Positions 1 to 64,000 of a stretch of 64,000 nt of DNA are shown piece after piece. Origin of the DNA: an uncultured Mucispirillum sp. (GTDB lineage: Bacteria; Chrysiogenota; Deferribacteres; Deferribacterales; Mucispirillaceae); NCBI GenBank assembly GCA_944324495.1, contig CALUWN010000002.1, positions 62,001 through 126,000 on the forward strand, in the 5' to 3' direction. How positions within the stretch are numbered: the first letter of the stretch is position 1; each line of letters starts with the position of its first letter. The notes beneath the pieces are model-generated. The model made no database searches. It was not told the DNA's origin and was given only the letters and a program-made list of their open reading frames with translations. A program made the position numbers and the translations under genes.

Positions 1-3000
1 AATCCGATTATAGGCAGTGAGTTTTATATAGCACCTGAAAGCAGGCACCACAAAAAAGACCATTATAAACAAGGGGATGATACAAACTACCATTTAGTGC
101 TTTTAGCAGAAAATAACGAAGGCTTGCAAAATTTATATAAACTTTCATCCATTGGGTTTTTAGAAGGATTTTATAGAAAACCTAGAATTGATAAGGAAGT
201 ATTAAGGCAGCATTCAAAAGGTATTATAGCACTTTCAGCCTGCCTTGGTGGAGAAATTAGCCGTAAATTTTTAAAAGAAGGCTATGAAGCAGCAAAAAAG
301 GCAGCTTTAGAATATGATGAAATCCTTGGCAGAGGCAACTATTATTTAGAAATACAGGAAAACGGTATCCCTGAGCAGAAAATAGTAAATAATCAGTTAA
401 TACAAATATCAAAGGAAACAGGCATACCACTTGTTGCCACCTGCGACAGCCACTATTTAAATAAAAATGACTATTCATCTCATAATATATTAATGCAGAT
501 ACAGCTTGGGCAAATAGGTGAAGAAAAAAGAAAACCAAGGCTTAAACCAATGGATGCAAGCAGGGAAATAAAATCTGTTGCCCAAAATGATGCAGAAGGT
601 GATGTAAACGGATATTTAGCAAGAGAAGATGATTTAGATGATTTAAGCAGAAGCACATCAGATACCATAGACCCAGCTATTATGCATTCAAGAAGTGGCA
701 AAATGGAATACTCCAGTATGCTTTATGTAAAAAGTATTGATGAAATGTATAACGATTTTTCATATTGTATAGAAGCTGTAGAAAATACTGTAGAAATAGG
801 AAAAAGATGTAATGTGGATATTACATTTGGCATAAACCACTTACCAGTGTATGATGTGCCAGAAGGTTACACACTAAAATCATACTTTATAGAGCTTGCT
901 GAAAAAGGTTTAGAAGAACGCTTAAAAAAAGTGCCAAAAGAGCAGCACCCAGTATATTGGGAACGGCTTAAGTATGAGCTTGATATTATTATAATGAAAG
1001 GCTTTGACGCCTACTTTTTAATAGTGTGGGATTTTATAAACTATGCAAGGAAAAATAATATTCCAGTAGGGCCGGGCAGGGGCTCAGGTGCTGGTTCATT
1101 GGTTGCTTATTCTTTAACTATTACAGACCTTGACCCAATACGGTTTAAACTATTCTTTGAAAGGTTTTTAAACCCAGAGCGAACGAGTATGCCTGACTTT
1201 GATATTGACTTTTGTGTACGAGGCAGAGAGGAAGTTATAAAGTATGTTACAGAACGCTATGGCTCAGACAGGGTATCTCAGATTGTTACATTTGGTACAT
1301 TAAAGCCAAAAAATGCCGTAAGGGATGTTTGCCGTGTATACAATACGCCACTTGTGCAAGTAAATATGCTGGCAAAATCTATTCCAGATGGTCCATCTAT
1401 TACAACCTTTAAAAAAGCATATGATGCAGACCCAGAGCTTGCAGGCAGGTTTAAAAATATAGAGCATGGTGAAGAAATCCGCAGGCACAGTGAAAACTTA
1501 GAAGGGCTTATTAGGCAGGTGGGAATACATGCTGCTGGTGTTGTAATTGCAGATAAACCGTTAGTTGAATATGCTCCCCTTGCAAAAGGCCCTAAGGGTG
1601 AGGTAATTGTACAGTTTGAAAAAAACGCAGCAGAATCTGTGGGGCTTATTAAGTTTGACTTTTTAGGGCTTAAAAACTTAACAATTATTGATGAAGCAGT
1701 AAAAAGGATACATGAAAAAGTTGATAAAGATTTTGATGTAAACCATTTAGCTTTAGATGATAAAGATGTGTATGATATGCTTCAGCGTGGGGATACAGCA
1801 GGTGTTTTCCAGCTTGAAAGTACAGGTATGAAAAACCTGCTTAAAAAACTGCGTCCTTCAGTATTTGAAGATATAATTGCGGCAAACGCATTATACCGCC
1901 CTGGTCCAATTGATAGTGGTATGCTTGATAGTTTTATACGCAGAAAACACGGTGAAGAAGAAGTAATATACCCATTTGAAGAAATAGAAGATATATTAAA
2001 AGAAACATATGGTGTAATAGTATATCAAGAGCAGGTAATGCAGATTGCCCAAGTTTTAGGTGGCTATTCGTTAGGTGCTGCTGATAACCTTCGTAGAGCC
2101 ATGGGTAAAAAGAAAAAAGAAGAAATGGAGAAAAACAGGGCAGTATTTTTATATGGTGATGAAAGTAGAAATATCCCCGGTGTAGAAAAGCTTGGTAAAG
2201 ATGTACAAAAAGCATCAGACTTATATGATTTAATAGATAAGTTTGCAGGCTATGGCTTTAATAAATCACACTCTGCAGCATACGCTTATATTGCATACCA
2301 AACTGCTTACTTAAAACTAAAATACCCAAAAGAATATATGAGTGCATTATTATCTGTTTCTATTGATAATATTGATGATGTGGTAAAATATATTGAAGAG
2401 TGCAGGAAAATGGGTATAAAAATTCTGCCGCCTAATATTAATAAAAGTTATTTTGATTTTAGAGTGGAAGATGATGGCATACGTTTTGGGCTTGGTGCTA
2501 TAAAAAGCGTAGGGGAAGCAGCTATTACTTCGTTTATAGTAGAGCGTGAAAAAAACGGCGAATATAAAAACATATATGATTTATGCAACAGAATGGACTT
2601 TAAATCAGCAGCCAATAAGAAAACAATAGAGGCGTTTATCTATTCTGGGGCATTAGACTGTTTTGGAAAATCACGCCACCAAAACGCCTGTGTATATTTA
2701 TCAGCCTTAGAGCAGGCAGCAGGCAGAGCAAAGGACAGGGAGAAAGGCTTAGGCTCTATATTAGATTTTATATCAATAGAAGGCGATGAATATTTTCCAG
2801 AAGTTGATGAGCTTCCAACAAAAGAGCTTTTATCAAGGGAAAAAGAGATTTTAGGCTTTTATTATACAGACCACCCATTAAGGGAGTATAAAGAGTATAT
2901 AGAAACTTTTGCAGAAGATATGGAGATAGTAAAATCCATGCGTAGCGAAAACGAAGTTGTGGTGTGCGGTATGATTAAAACTATTAAGCACCACATAACA

Positions 3001-3528
3001 AAAGCAAAAAAAGAAAAAATGGCGTTTTTAGAGCTGGAAGATGCTTCTAACAGCTTGGAAGTGGTAGTTTTTCCAAAAGTGTATATGGATAGTATTATGC
3101 ACTTAAAAGAAGATAATATTATTGTAGTACGGGGAGTATTCAGCCCAAACCCAGATGATGAAAAAGGGGGCAGTCTGCAGGCAAAAAAAATTACCACATT
3201 AGGAAAAGCATTGGAAGAAGAAGTATCTGCTATAGTTGTAAAGTTTGATACTCACACAGCCACATCAGATAAACTTTTTCAGATAAAAACATTATGTGCC
3301 ATGCATAAAGGCTCACTTCCTTTAGAGCTTACTTTAAAAATAGATGATAATCTGGTGCACTTAAATGTATCAGAAGAATATTATATATGCCCAGATACTG
3401 AGTTTATAGAGCAGTTAAAGCAAGTGCCGGGGGTTACAGAAATAAGGTTTAGGGCACTAGATGAAAGCAAATACTACAGCAAAGATTTTGAAAGCGCAGG
3501 TTTTGCAATGGCAGAACCATGGAGCTAG
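1..3528 (+). CDS. dnaE: DNA polymerase III alpha subunit, 5' end outside window
   Basis: Replicative polymerase catalytic subunit (family C). The frame is open from base 1: the first visible codons read NPIIGSEFYIAP, a PHP-domain sequence, so the gene starts upstream and the GTG at 97 is internal. About 1175 residues are visible. In order: the rest of the PHP domain; the polymerase core with the acidic pair PDFDIDF (about 1192-1212) and the third aspartate in KFDFLGLKNL (about 1645-1674); the helix-hairpin-helix region with YGFNKSHSAAYAY (about 2250-2290); and an OB fold (about 2950-3200). A stretch of roughly 57 codons rich in D, S and R (about 541-711) lies between the PHP part and the SMLYVKS segment, where I expect only a short linker. 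It is the first gene of a run of same-strand genes, and thiD follows within 3 bp. Confidence 0.97.
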   Translation, partial: NPIIGSEFYIAPESRHHKKDHYKQGDDTNYHLVLLAENNEGLQNLYKLSSIGFLEGFYRKPRIDKEVLRQHSKGIIALSACLGGEISRKFLKEGYEAAKKAALEYDEILGRGNYYLEIQENGIPEQKIVNNQLIQISKETGIPLVATCDSHYLNKNDYSSHNILMQIQLGQIGEEKRKPRLKPMDASREIKSVAQNDAEGDVNGYLAREDDLDDLSRSTSDTIDPAIMHSRSGKMEYSSMLYVKSIDEMYNDFSYCIEAVENTVEIGKRCNVDITFGINHLPVYDVPEGYTLKSYFIELAEKGLEERLKKVPKEQHPVYWERLKYELDIIIMKGFDAYFLIVWDFINYARKNNIPVGPGRGSGAGSLVAYSLTITDLDPIRFKLFFERFLNPERTSMPDFDIDFCVRGREEVIKYVTERYGSDRVSQIVTFGTLKPKNAVRDVCRVYNTPLVQVNMLAKSIPDGPSITTFKKAYDADPELAGRFKNIEHGEEIRRHSENLEGLIRQVGIHAAGVVIADKPLVEYAPLAKGPKGEVIVQFEKNAAESVGLIKFDFLGLKNLTIIDEAVKRIHEKVDKDFDVNHLALDDKDVYDMLQRGDTAGVFQLESTGMKNLLKKLRPSVFEDIIAANALYRPGPIDSGMLDSFIRRKHGEEEVIYPFEEIEDILKETYGVIVYQEQVMQIAQVLGGYSLGAADNLRRAMGKKKKEEMEKNRAVFLYGDESRNIPGVEKLGKDVQKASDLYDLIDKFAGYGFNKSHSAAYAYIAYQTAYLKLKYPKEYMSALLSVSIDNIDDVVKYIEECRKMGIKILPPNINKSYFDFRVEDDGIRFGLGAIKSVGEAAITSFIVEREKNGEYKNIYDLCNRMDFKSAANKKTIEAFIYSGALDCFGKSRHQNACVYLSALEQAAGRAKDREKGLGSILDFISIEGDEYFPEVDELPTKELLSREKEILGFYYTDHPLREYKEYIETFAEDMEIVKSMRSENEVVVCGMIKTIKHHITKAKKEKMAFLELEDASNSLEVVVFPKVYMDSIMHLKEDNIIVVRGVFSPNPDDEKGGSLQAKKITTLGKALEEEVSAIVVKFDTHTATSDKLFQIKTLCAMHKGSLPLELTLKIDDNLVHLNVSEEYYICPDTEFIEQLKQVPGVTEIRFRALDESKYYSKDFESAGFAMAEPWS

Positions 3529-3530
3529 AG

Positions 3531-4373
3531 ATGAAAAAAGTATTAACAATTGCAGGAAGCGACAGCGGTGGCTGTGCAGGAATACAGGCAGATATTAAAA
3601 CTATGGGTGCTTTAGGTGTTTTTGGTATGAGTGCTATAACAGCAGTTACTTCCCAAAACACGCAAGGCGTAACATATATTGAAGAATTAAGTGTAAAATC
3701 AGTTACCACACAGATTGAAGCAATCTATAATGATTTGAAACCTGATGCCATAAAAAGCGGTATGCTTTTTTCAAAGGATATAATTTTGGCAGTATATGAA
3801 ACATTAGAAAAGCATAATAAAGTACCATATGTTTTAGACCCCGTAATGGTTGCCACAAGCGGAGCAAGGCTTTTAAAAGAGGACGCAATAGAAGTGTTAA
3901 TAGAAAAATTACTTCCTATTGCTGATATTGTAACGCCAAATATACCAGAAGCAGAGCTTATAAGCGGTATGAAAATAGAAAGCCAAAAAGATGTGGATGA
4001 AGCCTGCAGGATAATAAGAAGCAAGGGCGTAAAAAATGTAATTATAAAGGGCGGCCATTTTGAAAACAGTGAAGAATCGGTAGATACTTTATATGACGGG
4101 CAAAACCATTATGAACTTGCAAGCCCCCGTATTGTTACAAATAATACCCACGGTACAGGTTGCACTTATTCTGCTGCTATTGCATCATATTTAGCTTTAG
4201 GATATAATATGCTTGAAGCGTGTAAATATGCAAAGCAGTATATAACATCGGCCATAATATACGGGGCAGAGCTAAAATTAGGAAGTGGCAGTGGCCCTGT
4301 AAACCATTTTTATGAAAGTGTAAGAAATAATAACGACGGCACAATCTCTTTTGGGAGCTGCAGCTGTGGTTAA
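3531..4373 (+). CDS. thiD: Hydroxymethylpyrimidine / phosphomethylpyrimidine kinase
   Basis: Phosphorylates HMP and then HMP-P in thiamine biosynthesis (ribokinase-like fold, cytosolic). The product is 280 aa, the usual length. N-terminal TIAGSDSGGCAGIQADIKT is the substrate and nucleotide motif, and the C-terminal NTHGTGCTYSAAIA carries the anion hole and catalytic aspartate/cysteine region of the family. I prefer the ATG at 3531 over the upstream ATG at 3519. A GGAG (3521-3524) lies 6 nt before it, and the resulting N-terminus MKKVLTIAGSD is canonical; the earlier start would overlap dnaE. The 3' end overlaps the next gene by 8 bp. No other thi gene is present, so this is a detached thiamine gene downstream of dnaE. 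Confidence 0.95.
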   Translation: MKKVLTIAGSDSGGCAGIQADIKTMGALGVFGMSAITAVTSQNTQGVTYIEELSVKSVTTQIEAIYNDLKPDAIKSGMLFSKDIILAVYETLEKHNKVPYVLDPVMVATSGARLLKEDAIEVLIEKLLPIADIVTPNIPEAELISGMKIESQKDVDEACRIIRSKGVKNVIIKGGHFENSEESVDTLYDGQNHYELASPRIVTNNTHGTGCTYSAAIASYLALGYNMLEACKYAKQYITSAIIYGAELKLGSGSGPVNHFYESVRNNNDGTISFGSCSCG

Positions 4374-5100
4374 GATATATGATGAATATGACTTTTTTGC
4401 ATATTTTTATAATAAGTACTGGATGAAGTATTCCCCAGCATATTTTCAAGAAGCACTTGATTTATTATTTTATAAATACTTAAAAAAAGGCGATAATATA
4501 TTAGATTTATGCTGTGGCACAGGTCATATGGCTGGCTATTTTGAAGAAGCAGGCTATAATGTTTATGGGGTGGATGGCTCAAATGCTATGCTTTCCTATG
4601 CAAAAGAAAACGCAAAGAAAAGCAAGTTTTATCAAATGGATGCAAGAGATTTCACTCTTGATGTAAATTTTAGAGCAATCACCTGCCTTTTTGACAGCAT
4701 AAACCATATGCTAAAAGAAGATGATTTATTAAAAGTATTTAAGAATGTATATAACCATTTAGAAGATAAGGGGCTTTTTTTCTTTGATGTAAACTCATTA
4801 GAAGTGTGTGAAAATGTATATCTCGGTGATATTACAGCAGTGGAAGAAGACAGCGTGTTTATATCAAGGGGAATGTATGATGAAAAGGAAGAGCTTATTA
4901 CATATCTGCTGACATATTTTATTAGGGAAGAGGGCAGCTGGCTAAGGCATGACAGCATGATATATGAAAAATATTACAGTGAAAAGCAAATCAGCAGTCT
5001 TTTAAAAAAGGCTGGCTTTAGTGAAGTAGATATTATATATGGCACAGATATTGATATAGAAGCATTAGAAGATAGAATATTTTTTACAGCATGGAAATAG
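4366..5100 (+). CDS. Class I SAM-dependent methyltransferase, substrate unknown
   Basis: 244-aa protein with a Rossmann methyltransferase core. Motif I is ILDLCCGTGHMAGYF, followed by the acidic end of beta 2 (YGVDGSNAML), AITCLFDSINHM, and FFFDVNSLE as the post-core strand. I choose GTG 4366, because GGGAG (4353-4357) ends 8 nt before it and there is no suitable in-frame ATG. A TTG at 4351 is the alternative. The start overlaps the thiD stop, so the two are probably translationally coupled. The sequence resembles the general small-molecule methyltransferases of the Methyltransf_11/25 type. Nothing visible identifies the substrate. Confidence 0.85.
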   Translation: MVKIYDEYDFFAYFYNKYWMKYSPAYFQEALDLLFYKYLKKGDNILDLCCGTGHMAGYFEEAGYNVYGVDGSNAMLSYAKENAKKSKFYQMDARDFTLDVNFRAITCLFDSINHMLKEDDLLKVFKNVYNHLEDKGLFFFDVNSLEVCENVYLGDITAVEEDSVFISRGMYDEKEELITYLLTYFIREEGSWLRHDSMIYEKYYSEKQISSLLKKAGFSEVDIIYGTDIDIEALEDRIFFTAWK

Positions 5101-5101
5101 T

Positions 5102-6472
5102 ATGAAAAGATTAAGTGTAATCATAATGTTTTTGTTTTTGCCTGTTTTTTTGTATGCTCAGGAGCTGCAAGGCATAGGCTATGGCAGTACTACAGAGGAA
5201 GCAAAGGAGGAAGCTTTAGCAGACCTTTCTTCAGCCATAAAAGTGCAGGTGTTTTCAAAACATGAGCAGACAACTATAAAACGTAATGACGAAGTAACAT
5301 CTGATTACACTAGGTGGACAAAGCTTTCTACAAATGTGCCACTTATTAGCCCGTCTATTTATTATTCAAAGGAAAACGGTAAACGAAAAGCAACTGCCAT
5401 AATAGATAAACCAGAGCTTTACAGCGAAAAATTATCAAGTATTGCAGAAAAGATTGATACTATTTTAAAGGATGTGAAAGAAGGTGGCGATAGAGCATTA
5501 AATTATAAGCTTTTATCGTCAGTTCAGCCACTTTATGATGAGTATGAAAGCTATCAGGTAGTGGCAGATGTTTTAGGCGTTGATTATGTAAAACCAAAAA
5601 TCAGCTCATCAGAATCATTAAATATGCTTTTGGAGCTGCAAACTGCTCCGCCATCATTAGAAGTAGCAGCAGAAGTGCTTACAAAAGATATGAATGAAAA
5701 AAATATATATGTTGTACCAGTGCTTTATGCAGGCAGGGAAAACATAACAGAGTTTGGTGCATTTTTTAAAGATATGCTTTCTACAAAAGTTAATTCTGTA
5801 GAGGTGGAGGAAGATGCCAGCAATAAACTAAAATGCACATACACTTTAAGTGGTGGCGATGTGGTGGTGGCTTGCTCTTTAATTACTGGTGTATCAAAAG
5901 TATTAAAATCATCAGCTGTAAAAATACCAAAAGAGCTTGTGGAAATGCAGGCAGTACCAAAGCAGGATGCAGCATCAATTTTAAATTCATATACTCCACC
6001 AAAGACAGATTATAAAATATGGCTTAAAATCTCAACAGACGGGGATGCATCGTTTTTACGTGAAAACGAACCATTCTCACTGCTTGTAAAAGCAAATAAG
6101 CCGGGCTATGTATATTTTCTAACAGTAAATAATTCAGACGGTGGCGATGCCAATGTATTACTGCTTGACTGGAACAATAAGTTTATTAAGTATATAGATA
6201 AAGACCATGTAAATAAATGGGTTAGTTTAGGTCAGTTTAGGGTGGCAGCACCTTTTGGCAGTGAAACATTATATGCTTTTGGGCTTGAAAGAGAGCCACT
6301 TCCTGAATACATTGTGCCAGAATATACTCTTGGTAAAATAGGCTATTTAAGAAACGTACGCCCTGAAGTGCTTTTGCAGGATGTATTATACCTTTTCAAA
6401 AGGCAGCAGGGTGATAAAACTATGACATCTATTACATATTCCACAGCACCAAACAGGAAAAAAGTTAAATAA
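5102..6472 (+). CDS. Exported protein with LPP20-like N-terminal part and DUF4384-like C-terminal domain
   Basis: 456 aa. A Sec signal peptide (MKRLSVIIMFLFLPVFLYAQ) predicts export to the periplasm or outer membrane. After it, GIGYGSTTEEAKEEALADLS resembles the LPP20/FlgT-type fold in which a repeated alanine-rich helix packs against a sheet. The C-terminal 150 residues (YKIWLKISTDGDASFLRENE onward, with VKANKPGYVYFLTVN) look like DUF4384, a beta-sandwich found in surface or stress-related exported proteins. It starts 1 bp after the methyltransferase stop, and the WD40 gene follows after 12 bp, so the two exported proteins probably work together. Specific function unknown. Confidence 0.75.
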   Translation: MKRLSVIIMFLFLPVFLYAQELQGIGYGSTTEEAKEEALADLSSAIKVQVFSKHEQTTIKRNDEVTSDYTRWTKLSTNVPLISPSIYYSKENGKRKATAIIDKPELYSEKLSSIAEKIDTILKDVKEGGDRALNYKLLSSVQPLYDEYESYQVVADVLGVDYVKPKISSSESLNMLLELQTAPPSLEVAAEVLTKDMNEKNIYVVPVLYAGRENITEFGAFFKDMLSTKVNSVEVEEDASNKLKCTYTLSGGDVVVACSLITGVSKVLKSSAVKIPKELVEMQAVPKQDAASILNSYTPPKTDYKIWLKISTDGDASFLRENEPFSLLVKANKPGYVYFLTVNNSDGGDANVLLLDWNNKFIKYIDKDHVNKWVSLGQFRVAAPFGSETLYAFGLEREPLPEYIVPEYTLGKIGYLRNVRPEVLLQDVLYLFKRQQGDKTMTSITYSTAPNRKKVK

Positions 6473-6484
6473 TAAGGGCAGATT

Positions 6485-7603
6485 ATGAAAAAGTTTATAT
6501 TTATAGCAGTATTATTATTTGCAGTAAATTTATATGCTGCTCCAAAAATTGATTATTCAAAAAGCTATCAAGTAACTTCTACTGCTGCACATGAAAAATA
6601 TGCAGTTTTTGGCAGTTTTGACGGAAATATAAGGGTGGTAGCATACGATACTTCAGATATAACATTACTTGATAACGCCCATAAAAAACCTGTAATATCA
6701 CTATCTTTTAGCAGTGACGGCAAGTTTATGGCAAGTGCCTCCCAAGATGATGAGATAGTTTTTTGGGATATGGTAAATTTTGTAGAAATAAAACGTATAA
6801 AAAAACACGGTCAAGGGGTGAGAGCAGTTGCAGTAAGCCCAAAAGGTGATGTGCTTTATATTGCTTTTCCAAACAGCATATATGAGTATGAAACAAGTAA
6901 ATGGGTAAATACGGCTATTTTTGAAGGCTATGATAACGGTATATATAGTATTGATATAAACAGTAAGGGGGATAGGCTTGCAGCAGGCTCAAAACTTGGT
7001 GATATTTATATAACAGATATTAATAAGCAGGAAATAGTAAAAACAATAAAAGCAGGCAGGCAGCTTATAATAAGCCTTGATTTTGCAGGTGATAAAAACA
7101 TACTTTCAAGTGGCAGTTATGACAGGACTGTAAGGGTATATAATATAGATAGTGGAAAAACATTAAATGAGTTTTCATTATTTAGTGATACCATAAGGGG
7201 TGTGGCATTAAATAATGACGGCTCAAAGGTACTTGCTGGCTCAGATGATGGCAATATTTTAATATATGATTTATCTAGTGGGGCAGTAAAAAACCAAAGG
7301 ATAGAAGGCAGTGGGGAAATAACAGCACTTTCTGCCCCAAAAAGTTTTAAGTTTGTAAACTACGGCAGGGGGCTTGCTTATGAGGAAGAACGCTGCGGCA
7401 TAATCACATACCCTGCTAAAAAAGGCATATATAGAAAACTTTATTCATTTATAGGAAGCGATATAATAATTTCAGAAAACGGCTACATGGCAGGCAGAGG
7501 TAACATGGGCGAATATATCTCATCTTACTACCGTGGCAACAAAGAAAGCATATCAGAAATAATGGAAAAATATTTCAGAAAAGATAAGCTGAAAATAAAG
7601 TAA
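6485..7603 (+). CDS. Exported WD40-repeat beta-propeller protein
   Basis: 372 aa with a signal peptide (MKKFIFIAVLLFAVNLYA) and then repeated units of about 40 residues with WD40 character: HKKPVISLSFSSDGKFMASA, SYDRTVRVYNIDSGKT, GVALNNDGSKVLAGSDDGNI. An unusual feature is that the repeats end in IYD, VYN or FWD more often than WD. A propeller of about seven blades is likely and would act as a protein-binding scaffold in the cell envelope. A ribosome site AAGGGCA lies just before the ATG. It closes the dnaE-to-WD40 same-strand run; the next genes on this strand are 14 kb away. Confidence 0.85.
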   Translation: MKKFIFIAVLLFAVNLYAAPKIDYSKSYQVTSTAAHEKYAVFGSFDGNIRVVAYDTSDITLLDNAHKKPVISLSFSSDGKFMASASQDDEIVFWDMVNFVEIKRIKKHGQGVRAVAVSPKGDVLYIAFPNSIYEYETSKWVNTAIFEGYDNGIYSIDINSKGDRLAAGSKLGDIYITDINKQEIVKTIKAGRQLIISLDFAGDKNILSSGSYDRTVRVYNIDSGKTLNEFSLFSDTIRGVALNNDGSKVLAGSDDGNILIYDLSSGAVKNQRIEGSGEITALSAPKSFKFVNYGRGLAYEEERCGIITYPAKKGIYRKLYSFIGSDIIISENGYMAGRGNMGEYISSYYRGNKESISEIMEKYFRKDKLKIK

Positions 7604-7665
7604 AGGTAATATATAATATTTTATATGTATATTGAAATTATAGCGTAATACTATGGTGTATGAGA

Positions 7666-7821
7666 ATGAAAGAAAGTAAAAATCTATACTTCCAAAACAA
7701 ATTATATACTAAACTAAAAGAAGCAGAGCAGGAAGCACAGTTGCAAAATAAACGCTATACTTCTAAAGATGTATTAAAAACATTAAAAGATGTGATAAAA
7801 GATGCTATGAAAGGTAAATAG
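7666..7821 (+). CDS. Small unknown protein, 51 aa, antitoxin-like composition
   Basis: A 51-codon frame beginning MKESKNLYFQNKLYTKLKEA and ending in a lysine-rich helix (VLKTLKDVIKDAMKGK). It is charged and predicted mostly helical. The segment KRYTSKDVLKTLKDVI recalls the DNA-binding or toxin-neutralising tails of small RelB/ParD-type antitoxins, but there is no toxin gene next to it and no strong ribosome site, so it could be a remnant. The following 174 bp (7822-7995) hold no gene that I can support. Confidence 0.35.
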   Translation: MKESKNLYFQNKLYTKLKEAEQEAQLQNKRYTSKDVLKTLKDVIKDAMKGK

Positions 7822-7995
7822 TTTATATAAATTTTAGTATTTCCCTATTGTATTAAACTAAAGTTTAAATTCAAAAAATATTTTAATATCCTTATTTTAA
7901 GATAATGGTTTTTCCTAAAATAACAGTTTTCTTATTTTAAGTTCAGGGCTTAACTTTAAAATAATGAAAAGTTATAAATAAATACATATATATAT

Positions 7996-8340
7996 TTATT
8001 TATATTTATTTATTTCTATAGTATCCATGAGTACACTAAATAATCTCAGAATACCAGGTATTATTATGACCATTGATATGACTATTGTTATCATAGACAT
8101 AGAGTCATACAATAGTAAAAATGATATAAATAAAATAAAAAATATAATTGTTAGAATTACTTTGTTAATACCCTTATAAACACCAATATATGTCCATGTT
8201 AATGCATAATGTCCTTTTTCAATTATATTGCTATAAGGTATGTTAAGTTTATATTCAAGTAATTTTATAAGTTCTTTAATGTTAGCTAAAATAACAAATT
8301 CTTGAGCCATACTTAGATATACTAATGTATATATAATCAT
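7996..8340 (-). CDS. Hypothetical membrane protein, 114 aa
   Basis: Unrecognised. An N-terminal soluble part of about 55 residues (with AQEFVILANIKELIKLLEYK) is followed by two closely spaced hydrophobic segments (VILTIIFFILFISFLLLYD and MITIVISMVIIIPGILRLF), suggesting a hairpin in the inner membrane. The start is uncertain: neither the first ATG nor the one eleven codons later has a clear ribosome site. It lies 22 bp downstream of another two-helix membrane gene on the same strand and is the last gene of the first accessory island. The composition is markedly AT-rich. Confidence 0.55.
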   Translation of the reverse strand: MIIYTLVYLSMAQEFVILANIKELIKLLEYKLNIPYSNIIEKGHYALTWTYIGVYKGINKVILTIIFFILFISFLLLYDSMSMITIVISMVIIIPGILRLFSVLMDTIEINKYK

Positions 8341-8362
8341 AAAAAAACAAGTTATTACAAAT

Positions 8363-8746
8363 TTAATAATGAATATATTTTCTTATATCTTTAGTATCAG
8401 CATGAGAATTCATTGTTTCATTATCTATAGGTATTGTTGAATGTATATCAGCATTTTGTTTTGAAACATTATATTGTATTATATTGAAATCAAAATCATA
8501 CGAATTAAAGCCTATCATAATCATGAATATAGTAATAAATACAGCTATATGAGCTGCATATAAAGTGCTATGATGATTAAAGTCATTATAACATCTATCA
8601 ATTAATTGTTTAGCTATATCTTCAGTTAGCACAAGGGTGGAAATATTTTGTTTATTTAATTTGCCTTTATATTTACGAATAAAAAAATCAAGTGATAAAA
8701 CAATCATACAGAAAATAATCAGAGTAAAAATCAGAGTAGTAATCAT
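8363..8746 (-). CDS. Hypothetical membrane protein, 127 aa
   Basis: Unrecognised. It has an N-terminal transmembrane helix (LIFTLIIFCMIVLSLDFFI), a basic stretch (RKYKGKLNKQN), a short soluble part, a second hydrophobic segment (AHIAVFITIFMIMIGF) and a polar tail. The ATG is preceded by AGGAAC. Together with the neighbouring 114-aa gene it forms a small membrane pair at the end of the restriction island. Two small membrane proteins beside defence genes could be accessory effectors, but that is speculation. Confidence 0.55.
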   Translation of the reverse strand: MITTLIFTLIIFCMIVLSLDFFIRKYKGKLNKQNISTLVLTEDIAKQLIDRCYNDFNHHSTLYAAHIAVFITIFMIMIGFNSYDFDFNIIQYNVSKQNADIHSTIPIDNETMNSHADTKDIRKYIHY

Positions 8747-8781
8747 ATTGTGTTCCTATCAAATAAATATCATATATAATT

Positions 8782-9474
8782 TTAAGTATAAGTTAATATT
8801 TTCAGTTCCATATTATGTTTTATATTTTCCCAAGTGGGTATTTTGCTTGTTAGCAGTTCATAAAAATCTTTTGTATGGTTTTTGTGGTAATAGTGGCATA
8901 ATTCATGGGTTATCACATAGCGTATAGCTTTTTTTTCTGCCATAATCAGTGCAGGGTTTAGGGTGATAGTGCCATTTAAGTAACTGCCCCAGCGTTTATT
9001 AAGTGCCCTTATTTTTAGTACTGGCTCATTTATATCTTTAAAATTAGCAAGGCAATTTTTTAATTCTTCAGCAAATATTATTTTTGCTTTTTTCATCATA
9101 AAGTTATCAAGTATTTTTTTATTATATTCTATATTTTGCGGGTTTTTAGAATGTAGGAAAAATCTATTTTTAGAAAATTTTACCATATCATTATCATCAC
9201 TAATCACTTTAAGCATATATTGCCTACCAAGGTATAAAACACTAGAGCCAGAAACATAATATTGCACTTTTTTATTTTGAAAATCTTTAAAATATTCTAA
9301 TTGTTTAAAAGCCCATATAGTGCGTTTTTTAATAAATTTATTTATACTTTCATTATCTGCTTCAAGTGGTGCTTTAAGTGTAATTGTTAAATCTGGGTGC
9401 ACAATTAGTGCTAATGTTTTCCTATTTTCTTTTTCAATATATATTTTGTCATTAATATATTTATATATATCCAT
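8782..9474 (-). CDS. YgjP-like zinc metallopeptidase (DUF45, M48-related)
   Basis: 230 aa. The zinc site is HELCHYYHKNH near residues 190-200, with the histidine after the HExxH helix as the third ligand. The preceding LNPALIMAEKKAIRYVI is typical of the YgjP/DUF45 family (cytosolic peptidases related to SprT/WLM). The RALNKRWGSYLNGTITLNP segment is another family hallmark. It begins 3 bp after the hsdR stop on the same strand. YgjP-type genes are commonly found directly after hsdR in type I restriction operons, so it belongs to this system, although its role there is not established. Confidence 0.9.
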   Translation of the reverse strand: MDIYKYINDKIYIEKENRKTLALIVHPDLTITLKAPLEADNESINKFIKKRTIWAFKQLEYFKDFQNKKVQYYVSGSSVLYLGRQYMLKVISDDNDMVKFSKNRFFLHSKNPQNIEYNKKILDNFMMKKAKIIFAEELKNCLANFKDINEPVLKIRALNKRWGSYLNGTITLNPALIMAEKKAIRYVITHELCHYYHKNHTKDFYELLTSKIPTWENIKHNMELKILTYT

Positions 9475-9477
9475 TAA

Positions 9478-12400
9478 TTACCTATTTGCAACAGCTATAT
9501 TCCACATAGTTTCTGCTAGCTGGTTTATTTCATCATATGATAAATTATCAGTTAAATTTAATTCATCAATAAAATAATCTTGCAAAATATCTAGCACTTT
9601 CTTTTTTATATCAATTTTTTTATGAAAATCTACTTTTTTATTTTGTGCTATAACATCATAAATATGTAAAGTGATTTTTGCAATTTCATCTTTAGAGTTA
9701 TTTTTAAGTATAGTTTTTAGTTTCCTAAAATATGGGTGAGTTGCAGGGTTATTACTAATAGTTGCAGGTATATTTTCAGAATTATCTTTATAGTTTACAA
9801 CTTGATTTTGCACTTGTTTTACTTCTTCTAAAAGAGATTCTATATCTTCTTCTTTTATAAGTTTTAATCGTTTTATAATATCATCAATAATATCAGAAAA
9901 TTTTTGGTAAAATTCTTCATCTTGAAAATATCTTTCTTTAATAATCTTTTTAGTTTGTGCAGCAATAGCATCAGCTTGAGATTTTTTAGAAAGCCCGTTT
10001 TTATTATCTTCAATAAATGTATTAAATTCTTTTGAGTTGCTAATATTTATTTCTTTAGTAAGCACAGCTACTTCATCAGCACATAAGTAATCATCTAATA
10101 TTTTTTTAAGCTGATTTTTATATTTTGAAAAATCAATAATTTCAGCCATAGCTATTTTAGTAGCTTTTTTTATTTCCACATATTTTTTAAGTGTATTTTT
10201 ATATTCATTAATAGTATTAATAGAAAGTTTTGTGTGAAAATCAGGCAAAGCAAGGCAAGAATTAAATACATCAATAGAATTATTTACATTATTATAAAAA
10301 AGCTCTCGTTCAAAAGAGTTATCATTATTTTTCAAAAACTCCACATAGTCTGTAATTGTGGCATTTGGTTTAATGGTTTTAAATGTATTTTTAATATCAC
10401 TAAATATTTTTTCAAGTGATGCTATTAATTCATCGGTATTTTTTAGCATACTTTCTACATCGCTAGGGTTAAAGCCTGAAAAAAGTTGCATAGCATCTTT
10501 TAAGTTTTGGGCATTAGCTGAATAATCAATAATAAACCCATTATTTTTTTTCTGGCAATTATCATCACCATCAAACACTCTATTAACTCTAGCAATAGCC
10601 TGCATTAAGTTATGGTTTTCAAGCTGTTTTACAAGGTATAGCACAGTATTTCGTGGTGCATCAAAGCCAGTTAAAAGTTTATTTACTACTATTAAAAGCT
10701 CTACTTCATCAGTATTCTTTTTAAATTTTTCTATTGTTTGTTTTTCATATTTTTTAAGAGATGTTTCTTTTTTAATGGTATCTAAAAATTTAGCTACTAC
10801 ATTATTATAATCATCATCTTCATCATCGCTACCTGTATTATCATACTTATTATCATCAGATATTACAACGGCGGTATTTATTTTTTTATCTACAAACTGG
10901 TTATATTCTTGAAACCATTTATGAAAGCAAACAGCGGCATATTTAGAAGGTGCTACAAGTTGCCCTTTAAGCCCTGTACCCTTAAAGTTTTCTATAAAAT
11001 GTTCATATATATCCGTAGCTATCACATATATATACTTACTATTTTCTTTCATCATGGTACTAGAAACATATTTTTTAATTAAATCTTGCTTTTGTTTTTC
11101 ATTTAATTGTTTAGTAATACTATCAAACTTTTTATCTGCCATTATTTTATCAAGCCTTTGTTCTGCAAACCTGCCTTGATATATTAGTTGGCAAACAGCT
11201 TCATCTTCTTCTGCTGTTTTCATTTTATATGTATCTATTAAGTTATTATTAAATTTTTCAATGGTTTTACTTTGGGTTTTTGTCATAAGTGGTGTGCCAG
11301 TAAAGCCAATAATGCAGGCTTTAGGCATAATAGCTCGCATGGTGGCATGAGTTATACCGTCTTGAGTTCTATGAGCTTCATCTACAAATATAAAAATATT
11401 ACTATCATCATCAATGGAAGATGTAATGTTAAATTTATGAATAAGAGTAGTAGTAATAGAATGTATTTTTTTTGATTTTATTTTTTCTATTAAATCTTTT
11501 CCACTGCTGGCTTTTTCTACTATTACCCCTAGTTTATTATTAGAAAATGTTGCTTTTATTTGTTCATCTAAATCTATTCTATCTGTAACAATAAATATAC
11601 GGGAAAGTGGTATTTTTAGTATAAGTTTTGCAAGTAGCACCATAGTAAGTGATTTGCCACTACCTTGAGTATGCCATATAAGCCCCCCGTTTCTTGAGCC
11701 GTCCTCTTTATATGTGCTTATGCTTGCAAAGGCTTTTTTAACAGCAAAATATTGGTTGTATCTTGCTATTTTTTTTATTCCATTATCATATAAAATAAAG
11801 TTTTTAATAATATCTAGCACTCTTTCTTTTTGTAAAAGCCCATATATGCCTATATCTTGGCAAGTGGGCTCATTAGTGGTAGTTTGTGTATAGTCTGTAA
11901 TGCTTAAATCATGTAGCACTTTATTTAAAACATCACTTTCAAGTTCGTTATTAATAGTATGCAGTAGGGCATTACGGCTATCATCAGTATGGTTTTCTTT
12001 CCATAGGTTATAATAAGCGTGTGGTGTTTTATATGTGCCATATTTAAGGTTGGTAATATTTGTAGCAATATATATTTGTGGAAATAGGAAAAAATAAGGT
12101 GCATCAGTAGTAGCACTATTTCTAATAATTTGGTGTATTGCTTCATCAACTAAAACAGAGGGTTTTTTATTTTCAATAATGGCACAAGGTATGCCGTTTA
12201 TAAATAGTACTATATCAATGCGTATATGCTTTTTATCAATAATATTAAATTCAGAAGTAACATGGAAAATATTATTTTCTACATTATCAAAATCAATAAC
12301 CCTAATACTGCCGTCAGTTTTTTTGCCCTCAACATATTCTTGGGCACTTTCTGCCATAGTCAGCATATTATATACATTTAATGAAGCATCATCACTGCCA

Positions 12401-12645
12401 TTATTAAAGTTTATCTTTTGTAGCTCATATATTCTATTATGTATGGTTTTATCAGAAACAGTATCATCATTTATTTTACGCATAGCTTGAAAGGCTGTAT
12501 CTTCAAGTATATTTTTATAGTCCTGCTTATGTAATATTTGCCTAACTTCTTCGCGAGATAAATATGTATAGCCCATATTTATAATCTGGCGAATAGCAGA
12601 AAACTGCGATGTACTTTTTTCATCATAATTAGGTAAATTATTCAT
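9478..12645 (-). CDS. hsdR: Type I restriction enzyme, R (motor and endonuclease) subunit
   Basis: 1055 aa, a normal HsdR length. The N-terminal nuclease domain has IDIVLFINGIPCAIIENKKP (PD-(D/E)xK with the ExK at about residue 157). The helicase core follows: Walker A IWHTQGSGKSLTM (about 323), DEAH box FVDEAHRTQDG (about 423), motif III GFTGTPL, and motif VI QAIARVNRVFDG (about 685). A C-terminal helical domain then binds the methylase core. It translocates DNA and cuts unmodified DNA when complexed with HsdM2S. Its start overlaps the DUF2971 stop by 8 bp, with GGAGC upstream. No frameshift or missing motif is visible, so it looks functional. Confidence 0.96.
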   Translation of the reverse strand: MNNLPNYDEKSTSQFSAIRQIINMGYTYLSREEVRQILHKQDYKNILEDTAFQAMRKINDDTVSDKTIHNRIYELQKINFNNGSDDASLNVYNMLTMAESAQEYVEGKKTDGSIRVIDFDNVENNIFHVTSEFNIIDKKHIRIDIVLFINGIPCAIIENKKPSVLVDEAIHQIIRNSATTDAPYFFLFPQIYIATNITNLKYGTYKTPHAYYNLWKENHTDDSRNALLHTINNELESDVLNKVLHDLSITDYTQTTTNEPTCQDIGIYGLLQKERVLDIIKNFILYDNGIKKIARYNQYFAVKKAFASISTYKEDGSRNGGLIWHTQGSGKSLTMVLLAKLILKIPLSRIFIVTDRIDLDEQIKATFSNNKLGVIVEKASSGKDLIEKIKSKKIHSITTTLIHKFNITSSIDDDSNIFIFVDEAHRTQDGITHATMRAIMPKACIIGFTGTPLMTKTQSKTIEKFNNNLIDTYKMKTAEEDEAVCQLIYQGRFAEQRLDKIMADKKFDSITKQLNEKQKQDLIKKYVSSTMMKENSKYIYVIATDIYEHFIENFKGTGLKGQLVAPSKYAAVCFHKWFQEYNQFVDKKINTAVVISDDNKYDNTGSDDEDDDYNNVVAKFLDTIKKETSLKKYEKQTIEKFKKNTDEVELLIVVNKLLTGFDAPRNTVLYLVKQLENHNLMQAIARVNRVFDGDDNCQKKNNGFIIDYSANAQNLKDAMQLFSGFNPSDVESMLKNTDELIASLEKIFSDIKNTFKTIKPNATITDYVEFLKNNDNSFERELFYNNVNNSIDVFNSCLALPDFHTKLSINTINEYKNTLKKYVEIKKATKIAMAEIIDFSKYKNQLKKILDDYLCADEVAVLTKEINISNSKEFNTFIEDNKNGLSKKSQADAIAAQTKKIIKERYFQDEEFYQKFSDIIDDIIKRLKLIKEEDIESLLEEVKQVQNQVVNYKDNSENIPATISNNPATHPYFRKLKTILKNNSKDEIAKITLHIYDVIAQNKKVDFHKKIDIKKKVLDILQDYFIDELNLTDNLSYDEINQLAETMWNIAVANR

Positions 12646-14050
12646 TGTTTTGCTCCGTAAGGGGTGTGTATGTTACTTCAAATTTATAAAAATTAATATT
12701 TTGATATTCTGTATCTAAAAATGCTTGATAGAAATTAAAAGTACTAAAATCTTTTTTATTTTTATCACATAATTTTTTTATAATATTTATTATTTTTAAT
12801 TTTTTACTTAATGGAGTTTTCATACCAAAAATTATTCCATCAAGATAATGAAAATCATATTTATATATTTTATCTTTTATTTCATTTCTTTCAGGTAAAA
12901 TAAGACGATATTCTTCTTCATAACTCCATTGTTTAGTTTTGTATAGTGGAAGTGTAAGTAAATTTTTTTCATTTTGAATATAGTGTTCATTTGTTTTATA
13001 ATCATCATATAATTTACTTTTGTTGTTTGTTAAAAAATCTCTATACCAATTATCTTTTGTTTTTTCATCATCATCTAGAAAACTATAAAAGAAATTAATA
13101 GTATTATCTTTGTATTCATAATTGATTTTTTTAAATTCTAAAGTAATATTTTTCGGTGGTCTATTTTTTGTATAAGTATCATTTTTAAAAAATTCCATTT
13201 TATTATCCATATTTTTATAAACTAGGCATATTCCATTATGGTTTTCTGTATAGTGACTCCACATAACAGGATTTCTAATATCAGTATTAAAACTTGCAAT
13301 ATAATTTTTTGCTCTAACGAAATTAGCAAGGTAATTAACATACTCATCTATAAATTTTCCATAAAAAATGTATTGATGTAATTTTTCACTAAGTGGAAAC
13401 CTTGTTTTATCAATCAATGGAGTATAAAGCAAATCATCAAAAAATTGCATTGCTACAACAGGGCATGATGTTTCATTATAATGGAGTTCTATCTCTCTTT
13501 TATATATCAATAAAGAATCAATATTTCCTTTTATTGCATTTTTTATAAACTCAATAGATTCATTTGCTGTTTTTTTATATAAATGAGAAGCAATAATTTC
13601 AAGTATTATCACATGTATTATTAAGAGATATACTTTTAATGCTTCAGCAGTAACTTTATTATCTTGCTTAAAAATATCATCTATATATTTGGTGAAATAT
13701 TCTCTAAATGTTTTATATATTTCAACAAATAAATCATAATAAGCATTTGTATATACAAAATCATCAATTGGATTTAAAATATTAAAAGTACTAATTTTTA
13801 TAATTTTTTTAGGATTTCCTTTTAACTCATTTGCTAGTAAACATCTAGATAAGCATAAAATATAATTTTTAAATAAATTATGCCACATTATACTATCCCC
13901 TTGAAATATTACAGTTTTATATGCTTCCATTGGGTCATTAAGTTCTTCATTTGAAGCAAAATAAATCTCAAGGTTTTCAAGTTCTTTATATTCAAATATA
14001 TGTTTTAATTTTCTAAATCTGTAAAAATATTTATTTTGTTCTTCTGCCAT
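12638..14050 (-). CDS. DUF2971 family protein
   Basis: 470 aa, longer than many DUF2971 proteins. Recognisable segments are YRFRKLKHIFEYKELENLEI with FASNEELNDPME at the N-terminus, NPVMWSHYTENHNGICLVYK in the middle, and KTKQWSYEEEYRLIL near the C-terminus. These are the classic DUF2971 landmarks. The biochemical function is unknown; the family recurs in mobile and defence contexts. The gene is embedded between a small membrane protein and hsdR and overlaps hsdR by 8 bp, so it is co-translated with the restriction subunit. A helical insertion (about residues 80-180) separates the N-terminal and central motifs. Confidence 0.85.
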   Translation of the reverse strand: MAEEQNKYFYRFRKLKHIFEYKELENLEIYFASNEELNDPMEAYKTVIFQGDSIMWHNLFKNYILCLSRCLLANELKGNPKKIIKISTFNILNPIDDFVYTNAYYDLFVEIYKTFREYFTKYIDDIFKQDNKVTAEALKVYLLIIHVIILEIIASHLYKKTANESIEFIKNAIKGNIDSLLIYKREIELHYNETSCPVVAMQFFDDLLYTPLIDKTRFPLSEKLHQYIFYGKFIDEYVNYLANFVRAKNYIASFNTDIRNPVMWSHYTENHNGICLVYKNMDNKMEFFKNDTYTKNRPPKNITLEFKKINYEYKDNTINFFYSFLDDDEKTKDNWYRDFLTNNKSKLYDDYKTNEHYIQNEKNLLTLPLYKTKQWSYEEEYRLILPERNEIKDKIYKYDFHYLDGIIFGMKTPLSKKLKIINIIKKLCDKNKKDFSTFNFYQAFLDTEYQNINFYKFEVTYTPLTEQNNE

Positions 14051-14059
14051 AAATTATTC

Positions 14060-14665
14060 CTATATTATTTTAATATTATTATATCTTTCTTGTATCAATT
14101 TTTTTATTTCTTTTAAATTATTATCTAGAATATTAACTAGTTCATCTATTTTTTTATCTAATATAACTAAGTCCTCATAGCTAAAACTTAATGATACTTC
14201 ATTATGAAATTTTGAAAAATAGAGTACTATTTTATTAATCTCTTCTTCAATTTTCTCTGGGGTATAAATAGCATAATAGTAATATCGTTTTTTATACTCT
14301 GAAAGTGTATTTAATAATAATTTTGTTTTTTCTATATAAAAATCTTTATTATCTAGCTTACATCTATTATACTTTACATCTGCCGAAATATGACCACCTA
14401 TTTCTGCTACAATTATTGATATTTCACCAATAGTCCGCATAGAGTTTTCTATTGCTTGTTGTTCCAAATCAAATAATGCTTTGCTAACATGTATTTTTGT
14501 ATCATTTTTCGCATTATGGTCTGATATTGCTTTATTTGCTCTTTCATCTACTTTACTTTCAAATAACTTAAATATTATTTTTCTTATAAAAGGTAACCCA
14601 ATAGCTGAACCAATAGCTATTATGCCACCACCTAAACCAGCTAAAAAATTGTAAAATGTAACCAT
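14060..14665 (-). CDS. Hypothetical membrane-anchored coiled-coil protein, 201 aa
   Basis: Unrecognised. The N-terminal glycine-rich hydrophobic segment (FLAGLGGGIIAIGSAIGLPF) is followed by a long charged helical region to the C-terminus (LDKKIDELVNILDNNLKEIK), suggesting a single-pass anchor with a cytosolic coiled coil. GGGAG lies 7 nt before the ATG. It sits 9 bp upstream of the DUF2971 gene, and the two may form a unit inserted between hsdS and hsdR. It is an unusual resident of a type I restriction operon. Confidence 0.6.
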   Translation of the reverse strand: MVTFYNFLAGLGGGIIAIGSAIGLPFIRKIIFKLFESKVDERANKAISDHNAKNDTKIHVSKALFDLEQQAIENSMRTIGEISIIVAEIGGHISADVKYNRCKLDNKDFYIEKTKLLLNTLSEYKKRYYYYAIYTPEKIEEEINKIVLYFSKFHNEVSLSFSYEDLVILDKKIDELVNILDNNLKEIKKLIQERYNNIKII

Positions 14666-14691
14666 ATATAAACTCCCTTTGCCTTATTTTT

Positions 14692-14982
14692 TTACACCCT
14701 AACTTTTCCAGTTAGTAAATTTTGCATTAGTCTTATTAAATTTTTTTATAAAAATTCGTCCTTGAATTTTTATAATTACGCAACTACGGAAGTAAATTCC
14801 TTGTTGCTTACGCAAGCGACGGCTCGTCCTGAGCCTTAAAAAAAGGACTTTACACCCTAACTTTTCCAGTTAATAAATTTTGCATAAGTCTTATTAAATT
14901 TTTATAATTACGCAACTACGGAAGTAAATTCCTTGTTGCTTACGCAAGCGACGGCTCGTCCTGAGCCTGAAAAAAAAGGACT
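14692..14982. repeat. Tandem repeat carrying two extra copies of the hsdS 3' end
   Basis: This 317-bp gap between hsdS and the next gene is filled by a tandem repeat. The last ~40 bp of hsdS (from 14983) recur at 14850 and again at 14692, giving spacings of 133 and 158 bp. The longer one carries an extra insertion of about 25 bp. Between copies lies a ~65-bp segment, at about 14771-14836 and 14902-14968, that folds into three consecutive hairpins: GGAA-GTAAA-TTCC, GTTGCTT-ACGC-AAGCGAC (one G:U), and GGCTC-GTCCT-GAGCC. No coding frame is apparent. Confidence 0.85.
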
Positions 14983-16137
14983 TTACACCCTAACTTTTCC
15001 AGTTAGTAAATTTTGCATAAGTCCTTTTTTTTGCTCTGTATATAGTTTTAATTGCTTATTTAATAACTCTATTTCTTTATCTGCACTAGATAAAATATCA
15101 GCAATAGCTTTTTGCTCGCAAAAAGAAATTTTAGGAATAAATAACTGGCAAATATCATTTTTATATATATGTGGTTGAGCTCCACCTGTTTGTAGAGAAT
15201 AAAGTTTATTTTGTTGCAATTTTAATATATAAAATAAAAATATTGTATCAAATACATCTTTTTTTCCATATAATACACTACAATCTGAAGCCCATATAGG
15301 ATAATTATGATACCATATATATCCAGCATAAGCACCAGATGCACTTATAGTAATTATATTATGAAAATTATAAGCATTATGGAAATAAGGAATTTCTCTT
15401 CCTGCTGCAATTACTGGTATTATGCCATTGTTTGCGATTTCTGAAGTTAAGGGTTGCCCTTTTTTATATATGATTTCTTTATCTACTACTTCCCCCAATT
15501 TGATTGTTTTCCATTCATCAGTAAAGCCTTGAAGTCTTTTTTTGCCAGTTAGTAGTGCTTGCATTAAGCCTTTTTTTTGTTTTTCTTTATATGCAATTAA
15601 GTCTTTTGTTTGCTCTATTGCTTTATCCCATAAGGATAATATTTCAGCAATTTTTTTCTGCTCTTCCAGTGGGGGAACTGGGATATAACAAGAATAAAAA
15701 TTTTCTGAATTAAGATTTAATAGACCATCATTTCTTACTCCTGCATTAATTAGCCTATATAGTTGCTTATTTAAAAAACCACTTATAAATAATTGTTCGT
15801 AATAAAAGCAATTATGATTTTTTATTCTAAAGCATTCAAAAACATTTGGAATTGCGGCATGTTCTCTATCTTTTAACAAATAAATACAACCTTGTGGATA
15901 CTTTTTTGAATTTCCTTTATTATATGCAAAATCATATTTTTTTATTTTGATATATTTTTCATATTGTTTTCCTGCTAAATCTCTACCAAATTTTTCTGTT
16001 TGATTAACAAAACCTATTCCTGCTGATATACTTAATGGCTCTAATTGTTCAGATAAAACCCTAGTATTATTAATTTCTACCACTTCCCCTAACTTTTTTA
16101 CTTCCCAAGCTTGTGGCACTTGTATATTTTCACTCAT
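14983..16137 (-). CDS. hsdS: Type I restriction enzyme, S (specificity) subunit
   Basis: 384 aa with the standard TRD1-CR1-TRD2-CR2 layout. TRD1 starts AWEVKKLGEVVEINN. The first conserved helix ends KGLMQALLTGKKRL (about residues 185-200). TRD2 starts DEWKTIKLGEVVDKE, and the second helix ends KGLMQNLLTGKVRV at the C-terminus. It selects the bipartite target sequence of the HsdM/HsdR complex. Both the promoter-proximal leader (shared with rhuM) and the 3' end (copied twice downstream) are involved in repeats, and the 3' tail is flanked by a 13-bp inverted repeat (14970-14982 and 15020-15032). This suggests that the gene end has been a recombination site. Confidence 0.95.
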   Translation of the reverse strand: MSENIQVPQAWEVKKLGEVVEINNTRVLSEQLEPLSISAGIGFVNQTEKFGRDLAGKQYEKYIKIKKYDFAYNKGNSKKYPQGCIYLLKDREHAAIPNVFECFRIKNHNCFYYEQLFISGFLNKQLYRLINAGVRNDGLLNLNSENFYSCYIPVPPLEEQKKIAEILSLWDKAIEQTKDLIAYKEKQKKGLMQALLTGKKRLQGFTDEWKTIKLGEVVDKEIIYKKGQPLTSEIANNGIIPVIAAGREIPYFHNAYNFHNIITISASGAYAGYIWYHNYPIWASDCSVLYGKKDVFDTIFLFYILKLQQNKLYSLQTGGAQPHIYKNDICQLFIPKISFCEQKAIADILSSADKEIELLNKQLKLYTEQKKGLMQNLLTGKVRV

Positions 16138-16166
16138 ATTTCACCCATAAATCATTGATAAATAAC

Positions 16167-16189
16167 CAATGTGCAAATTTTGCACATTG
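16167..16189. promoter_or_regulatory. 23-bp palindrome in the hsdS leader
   Basis: Arms CAATGTGCAAA and TTTGCACATTG around a central T form a perfect 11-bp palindrome. It lies between the rhuM stop and the hsdS start, about 30 bp before the hsdS ATG. An identical copy with matching flanks lies before rhuM (17225-17247). It could be an operator or an RNA hairpin controlling the downstream gene. Confidence 0.6.
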
Positions 16190-16193
16190 CTTT

Positions 16194-17195
16194 TTATTTG
16201 TTTTTATGCTTTATTTTTCTTGTAATAGTTTCAAGTTCTAACATATCCTGCTTATCTGCTTCCTCTGCTTCCTCTGCTTCTGCCTTTTTACGGGCATTAT
16301 TAAATATTTCGTATTTTTGATATGCTATTTGTTCTGCTTCTTGTTTGGAAATGCTCCCATGTGATTTTAATATTTCATATTCATTAAAATCTAAAAAAGT
16401 ATCTATTTTTTCTTTCCAGTCATTTATTTTTATAGCTATTCTTCTTTCTGCTTGGTTTTCTGCATAATCTAAAAACATAGTTACAAGCCTTTCTAATTCT
16501 TTTACTTCTGTTTCTACAAGATAATTTTTTGCAACTATCACATCTGTTTTTCTTACCCTTGATTTTTCCCAAGTTTGCAAGTTCATATTTGGTTTTGTTT
16601 CATCTGCCCTTTCTATAATTATTTCTGCCGCTGTTTTTTTAGTAACTGCATATAACATTTTATTTTGTACTTCTGCAAAAAAGAGCTGTATATCATTACT
16701 TTTAGGGTCATAGTCTTGAGATAATGCAAATAAATCTTTTATCTTTTGATAAAATCTTTTTTCACTAGCTCTTATTTCCCTTATTTTTTCTAATAATTCA
16801 TCAAAATAATCCCATTTACTAGGATTTTTAAGCCTTTCGGAGTTAATAGAAAAACCTTTGATAATATATTCTTTAATTACTTGAGTAACCCATTTTCTAA
16901 AATTTATAGCTATACTGGAATTTGTCCTATACCCTACAGCTAAAATTATATCAAGACTGAAAAATTCTACTGGTTTGTCAGAATTTAACTGTATTACTTT
17001 TTTCATATTTGTTTCTTTATCTACTTCATTATCTGCAAATATATTATTTATATGCCTTGATACCCCTGTTCTATCAATATTGTAAAGTTTTGCAATACTA
17101 TCCCTATCTAGCCATAATGTCTCATTTTCTAAATCTAGCTGTAAATCTAATTTTCCATTTTTTGTTTCATATATAATTAACTGTTTTTCACTCAT
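16194..17195 (-). CDS. RhuM family protein
   Basis: 333 aa. The N-terminus has LDLENETLWLDRDSIAKLYN, an HTH-like segment (IDRTGVSRHINNIF), and FFSLDIILAVGYRTNSSIAI, the hallmark of the RhuM (virulence_RhuM) family. The C-terminal half is helical, with AEVQNKMLYAVTKKTAAEII, and ends in a lysine/glutamate-rich tail containing a short repeat (EAEEAEEAD). RhuM genes are often nested inside type I restriction operons; the molecular function is unknown. The HTH-like region would fit a DNA-binding role, perhaps at the palindromes that precede this gene and hsdS. Confidence 0.9.
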   Translation of the reverse strand: MSEKQLIIYETKNGKLDLQLDLENETLWLDRDSIAKLYNIDRTGVSRHINNIFADNEVDKETNMKKVIQLNSDKPVEFFSLDIILAVGYRTNSSIAINFRKWVTQVIKEYIIKGFSINSERLKNPSKWDYFDELLEKIREIRASEKRFYQKIKDLFALSQDYDPKSNDIQLFFAEVQNKMLYAVTKKTAAEIIIERADETKPNMNLQTWEKSRVRKTDVIVAKNYLVETEVKELERLVTMFLDYAENQAERRIAIKINDWKEKIDTFLDFNEYEILKSHGSISKQEAEQIAYQKYEIFNNARKKAEAEEAEEADKQDMLELETITRKIKHKNK

Positions 17196-17224
17196 TTTTC
17201 ACCCATAACTTATTGATAAATAAC

Positions 17225-17247
17225 CAATGTGCAAATTTTGCACATTG
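17225..17247. promoter_or_regulatory. 23-bp palindrome in the rhuM leader (duplicate of that before hsdS)
   Basis: Same palindrome as at 16167-16189, located 29 bp before the rhuM ATG. The similarity extends on both sides over about 55 bp and into the first codons (both proteins begin MSE), so the whole leader plus start was duplicated. Confidence 0.6.
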
Positions 17248-17329
17248 CTTTCCTGTGAATATACTACACATATAAATATATAATATATTCCCCAGTTGTA
17301 AAGGATTTCTTTACAACTGGTATATTTTG

Positions 17330-18820
17330 CTATAAGCCTAAGTTTTTTAAATGCTCTTGCATAGCTTTTTTTACAGTTTCTAGCTCTTTTTCTAAGCTTT
17401 CAATTTTGCTTGCAATTTCTTTCATATCCACTTGCTCTTCTTCTTCAAAAGTATCAACATAGCGGGGGATATTTAAGTTATAGTCGTTTTCTTTCACTTC
17501 TTCATAGCTTGCTTTATGGCTATATTTTTCTATTTCCTTGCGTTCTTTATAGGTTGTATATATTTTATCTATTATTTCACTGCTTAGTTCGTTTTGTGTT
17601 TTGTTTTGTATATATTCTTTACTAGCATCAATAAATAAAATATCTTTTCTATTTTCGTTTGCTCCACCAAGTTGCCTGCTTTTATCAAATATTAATATGG
17701 CTACAGGTATGCCTGTTGTTTGAAATAAACCACTAGGCAAGCCTATTACAGCATCTAGTATATTTTCTTCTATTAATGATTTACGAATGGCTGCTTCACT
17801 TGCCCCCCTAAAAAGCACACCATGTGGCACAATTACTGCCACTCTGCCTTCTCTTTCCTTTGCTACTTCTACCATATGGCTTATAAAAGCATAGTCGCCC
17901 TTACTTTTTGGTGGCATACCACGGTGAAAACGGTGAAATTCATCAGATTCTAAATTTTCAGCACCCCATTTATCCAGTGAAAATGGTGGGTTTGCTACTA
18001 CTATTTCAAATTTTTGTAAGCCTTTTTCATCTCTTATAAGCGGGTTATTTAATGTATCGCCCCAAAATATTTCTGCATCATTAATATTATGTATAAACAT
18101 ATTCATTCTAGCCAAGTTATATGTGCTACCCACTTTTTCCTGCCCGTATATAGCATAGTCATCACTTCCCACTTCTTCTGCCACCTGTATAAGCAGTGAG
18201 CCAGAACCGCAAGTTGGGTCGCATATTCTATCCCCCTTTTTAGGCATGGCAAGTTTTGCAAGTAGTTTTGATACAGTTTCTGGGGTAAAAAATTCACCAG
18301 CTTTTTTTCCTGCATCGCTTGCAAACTGTTTTAAAAGATACATATATGATTTGCCTAATATGTCAGATTTGCCAGCTTCTGTTAAATCAATACTTGCAAA
18401 ATCTCTTAAAAGGTTAGAAAGCATTTGGTTTCTTTGGTCTGCTTGCCCTAGTATTGACTGGCTATTAAAATCAACTGTAAAAATATCTTTTAAATGCTCT
18501 TCGTTGGCTTCTTCTATGGCATGAAGTGCTTTATTTATTATCTCCCCCAAATTATCTGCCGATATTTGCTCTAGCACTTTATCAAAAGATGCATCCTCTG
18601 GTATTTTAAAACGCATATTGTTCTTTTTTATCTCAAGGCGTGGGTTATCCTTGCCATATTTTTCTATTAACTGCGCTAGTTCCACCTTATGCATATCACT
18701 TATATATTTAAAAAATAACATTGTAAGTGCATAGTCTTTAAAAATACTTGCATCTACTATCCCGCGGGAAGAATTTGCTGCGTCCCATAATGTTGTATTA
18801 AGTTTTTCTTGGCTTATCAT
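17330..18820 (-). CDS. hsdM: Type I restriction enzyme, M (adenine methyltransferase) subunit
   Basis: 496 aa. The N-terminal HsdM_N helical domain starts TTLWDAANSSRGIVDASIFK. Methyltransferase motif I is DRICDPTCGSGSLLIQ (about residue 202) and motif IV is VVANPPFSL (about 277), the NPPF of N6-adenine enzymes. A C-terminal coiled coil (EIASKIESLEKELETVKKA) contacts HsdS. Its ATG overlaps the stop of the half-S gene (ATGA), with GGAG 7 nt upstream. It modifies host DNA and forms the M2S core for HsdR. Confidence 0.97.
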   Translation of the reverse strand: MISQEKLNTTLWDAANSSRGIVDASIFKDYALTMLFFKYISDMHKVELAQLIEKYGKDNPRLEIKKNNMRFKIPEDASFDKVLEQISADNLGEIINKALHAIEEANEEHLKDIFTVDFNSQSILGQADQRNQMLSNLLRDFASIDLTEAGKSDILGKSYMYLLKQFASDAGKKAGEFFTPETVSKLLAKLAMPKKGDRICDPTCGSGSLLIQVAEEVGSDDYAIYGQEKVGSTYNLARMNMFIHNINDAEIFWGDTLNNPLIRDEKGLQKFEIVVANPPFSLDKWGAENLESDEFHRFHRGMPPKSKGDYAFISHMVEVAKEREGRVAVIVPHGVLFRGASEAAIRKSLIEENILDAVIGLPSGLFQTTGIPVAILIFDKSRQLGGANENRKDILFIDASKEYIQNKTQNELSSEIIDKIYTTYKERKEIEKYSHKASYEEVKENDYNLNIPRYVDTFEEEEQVDMKEIASKIESLEKELETVKKAMQEHLKNLGL

Positions 18821-19383
18821 ATTATTGCTCCATTCATCATATTTTCTAGTTGCATTTTTCTTAAATTATAAATTGATTGGCTTATTGCATATTGTTTGCT
18901 ATTTAGCCTATATGCTTCCACTATTTCTTTTTGCGTATCCAAACTTGGCAAATCTATCTCAAGTTCGTTTAAAGCATTTCTTGGCAGAGTAGGGGTTGTG
19001 GCAGAAAGTAGTGTTACTTTTTCCAGTTGCTTTTTACAAGCTGGACTATTTAACCAAATAGCAAGATATGGTTTATAACAGGTTGGTTTTATCACATCTA
19101 TTATAAATACAGCATTAGATGTAACAAATGGCTTCTCACTTTCAAAAATTGCAGCCTTAAATGTGCCACGTGCTGTTAGCAGTATTTCCCCTTGACTAAG
19201 TGGGGTAATACTCTTAATATTATCCGTAGATATTTTAATACATTGGTGGTAGTCGATTTCCCCAAATGCATTAATATCTTTTGCTTGTAGCAGATAGAAA
19301 GGTCCAGTTTCATCTGCTACAGGTTGCCCTCTAAAGCTATAACCTGCTTTAATAGAGCAAAAACTCTTAATCTGTAGCTTCAT
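18817..19383 (-). CDS. Half-size HsdS-like specificity protein (single TRD)
   Basis: 188 aa, about half a normal S subunit. It has one target-recognition domain (CSIKAGYSFRGQP, FYLLQAKDIN, GEILLTARGTFKAAI, TLPRNALNELEIDLPSLDTQ) followed by one long helix (EIVEAYRLNSKQYAISQSIY). Single-TRD S proteins are known to work as dimers in some type I and BcgI-like systems. It is the first gene of the operon, behind a good promoter and a strong AAGGAGG (19391-19397), and it is coupled to hsdM by an ATGA overlap. With the full HsdS 2.7 kb downstream, the operon encodes two S-type proteins. Confidence 0.85.
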   Translation of the reverse strand: MKLQIKSFCSIKAGYSFRGQPVADETGPFYLLQAKDINAFGEIDYHQCIKISTDNIKSITPLSQGEILLTARGTFKAAIFESEKPFVTSNAVFIIDVIKPTCYKPYLAIWLNSPACKKQLEKVTLLSATTPTLPRNALNELEIDLPSLDTQKEIVEAYRLNSKQYAISQSIYNLRKMQLENMMNGAII

Positions 19384-19475
19384 ATTTTTTCCTCCTTATA
19401 ATTTTCGCTACATTGTTCTACTGTCAAAATGAATATCAGTAGATACAATAAACCCATAAACTTAGGTCATGATTA

Positions 19476-19504
19476 GTTATATATCATATTTTTTTAAATG
19501 TCAA
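19476..19504 (-). promoter_or_regulatory. Sigma70-type promoter of the type I restriction operon
   Basis: On the minus strand TTGACA (19499-19504) and TATAAC (19476-19481) are separated by exactly 17 bp. Transcription would start near 19469, leaving a leader of about 85 nt before the half-S gene. Confidence 0.6.
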
Positions 19505-19554
19505 CGGAAAATTTAGCAGTAGAAGAATGTAGCCGACTGAAAATAACTATTGGA

Positions 19555-20157
19555 CTAATTCTTATATAATTTTAATAAATATTCTAGTAAGTTATCCATA
19601 TTGGTGTTTATTATAGGTTGCAGGGTCTTAAGCATGTTTCTAACTTGCTCTGCATCTTCAACACTAGAATTACGGTTGATAGGAAATATTTTTGCATACA
19701 TATTCTTATTCTCAAAAATTTTATCTATTATTTTTGCTTTTAAAAGTACATCTTCTAAATTACGAGTATTAAAAATTGGTACTATATAATCATAAGCCCA
19801 ATGGTCTTTAAACATACTTTTATTTTTAAAGTTTTTAATATCTCTTTCTGTTAGTTCTTCATCATCTGTATCCATAATAATAAAGATTTTAAAATTAGGA
19901 TTTATTGTGTTTTTATTTGTTTTAATAGAGTAGTGTTTAAGGAGATTACCTTTGGTTGCAAATATTTTATTGTATAAGCACCTATTAATGCTATTAATTT
20001 GAATACTAGATTTACCGTTTTGCTCAGCATATGTAACAACACTTAATCGTAATAAACTACATAAATGTTGGGAAAGAAAATATTCAGATTGTCCATGGCA
20101 TATTATTATTGCTTGCTTATATTTATTGGTTTTTTTCGTTGTTATTTTTTTTCGCAT
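19555..20157 (-). CDS. TOPRIM/RloB-like protein paired with an ATPase (candidate defence effector)
   Basis: 200 aa, not assignable to a named family with certainty. After a basic N-terminus, QAIIICHGQSEYFLSQHLC has the shape of a TOPRIM first strand with the catalytic glutamate. NFKIFIIMDTDDEELTERD supplies the DxD motif, and YDYIVPIFNTRNLEDVL follows. This arrangement resembles RloB and OLD-type TOPRIM nucleases. The gene overlaps the upstream ATPase gene by 35 bp, implying translational coupling and a two-protein complex. The likely role is a nuclease activated or held by the ATPase during phage attack; this is inference from family logic. Confidence 0.6.
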   Translation of the reverse strand: MRKKITTKKTNKYKQAIIICHGQSEYFLSQHLCSLLRLSVVTYAEQNGKSSIQINSINRCLYNKIFATKGNLLKHYSIKTNKNTINPNFKIFIIMDTDDEELTERDIKNFKNKSMFKDHWAYDYIVPIFNTRNLEDVLLKAKIIDKIFENKNMYAKIFPINRNSSVEDAEQVRNMLKTLQPIINTNMDNLLEYLLKLYKN

Positions 20158-21454
20158 TATCTAAAATCTCATTTATTTCAATAAAATCAATGTCACTAGT
20201 ATAAGGGATACCACCATATTCACCAGATAAATAGCGTTTTCGAATATTTAAATACGGATGTAATTTCTGTTCATAATCAACTACAGAGTATACTTCTTTA
20301 TTTCTATTAGATAAAATATCAAGTATGTAAATGCTATCTTTTTTAATATTTGCTTCCATTAATGTTGTGCTATGGGTAGTAAGTATGAGTTGACCATTTA
20401 TGTTTTCTGCAAAATTTTCTAATAGTGTTTTTATCATTATATCATGTATTCCTGTATCAAACTCATCAATAATTACTATACCACCATCTAAAGAATAAAT
20501 AAATAGTGGTATAAGGTCAAATAATTTTTGAGTTCCAGTTGATTCTCTGCTAAATGGTATATCAATAAGTTTATTACCAATCAATTTTTTGCAATATAGT
20601 ATATATTTTATTTCATCTTTGTCTGTTTTGGTGTCATAATATACTTGTCTAATATCTGAGTAAAGAGATGTAATAATACTATCAAGAATTTTTTCTGTAG
20701 TATGTAATAAATCGAGCTTGTCAAGCTCAATATTGCCCATATTTATATTATCTAAAAAAAGTGGATTATTGAAAGACGTGCGATTAATTCCATATTTACT
20801 TATTGGTTTTAATACATTAAAAGTTAAAAATAACTTTATAGTATCCAAAATATTATTATTGATATTTTTTGTTATATATTCTACCATTTTGTCATGCATT
20901 TCATATAATATGATAGAAATAAATGCATGTTTTCCCCAGTATTTGTCAATTTCATTAGATAATTCTTTAAAATAAGTCATGTTTTTAGAAACTTTTTCTA
21001 TATTGTAATGGTCTATGTGAAGTTCAAATAGAACTTCATCTTTTTTATTTTTTAGCATTGATAATTTTTCAAATATAATTCGTTCACTATCTGTTTGTAT
21101 TATGTATTCATAGTGTGTTTTGCCTAGTTTAATACCACACTCAATATGTATATTATCATCATATTCTATTGTTTTATAGTCTTTAATAATATTTGAAATA
21201 AGGTGTGGATTTATAATAAGGTTGTAAAATTTTGACAGCTCTTGATTTTCGTCTTCAATATGTGGGCTAGGAGTTAATACCCTACTAAATAATATACGCT
21301 TTATGAAATCAAATATTTCTACAATATTTGATTTGCCTGCACCGTTTTCTCCATAAATAATGTTTAATTTTCTTGGTGTATTCCTATTATTTCTAAAATC
21401 TATTGTAAAATCAATTAATGATTTAAAGTTTTTAACATGTAAATATGTAAACAT
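20123..21454 (-). CDS. AAA/ABC-type ATPase (AAA_15/AAA_21-like), defence-associated
   Basis: 443 aa. The N-terminus FTYLHVKNFKSLIDFTIDF is the usual start of RecF/OLD-like ATPases, followed by Walker A IIYGENGAGKSNIVEIFDFI (about residues 33-52). The signature-like region is FSRESTGTQKLFDLIPLF, Walker B is GGIVIIDEFDTGIH, and the H-loop region is LILTTHSTTLME. The tail IRKRYLSGEYGGIPYTSD is typical of ATPases that partner a separate TOPRIM/RloB-like protein. The coupled downstream gene is exactly such a protein. Two direct copies of a 17-bp AT-rich sequence (21466-21482 and 21528-21544) lie just upstream and may be operator sites. It runs opposite to ppx, in a divergent arrangement. Confidence 0.8.
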   Translation of the reverse strand: MFTYLHVKNFKSLIDFTIDFRNNRNTPRKLNIIYGENGAGKSNIVEIFDFIKRILFSRVLTPSPHIEDENQELSKFYNLIINPHLISNIIKDYKTIEYDDNIHIECGIKLGKTHYEYIIQTDSERIIFEKLSMLKNKKDEVLFELHIDHYNIEKVSKNMTYFKELSNEIDKYWGKHAFISIILYEMHDKMVEYITKNINNNILDTIKLFLTFNVLKPISKYGINRTSFNNPLFLDNINMGNIELDKLDLLHTTEKILDSIITSLYSDIRQVYYDTKTDKDEIKYILYCKKLIGNKLIDIPFSRESTGTQKLFDLIPLFIYSLDGGIVIIDEFDTGIHDIMIKTLLENFAENINGQLILTTHSTTLMEANIKKDSIYILDILSNRNKEVYSVVDYEQKLHPYLNIRKRYLSGEYGGIPYTSDIDFIEINEILDNAKKNNNEKNQ

Positions 21455-21625
21455 AATTCTCTCTTAAAATTTATAATTTATAATATTATAAATAAAAACT
21501 AGAATAAATTATTAAAAAATGCAAGTAAAAATTTATAATTTATATATTTTTACAATAATTTTTATTGAAAATTTAATATGTAATCTTTTCACTTCCCTTT
21601 TTACAATTCTTTTACCTACTCCGCT

Positions 21626-21654
21626 TTGACAACTTATATTTCCTGTGTTATACT
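21626..21654 (+). promoter_or_regulatory. Near-consensus sigma70 promoter of ppx-ppx2-ppk
   Basis: TTGACA (21626-21631) and TATACT (21649-21654) with a 17-bp spacer. The predicted start near 21661 lies upstream of the AAGGGGG ribosome site (21672-21678) and the ATG at 21684. This rules out the longer reading frame that begins at 21645. Confidence 0.8.
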
Positions 21655-21683
21655 ACCCTTATAAGCATTACAAGGGGGCTTTT

Positions 21684-23210
21684 ATGGAAAATAATCATAA
21701 GACTATTGCTGTAATAGATATAGGCAGTAACTCCATACGTTTGCAGGTGGCAAGGGTAATAGATAGAACATATAAAGTGGTAAACGACCATAAAGCCACT
21801 GTACGCATTGGTGATAATGTATATAAAACAGGTAAATTTTCAGAAGAAGCCATAGATACTCTCTTACAAGTGCTTACAAATATAAAAACCATAATGGATA
21901 GTGAAAATGTGGAAATGTGCCGTGCTGTTGCCACAGCTTCCTTTCGCGAAGCTTCCAACGGGCAGGAAGTAGCAGACTATATTAAAGAAAAAACAGGCAT
22001 AGATATTGAAATAATCTCAGGTAAAGAAGAAGCACGCCTTATGTATTTGGCAGCATCATATTATTTCCAAATGAATGATTGCAATGTACTGCTTGTAGAT
22101 ATGGGCGGTGGCAGTACAGAGTTCAGCTATGCAGAAAAAGGCTGCCTTATAACATCTGAAAGTACTCCTCTTGGCTGTTCCAAACTAAACTATGAATACT
22201 TGCAGGGCGATATTCCAAGCCAAGCTCAAATAAAAGCACTTAGGCAGTATTTAACTGATACGCTGGATACTATACTTCCTAATGCAAAAGTAACAAAATT
22301 AATATGTTCTGGTGGCACAATAAACAATATTTCAGCCATATATAATAAACGTCAGAATTTTTCAGATGCTGCTGTTAAGTTTGTAGACAGTGTTTTTTCC
22401 AAGCATTTCTTCAATGAAATTTCAGGCAAGCGTTTAGAAGAACGCCTTAAAATATCAGGTATTGAGCCAACAAGGGCCGATATTATATTAAGTGCATCTA
22501 TCCTTGTAAATCTGCTTATAAAAAGATATTCCCTTGACGGGTTTTACACTCTTTCTGGTGGGCTTCGTGCAGGGCTTACAATAGATGTAATGAATAAAAT
22601 GGGTATAGAGCTTATGTTCCAAGGTGGCAATACCGATGTAGCTTATGCAAGGCTTATTGAAACTGGCAAAAAATACTTTTTTGATGAAAAACATGCAGAG
22701 CAGGTTACAAGGCTTTCTAAAATATTATTTGAAAAGCTTAAAAATATATTATCTCTTGATGATGGGGACTATAAACTTTTAGAAGCTGCCTCCATGCTTC
22801 ATGATACAGGCACACATATTGCCTATTCAAAACATCATAAGCATTCATATTATTTAATCATGAATACAGAGCTTCCCGGTTTTAATGATGATGAGATAGC
22901 AGTAATTGCAAATGTGGCACGGTATCACAGGCGTTCTATGCCAAAATTAGGTCATGAAAACTATGCAGCATTATCCAGTAAAGCAAGGGAGAAAGTATCA
23001 AAACTAGCAAGCATATTACGTATTGCAGACGGGCTTGATAGAACTCATTCCCAAGTAATAAAAGATATAAATATAGAAGTAATAGATAACCACATAAACT
23101 TTAATCTTGAAGTAGATAAAAACTATAATATAGAAATGGAAAAAGCAGGTTTTGATAAGAAAAAAGACCTGCTTGAAAAAATAACTGGTATGAGTGCGGA
23201 GCTTATATAA
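21684..23210 (+). CDS. ppx: Exopolyphosphatase / pppGpp phosphohydrolase family protein
   Basis: 508 aa. The N-terminal ASKHA-fold phosphatase has the phosphate-1 motif AVIDIGSNSIRLQV, the catalytic region with the glutamate in AVATASFREASNG, the second phosphate motif LLVDMGGGSTEFSY, and GGTINNISA. The C-terminal HD-type domain has AASMLHDTGTHIAYSKHH. This is the Ppx/GppA layout, cleaving polyphosphate or pppGpp. The start is chosen at ATG 21684 for its AAGGGGG site. It leads a three-gene operon with a degenerate paralogue and ppk, so the operon encodes both making and breaking of polyphosphate. Confidence 0.93.
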   Translation: MENNHKTIAVIDIGSNSIRLQVARVIDRTYKVVNDHKATVRIGDNVYKTGKFSEEAIDTLLQVLTNIKTIMDSENVEMCRAVATASFREASNGQEVADYIKEKTGIDIEIISGKEEARLMYLAASYYFQMNDCNVLLVDMGGGSTEFSYAEKGCLITSESTPLGCSKLNYEYLQGDIPSQAQIKALRQYLTDTLDTILPNAKVTKLICSGGTINNISAIYNKRQNFSDAAVKFVDSVFSKHFFNEISGKRLEERLKISGIEPTRADIILSASILVNLLIKRYSLDGFYTLSGGLRAGLTIDVMNKMGIELMFQGGNTDVAYARLIETGKKYFFDEKHAEQVTRLSKILFEKLKNILSLDDGDYKLLEAASMLHDTGTHIAYSKHHKHSYYLIMNTELPGFNDDEIAVIANVARYHRRSMPKLGHENYAALSSKAREKVSKLASILRIADGLDRTHSQVIKDINIEVIDNHINFNLEVDKNYNIEMEKAGFDKKKDLLEKITGMSAELI

Positions 23211-23212
23211 GT

Positions 23213-24724
23213 ATGAAAACATATCTGTATGGTATAATAAATATTGGTGCCAGTGCCTTTCGTATGGCAGTATCAGAAGTAAGCAGTAAGGGTATAAAAG
23301 AAATTGATTACCTTATAAAACCCCTGCGTCTTGGAGTGGATACATTTTCTCAAGGCTATATTTCCTTAGAGAGAGTAAAGCAGGCTACAGAAATATTAAA
23401 AGGCTTTCACAATAAATTAGTGGAATACGGCATAAAGGAATACAAGGCAGTATGCACAAGTGGTGTGAGAGAGGCACTAAATAAAGATTTTTTTATAGAT
23501 TACGTAAAAATCCATGCAGGTATAGATATAATAATATTAGAGCCTTCAGAAGAAGTGTATATTAAATACTTAGCTGCTAAATTTTCCGTAGCTAATTTTG
23601 AAAAAATGGAAAAACAGGGTGTAGTGTTTGCAAATATTGCAAGTGGTAATGTAACCCTTTCTGTATCAAAAGGTGATAATGTGCTTTATTCTGGGGCACT
23701 GCCCTATGGCAGTTTAAGGCTTCGTCAGATGTTTCGCCATATTGCACCATCTAAAAGGCACAGAGCATTTGACCAGTATGCAGAAAATATGGTATCCACT
23801 GTAGCAGGCACTATTAACAACACAAAAATAAAAAACTTAGTAGGCAGTGGCAGCTCTATTAATATGATGCTGCGTATATTTAAACCAAATGATGATTTTA
23901 TATTAAGAGATGATTTAGAAAAACTTTATAATAGAATAAGGGCCTACACAAAGCAGGATATAGTAGAAGAATTATCTTTAAGAGATGATGAAGCCGAAGT
24001 ATTAGTGCCGACATTATGCACATATATCCACCTTTTAAAATATACAGGGGCAGATAGGTTTCATTTTTCACCAGTTGATTTTCCAAGCACCCTTACTCAT
24101 TTTTATACAGGAATGTTAAAAGATAAGGATTACCAAAAACGTATAAAGCAGACAATACTCTCATTTGGTGAACGGTTTAATATAAATACGGCACATGCAA
24201 AACGGGTATCAAAATTTGCAAAAAAACTGTTTAATGAGTTTATGGACCTGCACTCTTTAGATAAATCTAAATTTGATATACTAGAAACAGCAGCACTTTT
24301 ATATCAAGTTGGAGAATATATTGACCCTAGAAATGTAACATATAACTCATACTATATAATAAAATCAATAAATATCCCCGGATGGAGCAGTAAAGATATA
24401 CAGCTTACAGCCTGTGTTATAAACAGCATGGGTATAAATAAAACAAATGATGAAAAGATAGAAGTAGCAAATCTTTCATCAACTGAAAGGCTTATAGTAA
24501 ATAAACTAGCCTGTATTTTGCGTATGGCCTATGCTTTAGATGCTGGCAAAAGCAGTATAATAGATGATATAGAAATTATAGATAATGATAATATGATATT
24601 AATAAATGCTCAGGTAAAAAAAGAACCATTTATAGAGCTTTTTACATTTGATAAAATAAAACATACATTTGAAGAAACTTTTGGTATACCAATAGATATA
24701 CGTACATCTATGATATATGATTAA
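23213..24724 (+). CDS. Ppx/GppA-like protein with degenerate active sites
   Basis: 503 aa, collinear with the preceding Ppx along its whole length but altered at key positions. The phosphate-1 motif reads GIINIGASAFRMAV instead of DIGSNS. The second reads VFANIASGNVTLSV instead of DMGGGS. The HD-domain motif is ALLYQVGEYID instead of MLHDTG, and the downstream histidine cluster is RNVTYNSYY. Overall fold landmarks are kept (AVCTSGVREALN, NLVGSGSSINMM). It starts 2 bp after ppx, so it is probably co-translated. The likely role is a pseudoenzyme partner or regulator of Ppx or Ppk; loss of phosphatase activity is inferred from the missing residues. Confidence 0.85.
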   Translation: MKTYLYGIINIGASAFRMAVSEVSSKGIKEIDYLIKPLRLGVDTFSQGYISLERVKQATEILKGFHNKLVEYGIKEYKAVCTSGVREALNKDFFIDYVKIHAGIDIIILEPSEEVYIKYLAAKFSVANFEKMEKQGVVFANIASGNVTLSVSKGDNVLYSGALPYGSLRLRQMFRHIAPSKRHRAFDQYAENMVSTVAGTINNTKIKNLVGSGSSINMMLRIFKPNDDFILRDDLEKLYNRIRAYTKQDIVEELSLRDDEAEVLVPTLCTYIHLLKYTGADRFHFSPVDFPSTLTHFYTGMLKDKDYQKRIKQTILSFGERFNINTAHAKRVSKFAKKLFNEFMDLHSLDKSKFDILETAALLYQVGEYIDPRNVTYNSYYIIKSINIPGWSSKDIQLTACVINSMGINKTNDEKIEVANLSSTERLIVNKLACILRMAYALDAGKSSIIDDIEIIDNDNMILINAQVKKEPFIELFTFDKIKHTFEETFGIPIDIRTSMIYD

Positions 24725-24738
24725 TACAGGGTGATAAT

Positions 24739-26760
24739 ATGGACCACAGTAAGAAAGAATATTATATCAGCAGAGAGTTAAGCTGGCTTTCCTTTAATGA
24801 ACGTGTGCTTACAGAAGCATTAGATATACATAACCCATTAATGGAGCGTTTAAAATTCACTGCCATATTTTCATCAAACATGGATGAATTTTTTATGGTG
24901 CGAGTGGCAGGGCTTGTGGAGCAGATTAGTGCGGGCTATGAAAAGACAGATATTGCAGGCTACACTCCAGAAGAGCAGATTATAGCTATCAGCCACCAGA
25001 CAAAACGATTAATTGAAAAACAGCAGAATATATTTATGCAGCTTCGTCAGGAGCTTGAAAAACACAACTGTTTTTTCAACCCAGATATAACTGATGAATA
25101 TTATGAAGATACTGAAAATATATTTATAGATGCTATTATGAGTGTGGTAAGCCCTGTAACACTAGACCCAGCTCACCCATTTCCTTTTATTTATAATAAA
25201 AGGATGACAGTTATTGCAGCACTAGAAAAAGAGGGCAGGGAATATTTTTCGCTTATTATGCTGCCAGAAAATATTAGAAGATATTTTGTAATCCACAAGG
25301 GAGCAAAACGCATTATTTTCACAGTGGAAGAAATAATAAAAAAACACGTTCACAAGCTTTTTAAAGGTTACACTTTAAAAACGGTAAATGTTTTTAGAGT
25401 TACAAGAAATGCAGATATTGAAATGCGTTCAGAAGAAATAGCAGATATGATATTATCTATGAAAGATTTTCTTTCAAGGCGTGTAAAAGGTGCTGTTACA
25501 AGGGTTGAGATAGAGCAAAACACTCCTGTATATATTGTAGAATTTTTACAAAAAATGGTAAATTTTAAGGATATGGAAACCCAGTATGTAGATGGTGTAA
25601 TAGATTTAACATTTTTATTTAACTTATCATCATTAATACCTTCTGCTCAGTTTAGCCATCATGAGCAGTTTATAATACCTTATAATTTTGAAAATGCAGA
25701 AATATTTAATAAAATAAAAGAGCAGGATATATTATTTTTCCGCCCATACTATTCTTTTTCTGCCGTTTCAAAACTTATTGCAACAGCAGCAGGCGATAAG
25801 GATGTACTTGCAATAAAAATGACACTTTATAGAACAAATAGAGATTCTTCCATACTGGCATCTTTAGTAAAAGCTGCCAAAAGTGGCAAGCAGGTAAGCG
25901 TAGTGGTGGAATTAAAAGCCCGTTTTGATGAGGAAAGGAATATTGACTGGGCAAAAAATTTAGAAGATGCAGGCTGTATAGTAACTTATGGTATAGCAGG
26001 GCTTAAAATACATGCAAAATGCCTTTTAATTGTACGCAGGGAAAAAGACGGAATAAAGCGTTATACCCATCTTGCAACAGGCAACTATAATGAAAATACT
26101 GCTATGCAATATACCGATGTGGATTTAATAACATCAAACGATAAAATAGGCAGAGATGCGGCACAGCTTTTTAATTACCTTATGGCTTATACTGATGAGC
26201 AAAGCTGGCAGTCATTAAGCGTTGCACCCTTTAATTTAAGGGAAAATATATACGCTTTATTTGATAATGAAATAAAAATGGCAAAATCTGGCAGGCAGGC
26301 ACGCATTATTATGAAGATGAACTCACTAATTGATAAAGATGTTATCAATAAAATGTATGAGGCTTCTAATGCTGGAGTGCGTATAGACTTAATAGTTCGC
26401 GGCATATGTGGCTTAAAAGCAGGCTGCAAAGGGTTTAGTGAAAATATAAGAGTAAGAAGTATTGTAGGCAGGTTTTTAGAGCACGCTAGAATATTTTATT
26501 TTGAAAATGGGGGAAGCCCACGTTATTTTATAGCTTCAGCTGATATGATGCCAAGAAACTTAAACAGACGTGTAGAATTAATGACAGAGATATATGATAC
26601 ATCACTTCAAGCAAGCCTGCATAAGTTTTTAGATATAACCTTACAGGATAATATGAAAGCATGGATATTAAAAGGCGATACATTTGAAAAAATAGTATGC
26701 GGGCCAAATGATGAGGCAGTTAATTCTCAAGAATATTTTATGAATAATAAGTTAATCTAA
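24739..26760 (+). CDS. ppk1: Polyphosphate kinase 1
   Basis: 673 aa, the usual length of about 690. The N-terminal domain begins YYISRELSWLSFNERVLTEA. The catalytic domains have ASLVKAAKSGKQVSVVVELK and ARFDEERNIDWAKNLEDAG. The first conserved histidine is in GLKIHAKCLLI, followed by YTHLATGNYNENTA. The second is near GRFLEHARIFYF, followed by ADMMPRNLNRRVE. It transfers the gamma phosphate of ATP to polyphosphate via a phosphohistidine. AGGGTG precedes the ATG. Its stop overlaps the stop of the convergent RseC-like gene by 9 bp. Confidence 0.97.
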   Translation: MDHSKKEYYISRELSWLSFNERVLTEALDIHNPLMERLKFTAIFSSNMDEFFMVRVAGLVEQISAGYEKTDIAGYTPEEQIIAISHQTKRLIEKQQNIFMQLRQELEKHNCFFNPDITDEYYEDTENIFIDAIMSVVSPVTLDPAHPFPFIYNKRMTVIAALEKEGREYFSLIMLPENIRRYFVIHKGAKRIIFTVEEIIKKHVHKLFKGYTLKTVNVFRVTRNADIEMRSEEIADMILSMKDFLSRRVKGAVTRVEIEQNTPVYIVEFLQKMVNFKDMETQYVDGVIDLTFLFNLSSLIPSAQFSHHEQFIIPYNFENAEIFNKIKEQDILFFRPYYSFSAVSKLIATAAGDKDVLAIKMTLYRTNRDSSILASLVKAAKSGKQVSVVVELKARFDEERNIDWAKNLEDAGCIVTYGIAGLKIHAKCLLIVRREKDGIKRYTHLATGNYNENTAMQYTDVDLITSNDKIGRDAAQLFNYLMAYTDEQSWQSLSVAPFNLRENIYALFDNEIKMAKSGRQARIIMKMNSLIDKDVINKMYEASNAGVRIDLIVRGICGLKAGCKGFSENIRVRSIVGRFLEHARIFYFENGGSPRYFIASADMMPRNLNRRVELMTEIYDTSLQASLHKFLDITLQDNMKAWILKGDTFEKIVCGPNDEAVNSQEYFMNNKLI

Positions 26761-27156
26761 AATATGTATGGGGCTTTTTTTCAAATTTTTTGAAACATAT
26801 TTTAATATGCCCCATGAAAGTATAAGTGAAGCAAGTGAGAAAACAGCAGTAACTGCTTCTTTTTGAAAAATCATATCAGCTAAGAAGGCAGCAATTATCA
26901 TAATAAGTATTGGTAAGCCGTATAAAAGCAGGGAAAGTTTAAGCATATATTTTTCATCAACTATAATATTAATCTGTGAGCCTTTTTCATATATTTTATT
27001 AGTTTTAATGGTAAAAGATTTTTTCTTTTGGGCAAGCAGGCAGGAGCTTTTGCAGTTTGCACACTCTAAGGCCTGCTCCACAACTATATACCCCTCATGA
27101 GAGCTTAAAACTGTGACAGATATGGTGTTTTGGACGCATATATTATTGTCTGACAT
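26752..27156 (-). CDS. rseC: RseC/MucC family membrane protein
   Basis: 134 aa. The cysteine cluster ALECANCKSSCLLAQKK is followed by the FTIKTNK segment and two membrane helices (LSLLLYGLPILIMIIAAFL and AVTAVFSLASLILSWGIL). This is the RseC/MucC (SoxR-reducing complex protein RsxC-associated) layout, tied to electron transfer at the inner membrane. It overlaps the end of feoA by 14 bp on the same strand and converges on ppk with a 9-bp overlap, an unusually tight junction. The pairing with feoA hints at shared iron or redox control. Confidence 0.85.
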   Translation of the reverse strand: MSDNNICVQNTISVTVLSSHEGYIVVEQALECANCKSSCLLAQKKKSFTIKTNKIYEKGSQINIIVDEKYMLKLSLLLYGLPILIMIIAAFLADMIFQKEAVTAVFSLASLILSWGILKYVSKNLKKSPIHILD

Positions 27157-27358
27157 AAATCATTTCAGCTATATTATCGCTTATTGCAACACGGCTGCTG
27201 CCAACGGCATATATTTTATATGGAGAATTTTGCAATAGTTTTATTTTTGCACCCGGGTAAAACCCAAGTGATGAAATATGGTTTATTTCAGAAGAACTAT
27301 CACATTTTAAAGATGATATTGTGTATGTATTATTAACAACTGCATCACTTAGTTTCAT
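27143..27358 (-). CDS. feoA: FeoA-like SH3 domain protein
   Basis: 71 aa, the normal FeoA size. The fold landmarks are HISSLGFYPGAKIKLLQNSP and VAISDNIAEMIYVR at the end. FeoA supports ferrous iron import by FeoB. No feoB is adjacent in this window. A GGAAAAGA segment precedes the ATG, and a Fur-box-like site lies 29-43 bp upstream. The gene overlaps the RseC-like gene downstream. Confidence 0.88.
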   Translation of the reverse strand: MKLSDAVVNNTYTISSLKCDSSSEINHISSLGFYPGAKIKLLQNSPYKIYAVGSSRVAISDNIAEMIYVRQ

Positions 27359-27386
27359 AATCTTTTCCAGTTATATTTATATATTA

Positions 27387-27401
27387 TGATAATCAATATC
27401 A
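27387..27401 (-). promoter_or_regulatory. Putative Fur box upstream of feoA
   Basis: The 15-bp sequence TGATAATCAATATCA is a 7-1-7 inverted repeat with one mismatch, close to the Fur core TGATAAT-N-ATTATCA. On the minus strand it sits between TTGATA and TATAAA, promoter-like elements just before feoA, so bound repressor would block transcription under iron-replete conditions. Confidence 0.55.
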
Positions 27402-27459
27402 ATTATAAATAAAGCCTAGCACCAAAAAATATGAAAGTCAAGAATATTAGTAGACTGCT

Positions 27460-27498
27460 TCACCCCATTAACAAGAATAACAATATTATTTTTTTCAT
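27460..27498 (-). CDS. 12-codon micro-ORF with strong ribosome site
   Basis: A GGAGG (27504-27508) is placed 5 nt before an ATG that encodes only MKKIILLFLLMG before TGA. Past the TGA the same frame would continue for 18 hydrophobic codons to TAA. It looks like a signal-peptide-like start that has been truncated, or a leader peptide upstream of feoA. The TGA lies inside GGGGTGAAGCAG, which matches the end of the MITE-like element at 58.5-59.3 kb, so an old insertion scar is possible. Confidence 0.25.
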   Translation of the reverse strand: MKKIILLFLLMG

Positions 27499-27571
27499 AA
27501 TAACCTCCAAAATTTTTATCGGATAAAATTTGTATAAATATTTATAAGTGTTTATAATTTAAGTGAAAAAT

Positions 27572-28159
27572 TTAACGTTCTAAAGATTTTTTCTTTTCAA
27601 GCGTCTTATTAACTGTATGCTCCTGTTTAATATGTTGTGACAAGAAATTTTGACGCTTTTGAGTAAATTCTTTGCATATATCTCTTAATTTATCCTGGCG
27701 TAATTCATAAAAATATTCCATTGCTTTTGTAACTATTTTGCTACTCCTTTTCTCTCCTCCTAAGTATCTAATTAATTCTTTACCAGCCTTTTCAAAAGCA
27801 CTATTTTGCCTTATGTCTTTAAATCTGTTTAATAAAAAATCATCTAAATATTGTTTCTTATTTGTATCTAATAAGTTATTTTCTTTTATTGCTGTATTAC
27901 ACGCAATAATCTTGTTATTCAAAACATCTATATTAGTCTGAAAAGGATTAATATCAAATATTTCTAAACATTTAATTTCATTTTTCAATATATTATTTAT
28001 ATCTTTTTCCGTCTCTATTATATTACAAGCTAGATTTAATAATGTATCCATCTTTTCATAAGAACCCTCTATATGATTAAGATAGGCTTGATATAATAAT
28101 TTAGATAATATATCTTCTGTATTATTATAATAAATACTTTTCCCAGCCTCGTTCTGCAT
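27572..28159 (-). CDS. Hypothetical helical protein, 195 aa
   Basis: Unrecognised. It is predicted all-helical and charged, with no membrane segment: ILSKLLYQAYLNHIEGSYEK near the start and a basic C-terminus (KTLEKKKSLER). The start is placed at 28159 because AGGAG lies 6 nt upstream; an upstream ATG at 28192 lacks such a site. It overlaps the preceding 88-aa gene by 35 bp, which implies coupled translation of a two-protein unit. Confidence 0.6.
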   Translation of the reverse strand: MQNEAGKSIYYNNTEDILSKLLYQAYLNHIEGSYEKMDTLLNLACNIIETEKDINNILKNEIKCLEIFDINPFQTNIDVLNNKIIACNTAIKENNLLDTNKKQYLDDFLLNRFKDIRQNSAFEKAGKELIRYLGGEKRSSKIVTKAMEYFYELRQDKLRDICKEFTQKRQNFLSQHIKQEHTVNKTLEKKKSLER

Positions 28160-28391
28160 ATAATCTCCTGTTTTTTTCTTCAAGCTCTTCACGGGTATAA
28201 TGACCGATTCTCACCAATGAATCTATTAAACCTTTTGGGAAAGGAACTGTATTCATAAATTCTATTATCTCTGAATTTGCTTCTATTGTATTTTTTTTCA
28301 TAACATTATCTAGTAATCTGTTATTTAATTCTGCAATCTCTTTATCAGTCATAGCATATGCTAGATTATCTAAAATTTTTACATTATTCAT
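28125..28391 (-). CDS. Hypothetical small protein, 88 aa
   Basis: Unrecognised. The start is taken at 28391, 5 nt after GGAGG, giving MNNVKILDNLAYAMTDKEIA. It is helical and acidic. The middle segment FPKGLIDSLVRIGHYTREEL and the tail ERGWEKYLL are distinctive but match no family I can name. It is coupled to the 195-aa gene by overlap. A small gene followed by an overlapping larger gene is the layout of toxin-antitoxin pairs, but no toxin fold is visible. Confidence 0.6.
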   Translation of the reverse strand: MNNVKILDNLAYAMTDKEIAELNNRLLDNVMKKNTIEANSEIIEFMNTVPFPKGLIDSLVRIGHYTREELEEKNRRLYAERGWEKYLL

Positions 28392-28438
28392 TATATCCTC
28401 CATCAAATATTATATTGATGTATCATACTATTTTTTAC

Positions 28439-28522
28439 TTATATAGTAAATATTAAATTTACTGGGGGTACCCCCAGATACATTTTTGACTTTATTTTTA
28501 AAAAATTATCTTGTAATATCAT
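28439..28522 (-). CDS. Possible 27-aa small protein
   Basis: AAGGAG (28529-28534) sits 6 nt before an ATG that opens a 27-codon frame starting MILQDNFLKIKSKMYLGVPP. The frame runs through a perfect 16-bp palindrome (28462-28477). It could be a leader peptide for the 88-aa gene 48 bp downstream, or chance. Confidence 0.3.
   Translation of the reverse strand: MILQDNFLKIKSKMYLGVPPVNLIFTI
28462..28477. repeat. Perfect 16-bp palindrome CTGGGGGTACCCCCAG
   Basis: A GC-rich palindrome in AT-rich surroundings, 71 bp before the 88-aa gene start. A diverged partial copy (GGGGTACCACCAG) lies near 28652-28664. The rest of the 28523-28702 gap holds no supported gene. Confidence 0.5.
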
Positions 28523-28702
28523 AGTAAGCTCCTTGATTGTTTTTTGTTTTTTTTGATATAACATTATAACAATTTTTAGGAGCTTTTGCAATTTAAAAAC
28601 ACTCTTTTTATTATATATTACAATAATTTATAATAATTTTTAAAATAAAAATGGGGTACCACCAGTATTAGTAGAGAATTTAAAAATAATAGTATAAGGC
28701 AA

Positions 28703-28729
28703 ATTATGGGAGCATTTTGCCCCCATAAT
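28703..28729 (-). terminator. Terminator of ccdA
   Basis: A 10-bp stem (ATTATGGGGG on the minus strand, one mismatch) with a 7-nt loop lies directly after the ccdA stop and is followed by a mixed T-rich stretch. Confidence 0.55.
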
Positions 28730-28730
28730 A

Positions 28731-29486
28731 TTATCCAACTGTTGGTAAAAATGAGAATACTTTTGTAAACCAGATAGTTAGTGATGTCATGCTGTCGGTA
28801 ACAAGTAAAATACCAATAATAATTAATAATGCCCCTGCTATTCTTTCCACCCATACCACAACATTTCCAGCTTTTTTAATAGCAGCCATCACTTCATTAA
28901 TAGCAAGTGCTGAAATTAAAAACGGAATCCATAATCCCAAGGAATAAACAAGCAGTAAGCCCATACCTTGAGTAACAGATGATTCTTGAGATGCTACTGT
29001 TAGTATGGAGGCAAGGATAGGACCAATACATGGTGTCCATCCAAGTACAAATACAAAACCTAATATAAATGCATTAACATAAAATGGAACTGATTTTTTT
29101 GTGTAATTAATACGTGCAGTTTTCATTAAAAATTTTATTTTAAATACACCAATCATATGCAGCCCAAAAATAATGACTACTACGCCACCTATTTGAGCTA
29201 AAATACGCTGATATTCTTTAAAAAAAGAGCCAATAGATGTGGCAGATGCACCAAGAGCAACAAAAACTATTGTAAAACCAAGCCCAAAAAATAACGCCCC
29301 TAAAAATGCTTTTAAACGGGGTGATATTTTAGAATCTGTTTCCCCTGTTTTTAAGTTTTCTATGGTTTCCCCAGACATAAACGATAAATAGCCCGGAATT
29401 AATGGGAATATGCATGGTGATAAAAATGTAAGCAGACCACCTGTAAAAGCTAAAAATATAGAAGGTGTTTCTGGTGTAATAAACAT
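28731..29486 (-). CDS. ccdA: CcdA/DsbD-type thiol-disulfide membrane transporter
   Basis: 251 aa with six predicted membrane helices. The two redox cysteines are in FLSPCIFPLIPGYLSFMSG (about residues 23-41) and LGWTPCIGPILAS. It carries reducing equivalents across the inner membrane to reduce apocytochrome c. It is divergent from ccmE, fitting the cytochrome c maturation context. A strong AAGGAGG precedes the ATG. Confidence 0.92.
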   Translation of the reverse strand: MFITPETPSIFLAFTGGLLTFLSPCIFPLIPGYLSFMSGETIENLKTGETDSKISPRLKAFLGALFFGLGFTIVFVALGASATSIGSFFKEYQRILAQIGGVVVIIFGLHMIGVFKIKFLMKTARINYTKKSVPFYVNAFILGFVFVLGWTPCIGPILASILTVASQESSVTQGMGLLLVYSLGLWIPFLISALAINEVMAAIKKAGNVVVWVERIAGALLIIIGILLVTDSMTSLTIWFTKVFSFLPTVG

Positions 29487-29640
29487 AGTGCCTCCTTAAT
29501 GTAGTTATAATTGTATAGAAATTTTAAATTTTCCTTATAATACAATAAGAAAATGTAGATAATGTGTAGGATAAATTATTTTAAAATTTACAATATTTAT
29601 TTTTGGTATAAATTAAAATCATAGAATATAAGGGGTAGAT

Positions 29641-30078
29641 ATGAACAGCAGGAAAAAACTTGTGCTTGTAGCTTCACTTGTAACAGGAGCTTTAGCTTAC
29701 CTGCTGATTACTGGGCTTGTTTCATACTCTATGTATGATGCTAAGATTGCAGATGTTATATCAAACCCTGAAAACTTTAAAGATAGAGGGTTAAAAATTA
29801 GTGGTACTGTTATTAACGGTTCTATTGATAAATCCTCTGATAAATTAACTTTTACTGTAAAAGGTGAAGAAAGCAGTGCTTTAATGACAGTATCATATAA
29901 AGGTGTAATACCTGATGCGTTTATGGATGATGCGTCAGTGATTGTGGAAGGCACATATGATATTGAGCGTGAGCAGTTTATGGCAACAAAGCTTATGGCA
30001 AAATGCCCTTCACGTTATGATGGTACGGGTGTAGAAGAACATAATAAAGCAATGGCGGAAAAAAACGCAAATTTATAG
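29641..30078 (+). CDS. ccmE: Cytochrome c maturation haem chaperone CcmE, cysteine type
   Basis: 145 aa. It has an N-terminal membrane anchor (LVASLVTGALAYLLITGL) and the OB-fold periplasmic domain with LKISGTVINGSIDK, FTVKGEESSALMTVSYKG and PDAFMDDASVIVEGTY. The haem-attachment site reads LMAKCPSRYDG: a cysteine replaces the usual histidine, giving CxxxY instead of HxxxY. Cysteine-type CcmE proteins are a recognised variant in some bacteria and archaea. It is divergent from ccdA and upstream of ccmA, with GGGG before the ATG. Confidence 0.92.
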   Translation: MNSRKKLVLVASLVTGALAYLLITGLVSYSMYDAKIADVISNPENFKDRGLKISGTVINGSIDKSSDKLTFTVKGEESSALMTVSYKGVIPDAFMDDASVIVEGTYDIEREQFMATKLMAKCPSRYDGTGVEEHNKAMAEKNANL

Positions 30079-30106
30079 ATAACTCCTCAAAAAGATATTA
30101 GCTGTT

Positions 30107-30135
30107 ATAAGGCTCGGGTAACTCCCGAGCCTTAT
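30107..30135 (+). terminator. Hairpin between ccmE and ccmA
   Basis: A perfect 12-bp GC-containing stem (ATAAGGCTCGGG with its complement) and 5-nt loop, followed by TTTATC. It either ends ccmE transcription or attenuates read-through into ccmABCD. Confidence 0.6.
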
Positions 30136-30226
30136 TTATCTGGGGATAAGAAATTTAACAAAACACGGCACAGTGTTAAATTTTATGTGCTGATATTTAT
30201 GAGATAAATTTTTTAGGCAGGTTATT

Positions 30227-30967
30227 TTGGAAAATAATAGCTTACAACAAACACCACTTATATCTTTAAAACAGGCAGTAAAAAGATATGGTTATATGCA
30301 GGCTTTAAAGAAAGTTGATTTAGACATATATAGTGGAACTTCTGTAACTATTTTTGGTCCTAACGGGGCAGGTAAATCCACCTTATTAAAAGTGCTTTCC
30401 ATGCAATGCAGGCTTTCAAGTGGTGAGCTTTTATATAATGGCACGCCTTATAAAAAAATATCTGATGATTTCAGGCATAAATTTGGGGTTATATCCCACC
30501 AGTTATATTTATACAGCAGCCTATCAGCATTTGAAAATCTTAAATTTTACGGCAGTCTTTACGGCATTTCAAATCCAGAAAAAAAGGGAGAAGAATTATT
30601 AAAACAGTTAGATTTGTATAAAAGAAAAGATGATTTACTACGCACATTCTCCCGCGGAATGCTTCAAAGAGTATCTATTGCTAGAGCATTAATCCATAAC
30701 CCTGAAATAATCTTTTTAGATGAGCCATATACTGGGCTTGATAGCCTTGCAGCACAAAAACTTTCCACCATTATAAAACAACAAATAGAAGAAAATAAAA
30801 CAGTTATTATGGTAACTCATGATATAGAAACTGGGTTTTTTCAAGCAGATAATCTGCTTATAATGGATAAAGGTAAAATAGTATATAACAGGCAAAAATC
30901 ATCCATTAATATAGATGATTTTCGCAAAGAATATATGTCAGTTTTAGGCGTAGAGGCAGCAGTATGA
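30227..30967 (+). CDS. ccmA: Haem exporter ATPase CcmA
   Basis: 246-aa ABC ATPase. Walker A is FGPNGAGKSTLLK, the Q-loop region FGVISHQLYLYSSLSA, the signature FSRGMLQRVSIARAL (LSGGQ replaced by FSRGM, usual for CcmA), and Walker B EIIFLDEPYTGLD, with MVTHD as the H-loop. It powers release of haem-loaded CcmE with CcmB, CcmC and CcmD. The start is TTG at 30227, with AGGCAGG about 6 nt upstream; no usable ATG is nearby. It overlaps ccmB by 4 bp. Confidence 0.93.
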   Translation: MENNSLQQTPLISLKQAVKRYGYMQALKKVDLDIYSGTSVTIFGPNGAGKSTLLKVLSMQCRLSSGELLYNGTPYKKISDDFRHKFGVISHQLYLYSSLSAFENLKFYGSLYGISNPEKKGEELLKQLDLYKRKDDLLRTFSRGMLQRVSIARALIHNPEIIFLDEPYTGLDSLAAQKLSTIIKQQIEENKTVIMVTHDIETGFFQADNLLIMDKGKIVYNRQKSSINIDDFRKEYMSVLGVEAAV

Positions 30968-31638
30968 GCTATTTTAAAGTGATTGCTGCCATAGTTAAAA
31001 AAGATATATTAATGGAAGTGCGAACAAAGCAGGTAATTAATGCTGCCTTAGTATTTGCTGTGCTTTTCGTGGTAGTTTTTAGCTTTACTATGGAGATAGG
31101 CTCTAATATGGAGCAAAAGCTTTCAGGTGGTATCTTTTGGGTGTCTGTAGCTTTTGCTGGTATATTGAGTTTTAATAAAACTATTGGTTCAGAAACAGAT
31201 AACGGAAGTTTTGAAGCGTTGATGCTTGCCCCAGTGGATAAAAGTGCTGTATTTTTTGGAAAAGTTATATCTAATATGCTTTTTTTATTTTTAGTTGAAG
31301 TAATATTAATACCGCTTTTTTTGGTGTTTTATAATGTGAATATAATAGGTCATCCATTAATGGCTGTTGTTATAATCTTATCTACTTATGCTTATTCGCT
31401 TATTGGTACGTTATTTTCTATAATAAGCGTGCGTACAAGCTCTAAAGAGATTATGATGCCAGTACTTTTTTTGCCATTTATGGTGCCTGTAATAATTGCT
31501 GCTGTGCTTGCAACAAATGTGTTTATATTAGGCGGTCAAATCCAGTTCAGTTATAACTGGATAAAGCTTACTGCTGTATTTGATATAATATTTACTGCCA
31601 TTATTTATGGTATTTTTTCATTAATTATAGAGGATTAG
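30964..31638 (+). CDS. ccmB: Haem exporter permease CcmB
   Basis: 224 aa with six hydrophobic segments. The N-terminus AAIVKKDILMEVRTKQVINA and the FNKTIGSETDNGSFEALMLA segment are typical of CcmB. It is the membrane partner of CcmA, and the ATGA overlap with ccmA supports a stoichiometric complex. Confidence 0.92.
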   Translation: MSYFKVIAAIVKKDILMEVRTKQVINAALVFAVLFVVVFSFTMEIGSNMEQKLSGGIFWVSVAFAGILSFNKTIGSETDNGSFEALMLAPVDKSAVFFGKVISNMLFLFLVEVILIPLFLVFYNVNIIGHPLMAVVIILSTYAYSLIGTLFSIISVRTSSKEIMMPVLFLPFMVPVIIAAVLATNVFILGGQIQFSYNWIKLTAVFDIIFTAIIYGIFSLIIED

Positions 31639-31643
31639 ATAAA

Positions 31644-32324
31644 GTGAATGTGGTGCTGCTTAGAAAGCTGGATAAAATATTTTCAATACTTTTATTTTTT
31701 ATAATACCTTTAGGGCTTTATTTTGCATTTATTTATGCACCAGTGGAAAAAACTATGGGGCTTATACAAAAGATATTTTATTTCCATGTATCTTCTGCAT
31801 GGGTTGGTTTTTTTGCATTTTTTATTACATTTTTATTTAGCATATTATACCTTGTTACAAAAAAAGTAGAATATGATGATTTAGCTTCAGCTTCAGCTGA
31901 AACTGGGCTTTTATTTTGCACTATAGTGATTGTTACAGGTCCTTTATGGGCAAGGCCTACATGGGGCGTGTACTGGACATGGGATGCCAGGCTTACTTCC
32001 ACATTAATATTATGGTTTATATATGTGGGCTATATTATGCTTAGGCAGTTTATGGAAGAAAACCAAAAACGTGCTCAGTTTTCTGCTCTGCTTGGTATAA
32101 TAGGGTTTATAAATGTGCCTATTGTGTTTTTATCTATACAGTGGTGGGAAAACACAATACATCCAAATGTGGTGCAAAAAGGTGGCGGCGGTATGCATGA
32201 AGATATGTTTACGGCTATGCTTATGTGCCTTTTTATGTTTACTGTTATATATATAGGGCTTGTAATTAGAAAACTGCGTATAATAAATATAGAAAGGCAG
32301 ATAAATTATTTAGAGCTGGAATAA
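31644..32324 (+). CDS. ccmC: Haem handling protein CcmC
   Basis: 226 aa with six membrane helices. It carries the tryptophan-rich WWD motif ARPTWGVYWTWDARLTS that presents haem to CcmE, and the conserved periplasmic histidines (IFYFHVSSAW; WWENTIHPN). It starts with GTG at 31644, 9 nt after AGAGGA. It lies 5 bp after ccmB. No ccmF, ccmG or ccmH follows in the window. Confidence 0.93.
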   Translation: MNVVLLRKLDKIFSILLFFIIPLGLYFAFIYAPVEKTMGLIQKIFYFHVSSAWVGFFAFFITFLFSILYLVTKKVEYDDLASASAETGLLFCTIVIVTGPLWARPTWGVYWTWDARLTSTLILWFIYVGYIMLRQFMEENQKRAQFSALLGIIGFINVPIVFLSIQWWENTIHPNVVQKGGGGMHEDMFTAMLMCLFMFTVIYIGLVIRKLRIINIERQINYLELE

Positions 32325-32345
32325 TTATAATAAAAGGGTGAATTT

Positions 32346-32486
32346 ATGAAAAATATAATCTTTTTAGTATGTGCTTATGGGTTTATATGGTTACTGATTG
32401 CATATTATTTTTATTCTTCTGGCAGGAAAATAAATAGATTAGAAGAACGCATTGCAAGATTAATGGAAGAAAAAGAAGAAAAATAA
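32346..32486 (+). CDS. ccmD: CcmD-like small membrane protein
   Basis: 46 aa: one membrane helix (IIFLVCAYGFIWLLIAYYFY) followed by a charged helical tail (RLEERIARLMEEKEEK). Size, topology and position directly after ccmC match CcmD, which holds CcmABC and CcmE together. AAGGGTG precedes the ATG. Confidence 0.8.
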   Translation: MKNIIFLVCAYGFIWLLIAYYFYSSGRKINRLEERIARLMEEKEEK

Positions 32487-32551
32487 AATATAAAATATAA
32501 AAGATAAGTATAATTTTAGTAGGTTCAATTACGCAAAAATGGGAGCATATG

Positions 32552-33586
32552 ATGAGAAAAAATGTCTTATTAATGATTGTTATGGTCTTACTTTTAAGTG
32601 CCTGTTCTGGGGGTAAAAAGGAGCAACAGGCAGAAAATCAGGTGCGACCAACAGATGTAACAGTTACTAAAGTTGTACTTAGCGATATTGATGATTTCTA
32701 TACAGTGCCGGGTATTGTAGAAGCATGGGATGATATAACGGTACCTTCTGAAACTTCAGGTCCTGTTACTTGGATAGGTAAGGAAGAAGGTTCCTTTATA
32801 GAAAAGGGCGAACCTATATTAAAAATCAATACTGATAATTTGCAGGCAAACTTAAATTCTGCAAAATTGCAGTTAGAAGACGATAAAAAAGAATTTTTAA
32901 GGCAGAAAAATTTATTTAATCAAAAATCTGTTTCCCAAAAGCAGTATGATACAGCAAAGAAAACATATGATTTATCAGCAGTATCTTATAAGCTTGCACT
33001 AGATGAATTTAATAAAAGCACAATAAAAAGCCCTGTTACTGGTATTATTGATGATGTTATACCAGATGTAGGCGAGTATGTATCCCCAGGTACTGAGGTG
33101 GCAAGGCTTATAGATATGTCTAAATTAAAAATCTATGTAAATGTGCCAGAAAACGATGTACGTTATCTGCAGTTGGGTCAGGAAGTATCAGTATATGTGG
33201 CAGAAATAGGCAGTAATAAAAATATTAAAAAGGGTGTTATTAATTATATTTCTGTTGTATCAGACCCACAGACATTAACCCATAAAGTGCGTGTGGATGT
33301 GGAGCTGGATAGAGATATACGCCCTGGGCGAATAGTTCGTGTAGATATTGTAAGGCAGTCATTTAAAAGCGTAATGGTTGTAGATATGTATGCAGTAATA
33401 GATAAAGACGGGCAAAAGATAGTATACGTAAATAAAAACGGAGTAGCAGAAGAACGCAGTGTTATAACTGGTGAAATGGTTGGTTCAAAAGTGGTGATAG
33501 TTTCAGGGCTAGAACCGGGTGATGAGCTTATTACAAGCGGTCAGCAGTTTTTATCAAACGGTGCAGCCGTTCGCTTAGGGGAGTAG
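32552..33586 (+). CDS. RND efflux periplasmic adaptor (membrane fusion) lipoprotein
   Basis: 344 aa. The signal peptide ends in the lipobox LLSACSG, so it is anchored by a lipidated cysteine. It has barrel-sandwich halves (VPSETSGPVTWIGKEEGSFI and FNKSTIKSPVTGIIDDVIPD) around a helical hairpin, then beta-barrel and membrane-proximal domains. It links the inner-membrane pump to an outer-membrane channel not present here. ATG 32552 is preferred over 32549 because GGGAG (32541-32545) then has a 6-nt spacing. Confidence 0.88.
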   Translation: MRKNVLLMIVMVLLLSACSGGKKEQQAENQVRPTDVTVTKVVLSDIDDFYTVPGIVEAWDDITVPSETSGPVTWIGKEEGSFIEKGEPILKINTDNLQANLNSAKLQLEDDKKEFLRQKNLFNQKSVSQKQYDTAKKTYDLSAVSYKLALDEFNKSTIKSPVTGIIDDVIPDVGEYVSPGTEVARLIDMSKLKIYVNVPENDVRYLQLGQEVSVYVAEIGSNKNIKKGVINYISVVSDPQTLTHKVRVDVELDRDIRPGRIVRVDIVRQSFKSVMVVDMYAVIDKDGQKIVYVNKNGVAEERSVITGEMVGSKVVIVSGLEPGDELITSGQQFLSNGAAVRLGE

Positions 33587-33590
33587 TTAG

Positions 33591-36500
33591 ATGCTTATTA
33601 CCAAAGTTGCTATTAAATGGAAATCATCAGCATTTTTACTGATGATAGTTTTTATTATGTTTGGCTCTATTGCTTATACAAGCCTGCCTAGAGAAGCAAC
33701 GCCAGATATTCCCATACCTTATATTATGGTTACTACCATTTATGCTGGTGTTTCACCTACAGATATGGAATCCCTTGTAACATTTAAAATAGAAAATAAG
33801 CTGCGTGGTATAGAGGGCGTTAAAGAGATTATATCATACAGTGCAGAAAGTGTATCAAACATAAGTATTGAATTTAACCCTGATGTAAATATTGATGTGG
33901 CTTTGCAGCGTGTGCGTGATAAAGTAGACCAGTCTATGAACGACCTGCCGCAGGATTTAACAGAAGAGCCAATTATTACAGAAATAAGCATGAGTGATTT
34001 CCCTGTATTTGTGGTGGCTATTGCAGGGGATGTGCCAGAGCATGATTTAAAATTAATAGCCGATGAAATGCAGGACAGGTTTGAAAGTGTAAAAGGTGTA
34101 TTAGAAGTTGAGCTTTCAGGTACAAGGGACAGGGAAATATTAGTAGTATTTGATTATGAAAGATTGCAGGCATATTCTTTAACAATGAACGATTTATCAA
34201 ACGCAGTAAAGGGCGAGCATATAAATGTGCCTGGTGGTTCAGTAGATATTGGCAGGGGAAAATATTTAGTACGTATCCCCGGAGAATACACAAACCCAGA
34301 AGACATTAAAAATATAGTAGTAAAAGTTCAGGATGGCAGACCGATATATGTGCGTGATGTGGCACGGGTGCTTGATTCTTTTGAAGATAAAGACTCATAT
34401 GCTTCATTAAACGGTGTGCCTGCCATATCAGTATCTATTAAAAAGCGAGTTGGTGCAAATATTTTAGATATGGCAGAAGATATAAAGGCAGTTATAAAGG
34501 AAGCTGAAGCAGAGTTTCCACCTGCTGTAAAATTTACCCTTACTACAGATATGTCAAAAGATATTAAAGCAATGGTGCATGAGCTTGAAAACAGCCTTAT
34601 AACTGGCTTTATATTAGTATTTTTAGTGCTTTTCTTATTCTTAGGAAAACTAAACTCACTTTTTGCAGCCGTTATTATACCTTTTAGTATGCTTATATCT
34701 TTTATAGTATTACAGGCACTGGGTATTACACTTAATATGATGGTGCTTTTCTCACTTATTATGGCTTTAGGTATGCTTGTGGATAACGCCATAGTAATTG
34801 TGGAAAACATATACAGGCATATGCAGGAGGGAATGAATAGAATAGAGGCAGCCCATGCAGCTTCAGAAGAAATAGGCTGGCCTATGGTTACTTCCACCTT
34901 AACAACTGTATTTGCATTTTTACCAATGGTATTTTGGCCTGGAACTATTGGCGAATTTATGAAGTTTCTGCCACTTACCCTTATTATTACACTGCTTTCA
35001 TCATTATTTGTAGCATTAGTATTTAACCCTGTAATATGTTCTACATTTATGAATGTAAAAAAAAGGCATATTAGCGAAGATGAGGAGCTGAAATATAGTA
35101 AAGTAATACAGTTTTATATGAAGACTGTACAGTTTGCACTAGACCATAGAGCATTAGTATTAATAGTTACAATGGTTTTAGTAATACTGCCTATGTTTTT
35201 ATTTAGTGCCAGAGGGCTTGGGGTGGAATTTTTCCCAGAAAGCGACCCACAGCGTGTATTTATCAGAGCAAACGCACCGCAGGGCACAAATGCTGCCACA
35301 ACTAACGATATGGTTATGAAATTTAGGGAAGCAACCTTAAACGAGCCTAACGTAAAATTAACTGTGGGTGAAGTAGGTGGTGCAGCAGCAGATTATTCTG
35401 ATGCAGGTGGTACATCTACTCACCGTGGCAGGCTGACTATTGAGTTTATAGATTTTGAAGACAGAAGTGAGCCATCTCCAGAAACAGTTAATAGAATACG
35501 TGAAAAGCTAAACTTTTTCCCGGGTGCTGAAGTTGTGTGGGAAAAAGAAGATATGGGGCCACCTACAGGGGATGCTGTAAGTATTGAAATATCTGGTAGA
35601 GATGTAGATGTTTTGGGAAAATTAGCAGCAGAGATTAAAAAGATAGTAGAGCCAATCCCTGGGCTTGTGGATTTAAAAGATGACTATGTAAAATCAAAAC
35701 CTGAAATAAGGGTGGATGTAGATAGAGAGAAAGCGGCACTTTTAGGGTTAAATACAACAAGCATAGCAAGTGCGGTGCGTGGTGCAGTTTACGGTATAGA
35801 AGTGGCAAAATACAGGGAGGGGGATAATGAATACGATATAAAAGTCCGCCTGCCTGATGAAAAACGCAGAAGTATTGATGATATAAAAAACTTGATGATA
35901 AATACTCCAACAGGTGCTTATGTACCTATATCTTCTGTGGCAGAAGTAAGTATGAGTGCTGGCTTTGGTACTATTACGCGTATTGATTTTAAAAGGGTTG
36001 TAAATGTAACAGCCAATGCAGAAGGGCGAAGCAGTGTGGAAGTAATGAAAGATGTGGCAGAAAGATTAAAAGATTTTGACCTGCCACCGGGCTATGTAAT
36101 TAACTATACAGGTGAAACAGAAGAACAGCAGGAGGCAAGCTCATTTTTAGGAAAAGCATTAGTTGTGGCATTATTTTTAATATTAATGGTGCTTTTAATT
36201 GAGTTTAACTCATTTGCTCAGACGTTTATAATACTTTTTACAATCATATTATCAATAGGCGGTATTTTCTGGGGCTTGACTATTACAGGCACAAACTTTG
36301 GTATAATAATGACAGGTATCGGTGTAATCTCATTAGCAGGTATTGTTATCAATAACGGTATTATATTAATAGACTATACAAACCAGCTGCGAAGCGAGGG
36401 CATGAAAATGCGTGAAGCAATAGTGAGAGCAGGGGCTGTGCGTTTTAGACCTGTTATGCTTACAGCTTGGACCACAGTATTAGGCATGGTGCCAATGGCC

Positions 36501-36812
36501 ACAGGTTTAGGTATAGATTTTAAAAATATGGCCTATGTAACAGGGGCAGAAATGAGCCAGTGGTGGAGCCCTATGGCAAACGCCGTAATATTTGGTTTAG
36601 GGTTTTCTACTATGCTTACATTGGTAGTTGTGCCAGTGCTTTACTCTTTTACAGGCGGCGGCTTAAATGATAAGGAAGATGATGCAAATACAAAAAAAGG
36701 CAGTAGGCTTCAAAGAATAATCTACTGGTTAAAAGGGCATTTACGCCTACCTGCTATGCTGCAGTTTGGCAAAAATAGGGATTTACGAAAACTATTAGAT
36801 AAGGAAGAATAA
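33591..36812 (+). CDS. RND family multidrug efflux pump
   Basis: 1073 aa, the AcrB-class length. N-terminal helix, then SLPREATPDIPIPYIMVTTI, GVSPTDMESLVTFKIEN, and the proton-relay helix GMLVDNAIVIVENIYRHMQE with its conserved aspartate. A second half repeats the layout (GIVINNGIILIDYTNQLR; FRPVMLTAWTTVLGMVPMAT). It exports drugs or other toxic compounds by proton antiport. It lies 4 bp after the adaptor gene. The substrate cannot be told, and no TolC-like gene is adjacent. Confidence 0.94.
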   Translation: MLITKVAIKWKSSAFLLMIVFIMFGSIAYTSLPREATPDIPIPYIMVTTIYAGVSPTDMESLVTFKIENKLRGIEGVKEIISYSAESVSNISIEFNPDVNIDVALQRVRDKVDQSMNDLPQDLTEEPIITEISMSDFPVFVVAIAGDVPEHDLKLIADEMQDRFESVKGVLEVELSGTRDREILVVFDYERLQAYSLTMNDLSNAVKGEHINVPGGSVDIGRGKYLVRIPGEYTNPEDIKNIVVKVQDGRPIYVRDVARVLDSFEDKDSYASLNGVPAISVSIKKRVGANILDMAEDIKAVIKEAEAEFPPAVKFTLTTDMSKDIKAMVHELENSLITGFILVFLVLFLFLGKLNSLFAAVIIPFSMLISFIVLQALGITLNMMVLFSLIMALGMLVDNAIVIVENIYRHMQEGMNRIEAAHAASEEIGWPMVTSTLTTVFAFLPMVFWPGTIGEFMKFLPLTLIITLLSSLFVALVFNPVICSTFMNVKKRHISEDEELKYSKVIQFYMKTVQFALDHRALVLIVTMVLVILPMFLFSARGLGVEFFPESDPQRVFIRANAPQGTNAATTNDMVMKFREATLNEPNVKLTVGEVGGAAADYSDAGGTSTHRGRLTIEFIDFEDRSEPSPETVNRIREKLNFFPGAEVVWEKEDMGPPTGDAVSIEISGRDVDVLGKLAAEIKKIVEPIPGLVDLKDDYVKSKPEIRVDVDREKAALLGLNTTSIASAVRGAVYGIEVAKYREGDNEYDIKVRLPDEKRRSIDDIKNLMINTPTGAYVPISSVAEVSMSAGFGTITRIDFKRVVNVTANAEGRSSVEVMKDVAERLKDFDLPPGYVINYTGETEEQQEASSFLGKALVVALFLILMVLLIEFNSFAQTFIILFTIILSIGGIFWGLTITGTNFGIIMTGIGVISLAGIVINNGIILIDYTNQLRSEGMKMREAIVRAGAVRFRPVMLTAWTTVLGMVPMATGLGIDFKNMAYVTGAEMSQWWSPMANAVIFGLGFSTMLTLVVVPVLYSFTGGGLNDKEDDANTKKGSRLQRIIYWLKGHLRLPAMLQFGKNRDLRKLLDKEE

Positions 36813-36850
36813 AAAAGAAGTATAAGGATAAAATGTAGGATATAAAATAT

Positions 36851-36876
36851 AAACGGGAGCAAAAATGCTCCCGTTT
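36851..36876. terminator. Bidirectional terminator between RND pump and PIN-like gene
   Basis: AAACGGGAGCA / TGCTCCCGTTT, an 11-bp perfect stem with A and T runs at both sides, serves the convergent genes on either side. Confidence 0.8.
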
Positions 36877-36880
36877 TGTG

Positions 36881-37438
36881 TTATGTGGAATGGCTTTTTT
36901 TAATACTTCTTATAATTTTATTATCAAGTTTATTTGGCTCTATTGATTTACATCTTTCAACAACTTCTATAATATTTTGAACATCAACTTTAAATGCATC
37001 AGTATTGATTTTACTGTTTGCTAGTTCTTTTGCCCCTTTATCATTAGACATAAATAAAGGGATATTCAAATACTGAGCAGTAATTAAAGAATGGATTTCA
37101 CCTAAATTATGTCCTGCCTTATGGTCTTTAAATACATTAAAACTCTCTAGTTTTGTATTATTCATAAACTCATAAAAATCTTCAAATGTATTTTGATAAG
37201 ATTGTTTATAAAAACTATCAACTAAAAAATCATCATACTTAAGAACTTGAATAAATTCATCTTTTACTAAACTTTTAATATGTACATTATGAAACAACTC
37301 ACTGTGTAGTACATATATATGAATTACAGGTTTAACATTTAATATTTCGAAAATAGATTTAAAAAAGGGCATATTATTAGATTTTTCCAGTATAAGATTG
37401 CAAAAATCAGCATCTAATAAAACAAGATTATTGCCCAT
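36881..37438 (-). CDS. PIN-like domain protein (putative RNase)
   Basis: 185 aa. Acidic residues fall where a PIN nuclease has them: NLVLLDADFCNLIL at the N-terminus, NLGEIHSLITAQYLNIPLF (glutamate) in the middle, and MSNDKGAKELAN (aspartate) near the end. It overlaps the ImmA/IrrE-like gene by 11 bp and is the last of three coupled genes. By analogy with toxin modules it may cleave RNA; the sequence is diverged, so this is tentative. Confidence 0.6.
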   Translation of the reverse strand: MGNNLVLLDADFCNLILEKSNNMPFFKSIFEILNVKPVIHIYVLHSELFHNVHIKSLVKDEFIQVLKYDDFLVDSFYKQSYQNTFEDFYEFMNNTKLESFNVFKDHKAGHNLGEIHSLITAQYLNIPLFMSNDKGAKELANSKINTDAFKVDVQNIIEVVERCKSIEPNKLDNKIIRSIKKSHST

Positions 37439-38255
37439 TTTTGAGTTCCAGATTTATTAATTCTACTTCATTATTTTCAGAAATATTATTAAGTGGAATA
37501 TCAAGTTTTTCTCTAGTTTTATCTATTTTATTTTTATTAAAAATATTTGCATTTTCTACTTTTGAAATAAGTTCAGGAAAACCTTTTATACCTTTTTTTT
37601 GTGAGCGAATACCAAGGCGAGTAAATCCATAATATTTAATATAATTGTTCATATTATCTAAAATAATACTATTATTTATTAATAATTCAGCTATATTTTT
37701 ACTGATTATGTCTATTTCATAAAGTCTAACAACAACAGCTTTAAATGGAACAAAAAATATATCCATTAAATTTAAAGAAATTTTTATGAAATCATTTAGT
37801 TTAATTGTATCACTAAATTCTTTGAATAAATCTGTTGCCTTTTCTTGGAAAATTTGAGTAGGCATTAATACAAGGGCAGCAAAATAATTCATTGCAGCTT
37901 CTTCTAATTCCTTACTGAACATATTTTTATATTCATTGCATGAATTATATAGATGCTCATGAAGATTTAGGATATGTGCAAGTTCATGGGCAGCAGTAAA
38001 TACTTGCTTTTCAATTACCTTATATGTATTTATATGGACAAAATTAGTAAGTTTACCATTGACAGATTTTTGGATAAGTGAGCCATCATTTTCTTCATTT
38101 TCTTGTGGAAAATAAAGTATAATACATTTTTCATCTAATATTTCAAAAATATTATCACGAATAGGCTCTATTTTCTTTAGGTAGTCATATTGATTTATAA
38201 AGTTTTGGATTTTGTCTTGTATGGTAACAGGTAAATCTGGAATAATCATAGGCAA
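37428..38255 (-). CDS. ImmA/IrrE family metallopeptidase
   Basis: 275 aa. The zinc motif HELAHILNLHEH (about residues 88-99) and the following EEAAMNYFAALVLMP are the ImmA/IrrE (COG2856) signature. Such peptidases cleave partner HTH repressors to induce stress or mobile-element genes. It begins 1 bp after the HTH gene, its probable substrate, and overlaps the PIN-like gene. It has a longer C-terminal tail than typical members. Confidence 0.88.
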   Translation of the reverse strand: MPMIIPDLPVTIQDKIQNFINQYDYLKKIEPIRDNIFEILDEKCIILYFPQENEENDGSLIQKSVNGKLTNFVHINTYKVIEKQVFTAAHELAHILNLHEHLYNSCNEYKNMFSKELEEAAMNYFAALVLMPTQIFQEKATDLFKEFSDTIKLNDFIKISLNLMDIFFVPFKAVVVRLYEIDIISKNIAELLINNSIILDNMNNYIKYYGFTRLGIRSQKKGIKGFPELISKVENANIFNKNKIDKTREKLDIPLNNISENNEVELINLELKNGQ

Positions 38256-38256
38256 T

Positions 38257-38592
38257 TTATTTTATACTTTCATATGCTTCTTTAAAATCTATATATGTAT
38301 CAATAATATCTAGTATTTCATCACAATTTTCATTTTTTTCAAAATTACTCATGCAATGAACCATTTTAGAATAAGCATCATTATTCTTATAATTAAGTAT
38401 TTCTATAGGGTCTACAGAAAAAAGTTCTGCAATATTTTTTATCTGCATAGGTGTAATACTAAGGCGACCTGTTACTAACCTTGTATAATCATTATCATTA
38501 AAATTAAGCATTTTACAAAGGTTTTCTTTTCCTTGTTCTGTTTTATTAGCCAATAAAAATATTTTATAACCTATATTACGAAGGTTAGACAT
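38257..38592 (-). CDS. XRE-like HTH regulator
   Basis: 111 aa. It has a helix-turn-helix region with NFNDNDYTRLVTGRLSITP, then MQIKNIAELFSVDPIEILNY, the closing helices of lambda-repressor-like domains. The start is taken at 38592, 8 nt after GGAG; a GTG at 38601 overlaps that site and is unlikely. It probably represses its own operon through repeats just upstream and is controlled by the ImmA/IrrE-like protein. Confidence 0.75.
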   Translation of the reverse strand: MSNLRNIGYKIFLLANKTEQGKENLCKMLNFNDNDYTRLVTGRLSITPMQIKNIAELFSVDPIEILNYKNNDAYSKMVHCMSNFEKNENCDEILDIIDTYIDFKEAYESIK

Positions 38593-38608
38593 ATTAAACA
38601 CTCCAAAC

Positions 38609-38699
38609 TTAAGTATGCTTCTTCAAGCACTTAATGTTACAAAAACAAAACAATGTATGTATTATGTATAAAAGATAGCATTTTTGAATACATACTTAA
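38609..38699 (-). promoter_or_regulatory. Candidate operator region of the HTH-ImmA-PIN operon
   Basis: TTAAGTATG (38609-38617) and its complement CATACTTAA (38691-38699) bracket the region, with further TATGTAT/ATACATA half-sites between about 38654 and 38694. The rest of the 395-bp gap to 38987 holds no supported gene, only a weak GAGC/GCTC hairpin near 38933-38950 downstream of the GIY-YIG gene. Confidence 0.4.
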
Positions 38700-38987
38700 T
38701 TCATTTCTATAATATAAGAACTATGATGTCAAGTGAAATATAACTTATTACTGACAATATAGCCACTACATACATTATCGGACAACTTTATAACATCATT
38801 AACATAAAAAGAAATATTACTAAATTATAAATATGATTATTTGATAAAAACGGGTAAAAAGGAAAAGGATAAAGGGAATAGGCAAAATTAAGTAAAAAAT
38901 ATATAAGAGAAAATATGATATAAAAACAAAATCGGGAGCGAAAAAAAGCTCGTGAAAAGTTTTTATAAAGATAAGTAATTTGAAATA

Positions 38988-39692
38988 TTAGTTTTCTGTT
39001 TCATCTTTTTTTCTATAGATATCTAACTGGTTACCATTTTTATCATGCCAGTCTGTCCAGCCATTAATTGACTGGTTCATAATAACAGCACCTGCAAAAC
39101 TTGGGGAGCATTGCCCTAATTCAAAATCTTCTAATAGTTTACCGTGGTCATTAAATTTTATATTTTCACGGGTCATTCTTGCTTTTTGAGAAACGCCTTT
39201 ATCTTCAGTAATACCTATAATACTCCCCTTTAAAATAGTCCATTTACCATTTTCAACTTTAGCACTTACTTTAATAGTTCTATTATCAGATTTTTTTTGT
39301 TTTTCAAAATAATATGTATCATTAGGTATTAATTTACTTTCCACATTTTCAGTGGCATTTTCAAAAATTTCTTCTTTATTTTCATTTACTGGAAATATTA
39401 CTTTACCATCAAAAGATGAAAGTAATTGGAGAACAACATCTTTATCTAATGCAAATAATTCAGTATCACTAATTCTACTTTTACTAAAAATCTCATGGAG
39501 CATTTTTTCTTTATTTTTATATTCACTAACTTCTATAGCATATTCTCTTTTTAACCCTGTAACATTACGATATCCGTTGGATTCTAAAAAACGCATTCTT
39601 TCATTATACTGCTCTGTTTTTGTCTGCCCTATTTTTACAAGCCCATTAACAGCAGTAGACATTATATAAATAATCCCTTTTTCTTCACTCAT
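38988..39692 (-). CDS. GIY-YIG nuclease-like protein (T5orf172 type) with DUF4357 domain
   Basis: 234 aa. The N-terminus GIIYIMSTAVNGLVKIGQTK is the GIY-YIG core of the T5orf172 subgroup. The C-terminal part from VSAKVENGKWTILKGSIIGI, with LGQCSPSFAGAVIMNQSING, is DUF4357. This combination is frequent in defence and mobile contexts; the target is unknown. The start is ATG 39692, 8 nt after GGAG. A longer frame upstream (to 39743) adds a hydrophobic stretch without a ribosome site and is rejected. It stands alone on the minus strand between two defence operons. Confidence 0.82.
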   Translation of the reverse strand: MSEEKGIIYIMSTAVNGLVKIGQTKTEQYNERMRFLESNGYRNVTGLKREYAIEVSEYKNKEKMLHEIFSKSRISDTELFALDKDVVLQLLSSFDGKVIFPVNENKEEIFENATENVESKLIPNDTYYFEKQKKSDNRTIKVSAKVENGKWTILKGSIIGITEDKGVSQKARMTRENIKFNDHGKLLEDFELGQCSPSFAGAVIMNQSINGWTDWHDKNGNQLDIYRKKDETEN

Positions 39693-39903
39693 ATATAAAC
39701 TCCAAATATATGGTATTATATAAAATTTATAAAAAAGATACAAGGGAATAAAAGGAAATGGGGAGCGAAGAAAGACAAAAAAAGATTGATAAATTATGAA
39801 AATTAATTACTTTCTGGGTGATTACTTTCATATAATGCAATATATTCTTCTAAATCTCTTTTTGCACTGTACTTTTCTATAATATATATTAATTAATATG
39901 TAA

Positions 39904-41604
39904 CTATTTTGATATCCATGGGTTAAAACCACCTATTAATCCTTGATTAAATTTTATAATTTCTATATCATCATTACTCTTGATATTATATTCATTTTTA
40001 TAAAATGAGATAATCTGTATATTATTTTCTGAAGCAATTTTAAACAGATCATGAATAAATGGATTTATGGATTCATCATCTAATGCATGATCTAGTGCAT
40101 CAATTAGTAAAACAGGAAAAACTGGTAAACCATCAAAATGTTTTTTTATGAATTTAAACATACATAAATGAGCTATAATTTTTATAATAATATAGCGAGC
40201 ATCACTACCTGGGTCAAAATAGTTATCTACTGAATTGTTCTCAGATTTTTTTTCAACAAATCTTAATTTATTTTTTAGATGATCAAACTCTAACATTAGA
40301 TTTGGAATATTTTTATCTGCAGATACACACGAAATATTATTAGATAAATTTATATACGTATTTTTTAAATCATTATTAAATTCATTTAATAACTTATCAT
40401 CATATGATAATTCTAACTCTTTTATTTCATCTTTTAAATCCTTTATTTGTTTGTCTATTTTATCATTATTTATTTCTTTCTTCTGGCTTAATATTTCAAT
40501 ATAATTTTTTGCTAATTCGATATTTTTTGCAGTTTCTATGAAATTTTTAGATGTAAATGGAGCATTTATACTATCAATTATATGCACCACCTCTTTTCTC
40601 TGTTTATTTAATTGTTTTATGATTTTTTTTATATCTAATAAATCATTAATAGCAATTTTTTCTTTAAATTTTATGATTTCATTTGATATGTCTTGTGTAT
40701 ATTCTTTATAACTACTGTTTTCTATTATTCTATTAAACTGATCGAGTAACCTAATAGTATTATTATGATTGTTATTAATAAACGTAAGCTGTTGATTAAT
40801 AAATTCATACTTTTTTAATTGATTATCTATTGTATTTAGTTTTGCAAGACAATATGTATAATCATCAAAATCATATTGTGGCTCATAGTAATGCTTGCTA
40901 ATCTTTTTAATTATATCTTCATCTAGTAAATTATTTTCTTTGTAGTCGATAGATAATATATCATATATCTCTTTTAATTTTGTCTTAATAAATTCAAAAT
41001 AGAGTTTATTATTTTCTATATTTTTAGATTTATTATCTAATTCTTTTATTTCTCTTATTTTTTTTGCAATATTTTCTACATTATTATAATTAAATAGAAA
41101 ATTCATTATTGCTCTATATCTATAAAGGTAATTTAATGATGGTGAAAAAAGATTCTCACTAATAGATGTAATGTGAGAATCAATTTTATTTAGAAAAGAA
41201 AATGCCCTGTATGAAATATTTTCGTTAAAAACTGTACTATATATATCAATATAATTATTGTCTATTGATAATAGCTGATTTATTTGCTGTTTATATGTAT
41301 CTAAATTACATTGTATATATTCTTTATCATATTTAAAAGAGCATTCTGATTGTTTATTAAGACTTCTTTTAAATAAATAAGAAATATTGTTTTTTAATAT
41401 TTCAATTTCAACATAGTTTATATTTTTTATACTGTTAGAGCCGAATAACTTATTATCACTAGAACCTAATATAAAATCAAAAAGATTAAAAAAATTAGTT
41501 TTACCAGAATCATTATTTCCTATTATAATAGTATTTTTTTTAAAAGAATATTCTTTTGTCTTGTTTTCATTATTATAAAGAATTATTTTATTTATAGTTA
41601 TCAT
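39904..41604 (-). CDS. SMC/RecF-like ATPase of an ABC-three-component-like system
   Basis: 566 aa. Walker A is KNTIIIGNNDSGKTNFFNLF (about residues 23-42). The centre is a long coiled coil with many asparagine, lysine and glutamate residues (IKDLKDEIKELELSYDDKLL), and the C-terminal lobe has the signature-like FDPGSDARYIIIKIIAHL and Walker B FPVLLIDALDHALDDE. This is the rad50/DUF2326-like layout used in predicted ABC-3C conflict systems. The start overlaps the middle gene by 17 bp. It probably senses invading DNA and controls the effector encoded two genes upstream. Confidence 0.8.
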   Translation of the reverse strand: MITINKIILYNNENKTKEYSFKKNTIIIGNNDSGKTNFFNLFDFILGSSDNKLFGSNSIKNINYVEIEILKNNISYLFKRSLNKQSECSFKYDKEYIQCNLDTYKQQINQLLSIDNNYIDIYSTVFNENISYRAFSFLNKIDSHITSISENLFSPSLNYLYRYRAIMNFLFNYNNVENIAKKIREIKELDNKSKNIENNKLYFEFIKTKLKEIYDILSIDYKENNLLDEDIIKKISKHYYEPQYDFDDYTYCLAKLNTIDNQLKKYEFINQQLTFINNNHNNTIRLLDQFNRIIENSSYKEYTQDISNEIIKFKEKIAINDLLDIKKIIKQLNKQRKEVVHIIDSINAPFTSKNFIETAKNIELAKNYIEILSQKKEINNDKIDKQIKDLKDEIKELELSYDDKLLNEFNNDLKNTYINLSNNISCVSADKNIPNLMLEFDHLKNKLRFVEKKSENNSVDNYFDPGSDARYIIIKIIAHLCMFKFIKKHFDGLPVFPVLLIDALDHALDDESINPFIHDLFKIASENNIQIISFYKNEYNIKSNDDIEIIKFNQGLIGGFNPWISK

Positions 41605-42037
41605 GCATTAATTCCTTTAATAAAATAATAGTATCATATTGTATTAATTTATCTATTATTTTTTTTTGATTTTTACTTATATTTTTTAAATTGTTATTTA
41701 TAATATTATATTCTTTCATATTTACGGATATAGTATTATTCTGACTTAAAGATATATAATTGCTTTCTTTTAAAATATCAATACAGTATAATATATCATT
41801 AAAATCTTCTGCTTTACTAATAATACATTTTTTAAAAGTATTTATAACTGCTTCCTTAAATATTTCATTTTTAAAATTTTTTATATTATCCATATTATAG
41901 AAAATCCATGTAAAAATTATTAATTTAGAGATATTATTGATTTTAAATATAACTAAGAAAGATAACATAAAATCAATTATAGAAGCATATTTTATTAAAA
42001 TTTTATTATTTAATTTCCCATCTAATTCTTTTATCAC
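41588..42037 (-). CDS. Small middle component of the ABC-3C-like system
   Basis: 149 aa from a GTG start at 42037, 8 nt after GAGGA. A longer frame to 42085 would run inside the effector gene without a site. It is helical, with an N-terminal hydrophobic part (IIDFMLSFLVIFKINNISKL) and a C-terminal winged-helix-like part (DILKESNYISLSQNNTISVN). Small wHTH-like middle proteins coupled to both effector and ATPase define the ABC-3C layout. It overlaps both neighbours (32 and 17 bp). Confidence 0.6.
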   Translation of the reverse strand: MIKELDGKLNNKILIKYASIIDFMLSFLVIFKINNISKLIIFTWIFYNMDNIKNFKNEIFKEAVINTFKKCIISKAEDFNDILYCIDILKESNYISLSQNNTISVNMKEYNIINNNLKNISKNQKKIIDKLIQYDTIILLKELMHDNYK

Positions 42038-43058
42038 TTGGAGTATCCTCTTTAGTAAGATAAATATAGCAACCATCAGAAACAAATTGATTAATCTCTT
42101 GTGCTACACGAGTAATATTAATTACTTTGTCAATAGTTTTGGAAAATAATTCATTTGGAAACTTTGGTTTATCTATATATAAAACTTTTTCATAATTATC
42201 AAAAGCTTGTCTTTCATTATTATCAAAGGATTTTTTTTCTATATCATCATAATTACTTTTAACATATTCATATATCATCATATATCCTATGTATTTTTTA
42301 ATCATAAAATCAGGTAAATCTATTGTTCGTAACTGTCTGACTTCCTCTTTAATATTAGATAAAAGTAGTTCTTCAATATCATTATCAAATTCTTTTCTTT
42401 TTCTATCAATATTTGTATTAAAATTATTTTTATAATCTTTAAGTTCTATAATTATATCTTGAATATCATCATTAGACAATTCACCATGCTCATTTTCATC
42501 TTTTTTTGAGTTTAAAATCTTTTTACCTAAAAGCGAAAGCATATAATTTATAAAATCATGTGTTATATCATTTTTTATATTGTCATTAATAACTGATTTA
42601 AAAAATTTATTGCATAATAACATCTTAATATTATTAAATAATTCTTCTACTGTTGTTTTTTCATATTCTAAATTATTAAATATATAGTTTTTTGTATCAG
42701 TATCGTATAAATTGCTATTTATAATTTTTTCTTTTGCTTTTTTTATATTAAAGATATTATCTGTATGAAGTATAAAAGTAATCTTTTCATTTTTATGTTT
42801 ATTGTAATAGTCTGACCAATATTTAAAAGTTTTATATATAATATCGGTAGATATCTGGTTTGCACTAGTTTTACATTGTATTAATAGTGTTTTTTCGTGG
42901 TTAGTTATTTTAACATCATCATCTTTTTCATATATATATGTTACACCAGTTAAATAATCAGTGTTATTTAGAATATGGTAAATGAAAGCAACTTTTTGAA
43001 ATTCAAAACCATATTGAGTGTAGACCCCATTATTGCTATACCATTCTGATGTTCCCAT
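42006..43058 (-). CDS. Putative nuclease effector (DUF4297/Cap4-like N-terminus) of the ABC-3C-like system
   Basis: 350 aa. The N-terminal domain has YGFEFQKVAFIYHIL, then YEKDDDVKITNHEKTLLIQCKTS, which matches the E...DD...QxK pattern of Mrr/DUF4297-type PD-(D/E)xK nucleases. The long C-terminal half (from ITHDFINYMLSLLGKK) is helical and may bind the ATPase. It starts 6 bp after the end of the type ISP restriction gene on the same strand and overlaps the middle gene. The likely role is DNA degradation on activation; this is family-based inference. Confidence 0.65.
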   Translation of the reverse strand: MGTSEWYSNNGVYTQYGFEFQKVAFIYHILNNTDYLTGVTYIYEKDDDVKITNHEKTLLIQCKTSANQISTDIIYKTFKYWSDYYNKHKNEKITFILHTDNIFNIKKAKEKIINSNLYDTDTKNYIFNNLEYEKTTVEELFNNIKMLLCNKFFKSVINDNIKNDITHDFINYMLSLLGKKILNSKKDENEHGELSNDDIQDIIIELKDYKNNFNTNIDRKRKEFDNDIEELLLSNIKEEVRQLRTIDLPDFMIKKYIGYMMIYEYVKSNYDDIEKKSFDNNERQAFDNYEKVLYIDKPKFPNELFSKTIDKVINITRVAQEINQFVSDGCYIYLTKEDTPSDKRIRWEIK

Positions 43059-43064
43059 GTCCTT

Positions 43065-43597
43065 TTACTCCACATCAAATTTTGGTAGGTTATCTATAAT
43101 ATCTAGTGTTTTTAGGCTTACAGTTACTACTCTTTTTACTAGATTATAGATATATTTTTCATCAGTAGAATATAAATTTGGGTCATTTTTTATTCCACTT
43201 GCTTTATCTATGGATATTTTATATTGGTCTGCCACCCATTCAATAGGGCTTCTGCCATTTATTACATATTCTAATGCTCTTGGTGGAATATTTTTAAATA
43301 ATATATCATTATTAAACTGTAACTCTGTTTTTTCTTTATTCCATTTCATTTTATCTACTTTATAGCTTGGGTTTTCCTTGCATTCTTCGTCTAAATTATA
43401 TGGCTCTATGGTTTCATAATTTAAGTGAATTTCTGCTAAATCTCTACCTGCTTTAGTATAAGCATTAAAATCTGATACAGTTTTTACAAAAGGTATGCGA
43501 GCAAGTGTTTTCTTTAAATCGTTTGCAAATTTTTGCCTATATTCTTTATTATGAAGTATGCCATATACATAATAAAAAATGTCTTCTTTAGAAATCC
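43065..43597 (-). pseudogene. Out-of-frame C-terminal part of the type ISP restriction-modification gene
   Basis: This segment continues the upstream gene after the G tract, but in another frame. It reads ISKEDIFYYVYGILHNKEYR, then FANDLKKTLARIPFVK, and ends DIIDNLPKFDVE before a stop. The Y-V-Y-G-I-L-H and DLKK-L-RIP motifs are the standard C-terminal landmarks of type ISP/IIG target-recognition domains, so this is the true C-terminus (about 177 codons). The frame is fully open, with no further lesion. Gain of one G or loss of two in the tract would rejoin it. Confidence 0.85.
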
Positions 43598-46500
43598 CCC
43601 CCCCCCGTATCTTTTTTGGTATTCTTCTAAAGCGTAATCAGTTATGGCATATTCTTTTTTATAGCCATACTCATCAACTTCTTCGTTTAATTTTTCAATA
43701 GCATTTTCCGTATCATATTTAGTATAATAATATAATGGAAAACATTGTATACTTGAATCTAATATATGAATATCAACTATATTATTACTTATAAAAGGTA
43801 TAAATTCTTTTGAACCTCCTGTTCCATTGTTTGCAATCACTATATTATTGTGTTTAGGTGTTGGAAATATATAAGGCATCTGATATGTTCTTTGTATTAA
43901 TGGTTTATAATAGTGAAAGTATTGTTTAGTAAATGGTCTATAAGTTGAAATTGTAGTATATTTACCACCATATACAAGCATATTTTTATTTTTTAACTGT
44001 TGTTTTAGTGTATCTGACCATTTTATTTTTGTATCATCGACAATAATATCATTTTCTGTAATTAAACCACTTTCTATTTTTGAAACTTCGGCATTATAGT
44101 AATTAATCGTATTAGAAATATTTATAGCAAGATTATCTTTTGAAAAGTTATATATCCAATTATCCCTACTGGTTAAAATTCCACTAGAATGTTTTTGAAA
44201 AATACATTTTTTAAGTTTATCTTTTTTTTCAGCTAATACTAAAAATTTTTCAAAAGTATCATTTCTTTGGTTAAGCCAGTCATTATTTTTATCTGGTATT
44301 ATTACTTCCCAATTTAATGTATCCATTAAATTATTTTTGATATATTCTAGTTTCTCTTTTGTTTTTAGGTTATTAGGAACAGTGCTGTAATTTATAGTGG
44401 CAGGTTCTTTTTTACTGTTATCTTTAATAAGTAAAAGTATGGCAATACCTGTCATACTTTCATTACCAAAAATATTTTCCCCTTCATCTTTATTAAACTT
44501 TCTAATATTTCCTTTTAAATCAAAACAATAAATATGCGAAAAATCTTCACTTAAGCATTTTCTAAAACCATCAAATGCATTATTATCAATATATCCATTA
44601 TTAGTAATAAAGCATATTATGCCGTTATCTTCTAGTCTATCTGTTGCCCATCTAAATGCTTTTACATAAGAATCATACACTTTATTTTTCAATTGTGCTT
44701 TGGAGTGTAAAGCATAAGTTACTGAAATCTTATTTTCTAATTTTTCATATTTTGTATTTTTATTATTATCATTTTCAGATTTTTGTCCCATGGAATAGGG
44801 TGGGTTGCCTATTATTACCTTTATAGGTGCATTTTTCTGCTTTATAAGACGGGTTGAATTTTCTTCTAAAAAGTTTTTTTCTTTTATATCTATTATAGTA
44901 TCTTTTGTTTCTGCTAATTGAAAAGTATCAGTTAAAACTATACCTTCAAATGGGGTGTACTCTTCTTTTTTGCTTAATGTGTGGTATGTTTCTTCAATAT
45001 TAATAGCTGCAATATAGTAGGCTAATAATACAAGTTCGTTGGCATGTATTTCATTTTTATATTTATATTCTAAATCTTCATTTTTTATTAAGCCACTTTG
45101 TAAAAGCCTTGTAATAAATGTGCCTGTGCCTGTAAATGGGTCTATAATATGAATATCTTTATCACTTATAGATTTATTAAAATGTTTATTAAGCCCATAT
45201 TCTACTGCTTTTATTATAAAATCAACTGCTTCTACTGGAGTATATACAATACCTAATTTTTCAGATGCACTTTTAAAGGCAAGTTTGAAAAATTTACTGT
45301 ATAATTCTTTAATAATCATCTGCCTTTCTTCTACTGTTTGAATAGAATCAACTTTCCTTTTAACAGAATCATAAAATTTATGTAGTTTTTCAGAGCCTTT
45401 TATAAGCCTGCCGTCGTCCATATTATCTAAAACTTCTTGTATGGCTTTTGATACTGGGTTATTATTAACAAAAGAATATGTAGAAAATAAAGCCTCAAAT
45501 ATAGGTTTTGTGATTAAATGCTGGCTTATCATTTCTATGGCATCATCTTGGGTTATATCATTATTTAAGTTTGCCCTTAAAATATGTAAAAATGAATTAA
45601 ATGCTTTTCTAGTATTTTCATTACTTTCTAATAATTCATTTATGGTTTTAATATGTAGTTTTGCTAAATCTGTTACTTCTGTTGCCCATTTTTCCCAGTA
45701 GATTTTATCGCCACATTTTTGCACTATTTTATTATATAAAGCATCTGCCAATGCTTCATGGTAACCTATTTCTAAATCTAAATTATTATGTGAATATGTT
45801 GTTTGATTGCCATTATTACCAATATGAGATGATACAATTCTATTTTGGTTTCCTTTATTAAACTGTAAAGAGTTTACTATATTATTAAACCTATCATCAT
45901 GGGAGCGTAAAGCCTGTAATACATTCCATATTATACTGTATTTTTTATTGTCATTAAGTGCCACTTCTGGTGGTACATCATCTGGCACTACAATAGGCAG
46001 TATAATATATCCATATTTTTTATTTGGGCTTTTTCTCATAACCCTGCCAACTGACTGCACTATATCTACCATAGAACTTCTTGGGCTTAAAAATACTACT
46101 GCATCAAGGGAAGGTACATCAATACCTTCAGATAAACACCTAGCATTAGAAAGTATTTTACATGTATTTTCAGCAGGCTCTTTTTTTAAATAACTTAATT
46201 TATTATTTCTTTCAATACTGGACATTTTACCGTCTATATGGTCTACATCTAATTTTACAAGGTCGTTTGCTTCATAATCAAAAAAGGTATATGCATTATT
46301 AACAAGTTCTTTAAATTTTTCTGATGCTTTAATAGTGCCAGTAAAGGCAACGGCTCTTTTCATTGGCTCTGGGTCGTTTTGCTCTGTATAATTTGTTATA
46401 TCTACTAAATTATGTTTTGAAAGGGCATTCCATACACCAACAATTTTTCCATAGTCATCTAGTTCTTTTGTATTAATATCTCTTTGGAAATATCTGTGAA

Positions 46501-47770
46501 CATAACTTTGGCTAACACTTAATATTATAACTTTATAATCAGTTAATAAATTTTCTTCTACAGCTTCACCAAAACCAAGCCTGTAAAATTCTCTGCCATA
46601 TACTTCTTCATCGTCCATTGACCATAATATAACATCACTATCTTCTGCTTTTTTCTTTATACTTTCACTAAATACTTTTGGGGTGGCAGTCATATATATA
46701 CGCTTTTTACCCTTTATAAAATTATTATTATGTATTTTAGTGAAGTTTGATTCATCTTTACCAGATAGTGTGGCACCTGTTGTCCTATGGGCTTCGTCGC
46801 ATATTATTAAATCAAATTCAAAATCACACTGTTTTTGCCCTTCATATATAACATCTATGGACTGATAAGTTGAAAATACTACTTTCATTACATTATTAGG
46901 CATACTTTTATATCTTTTTACAAAAGAATCTACATTAGTAGAGGCTGTATATTGAAATTCAGTTAAATCATCGCCTATGCTGTCTTCTTCTTTCTTGCCT
47001 ACACTGCTATCAGAGCAGACAGGAATACAACCAATAGTAACAGATGTTTCTAAAAGCCATTCTTTAATATTTTGAGATACTAAAGATATAGATGGTGCAA
47101 GAAATAGTATTGTTTTACCTGCTCCAAAAGTTTCAGCTAATTTTAAACTTGTAAATGTTTTACCAGTACCACAAGCCATTATCAGCTTGCCCCTGTCTTC
47201 TGTTTCAAAACCTTTTAAAATATTTTCTATTGCCTGCTTTTGATGTGGTCTTAATTCTTTTTTAGTATGTATGCTTTTTATATTTTCTACATTTGTAAAA
47301 TTGCCCCAGTCTATATCTTCATCGTTTATAAAATCATTAAAATCAATATAGCTTGTAGGGATAAGCTGTTTTTCTAGGGTAGATTTTATATTAGAGCCCC
47401 ATTTAGATGCTGTTGTTACTATTAACCTATTAGAGAAATGAAATTTTTCACCGTCTTTTATAAAACTTTTTTCACTACAGCTTATAAAAGAATCAATATC
47501 GCTTTTATGTATTGTAGCATCTTTATCAAAAAATTTACATTGTATTGCTGTATATTTATCTTCATACTTATGCTTTGCAACTAAATCTATACCAGTATCT
47601 GCACCATCTCTATATGGAAAATCATTCCACAGCCATATTTTTTCATAGATATTTTGATATACTTTTGAAACAGTAAGATATTGTTTTGTAAACCGTTCAA
47701 ATAAACTACCTTGGTGATGTTTGTTTTCTGCTTCTTCTCTAAATTTATTAAAAAGTATATCAATATCCAT
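43514..47770 (-). CDS. Type ISP (LlaGI-like) restriction-modification enzyme, frameshifted by an 11-G tract
   Basis: Single-chain translocating restriction-modification enzyme. It has an N-terminal Mrr-like nuclease (GADTGIDLVAKHK, AIQCKFF, about residues 55-80), then a helicase with Walker A IMACGTGKTFTSLKLAE (about 200), DEAH box LIICDEAHRT (about 326) and motif VI SVGRVMRKSP. Methyltransferase motif I DPFTGTGTF (about 880) and NPPY in IGNPPYSMG (about 987) follow, then a target-recognition region. In this sequence the frame changes at 43596-43606 and ends after YGGGGFLKKT... at 43514, giving 1418 aa. The corrected gene (43065-47770) would be 1568 aa, matching LlaGI-type enzymes of about 1570. 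The final ~165 residues of the DNA-recognition region are lost in this phase. Confidence 0.93.
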   Translation of the reverse strand: MDIDILFNKFREEAENKHHQGSLFERFTKQYLTVSKVYQNIYEKIWLWNDFPYRDGADTGIDLVAKHKYEDKYTAIQCKFFDKDATIHKSDIDSFISCSEKSFIKDGEKFHFSNRLIVTTASKWGSNIKSTLEKQLIPTSYIDFNDFINDEDIDWGNFTNVENIKSIHTKKELRPHQKQAIENILKGFETEDRGKLIMACGTGKTFTSLKLAETFGAGKTILFLAPSISLVSQNIKEWLLETSVTIGCIPVCSDSSVGKKEEDSIGDDLTEFQYTASTNVDSFVKRYKSMPNNVMKVVFSTYQSIDVIYEGQKQCDFEFDLIICDEAHRTTGATLSGKDESNFTKIHNNNFIKGKKRIYMTATPKVFSESIKKKAEDSDVILWSMDDEEVYGREFYRLGFGEAVEENLLTDYKVIILSVSQSYVHRYFQRDINTKELDDYGKIVGVWNALSKHNLVDITNYTEQNDPEPMKRAVAFTGTIKASEKFKELVNNAYTFFDYEANDLVKLDVDHIDGKMSSIERNNKLSYLKKEPAENTCKILSNARCLSEGIDVPSLDAVVFLSPRSSMVDIVQSVGRVMRKSPNKKYGYIILPIVVPDDVPPEVALNDNKKYSIIWNVLQALRSHDDRFNNIVNSLQFNKGNQNRIVSSHIGNNGNQTTYSHNNLDLEIGYHEALADALYNKIVQKCGDKIYWEKWATEVTDLAKLHIKTINELLESNENTRKAFNSFLHILRANLNNDITQDDAIEMISQHLITKPIFEALFSTYSFVNNNPVSKAIQEVLDNMDDGRLIKGSEKLHKFYDSVKRKVDSIQTVEERQMIIKELYSKFFKLAFKSASEKLGIVYTPVEAVDFIIKAVEYGLNKHFNKSISDKDIHIIDPFTGTGTFITRLLQSGLIKNEDLEYKYKNEIHANELVLLAYYIAAINIEETYHTLSKKEEYTPFEGIVLTDTFQLAETKDTIIDIKEKNFLEENSTRLIKQKNAPIKVIIGNPPYSMGQKSENDNNKNTKYEKLENKISVTYALHSKAQLKNKVYDSYVKAFRWATDRLEDNGIICFITNNGYIDNNAFDGFRKCLSEDFSHIYCFDLKGNIRKFNKDEGENIFGNESMTGIAILLLIKDNSKKEPATINYSTVPNNLKTKEKLEYIKNNLMDTLNWEVIIPDKNNDWLNQRNDTFEKFLVLAEKKDKLKKCIFQKHSSGILTSRDNWIYNFSKDNLAINISNTINYYNAEVSKIESGLITENDIIVDDTKIKWSDTLKQQLKNKNMLVYGGKYTTISTYRPFTKQYFHYYKPLIQRTYQMPYIFPTPKHNNIVIANNGTGGSKEFIPFISNNIVDIHILDSSIQCFPLYYYTKYDTENAIEKLNEEVDEYGYKKEYAITDYALEEYQKRYGGGGFLKKTFFIMYMAYFIIKNIGKNLQTI
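43596..43606 (-). repeat. 11-G homopolymer tract (phase-variation switch)
   Basis: Eleven C on the plus strand, G on the coding strand, inside the type ISP gene. A multiple of three (9 or 12) keeps the frame; 11 truncates it. It is the longest G/C run I see in the window, in a genome region that is otherwise AT-rich. Confidence 0.95.
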
Positions 47771-47921
47771 TATGCACCTTATAAAAATTATTAGTTATTA
47801 TAATATACATATTTTTAAGTAAAAGCAAATATAATTTATAATAAATATTATATATTATACTGTTTTTGTAACAATTTTATATTAGCGACAATAGGTGTCA
47901 TCTATCCTTTTTCGCATCCAC

Positions 47922-47955
47922 AAAAAAAGGGAAACCAGTTTCCCAGTTTCCCTTA
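47922..47955 (-). terminator. Terminator of sdhCDAB
   Basis: AAGGGAAAC / GTTTCCCTT stem with a 10-nt loop and a T run on the minus strand, 24-57 bp after the sdhB stop. The rest of 47771-47978 holds no gene; a short GACA/TGTC hairpin near 47887 shares TTAGCGACAAT with the leuA-recA gap. Confidence 0.75.
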
Positions 47956-47978
47956 TGCTTTATATTTTGCTTACTAAA

Positions 47979-48686
47979 TTATATTTGTTTATCCATAAGC
48001 ATTTTTCTTATACCCACAATAGCTTTTGTTGGGTTAAGTTCTTTAGGGCAAGCTTCCACGCAGTTATAGATTGTGTGGCAACGCCATACGCCGTGTTTAT
48101 CATTTAAAATAGGTAAGCGTTCATCAGCACCTTCATCGCGGCTGTCAATTAAGTATCTCCATGCTCTTAAGAATGCGTTTGGTCCAAGGTATTCTTTATC
48201 AGACCAGAAACTTGGGCAGGATGAAGAACAGCAACCACAAAGGATACATTCGTATAATCCGTCCAATTTTTTCCTGTCTTCTGGTGATTGATAAAGCTCT
48301 TTATCAGGCATTGGAGAGTGGCGTATAATGTATGGTTTAACTGTAATAAATTTATTGATAAAGCTTGAAATATCCACAACTAAATCTCTTATTACAGGCA
48401 TACCCGGAAGTGGCCTGATGATGATATTTGAGCCTAAATCTTCCACTTTTGTCATACAAGCAAGCATATTTACGCCGTTTACGTTCATACCGTCTGAACC
48501 GCAAACACCTTCACGGCAAGACCTGCGGAAAGAAAGAGTAGGGTCCATTTCCCATTTAATTTGGTTTAAAACGGTAAGTAAAAGCATACCCGGCCTGCGA
48601 AGTTCCACTTTATATGATTGATAATGTGGTTCTTTATCTTTATCTGGGTCGTATCTTAATATTTTAACATTTACAAATTTGCTCAT
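47979..48686 (-). CDS. sdhB: Succinate dehydrogenase / fumarate reductase iron-sulfur subunit
   Basis: 235 aa. The [2Fe-2S] ligands are in SCREGVCGSDGMNVNG and MLAC. The C-terminal clusters are bound by CILCGCCSSSCPSFW and CHTIYNCVEACPKELNPTKA. It passes electrons from the flavin of SdhA to the membrane quinone site of SdhCD. It is the last gene of the sdhCDAB operon, with a terminator 24 bp beyond. Confidence 0.96.
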   Translation of the reverse strand: MSKFVNVKILRYDPDKDKEPHYQSYKVELRRPGMLLLTVLNQIKWEMDPTLSFRRSCREGVCGSDGMNVNGVNMLACMTKVEDLGSNIIIRPLPGMPVIRDLVVDISSFINKFITVKPYIIRHSPMPDKELYQSPEDRKKLDGLYECILCGCCSSSCPSFWSDKEYLGPNAFLRAWRYLIDSRDEGADERLPILNDKHGVWRCHTIYNCVEACPKELNPTKAIVGIRKMLMDKQI

Positions 48687-48703
48687 AACGTCCTTCCTTA
48701 TTC

Positions 48704-50482
48704 TTAGTAAACACGTGGTTTAGGTGGGAATGGTTCAACAGTAAGAGGTTGTGTTCTTACAGGCCTGTAATCTACATTGATAGTTTTGCCACCATCTGCG
48801 ATAGTAACGTTTGTGTGTTTCATGTAGTTTACATCATCTCTTTCTGGGTAATCTTCCCTAGCGTGACCACCGCGAGATTCTTTACGCATTAACGCAGATT
48901 TTGCTGCACATCTTGCAATTAAAATCATATTGTTAAGCTCTAATGCTTCCACTAAATCAAGGTTATAAACGCTGGATTTATCTACAACTTTGAAATCATC
49001 TAATGCTGTTGCAATTTCGTCTAATTCTTTAACTGCTTCAGTCATAAGTTCTTCAGTTCTATACACACCTGCTTTTTGCTCCATTAAAGTAGTCAAGCGG
49101 CTGTAAACTGGACCATATGTATTTTTCCCGTTTGCATTTGCAAATCTTTCTAATAATTTAAGACCTTCTTGACCTGCATTTTCTGGTAATTCAGCAGCTT
49201 TATTTTCTTTAGCAAATTGAGCTGCTCTTTCACCAACTGTCCTACCATAAACAACTAAGTCTAAAAGTGAGTTAGTACCTAAACGGTTAGCACCATGCAC
49301 TGAGTTTGCAGAGCATTCACCAGCTGCATAAAAGCCCGGATATACGCTTTCTGCATCAGAGCCATAGCCTTTAATAACTTCACCAAGATAGTTAGTAGGG
49401 ATACCACCCATTTGATAGTGAGCTGTAGGCATAACAGGGATAGGTTCTTTAGTACAGTCAACCCCTGCAAATACTAATGCAAGCTCATGGATACCTGGGA
49501 GTTTTTCCATAATAGCTTCTTTACCGATGTGGTCAATTTTTAAGAGAACGTGGTCTTTTTTATCACCAACACCTTTACCTGCAAGCACTTCTTTTACCAT
49601 AGAACGTGAAACGATATCACGCGGTGCTAAGTCTTTAATAGTTGGTGCATATCTTTCCATGAAGCGTTCGCCTTCACCGTTTAATAAGATACCGCCTTCA
49701 CCACGTACACCTTCTGTTATTAAGTTACCATGGCCATAGATACCTGTTGGGTGGAATTGGAAAAATTCAGGGTCGCACCAAGAAAAACCAGCTCTTAAAG
49801 CTAATGCTAAACCGTCACCAGTATTAATGTGTGCGTTTGATGTTGTTGCATATATACGGCAGTTACCACCTGTAGCCATAATAACAGCTTTTGCGTGGAA
49901 CATATGCACTTCACCGTTTTGAAGGTCAAGACATAATACGCCGCATACTCTATCTTCATTTCTGATTAATTCTATAGCTAAAAATTCATTGTAAAATTGA
50001 GTGCCTTGAGCAACTGCTTTTTCAAATAATGTTTGAAGCATAGCGTGCCCAGTTCTATCTGCCACATAGCAAGCTCTTTTTACAGGGCGTTTGCCATATT
50101 CTGCAGTGTGGCCACCAAATGGACGTTGTGCGATTTTACCTTCTGGAGTCCTGTTAAAAGGAAGGCCGATGTGTTCAAGCTCAATAATCATTTCAGGAGC
50201 TTTACGGCAAAGGTATTCAGCAGCATCTTGGTCACAAAGGTAGTCAGAACCTTTTACTGTATCATACATATGCCAGTGCCAGTTATCTTCTTCAAAGTTA
50301 CCTAATGATGCAGAGATACCACCTTGAGCACTAATAGTGTGGCTTCTAGTAGGGTACACTTCAGAGATAACTGCTGTTTTTACATATTGAGATGCAACTT
50401 GTGCAGCGTTAAGACCAGCACCACCTGCACCAACAACAAGTACATCATATTCGTGATATTCTATTTTTGTAGTGTTTATCAT
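48704..50482 (-). CDS. sdhA: Succinate dehydrogenase / fumarate reductase flavoprotein subunit
   Basis: 592 aa. The FAD-binding N-terminus is YDVLVVGAGGAGLNAAQ, and the covalent-flavin histidine is in YPTRSHTISAQGGISASLG. The substrate site includes FQFHPTGIYGHGNLITEGVR and GEGERFMERYAP, and the capping-domain arginine region is RLGTNSLLDLVVYGRTVG. It oxidises succinate (or reduces fumarate) in the cytosol. The gap to sdhB is 17 bp and to sdhD 25 bp. Confidence 0.97.
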   Translation of the reverse strand: MINTTKIEYHEYDVLVVGAGGAGLNAAQVASQYVKTAVISEVYPTRSHTISAQGGISASLGNFEEDNWHWHMYDTVKGSDYLCDQDAAEYLCRKAPEMIIELEHIGLPFNRTPEGKIAQRPFGGHTAEYGKRPVKRACYVADRTGHAMLQTLFEKAVAQGTQFYNEFLAIELIRNEDRVCGVLCLDLQNGEVHMFHAKAVIMATGGNCRIYATTSNAHINTGDGLALALRAGFSWCDPEFFQFHPTGIYGHGNLITEGVRGEGGILLNGEGERFMERYAPTIKDLAPRDIVSRSMVKEVLAGKGVGDKKDHVLLKIDHIGKEAIMEKLPGIHELALVFAGVDCTKEPIPVMPTAHYQMGGIPTNYLGEVIKGYGSDAESVYPGFYAAGECSANSVHGANRLGTNSLLDLVVYGRTVGERAAQFAKENKAAELPENAGQEGLKLLERFANANGKNTYGPVYSRLTTLMEQKAGVYRTEELMTEAVKELDEIATALDDFKVVDKSSVYNLDLVEALELNNMILIARCAAKSALMRKESRGGHAREDYPERDDVNYMKHTNVTIADGGKTINVDYRPVRTQPLTVEPFPPKPRVY

Positions 50483-50507
50483 AATTTAACCTCATTATCG
50501 CCTGTTT

Positions 50508-50834
50508 TTAGAATAAGCCTCTGCCCATCCAGAATAATAGAAAAGCAAGTGTCCAATATATGAAATAGAGAATAAAGCGAGTTCCTTTTCTAGAAACATA
50601 ATCATCTGTAACCATTTTTAAGCCATTAAAGCCATGGAAAAGTATGAACACTAATAATGTGCTAACTAATATGCTGTTAGAACCATCAGATTCAGCAAGC
50701 CCTGCTTTATTTGAAAGCTTACCATATAAATGGTAACCTAATACAAAGAAAAGAACTATGGCTGATATACGCTGTAAAACCCATGCTATTGTGCCATTAT
50801 TACCTGTGCCTGTATATTTATATGTTTTTTTCAT
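50508..50834 (-). CDS. sdhD: Succinate dehydrogenase membrane subunit SdhD
   Basis: 108 aa with three hydrophobic segments. The first helix, IAWVLQRISAIVLFFVLGYHLYG, has the RxS...H arrangement of quinone- and haem-binding Sdh anchors, followed by SILVSTLLVFILFHGFNGLK with another histidine. It lies 2 bp from sdhC. SdhC and SdhD names could be exchanged, as the two are structurally similar. Confidence 0.85.
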   Translation of the reverse strand: MKKTYKYTGTGNNGTIAWVLQRISAIVLFFVLGYHLYGKLSNKAGLAESDGSNSILVSTLLVFILFHGFNGLKMVTDDYVSRKGTRFILYFIYWTLAFLLFWMGRGLF

Positions 50835-50836
50835 AA

Positions 50837-51229
50837 TTATTCTCCTGCCGCAGCTTCAGTAGTTGGTGCTTGGTTAGAAATGTATGTAGATACATAATAT
50901 AAACCAACTGCTGCAAGTAATACTGCTAATATTGTAAAAATAGCAAGCCATTTTTTAAAACAACCCCTTTCTGCTGCTTTAAAAAATTCCATGAAAATAA
51001 TTCTGAAGCCATTCATTGCATGCCATGCAAACATAACCACAACCACTGCTTCCACATAAATATTTTGAGCTATACTGCTTGTGAAAGAACACACACCAGA
51101 TGAACCTAACATGTGGAAAATAAAGTAGAGAACAAGTAATACACCTGTAACCCTGTGGAGTAACCATGCAATCATACCAGGATGCTTACGATAGCTTAAA
51201 GCTGAAGTTTCTAAATCTTTTCTAGGCAT
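50837..51229 (-). CDS. sdhC: Succinate dehydrogenase cytochrome b556 subunit SdhC
   Basis: 130 aa with three membrane helices. The conserved start HPGMIAWLLHRVTGVLLVLY (HR..G motif) and the following FIFHMLGSSGV supply quinone and haem contacts, and VVVMFAWHAMNGFRIIFMEF is the second conserved helix. It is the first gene of the operon, about 90 nt downstream of a predicted transcription start. Confidence 0.9.
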   Translation of the reverse strand: MPRKDLETSALSYRKHPGMIAWLLHRVTGVLLVLYFIFHMLGSSGVCSFTSSIAQNIYVEAVVVVMFAWHAMNGFRIIFMEFFKAAERGCFKKWLAIFTILAVLLAAVGLYYVSTYISNQAPTTEAAAGE

Positions 51230-51325
51230 AAACGCACTCCTTAAAATGAATTAAATTTATTTCATCTCTTAAAAATTATAAGATGTTAAATTTTAAAAAG
51301 GATAATCTTTGAACTGCACATAACT

Positions 51326-51354
51326 ATTAAAGTATATTAATTTATATTTGTCAA
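51326..51354 (-). promoter_or_regulatory. Sigma70-type promoter of sdhCDAB
   Basis: On the minus strand TTGACA (51349-51354) and TTTAAT (51326-51331) are separated by 17 bp; transcription would start near 51319. Confidence 0.6.
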
Positions 51355-51736
51355 TAATTTTTCTGCCTTGCAATTTAGAAATAAAAAAAAGGTTTAAAAG
51401 TATAAAAATATAAAAAATACTATAAATATTAATAAGTTAAATAAATTATGCACCTTTTTTAAAAAACAAATATAAAAAAATAGTTTAATTTTTAAAAAAT
51501 CTATTAAATAAGTAGATATTTAATTATATAACAAAGTTATATTAATTTAGCTTATGATAGAATAGGCAATAGTATTTGTATATAAGCATATTAATAATTA
51601 CTGTGTTATGAAAATAGTATTATATATACAATTATAATGAATAATATTTGATTATATATTAGTACGGCTGTAAGAAATATAATTTTAGAATATATAAGAT
51701 TAAATTAATTAGCAACTATATATGAAGTAATAAAAT
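51355..51736. other. AT-rich intergenic stretch without a supported gene
   Basis: About 380 bp between the sdh promoter and the dnaB stop. It is very AT-rich, with A/T runs and no coding frame, RNA gene or clear hairpin that I can support. Confidence 0.6.
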
Positions 51737-53182
51737 TTATTCTAATACTTCGCCATATTCTAATGCTTTTTCTTTTTTAGTAGTTCCTTTTTTAGCTGCT
51801 TTTTTTATGGTTGCTCTAGCAAGAGCGTTCATTTCTTCCTGATTTACTGCAACAGAGTTATCAAAGTGAGTGTATGGTGCATTAAATTCCACATATGCTG
51901 TACCCTGCTCACCGTTTCTATGTTTTTCTATAATTATTTCTGCCACATTTTTATATGCACTATCAGGGTTGTAAAATTTATCTCTATATAAAAACATAAT
52001 AATATCTGCATCCTGCTCAATAGCACCAGATTCCCTTAAATCTGAAAGGCGTGGGCGTTTATTATCTGCTTTTTCCACATTTCTATTAACCTGTGCTAAA
52101 GCTATAACAGGCACATTAAATTCTTTTGCCATACCTTTTAATGAGCGAGAGATTTCTGATATTTGCTGCTCCCTTACCTGCAACTGTTTGCTGTAACCCA
52201 TAATCTGCAAGTAGTCTACAAATATAATATCAAGCTGACCGTTATTATATAATTTTCTGCATTTTGATTTTACCTGATTAACAGTAATTGACGGCGTATC
52301 ATCAAGATAGATTGGCAGATGTTCTAAAGTATTATTAGCATCAATATATCTATTAATTTCATCGCTTGTAAAGTTACCAGTTCTTAGAGTATTCTGTCCT
52401 ATACGGCTTTCAATTGATATTAGCCTTTTTACAAGCTGTTCTGAGCTCATCTCAAGTGAGAAAAATGCACATGATTTTCCTGCTTTTGCAGCATTTAAAA
52501 GGGTGGAAAGCCCAAAAGCAGTTTTTCCCATACCCGGCCTTCCTGCTACTACAATTAAATCTGACCGTTGGAAACCGTTAGTATATTTATCAAGTGCTGT
52601 AAAGCCAGATGTTACACCTGTAATATTTTTATCATTACTATTTAAATTTTCCTGCTGTATTTTATTAAGCATTTCTTGGTGACGAATAATAACTTTACTT
52701 ATAGGTTCAACATATCGTCTTTTGCTGTTATTATCACCTAATGATGAAGTAATATTTTGGGCTTTATCAATTAAATTATCAACAGTATCAGAAAGTTCAT
52801 AACCTAAAGATGAGATTTCACTGCCTGCTGATATTAAACTTCTTAATGCTGATTTTTCTTTTAATATTTCCATATATTTTTCAGCATTAGCAGCATTTGG
52901 CACAATATTTACAAGTTCAGATAAATATCCTATACCACCTGCCTTATCTATTTTATCCATATCTGTTAGTTCAGCAAGCAGTGTAACTAAATCTAAAGGG
53001 TGGCCTTTTTGAAAAAGAGATTGTAAAGCTGTAATAATCACTTTATGATTCGGCTGATAAAAATCATCTAAATTAATAGAATTAATAAGCTCTTCTGCAA
53101 CAGCATTATCAATAAGCATAGATGCAATTACGGCCTGTTCAGCTTCAAGACTATTAGGCATTACTTTATTATTAGTACTCAT
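51737..53182 (-). CDS. dnaB: Replicative DNA helicase
   Basis: 481 aa from ATG 53182, placed 8 nt after GAGG; a GTG nine bases upstream overlaps that site. The N-terminal domain starts PNSLEAEQAVIASMLIDN. The RecA-like core has Walker A VAGRPGMGKTAFGLS, AFFSLEMSSEQLVKRLIS, Walker B DIIFVDYLQIMG, and LSDLRESGAIEQDADIIMFL. It is a hexameric helicase at the fork, downstream of rplI as in many bacteria. A Lys-rich tail follows the core. Confidence 0.96.
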   Translation of the reverse strand: MSTNNKVMPNSLEAEQAVIASMLIDNAVAEELINSINLDDFYQPNHKVIITALQSLFQKGHPLDLVTLLAELTDMDKIDKAGGIGYLSELVNIVPNAANAEKYMEILKEKSALRSLISAGSEISSLGYELSDTVDNLIDKAQNITSSLGDNNSKRRYVEPISKVIIRHQEMLNKIQQENLNSNDKNITGVTSGFTALDKYTNGFQRSDLIVVAGRPGMGKTAFGLSTLLNAAKAGKSCAFFSLEMSSEQLVKRLISIESRIGQNTLRTGNFTSDEINRYIDANNTLEHLPIYLDDTPSITVNQVKSKCRKLYNNGQLDIIFVDYLQIMGYSKQLQVREQQISEISRSLKGMAKEFNVPVIALAQVNRNVEKADNKRPRLSDLRESGAIEQDADIIMFLYRDKFYNPDSAYKNVAEIIIEKHRNGEQGTAYVEFNAPYTHFDNSVAVNQEEMNALARATIKKAAKKGTTKKEKALEYGEVLE

Positions 53183-53234
53183 TATTCTCACCTCAATAAT
53201 ATAAATGATAAATTATATTATAACAGGGGTAATC

Positions 53235-53681
53235 TTAGCTAATAGCATTAATAACTACAGTTAACTGGCTTTTTACTTCTTTATAAATATTTACTTTTAC
53301 AGTATGGCTTCCTGTTTCTTTAATAGGCTCTTTCATATCAAGAAGTTTTTTATCTAAATGAATGCCATGTTTTGCAAGCTCATCAGATATTTCCTGACCT
53401 GTAACAGCACCATAAAGTCTGCCAGTTTCGCCTGCTTTTAAAGAAAATTCTATTTTAGTAGTTTTCAATTTTTCTGCTAATGCTTTAGCTTCAGCAATTT
53501 TTAATTTTTCCTGTTCTTTTAAAGATTCTAATTTTTCTTCATGAGCTTTCATATTAGCAGGGGTTGCTTCAAGTGCAAGTTTTTGTTTGAAAAGGAAGTT
53601 TTTTGCATAACCTTCTTTTACTTCTTTCACATCGCCTTCATTGGCAACACCTTTTACATTCTTTAAAAAAATAACTTTCAT
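53235..53681 (-). CDS. rplI: 50S ribosomal protein L9
   Basis: 148 aa, the standard length. The N-terminal rRNA-binding domain is [20 protein letters not shown] with [16 protein letters not shown]. The long connecting helix is rich in lysine and glutamate, and the C-terminal domain has [18 protein letters not shown]. Its start overlaps the recX stop by 4 bp. Confidence 0.97.
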
Positions 53682-54130
53682 ATTATAAAATCCTCTTTTT
53701 TAATAATCTGCATAACTAAAGCAGGGGAGTAACCCTTATTTTTAAGAAAATTTAAACATTTAATATAATCTTTATAAGGGTCATCACTGTTTTTTTTAAT
53801 ATAGCGTTTGCTGTATCTTAAAATATGTTCTTCCATAGAAATATTTTCTTTTTCACATATTTTTTCTATGGAAGAAACATCCATTTCACAGCCTTTTAAA
53901 TAAAGTTTGTTTGAAATATAGTATGGTCCATAACCTGCAGAAAGTTTATTTCTTGCATAGTTATAAGCAGTTTTTTTATCATCTACATAGCCATGACTTG
54001 CCATATAGTCTACAGCAATTTCTGCCTGCTCATGCCCAAACTTGCTTTTTACTTTTTCATAGAGTTCATTTTTAAAATAATCTCTTATACCAAGCAGTTT
54101 ATAAGCATAGCTAATAGATTTATCAGCCAT
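53678..54130 (-). CDS. recX: RecA regulatory protein RecX
   Basis: 150 aa, three-helix repeats typical of Rec[21 protein letters not shown], then [20 protein letters not shown] and [15 protein letters not shown]. It blocks or caps RecA filaments. The ATG overlaps the recA stop (TAATG), so it is coupled to its target. Confidence 0.88.
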
Positions 54131-55182
54131 TATTTTTCAGTTTCAGTTTTTTCTGCCTTTTTAGCAGGTTTAGTTTGTTCTGCTTCGTCTTCTACTTCAA
54201 TATTAAATTTTTTCCTAAGCTGCCTTTCCACAGATTTTGCAATATCTGGGTTTTGCTCAAAAAATATTCTTGCATTAACTTCGCCTTGTCCAAGCTTAGT
54301 GTCCCCCATAGAAAACCATGCACCAGATTTTTGTATAATACCTGCTTCCACACCCATACCAAGTATAATACTTTCATTTGAAATACCTTTACCAAAAAGT
54401 ACATCAAATTCAGCTTTTTTAAATGGAGGTGACATTTTGTTTTTCACAACTTTTACAGATATTTTATTAGCAATAACTTCTTCTTTTTCTTTTATCTGAT
54501 TGCCTTTTTTAACTTCCATTCTAACTGAGGCATAGAATTTTAATGCGTTACCACCTGTAGTAGTTTCAGGGTTGCCAAACATAACACCTAATTTCATACG
54601 TGTTTGGTTAATGAAAATAAGGCAGGTTTTAGATTTATTAACAATGGCAGTAAGCTTCCTTAAAGCCTGACTCATAAGCCTTGCCTGAAGACCCATATGA
54701 GCATCCCCCATATCGCCTTCAATTTCAGCTTTTGGAGTAAGTGCTGCCACAGAGTCCACAACTATTACATCAATAGCACCACTTCTAACAAGTGTTTCAG
54801 TGATTTCTAAAGCTGCTTCCCCGTTATCTGGTTGAGAAACAAGTAAATCATCAGTATTAACACCAATTGCAGCAGCATAAGTAGGGTCAAGTGCATGTTC
54901 TGCGTCAATAAATGCCGCAACGCCGCCTTGTTTTTGTGCTTCTGCTATAATGTGAAGTGCAATTGTAGTTTTACCACTGGATTCTGCACCATATATTTCA
55001 ATAATTCTTCCGCGAGGCACACCGCCTATACCTAAAGCCACATCTAGTGATAATGCACCTGTTGGTATAACTGGTATTTTTTCATCTGGCTTATCACCAA
55101 GCCTCATAAGCGAGCCTTTGCCAAAATCTTTTTCTATCTTACCTAAAGCAAGCTCCAGTGCTTTCTTTTTATCGCTGTCCAT
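54130..55182 (-). CDS. recA: Recombinase RecA
   Basis: 350 aa. The N-terminus [20 protein letters not shown] is followed by Walker [17 protein letters not shown] (A in place of the usual P), Walker [19 protein letters not shown], loop region [15 protein letters not shown], and [20 protein letters not shown]. The C-terminal tail is Lys/Glu-rich. It carries out homologous recombination and SOS induction. No LexA-box pattern that I recognise lies in the short upstream gap. Confidence 0.98.
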
Positions 55183-55225
55183 CTAGCCTCCAAATCTATT
55201 TAGTAAGCTTATTATATAAAAGTTA

Positions 55226-55242
55226 GCGACAATGAATGTCGC
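55226..55242. terminator. Small hairpin between leuA and recA
   Basis: GCGACA-ATGAA-TGTCGC, a 6-bp stem located just after the leuA stop on the minus strand. The following T content is poor, so termination would be weak. Confidence 0.35.
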
Positions 55243-55248
55243 ATTAAA

Positions 55249-56772
55249 TTATTTTTCGTTTCTGCTAAGATAATTATTTAAAGCATTAATATATGCTTCA
55301 ACTGATGCTATTAATACATCTGTAGAATAGCCTTTTCCTAAAACATCTATACCGCTTTTATCAAACTCAGCAATAACAGTAACTTCCCCTTGAGCGTCTT
55401 TGCCTTGAGTTACAGCATTGATTTTATAGCTTTTCAGCCTGCCTTCATGGCCTGATATTCTTTCAACTGCTTTAAATGCAGAATCAACTGGGCCTTCACC
55501 TGTTGAAGAATCAGTTAATATTTCGCCATTATCTTTTTTAAGCCTAAGTGTTGCTGTAGCTATTAAGCTTGAACCACTGTTAAAGCCAACATAATCAAGC
55601 TCATAATATTTTTTAGTATCACTTAATTTACCAAGGACAATAGCTTCTAAATCTTCATCAAAAATTTCTTTTTTCTTATCGGCCAAATCTTTAAATGCAG
55701 CAAAAGCTTTTTCCAAATGCTCATCATCTAAAGAGTATCCCATTTCTGCAAGCCTTGCTTTAAATGCAGCCCTGCCAGAATGTTTTCCAAGTACAAGTGT
55801 ATTTTTTAGAACACCCACACTTTCTGCCGTCATAATCTCATAAGTGGAACGTTCTTTTAATACGCCATCTTGATGTATGCCAGATTCATGAGCAAAAGCG
55901 TTTTTGCCAACAATAGCTTTATTTGGCTGTACCTCAACACCTGTAATGCTTGTAATCATCCTGCTTGTTTTATATATTTCTGTAGTATTGATTGTAGTAT
56001 ATATATCTTTATAGAAATCTTTTCTAACATTACAAGCCATACATATTTCTTCTAAAGCAGAGTTACCAGCTCTTTCGCCAATACCGTTAATTGTACATTC
56101 CACTTGGTCAGCACCTGCTCTAATAGCAGCTAAAGAGTTTGCAACCCCCATACCCAAATCATCATGGTTATGGGTACTTAAAATTACCTTATCAATATTT
56201 GCTACATTGTTTTTTACGCTAGAGAAAAGATTATATATTTCATCAGGCATAATATAACCAACAGTATCAGGAAGGTTAATAGTAGTAGCACCTTCTTTAA
56301 TAACAGCATCAATTATTTTATATAAAAATTCAGGGTCAGACCTAAGTGCATCTTCTGCACTAAATTCTACATCATCACATAAATTTCTAGCATACCTAAC
56401 TGCTTCTTTTGCAATCTCAATAACTTCTTCCCGAGATTTTTTAAGTTTATACTGCATATGAATATCAGATGTAGCAATAAAAGTATGAATTCTAGGGCGT
56501 GCTGCTTTTTTAGTAGCTTCATAAACTGCATCTATATCATTTTTTGTAGCACGTGCAAGGCCACAAACAGTAGAATTTTTAATTAAAGATGCAATTTGAG
56601 AAACAGCATCAAAATCACCGGGAGATGATGCAGGAAAGCCTGCCTCAATAACATCAACCCCAAGCCTTTCCAGTTGCAGAGCAAGGCGGATTTTTTCTTC
56701 TGTTTTCATACTAAAACCCGGGCATTGCTCTCCGTCGCGTAATGTTGTATCAAAAAATATTAATTTTCGCAT
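55249..56772 (-). CDS. leuA: 2-isopropylmalate synthase
   Basis: 507 aa. The TIM-barrel start is FFDTTLRDGEQCPGFSM with the metal-binding aspartate. HxH metal ligands are in ILSTHNHDDLGMGVANSLA, and GAGNSALEE-like IGERAGNSALEEI follows. HESGIHQDGVLK is the LeuA-specific segment, and a C-terminal regulatory domain (LDYVGFNSGSSLIATATLRL) carries leucine feedback. It commits 2-oxoisovalerate to leucine synthesis. It follows pssA by 16 bp on the same strand. Confidence 0.95.
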   Translation of the reverse strand: MRKLIFFDTTLRDGEQCPGFSMKTEEKIRLALQLERLGVDVIEAGFPASSPGDFDAVSQIASLIKNSTVCGLARATKNDIDAVYEATKKAARPRIHTFIATSDIHMQYKLKKSREEVIEIAKEAVRYARNLCDDVEFSAEDALRSDPEFLYKIIDAVIKEGATTINLPDTVGYIMPDEIYNLFSSVKNNVANIDKVILSTHNHDDLGMGVANSLAAIRAGADQVECTINGIGERAGNSALEEICMACNVRKDFYKDIYTTINTTEIYKTSRMITSITGVEVQPNKAIVGKNAFAHESGIHQDGVLKERSTYEIMTAESVGVLKNTLVLGKHSGRAAFKARLAEMGYSLDDEHLEKAFAAFKDLADKKKEIFDEDLEAIVLGKLSDTKKYYELDYVGFNSGSSLIATATLRLKKDNGEILTDSSTGEGPVDSAFKAVERISGHEGRLKSYKINAVTQGKDAQGEVTVIAEFDKSGIDVLGKGYSTDVLIASVEAYINALNNYLSRNEK

Positions 56773-56788
56773 TAATTAACTCCAAATA

Positions 56789-57589
56789 TTAAGCATCCTC
56801 ACAAGAGGTGCTGACTTCTTTAGGTTTACCTTTAAAAATTCTAAAGAAAGCAATTAAAATACCTGTTACAATATATGTAATAATCATAACAAATGAAACT
56901 ATTTCAAAATAAAGCACAAGTACAGATATTAAAACAAGTAAAAGTACAAGTGTTTGAAATGGGTGAGATTTTAAAAACCCAAATTTTTTAAAGCTAAAAA
57001 ATGGTACAGTGCTTACCATTAAAAATGCAAGTACATATATGCTTACAAGAAAAAATATTGATAGGGCAGTTTTTGTTAAATCAAGGTTTAGTTCATTAAT
57101 AAAAAGAACGCTTGTAGCAATAAATGCAGCAGCTGCAGGAATAGGCAACCCTACAAAATAAACATTACTGATTTTACCGCTTTGCACATTAAAACGAGCA
57201 AGCCTTAAAGCACCACTTGCAATAAAAAAGAATGCTGCTACAATACCAAGCCTGCCAAAGCCTTTTAAAAGCCATTCATAAACTAATATGGCAGGGGCAA
57301 CACCAAATGACACCATATCGCATAATGAATCAAGCTGAACGCCAAAATCACTTGTGCCGTTTACAATTCTAGCAACTTTTCCATCAATTCCGTCAAAAAA
57401 AGCAGCTAATATTAAAAGATAGGCAGCAAAAACAAAATTATCGCCTTGTATATTCATACTGCCAACAGAAAGCATAATAGAATAGACACCGCAGAAAAGC
57501 CCTAATATAGTAATAACATTAGGTAAAATAATATTTCTATTTCTAAGTGTCATATTTAATTTATTTTGTTTGTTTGAAAATATACTCAT
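56789..57589 (-). CDS. pssA: CDP-diacylglycerol-serine O-phosphatidyltransferase
   Basis: 266 aa, integral membrane. The CDP-alcohol phosphotransferase motif is FDGIDGKVARIVNGTSDFGV continuing into QLDSLCDMVSFGVAPA (DG..AR...G...D...D). Makes phosphatidylserine for Psd, whose gene is directly upstream on the same strand (21 bp). Several hydrophobic segments fit the family topology. Confidence 0.93.
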   Translation of the reverse strand: MSIFSNKQNKLNMTLRNRNIILPNVITILGLFCGVYSIMLSVGSMNIQGDNFVFAAYLLILAAFFDGIDGKVARIVNGTSDFGVQLDSLCDMVSFGVAPAILVYEWLLKGFGRLGIVAAFFFIASGALRLARFNVQSGKISNVYFVGLPIPAAAAFIATSVLFINELNLDLTKTALSIFFLVSIYVLAFLMVSTVPFFSFKKFGFLKSHPFQTLVLLLVLISVLVLYFEIVSFVMIITYIVTGILIAFFRIFKGKPKEVSTSCEDA

Positions 57590-57610
57590 ATATGTACCTT
57601 ATTAAACATA

Positions 57611-58222
57611 TTAAAATTTGGCAATAATACTTTCCCCTGCTTTAACATTATCATCAACATTAACAGTGATTTCAGCAGATAATGGAAAGTAGTGGTCTAC
57701 GCGTGAAGAAAATTTAATCATACCAAACCTATCCCCAGTAGCCATTAAATCGCCTTCTTTAACATAGCTTACAGTTCTTCTAGCAACTAAACCTGCCACT
57801 TGAACTGCAATAACCTTTCCATATTTTGTATCAAAAGTAATAATATTTTTTTCGTTTATAATAGAAGCATCAGGACGGCTGGCATTAACAAATTTCCCTG
57901 GTATATGCTCAATAGAAGTAACTGTACCAGTAACAGGCGTTCTATTTATATGCACAGAAAAAACATTCATAAAAACGCCAACTTTTTTATATTTTTCGCC
58001 ATTAAATTCTACTTCTTGAATTTCAACAACTTTACCATCAGCAGCAGAAACTGCAATATCCTGCTCAACAGGTGTATTTCTTTCTGGGTCTCTAAAAAAC
58101 CAGATAAATAGTGCTAGTAGTAGTATAGATATAGTAACCCATATAAACCATGGGATAATGTAAAATAGAATAGTTGCAACAAGTGCACTGATAATAAACG
58201 GGTATCCTTCCTTTGCAATCAT
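57611..58222 (-). CDS. psd: Phosphatidylserine decarboxylase (short, archaeal-type)
   Basis: 203 aa, the short Psd class. Two N-terminal hydrophobic segments (FIISALVATILFYIIPWFIW) are followed by FFRDPERNTP, SAADGKVVEI, and the histidine-bearing FMNVFSVHINRTPVTGTV. The self-cleavage site region reads GMIKFSSRVDHYFPLSAEI. Family members usually have FGSRVD, where cleavage before serine creates the pyruvoyl group. Here glycine is replaced by serine. GAGG precedes the ATG. It leads psd-pssA-leuA and is separated from ilvC by an insertion block. Confidence 0.92.
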   Translation of the reverse strand: MIAKEGYPFIISALVATILFYIIPWFIWVTISILLLALFIWFFRDPERNTPVEQDIAVSAADGKVVEIQEVEFNGEKYKKVGVFMNVFSVHINRTPVTGTVTSIEHIPGKFVNASRPDASIINEKNIITFDTKYGKVIAVQVAGLVARRTVSYVKEGDLMATGDRFGMIKFSSRVDHYFPLSAEITVNVDDNVKAGESIIAKF

Positions 58223-58450
58223 AATGACCTCACAAAAATATAGTTGTCCTTATACTATCATAAAATAATATTACTAGCAATAAATTTTATATATGTAATG
58301 TGTAATAAATATGTAATTAATTACTCAAGAGCATGGAGCATATATATTATCTCAGGCAAAGGAATGTATAATCTTGATAATAACTGCTATATGGTACAAA
58401 AAGACGATTATATTTTTATGGTTTCTTATTGTATTCAAGGTGTTTATGGT

Positions 58451-58616
58451 CTGCTTCACCCCCATTTTTTTAAAACACCTTAATTTTTATTATTGATAAT
58501 AAGATTCTTCGCCTACTATCGTAGGCTCAGAATGACAGTTATTACAATTATTTCTATTTTTACATATATTATCAAGTAGTTATAGCATTTTTTAATAAAA
58601 AATGGGGGTGAAGCAG
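58451..58616. repeat. MITE unit, copy 1 (166 bp, complete)
   Basis: It begins CTGCTTCACCCCC and ends GGGGGTGAAGCAG. An internal hairpin GCCTAC-TATC-GTAGGC lies at about 58509-58524. The last ~105 bp are nearly identical to copy 2. Confidence 0.85.
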
Positions 58617-59164
58617 TAAAAGAAAACTATTCACATACTCATAAGCCATTATAAGCGAATGCGAAAGTTAGTAAAATATTAATAGTTTTTATCCATATTT
58701 AGGAGCTAAAGTTATATTATCACTGAGCGACTTATTTCATACGCAGTGTTTTTTGCGTAATGGTTATGGAATTTTTGTTTGAGTATTACTAATGTTTTTT
58801 ATTAGTAATGCGAGTTCAAATTTCATATGGAGAAAAAAACACGGAGTGGTTATGGAATTTGGCGAGCGTTTTTTGCGAGGACAATATTTCCCGACCGAAT
58901 AGGAAGGATATAGAAATATTGGCTGGGTAGGAAGGGATAATATAACATTTCTACACATTTTTGAGATTTTCGGCGTAAAAATATGGAAAGGTAAAAATAT
59001 GGCAGTAAGATATTAATAGATTATACTTAATTTTAATATATCTGAAACTGTTATATTTTTTAAGTTTACAATTTCATTTTCTTACGCTCAATATTACACA
59101 GTAGTAATATCAATAATCTATTAATAATATTACAACCCTATACAATTAAAAAGGTTAAAAGAAA

Positions 59165-59277
59165 CTGCTTCGCCTACTATCGTAGGCTCTGAATGACAGT
59201 TATTACAATTATTTCTATTTTTACATATATTATCAAATAGTTATAGCATTTTTTAATAAAAAATGGGGGTGAAGCAG
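59165..59277. repeat. MITE unit, copy 2 (113 bp, internally deleted)
   Basis: CTGCTTC joins directly to GCCTACTATC, as if copy 1 had lost the segment between its two CTTC sequences. The rest matches copy 1 with very few differences and shares the outer end of the composite element. Confidence 0.8.
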
Positions 59278-59350
59278 GTTTATGGTGTAGGAAAAGATGA
59301 TTTTATATATATCTATTCAAAAGATTGTAATAGAGATGAGGAAATATATC

Positions 59351-59512
59351 TAAGCCAAAAATAGCATTTTTGACTTGGGTTATTAAATGCAATTTATAAT
59401 TACTCACCGTAATTATAAAAATAAAGCAGTTTTATATAAGCCAAAAATAGCATTTTTGGCTTGAATTTTTAAATGCTTTTTATAATTACTCACCGTAATT
59501 ATAAAAATAAAG
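59351..59512. repeat. Two tandem 86-bp units of paired hairpins
   Basis: Units begin at 59351 and 59437. Each has a GCCAAAAAT-AGC-ATTTTTGGC type hairpin (perfect 11-bp stem at 59438-59462) and a TTATAATTAC-TCACC-GTAATTATAA hairpin (59394-59418 and 59480-59504). Runs of A and T on both sides make them look like bidirectional terminators. Confidence 0.8.
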
Positions 59513-59547
59513 TGGCAGTTTTACCGCACAGGTCGCTAAAACTGCCA
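59513..59547 (-). terminator. Terminator of the ilvDBNC operon
   Basis: An 11-bp stem (TGGCAGTTTTA with its complement, 13-nt loop) lies 42 bp after the ilvC stop, followed on the minus strand by a T-rich run. Confidence 0.75.
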
Positions 59548-59588
59548 ATTATATTAATGAATGTATTAAAATCTATTGTATATAATTT

Positions 59589-60608
<1,020 letters not shown>

Positions 60609-60649
60609 TTATCCCTCAATAAATTAATATAATTTAGCTTGAAAGCAAT

Positions 60650-61171
60650 TTATTTATTATTTTTTAATTTTTCCATTTCACTTGTGGCTTTTGAGCCTCT
60701 ACCTATTGCAAGGCAACCAGAACGCACCATCTCAATAATACCATATGGGCGTACAAGGTCTACAAAAGCCTGCAGTTTGTCATTATCACCTGTGATTTCT
60801 ATTACCATACTTTCAGGGGTAATATCAACAACATTTCCTCTAAATGTATTTACCATATTATAAATATCACTTCTATATTTTTGAGTAACATATACTTTTA
60901 TTAAAATAAGCTCTCTTTCAATATGGTTGTAAGATGTTAAATCTCTCACCTTTAATACATTTATAAGTTTGCGGAGCTGTTTAATAATCTGCTCTATAAT
61001 TCTGTCATCACCAACAGTAACAATAGTCATCATAGAAACATCGTGTTTTTCTGTAGAGTTTACTGTTAAGCTTTCAATATTGTAGCCTCTGCCAGAAAAA
61101 AGCCCTGCAACTCTAGCAAGTACACCAAATTTATTTTCCACAAGTATTGATATAATATGCCTTTTTTCCAT
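60650..61171 (-). CDS. ilvN: Acetolactate synthase regulatory (small) subunit
   Basis: 173 aa, of the larger IlvH-type size. The ACT domain starts HIISILVENKFGVLARVAGL and FSGRGYNIESLTV, with the valine site region, and the second half has YNMVNTFRGNVVDITPESMV. It confers valine feedback on IlvB. The gap to ilvB is 6 bp. Confidence 0.94.
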   Translation of the reverse strand: MEKRHIISILVENKFGVLARVAGLFSGRGYNIESLTVNSTEKHDVSMMTIVTVGDDRIIEQIIKQLRKLINVLKVRDLTSYNHIERELILIKVYVTQKYRSDIYNMVNTFRGNVVDITPESMVIEITGDNDKLQAFVDLVRPYGIIEMVRSGCLAIGRGSKATSEMEKLKNNK

Positions 61172-61177
61172 AACTGC

Positions 61178-62872
61178 CTACCTGATAATCATTTCATCTA
61201 TGGAAGCACCAGCTGGCACCATAGGGTAAACATTTTCTTCCCTGTCGCACACAAAGTCCATAATAACTGGTACATTTTTAATTTTTAGTGACTCTCTTAA
61301 AACTGCTTCTACATCAGCAGGTTTTTCAGCACGTAAGCCAATACAGCCGTAAGCTTCAGCAAGTTTTACAAAATCAGGCTGTACTTCAAGGCAGGTATCT
61401 GAATATTTTTTATTAAAAAATAACTGCTGCCACTGCCTAACCATTCCTAAAAACTTGTTATTAATAATAACTGTTTTAACCCCAAGCCTGTATTGAACGC
61501 AGGTAGTAAGCTCTTGTATATTCATTAATATACCGCCATCCCCTGTAACGCAGAATACTTCTTTATCTGGCCTGCCAACCTTTGCACCCATAGCAGCAGG
61601 AAGCCCATAGCCCATTGTACCCATACCGCCTGAAGATAAAAACTGGCGTGGAAATTTATATTTATAAAACTGACCTGCCCACATTTGGTTTTGACCTACA
61701 TCTGTGGCAATAATAGCATCTCCCTCAGTAACTTTATATAAAGTTTCTATTACAAACTGAGGTTTAATTATATTATCGCTGTATTTATATGAAAATGGTT
61801 TTTCATTATCCCAGTTTTTAACAGTATCAAACCATTTATTTCTATCTTCTGCACATTTTTCCCATTTGTAATCTTTTAAGTATTTATTAATCATACATAA
61901 AACATTATAGCTGTCGCCTACAACAGGGATTTCAATATCTACAGTTTTAGAAATAGATGATGGGTCAATATCAATATGAGCAATACGTGCGTTTTTTGCA
62001 AACCTGTCTAATCTGCCTGTAGAACGGTCAGTAAAACGAGTGCCTATTGCTATAATATAGTCTGATTCTGTAACAGCCATATTAGAAGCGTAGTTACCGT
62101 GCATTCCAAGCCAGCCAATCCATTTTGCATCATTTGCAGGGTAGCCGCTTAAGCCCATAAATGAAGAAACAACAGGTATATTTAAAGTATTTGTAAATTT
62201 AATAAGTTCTTCTGTTGCACCTTTACTAACTTTCACACCACCACCAATATATATAACTGGTTTTTTAGCAGATTCTAAAACTTTTAAAAGTTTTTTCACC
62301 TGCATTGGGTGGCCTTCCACATTAGGCTGATAACCTGCTAAAAACACTTTTGTATCAGGCTCATATTTAGTTTTTGCAGCAAACACATCTTTTGGTATGT
62401 CAACTAAAACAGGGCCAGGCCTGCCTGTAGTTGCAATATGTATTGCTTCATTTAATGTATTAGCAAGTTCATTTACATCTGTTACAAGATAGCTGTGTTT
62501 TACAATAGGGCGTGTAATACCCACAATATCTGCTTCCTGAAAGGCATCTCCACCGATTAAGCTTGTAACAACCTGACCAGTAATCACAAGCATAGGTACG
62601 CTGTCCATATAAGCCGTGCCAATACCTGTTACAAGGTTAGTAGCACCGGGACCGCTTGTAGCCATACATACACCGATTTTGCCAGTTGCTCTTGCATAAC
62701 CGTCAGCAGCATGAGCTCCACCCTGCTCATGGCGAGGCAGAATATGTTTTAAATCAGAATCAAATAATGTATCGTAAAACCCAGTTAAAGAACCGCCCGG
62801 GTAGCTAAATATAACTTCTACTCCGTTTCGTTTTAAGCAGTCTATAACTATTTCACCGCCTGAACAAATCAT
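61178..62872 (-). CDS. ilvB: Acetolactate synthase catalytic (large) subunit
   Basis: 564 aa. The N-terminal Pyr domain has VIFSYPGGSLTGFYDTLF and the catalytic glutamate in LPRHEQGGAHAADGYARATG. The FAD domain is in the middle. The C-terminal ThDP domain has GGMGTMGYGLPAAMGAKVGR and GDGGILMNIQELTT. It condenses two pyruvates, or pyruvate with oxobutyrate. It lies between ilvN and ilvD on the same strand. Confidence 0.96.
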   Translation of the reverse strand: MICSGGEIVIDCLKRNGVEVIFSYPGGSLTGFYDTLFDSDLKHILPRHEQGGAHAADGYARATGKIGVCMATSGPGATNLVTGIGTAYMDSVPMLVITGQVVTSLIGGDAFQEADIVGITRPIVKHSYLVTDVNELANTLNEAIHIATTGRPGPVLVDIPKDVFAAKTKYEPDTKVFLAGYQPNVEGHPMQVKKLLKVLESAKKPVIYIGGGVKVSKGATEELIKFTNTLNIPVVSSFMGLSGYPANDAKWIGWLGMHGNYASNMAVTESDYIIAIGTRFTDRSTGRLDRFAKNARIAHIDIDPSSISKTVDIEIPVVGDSYNVLCMINKYLKDYKWEKCAEDRNKWFDTVKNWDNEKPFSYKYSDNIIKPQFVIETLYKVTEGDAIIATDVGQNQMWAGQFYKYKFPRQFLSSGGMGTMGYGLPAAMGAKVGRPDKEVFCVTGDGGILMNIQELTTCVQYRLGVKTVIINNKFLGMVRQWQQLFFNKKYSDTCLEVQPDFVKLAEAYGCIGLRAEKPADVEAVLRESLKIKNVPVIMDFVCDREENVYPMVPAGASIDEMIIR

Positions 62873-62919
62873 TTTATTTACTCCAATATTTTTGCTTTTT
62901 TGGGTATTGCCCCAAAAAA

Positions 62920-64000
62920 TTATATATCTCTTTTAAAAATAGCCCCTTCATTTGCACTGGATACGCCTTTTGCATATTTTGCTAAATATCCACTTACAAC
63001 TTTTTTAGCAGGCATTTTGAAATTAGCACGTCTTTTTTCAAGCTCATCATCACTAACTTCTAAATGTATTTTTCTTTCAGGTATATTTATAGATATTTTA
63101 TCACCATCTTCAACTAAGCCGATAATACCGCCTTCTGCTGCTTCTGGTGAAATGTGACCAATGCAAGGCCCTCTTGTACCACCTGAAAACCTGCCGTCAG
63201 TAATTAATGCCACTTGAGTAAGCCCAAGCCCCATAATAGCAGCGGTAGGAGCAAGCATTTCTCTCATACCTGGGCCACCTTTTGGACCTTCATATCTAAT
63301 AACAACTATATCGCCGTTTTTGATTTTACCGCCCATAATAGCTGCCATTGCATCTTCTTCAGAATTAAAAGTTTTTGCGCTTCCTGTAAATACCATCATA
63401 TCTGGGTTAACTGCACTTTGTTTAATAACTGAGCCACCGGGAGCAATATTACCACGAAGTACAGCAATACCACCTTCAGCGTGGTATGGGTTATCTAAGC
63501 TTCTAATAATATCACTATCGTAATTTTCAGCAGCTTTGCATATTTCTTTAACAGTCATACCGCTTACAGTAATATTATCTTCTAATAAACTTTCTAAAGA
63601 TTTCATAACAGCAGGAACACCACCTGCAAACTCTAAGTCTTCCATAAAATATTTTCCACCCGGAAGCAGGCTTGTAATATGTGGTGTTTCTTTAGATAGT
63701 GCATCAAAAGAATCTAAGTTTAAAGGAACACCTGCTTCATAAGCAATAGCTGGCAGGTGAAGTGTAGTATTTGTAGAGCCACCAAGAGCTAAATCTGCCC
63801 TAATAGCATTTTTAAATGCTTTTTCATTCATAATATCAAGTGGTTTAATATCTTCTTTAACTAATGATACAAGCCTAACACCAGAATCAAAAGCAATACG
63901 GCGTTTTTTAGCCATACCTGCCATAGCTGTAGCACAGCCTGGCATACTCATACCCATAACTTCTGTAAGGCAGGCCATAGTGTTAGCTGTAAAAAGCCCC
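62920..64000 (-). CDS. ilvD: Dihydroxy-acid dehydratase, 5' end outside window
   Basis: The frame is open to the right edge: the first codons visible read [20 protein letters not shown], well inside the protein, so the start lies beyond 64000. About 359 C-terminal residues are present. Landmarks are [55 protein letters not shown] and [20 protein letters not shown]. The iron-sulfur dehydratase makes the 2-oxo acids for valine and isoleucine. It is the first visible gene of ilvDBNC, with a 47-bp gap before ilvB. Confidence 0.96.

What the first reader, a model, noticed from the sequence alone, without database searches (positions are those of the whole stretch)
43065..47770. Phase-variable type ISP restriction-modification gene, off or altered in this sequence
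Eleven G on the coding strand break a gene whose two parts are both intact and collinear. Joined, they give 1568 codons, the size of LlaGI-type enzymes. The tract lies in the DNA-recognition end, so slippage would switch the last ~165 residues rather than remove the whole enzyme. The truncated form might keep nuclease, helicase and methylase but lose target recognition. Poly-G switches are classic in host-associated bacteria, but in a single-chain type ISP enzyme they are less familiar.
Basis: partly seen in the sequence, partly recalled or inferred. Interest (0 to 1): 0.75.

Follow-up and report, generated by a model that had tools for sequence, protein, structure and literature searches.

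The report
Poly-G switch in restriction-modification gene
A run of eleven Gs interrupts an otherwise intact anti-phage restriction-modification enzyme gene, in a bacterium whose genome carries dozens of similar G runs, so the enzyme is probably flipped on and off by random changes in the run's length; such switches are known in other restriction enzymes but I found no report of one in this enzyme family.

Summary
Confirmed: an 11-G run (43606-43596, minus strand) splits a Type ISP restriction-modification gene into a 1418-codon part and an intact downstream part; lengths of 9 or 12 give one full-length frame. It is the only G>=9 run in the window but one of 34 in the genome. In this genus G runs peak sharply at 9 (8 is rare), as described for Campylobacter contingency loci, and sit in glycosyltransferases, O-acyltransferases, lipoproteins and another R-M specificity gene. 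Two same-genus orthologues are intact and lack the tract, so it is recent; the part after it is under purifying selection (dN/dS about 0.1), so the gene is not decaying. Most likely an on/off switch of methylation and restriction together, off in this assembly, working like Campylobacter Cj0031 (Type IIG). No reads or sister isolates were available, so length variation is inferred, not shown. I found no published phase-variable Type ISP enzyme; two Akkermansia-group Type ISP genes carry possible 5' tracts.

The parts
43596..43606 (-). 11-G homopolymer on the coding strand, the proposed switch
   Evidence: longest of 34 G>=9 tracts in the genome
43607..47770 (-). Upstream part of the Type ISP gene, 1388 codons: Mrr-like nuclease, SF2 ATPase, coupler, N6-adenine methylase, TRD core with all base-reading loops
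   Evidence: Pfam, LlaBIII/LlaGI alignments, motifs DTGIDLVA..QCK, GTGKT, DEAH, DPFTGTGTF, NPPY
43065..43604 (-). Downstream part in the other frame: last TRD core helices and guide, ending in the stop codon
   Evidence: Type_ISP_C 186-342; LlaBIII 1403-1576, LlaGI chain 1231-1404; 90-93% identical to intact orthologues
43514..43595 (-). Off-frame tail of the 11-G product, 27 residues, partly hydrophobic, ending in a stop
47847..47954 (-). Terminator-like hairpin after sdhB (47954-47927) and promoter-like hexamers (47901-47874, 47874-47847) upstream of the gene; consensus matches only
   Evidence: promoter-like matches no more frequent than in shuffles
39904..43058 (-). Lamassu-like genes (LmuA-like, a small middle gene, LmuB-like) starting 6 nt after the R-M stop codon; possibly co-transcribed
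   Evidence: PADLOC LmuA E=2.8e-15, LmuB E=4.3e-24; positions

Best explanation
This is a phase-variable (contingency) Type ISP restriction-modification gene. Shown: an 11-G run sits between the DNA-reading core of the target recognition domain and its last helices plus guide; only lengths in the 9/12 class read through to a full 1567-1568 residue enzyme; both halves are intact and under purifying selection; the tract is absent from both orthologues; the genome has a phasome-like set of poly-G genes peaking at 9. Inferred: slipped-strand mispairing changes the run, so cells alternate between full-length enzyme (methylating and restricting) and a truncated product. The 10-G and 11-G products lack the conserved core helices and the guide and most likely fold poorly and have neither activity, so modification and restriction go off together and self-cutting is avoided. 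In this assembly the gene is OFF; the genome's commonest tract length (9) is the ON length.
For: Tract and frames. Domain split exactly at the tract. Orthologues G002 and G004 intact, no tract, same length as a 9-G reading. Downstream part 90-93% identical, dN/dS 0.08-0.13 against the orthologues. Genome-wide poly-G set: 34 tracts in G000; in eight genus genomes 24 exact 8-G against 207 exact 9-G runs, outgroups 16 against 2; same length peak as Campylobacter phasomes (PMC6321876). Contingency-type gene classes and split genes at 10 G. Published tracts above 7 G are classed as hypermutable (PMC4235727). Working precedent Cj0031: 9 G on, 10 G off, tract absent from other alleles (PMC4889913).
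Against: No direct observation of length variation. MutS is present, so rates may be lower than in Campylobacter. The poly-C promoter cassettes of the genus are all exactly C9 in 15 of 15 sites found, so nine-base runs may not vary much here. The activity of the truncated form is inferred from structure, not tested.
Confidence: 0.72

Rival explanations
1. The switch changes activity rather than turning the enzyme off: the truncated 1418-residue form keeps the methylase and all base-reading loops and still methylates (perhaps with changed specificity) but cannot steer DNA into the ATPase, so it does not restrict.
For: All six base-reading loops lie before the tract; the guide reads no bases but steers DNA to the ATPase (PMC4872093); in H. 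pylori JHP1272 a second, distal homopolymer changes specificity instead of activity (PMC3936762).
Against: The missing helices pack on the core beta-sheet and the guide is the most conserved TRD subdomain, which suggests they are needed for folding; the off-frame tail is partly hydrophobic.
Confidence: 0.12
2. A fixed loss-of-function allele: the tract expanded once in this lineage and the gene is now a dead or dying pseudogene.
For: Orthologues have no tract, so nothing shows that switching has been kept over time; a single genome is available.
Against: No other lesion in 1567 codons; the downstream part is under purifying selection; the genome is full of similar tracts with the length peak of contingency loci.
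Confidence: 0.08
3. Assembly or sequencing error: the true length is in frame (or simply different) and the gene is stably on.
For: Homopolymer counts in assemblies can be off by one or more; reads are not available.
Against: Other long tracts are assembled at a narrow range of lengths (25 of 9, 8 of 10); an error of +2 is less likely than +1. Even if the count is wrong, the tract itself is of hypermutable length.
Confidence: 0.06
4. Full-length protein is made from the 11-G gene by transcriptional slippage or ribosomal frameshifting at the run, a built-in leaky fusion rather than a genetic switch.
For: Long homopolymers can cause polymerase slippage (general knowledge).
Against: Not tested here; poly-G contingency genes such as Cj0031 behave as on/off switches.
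Confidence: 0.02

Closest known systems
Cj0031, phase-variable Type IIG R-M enzyme of Campylobacter jejuni NCTC11168 (PMC4889913)
   Same: Single chain with methylase and nuclease; coding-strand poly-G in the distal part of the gene (2573 of 3732 bp); 9 G on, 10 G off; tract absent from most homologues; divergent recognition region
   Different: Type IIG without ATP-driven motor; switching, methylome and phage restriction shown experimentally there, only predicted here
LlaGI / LlaBIII, Type ISP enzymes of Lactococcus (PDB 5ffj, 4xqk; PMC4872093)
   Same: Full domain order and end-to-end homology
   Different: No homopolymer tract is described for them
JHP1272 / HP1353-HP1354, Type IIG of Helicobacter pylori (PMC3936762)
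   Same: Homopolymer near the C-terminal recognition part of a single-chain R-M enzyme
   Different: Two tracts; the distal one changes specificity instead of switching off
HP0667-HP0669, Type ISP locus of H. pylori (PMC3936762)
   Same: Type ISP gene broken by frameshifts
   Different: Frameshifts are not in sequence repeats, so no slippage switch
PglX of Streptomyces coelicolor (PMC4365076)
   Same: Large defence methylase gene, phase-variable by a coding G tract
   Different: Part of a multigene system; no fused nuclease or motor

Membership tests
Type ISP restriction-modification enzymes | One polypeptide with Mrr-like nuclease, SF2 ATPase, coupler, gamma-class N6-adenine methylase and C-terminal TRD in this order | tested here: met
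   Mrr_cat_2 37-161, ResIII 171-365, Helicase_C 471-580, ISP_coupler 691-813, Eco57I 949-1085, Type_ISP_C split by the tract; met for the two frames read together
Type ISP restriction-modification enzymes | Catalytic motifs (PD-QxK-type nuclease, Walker A, DEAH, DPFxGTGTF, NPPY) | tested here: met
Type ISP restriction-modification enzymes | Complete chain in one reading frame | tested here: not met
   In this sequence the 11-G run breaks the frame; orthologues are intact
Type ISP restriction-modification enzymes | ATP-driven translocation, cleavage between head-to-head sites, one-strand m6A methylation | not testable with these tools
   needs biochemistry and a methylome
Poly-G phase-variable (contingency) gene | Homopolymer of hypermutable length (>7 G) inside the reading frame, with one length class in frame | tested here: met
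   11 G; classes; threshold from PMC4235727
Poly-G phase-variable (contingency) gene | Reversible length variation between cells or isolates | not testable with these tools
   no reads and no second isolate; variable-length pattern search of viral contigs found nothing
Poly-G phase-variable (contingency) gene | Intact coding potential on both sides, no decay | tested here: met
Phasevarion (regulon controlled by a phase-variable methylase) | Switching the methylase changes expression of a gene set | not testable with these tools
   needs transcriptomes of clones

The most novel reading that the evidence does not exclude
The tract does not switch the enzyme off but toggles it between a full restriction-modification machine and a methylation-only (or altered-specificity) form, because the break falls between the base-reading core and the guide that feeds DNA to the motor: one homopolymer would then uncouple restriction from modification in a single-chain enzyme.
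Probability: 0.12. Interest if true: 0.72.

Novelty: new variant of a known kind. Interest (0 to 1): 0.47.

Why it matters
It would extend phase-variable restriction-modification (known for Types I, IIG, BcgI-like and III, and for PglX) to the single-chain, motor-driven Type ISP enzymes. It also points to an apparently unreported, genus-wide poly-G contingency system in a Deferribacterales lineage. The gene gives a direct test of whether losing the guide of a Type ISP enzyme removes all activity or only restriction.

Tried and rejected
Search of viral contigs for the tract with variable length: no match. Reading across the tract with a four-letter codon failed because GGGG also occurs in frame upstream; the two parts were analysed separately instead. 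A mismatch-repair defect as the cause of the many tracts was rejected: MutS is present in all 18 genomes tested. Among the 80 best named Type ISP loci none has a long tract in the C-terminal part; one Akkermansia gene has a 5' G9, and a 5' C8 was found in a second genome of that group, a different arrangement. Decay of the gene was rejected. No held paper was found that combines Mucispirillum with phase variation or reports a phase-variable Type ISP enzyme; most subscription literature and REBASE could not be searched. A comparison of G000 tract flanks with 10-G loci of sister species gave few orthologous tracts and no clear case of length difference.

Full report
Observation. The window holds an 11-G run on the minus strand at 43606-43596. 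It is the only G or C run of nine or more in the window; dinucleotide shuffles give 0.02. Upstream of it an ORF starting at 47770 runs into the tract and stops at 43514 after 1418 codons. Downstream, another frame is open from the tract to a stop ending at 43065. Tract lengths of the 9/12 class join the two; the 10-G class adds two residues and the 11-G class 27 residues, partly hydrophobic, before a stop.

What the gene is. The upstream 1388 residues carry an Mrr-like nuclease, an SF2 ATPase, the ISP coupler, an N6-adenine methylase and the first half of Type_ISP_C. The downstream part carries the second half of Type_ISP_C, at profile positions that continue almost without a gap. Both parts match the solved Type ISP enzymes LlaBIII (4xqk) and LlaGI (5ffj). 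The catalytic motifs are present. The gene is a Type ISP enzyme by domain order and homology; its activity is not tested.

Where the break falls. The downstream part starts at LlaBIII residue 1403 and the upstream alignment ends at 1385. In LlaGI/LlaBIII the bases are read by loops I-III of the methylase and loops IV-VI of the TRD core (plus a jaw helix in LlaGI), the last loop at LlaGI 1365-1374 (PMC4872093). The residue equivalent to LlaGI H1368 / LlaBIII N1360 is, by the alignment, H1335 here, 53 residues before the tract. So the truncated form keeps nuclease, motor, methylase and every base-reading loop, and loses the conserved last core helices (LlaGI I1395-I1428) and the whole guide. The guide reads no bases but steers DNA to the ATPase and is the most conserved TRD subdomain.

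Relatives. Three of ten genomes of the genus have a Type ISP gene. In G004 it lies at the same place, between succinate dehydrogenase genes and an RND pump; the G002 contig is too short to tell. Both orthologues are intact (open frames of 1576 and 1588 codons) and have no run of seven or more G: GGAAAAGAAG followed by TAACA stands where the window has G11 followed by ATTTCT, and a 9-G reading has exactly their length. The tract is therefore recent in this lineage. The part after it is 90-93% identical to the orthologues with dN/dS 0.08-0.13, while the base-reading core and jaw are only 56-66% identical, as expected if specificity diverges and the rest is constrained. Codons in the downstream part where only the window differs: 18 synonymous, 8 mostly conservative replacements. 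There is no sign of decay.

Genome context. The 2.43-Mb genome has 34 runs of nine or more G: 25 of nine, eight of ten, and this one of eleven. Over eight genus members there are 24 exact 8-G runs and 207 exact 9-G runs; two outgroups of the order have 16 and 2 (Fisher p about 1e-12; runs inherited by related genomes are not independent, so the p-value is only indicative). Campylobacter phasomes show the same peak, 9 (53%) and 10 (26%) (PMC6321876). The genes hit are typical contingency genes: glycosyltransferases of families 2 and 8, MBOAT O-acyltransferases, sulfatase-fold enzymes, a formyltransferase-GNAT protein, lipoproteins, and a specificity gene whose two Methylase_S domains are parted by ten G next to an N6-methylase gene. 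Most long genes with nine G are in frame across the tract, though L017 and L025 look split at nine; glycosyltransferase, sulfatase and specificity genes with ten G are split, as is this gene with eleven. Mismatch repair (MutS) is present, so rates may be lower than in Campylobacter, which lacks it (PMC4235727).

Organism. 

Mechanism and rivals. Most likely the tract is a slipped-strand on/off switch for both activities of a single-chain enzyme, off here and on at the genome's commonest length. The nearest known case is Cj0031 of C. jejuni, with a distal poly-G, nine on, ten off, tract lacking in other alleles, and switching shown by methylation and phage plating (PMC4889913). Because the truncated form spares the base readers, a methylation-only or altered form is a real though less likely alternative; H. 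pylori JHP1272 shows that a distal homopolymer can change specificity (PMC3936762). A dead allele or an assembly error cannot be excluded without reads but fits the context less well. The Lamassu-like genes begin 6 nt after the R-M stop codon, so truncation about 450 nt earlier might also lower their translation; this is speculation.

Novelty. Phase-variable R-M genes are known in several types; I found no Type ISP case in the held literature, and the H. pylori Type ISP locus is frameshifted without repeats. Two Akkermansia-group Type ISP genes carry homopolymers just after a possible start codon (G9 in L125, C8 in L189), so the phenomenon may be wider. I rate this a new variant of a known kind.

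Noticed in passing
G000 C4:18586-18612, C21:26033-26059, C30:812-838; variants at C10:100 and C10:1101 (L014, L050, L053, L028, L030): A promoter-like cassette TTGACATT-C9-RTGATATAAT lies upstream of lipoprotein and envelope-protein genes; 15 exact sites in 7 genomes of the genus, none in 12 other genomes outside it, and every one has exactly nine C (15-nt spacer), a surprising constancy for a supposed phase-variable spacer.
   Followed up: partly
genus genomes G000-G009 and G011: Sharp peak of G runs at exactly nine, about tenfold more than at eight, absent in outgroups G015 and G020: an apparently unreported genus-wide phasome.
   Followed up: partly
L060 (G000 C23:1-9000), 2129-5302 minus: A second candidate phase-variable R-M system: N6-methylase gene followed by a specificity gene whose two Methylase_S domains are split by ten G, resembling the poly-G S subunits of BcgI-like systems in H. 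pylori.
   Followed up: partly
L125 about 4845-4895 and L189 about 760-800: Type ISP genes of Akkermansia-group genomes with a homopolymer (G9, C8) just after a possible start ATGCAAGAC: independent candidates for a 5' on/off switch.
   Followed up: partly
window 36881-47770; L056 4380-11876: Defence hotspot between the succinate dehydrogenase genes and an RND pump: the Type ISP gene is followed by a Lamassu-like operon, a PDC-S57 gene and a PDC-M69 trio in the window, but by other genes (AAA ATPase pair) in G004.
   Followed up: partly
window 16127-16193 and 17185-17251: 67-bp direct repeats, 96% identical and containing the palindrome GTGCAAATTTTGCAC, at the starts of the RhuM-like and the HsdS-like gene in the Type I R-M locus; a half-size S-like gene (18817-19383) lies before hsdM.
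   Followed up: no
G037 (relative of the same order, 1.6 Mb, 76% complete): 417 nine-G windows, including one run of 23 G; far more poly-G than any other relative searched.
   Followed up: no
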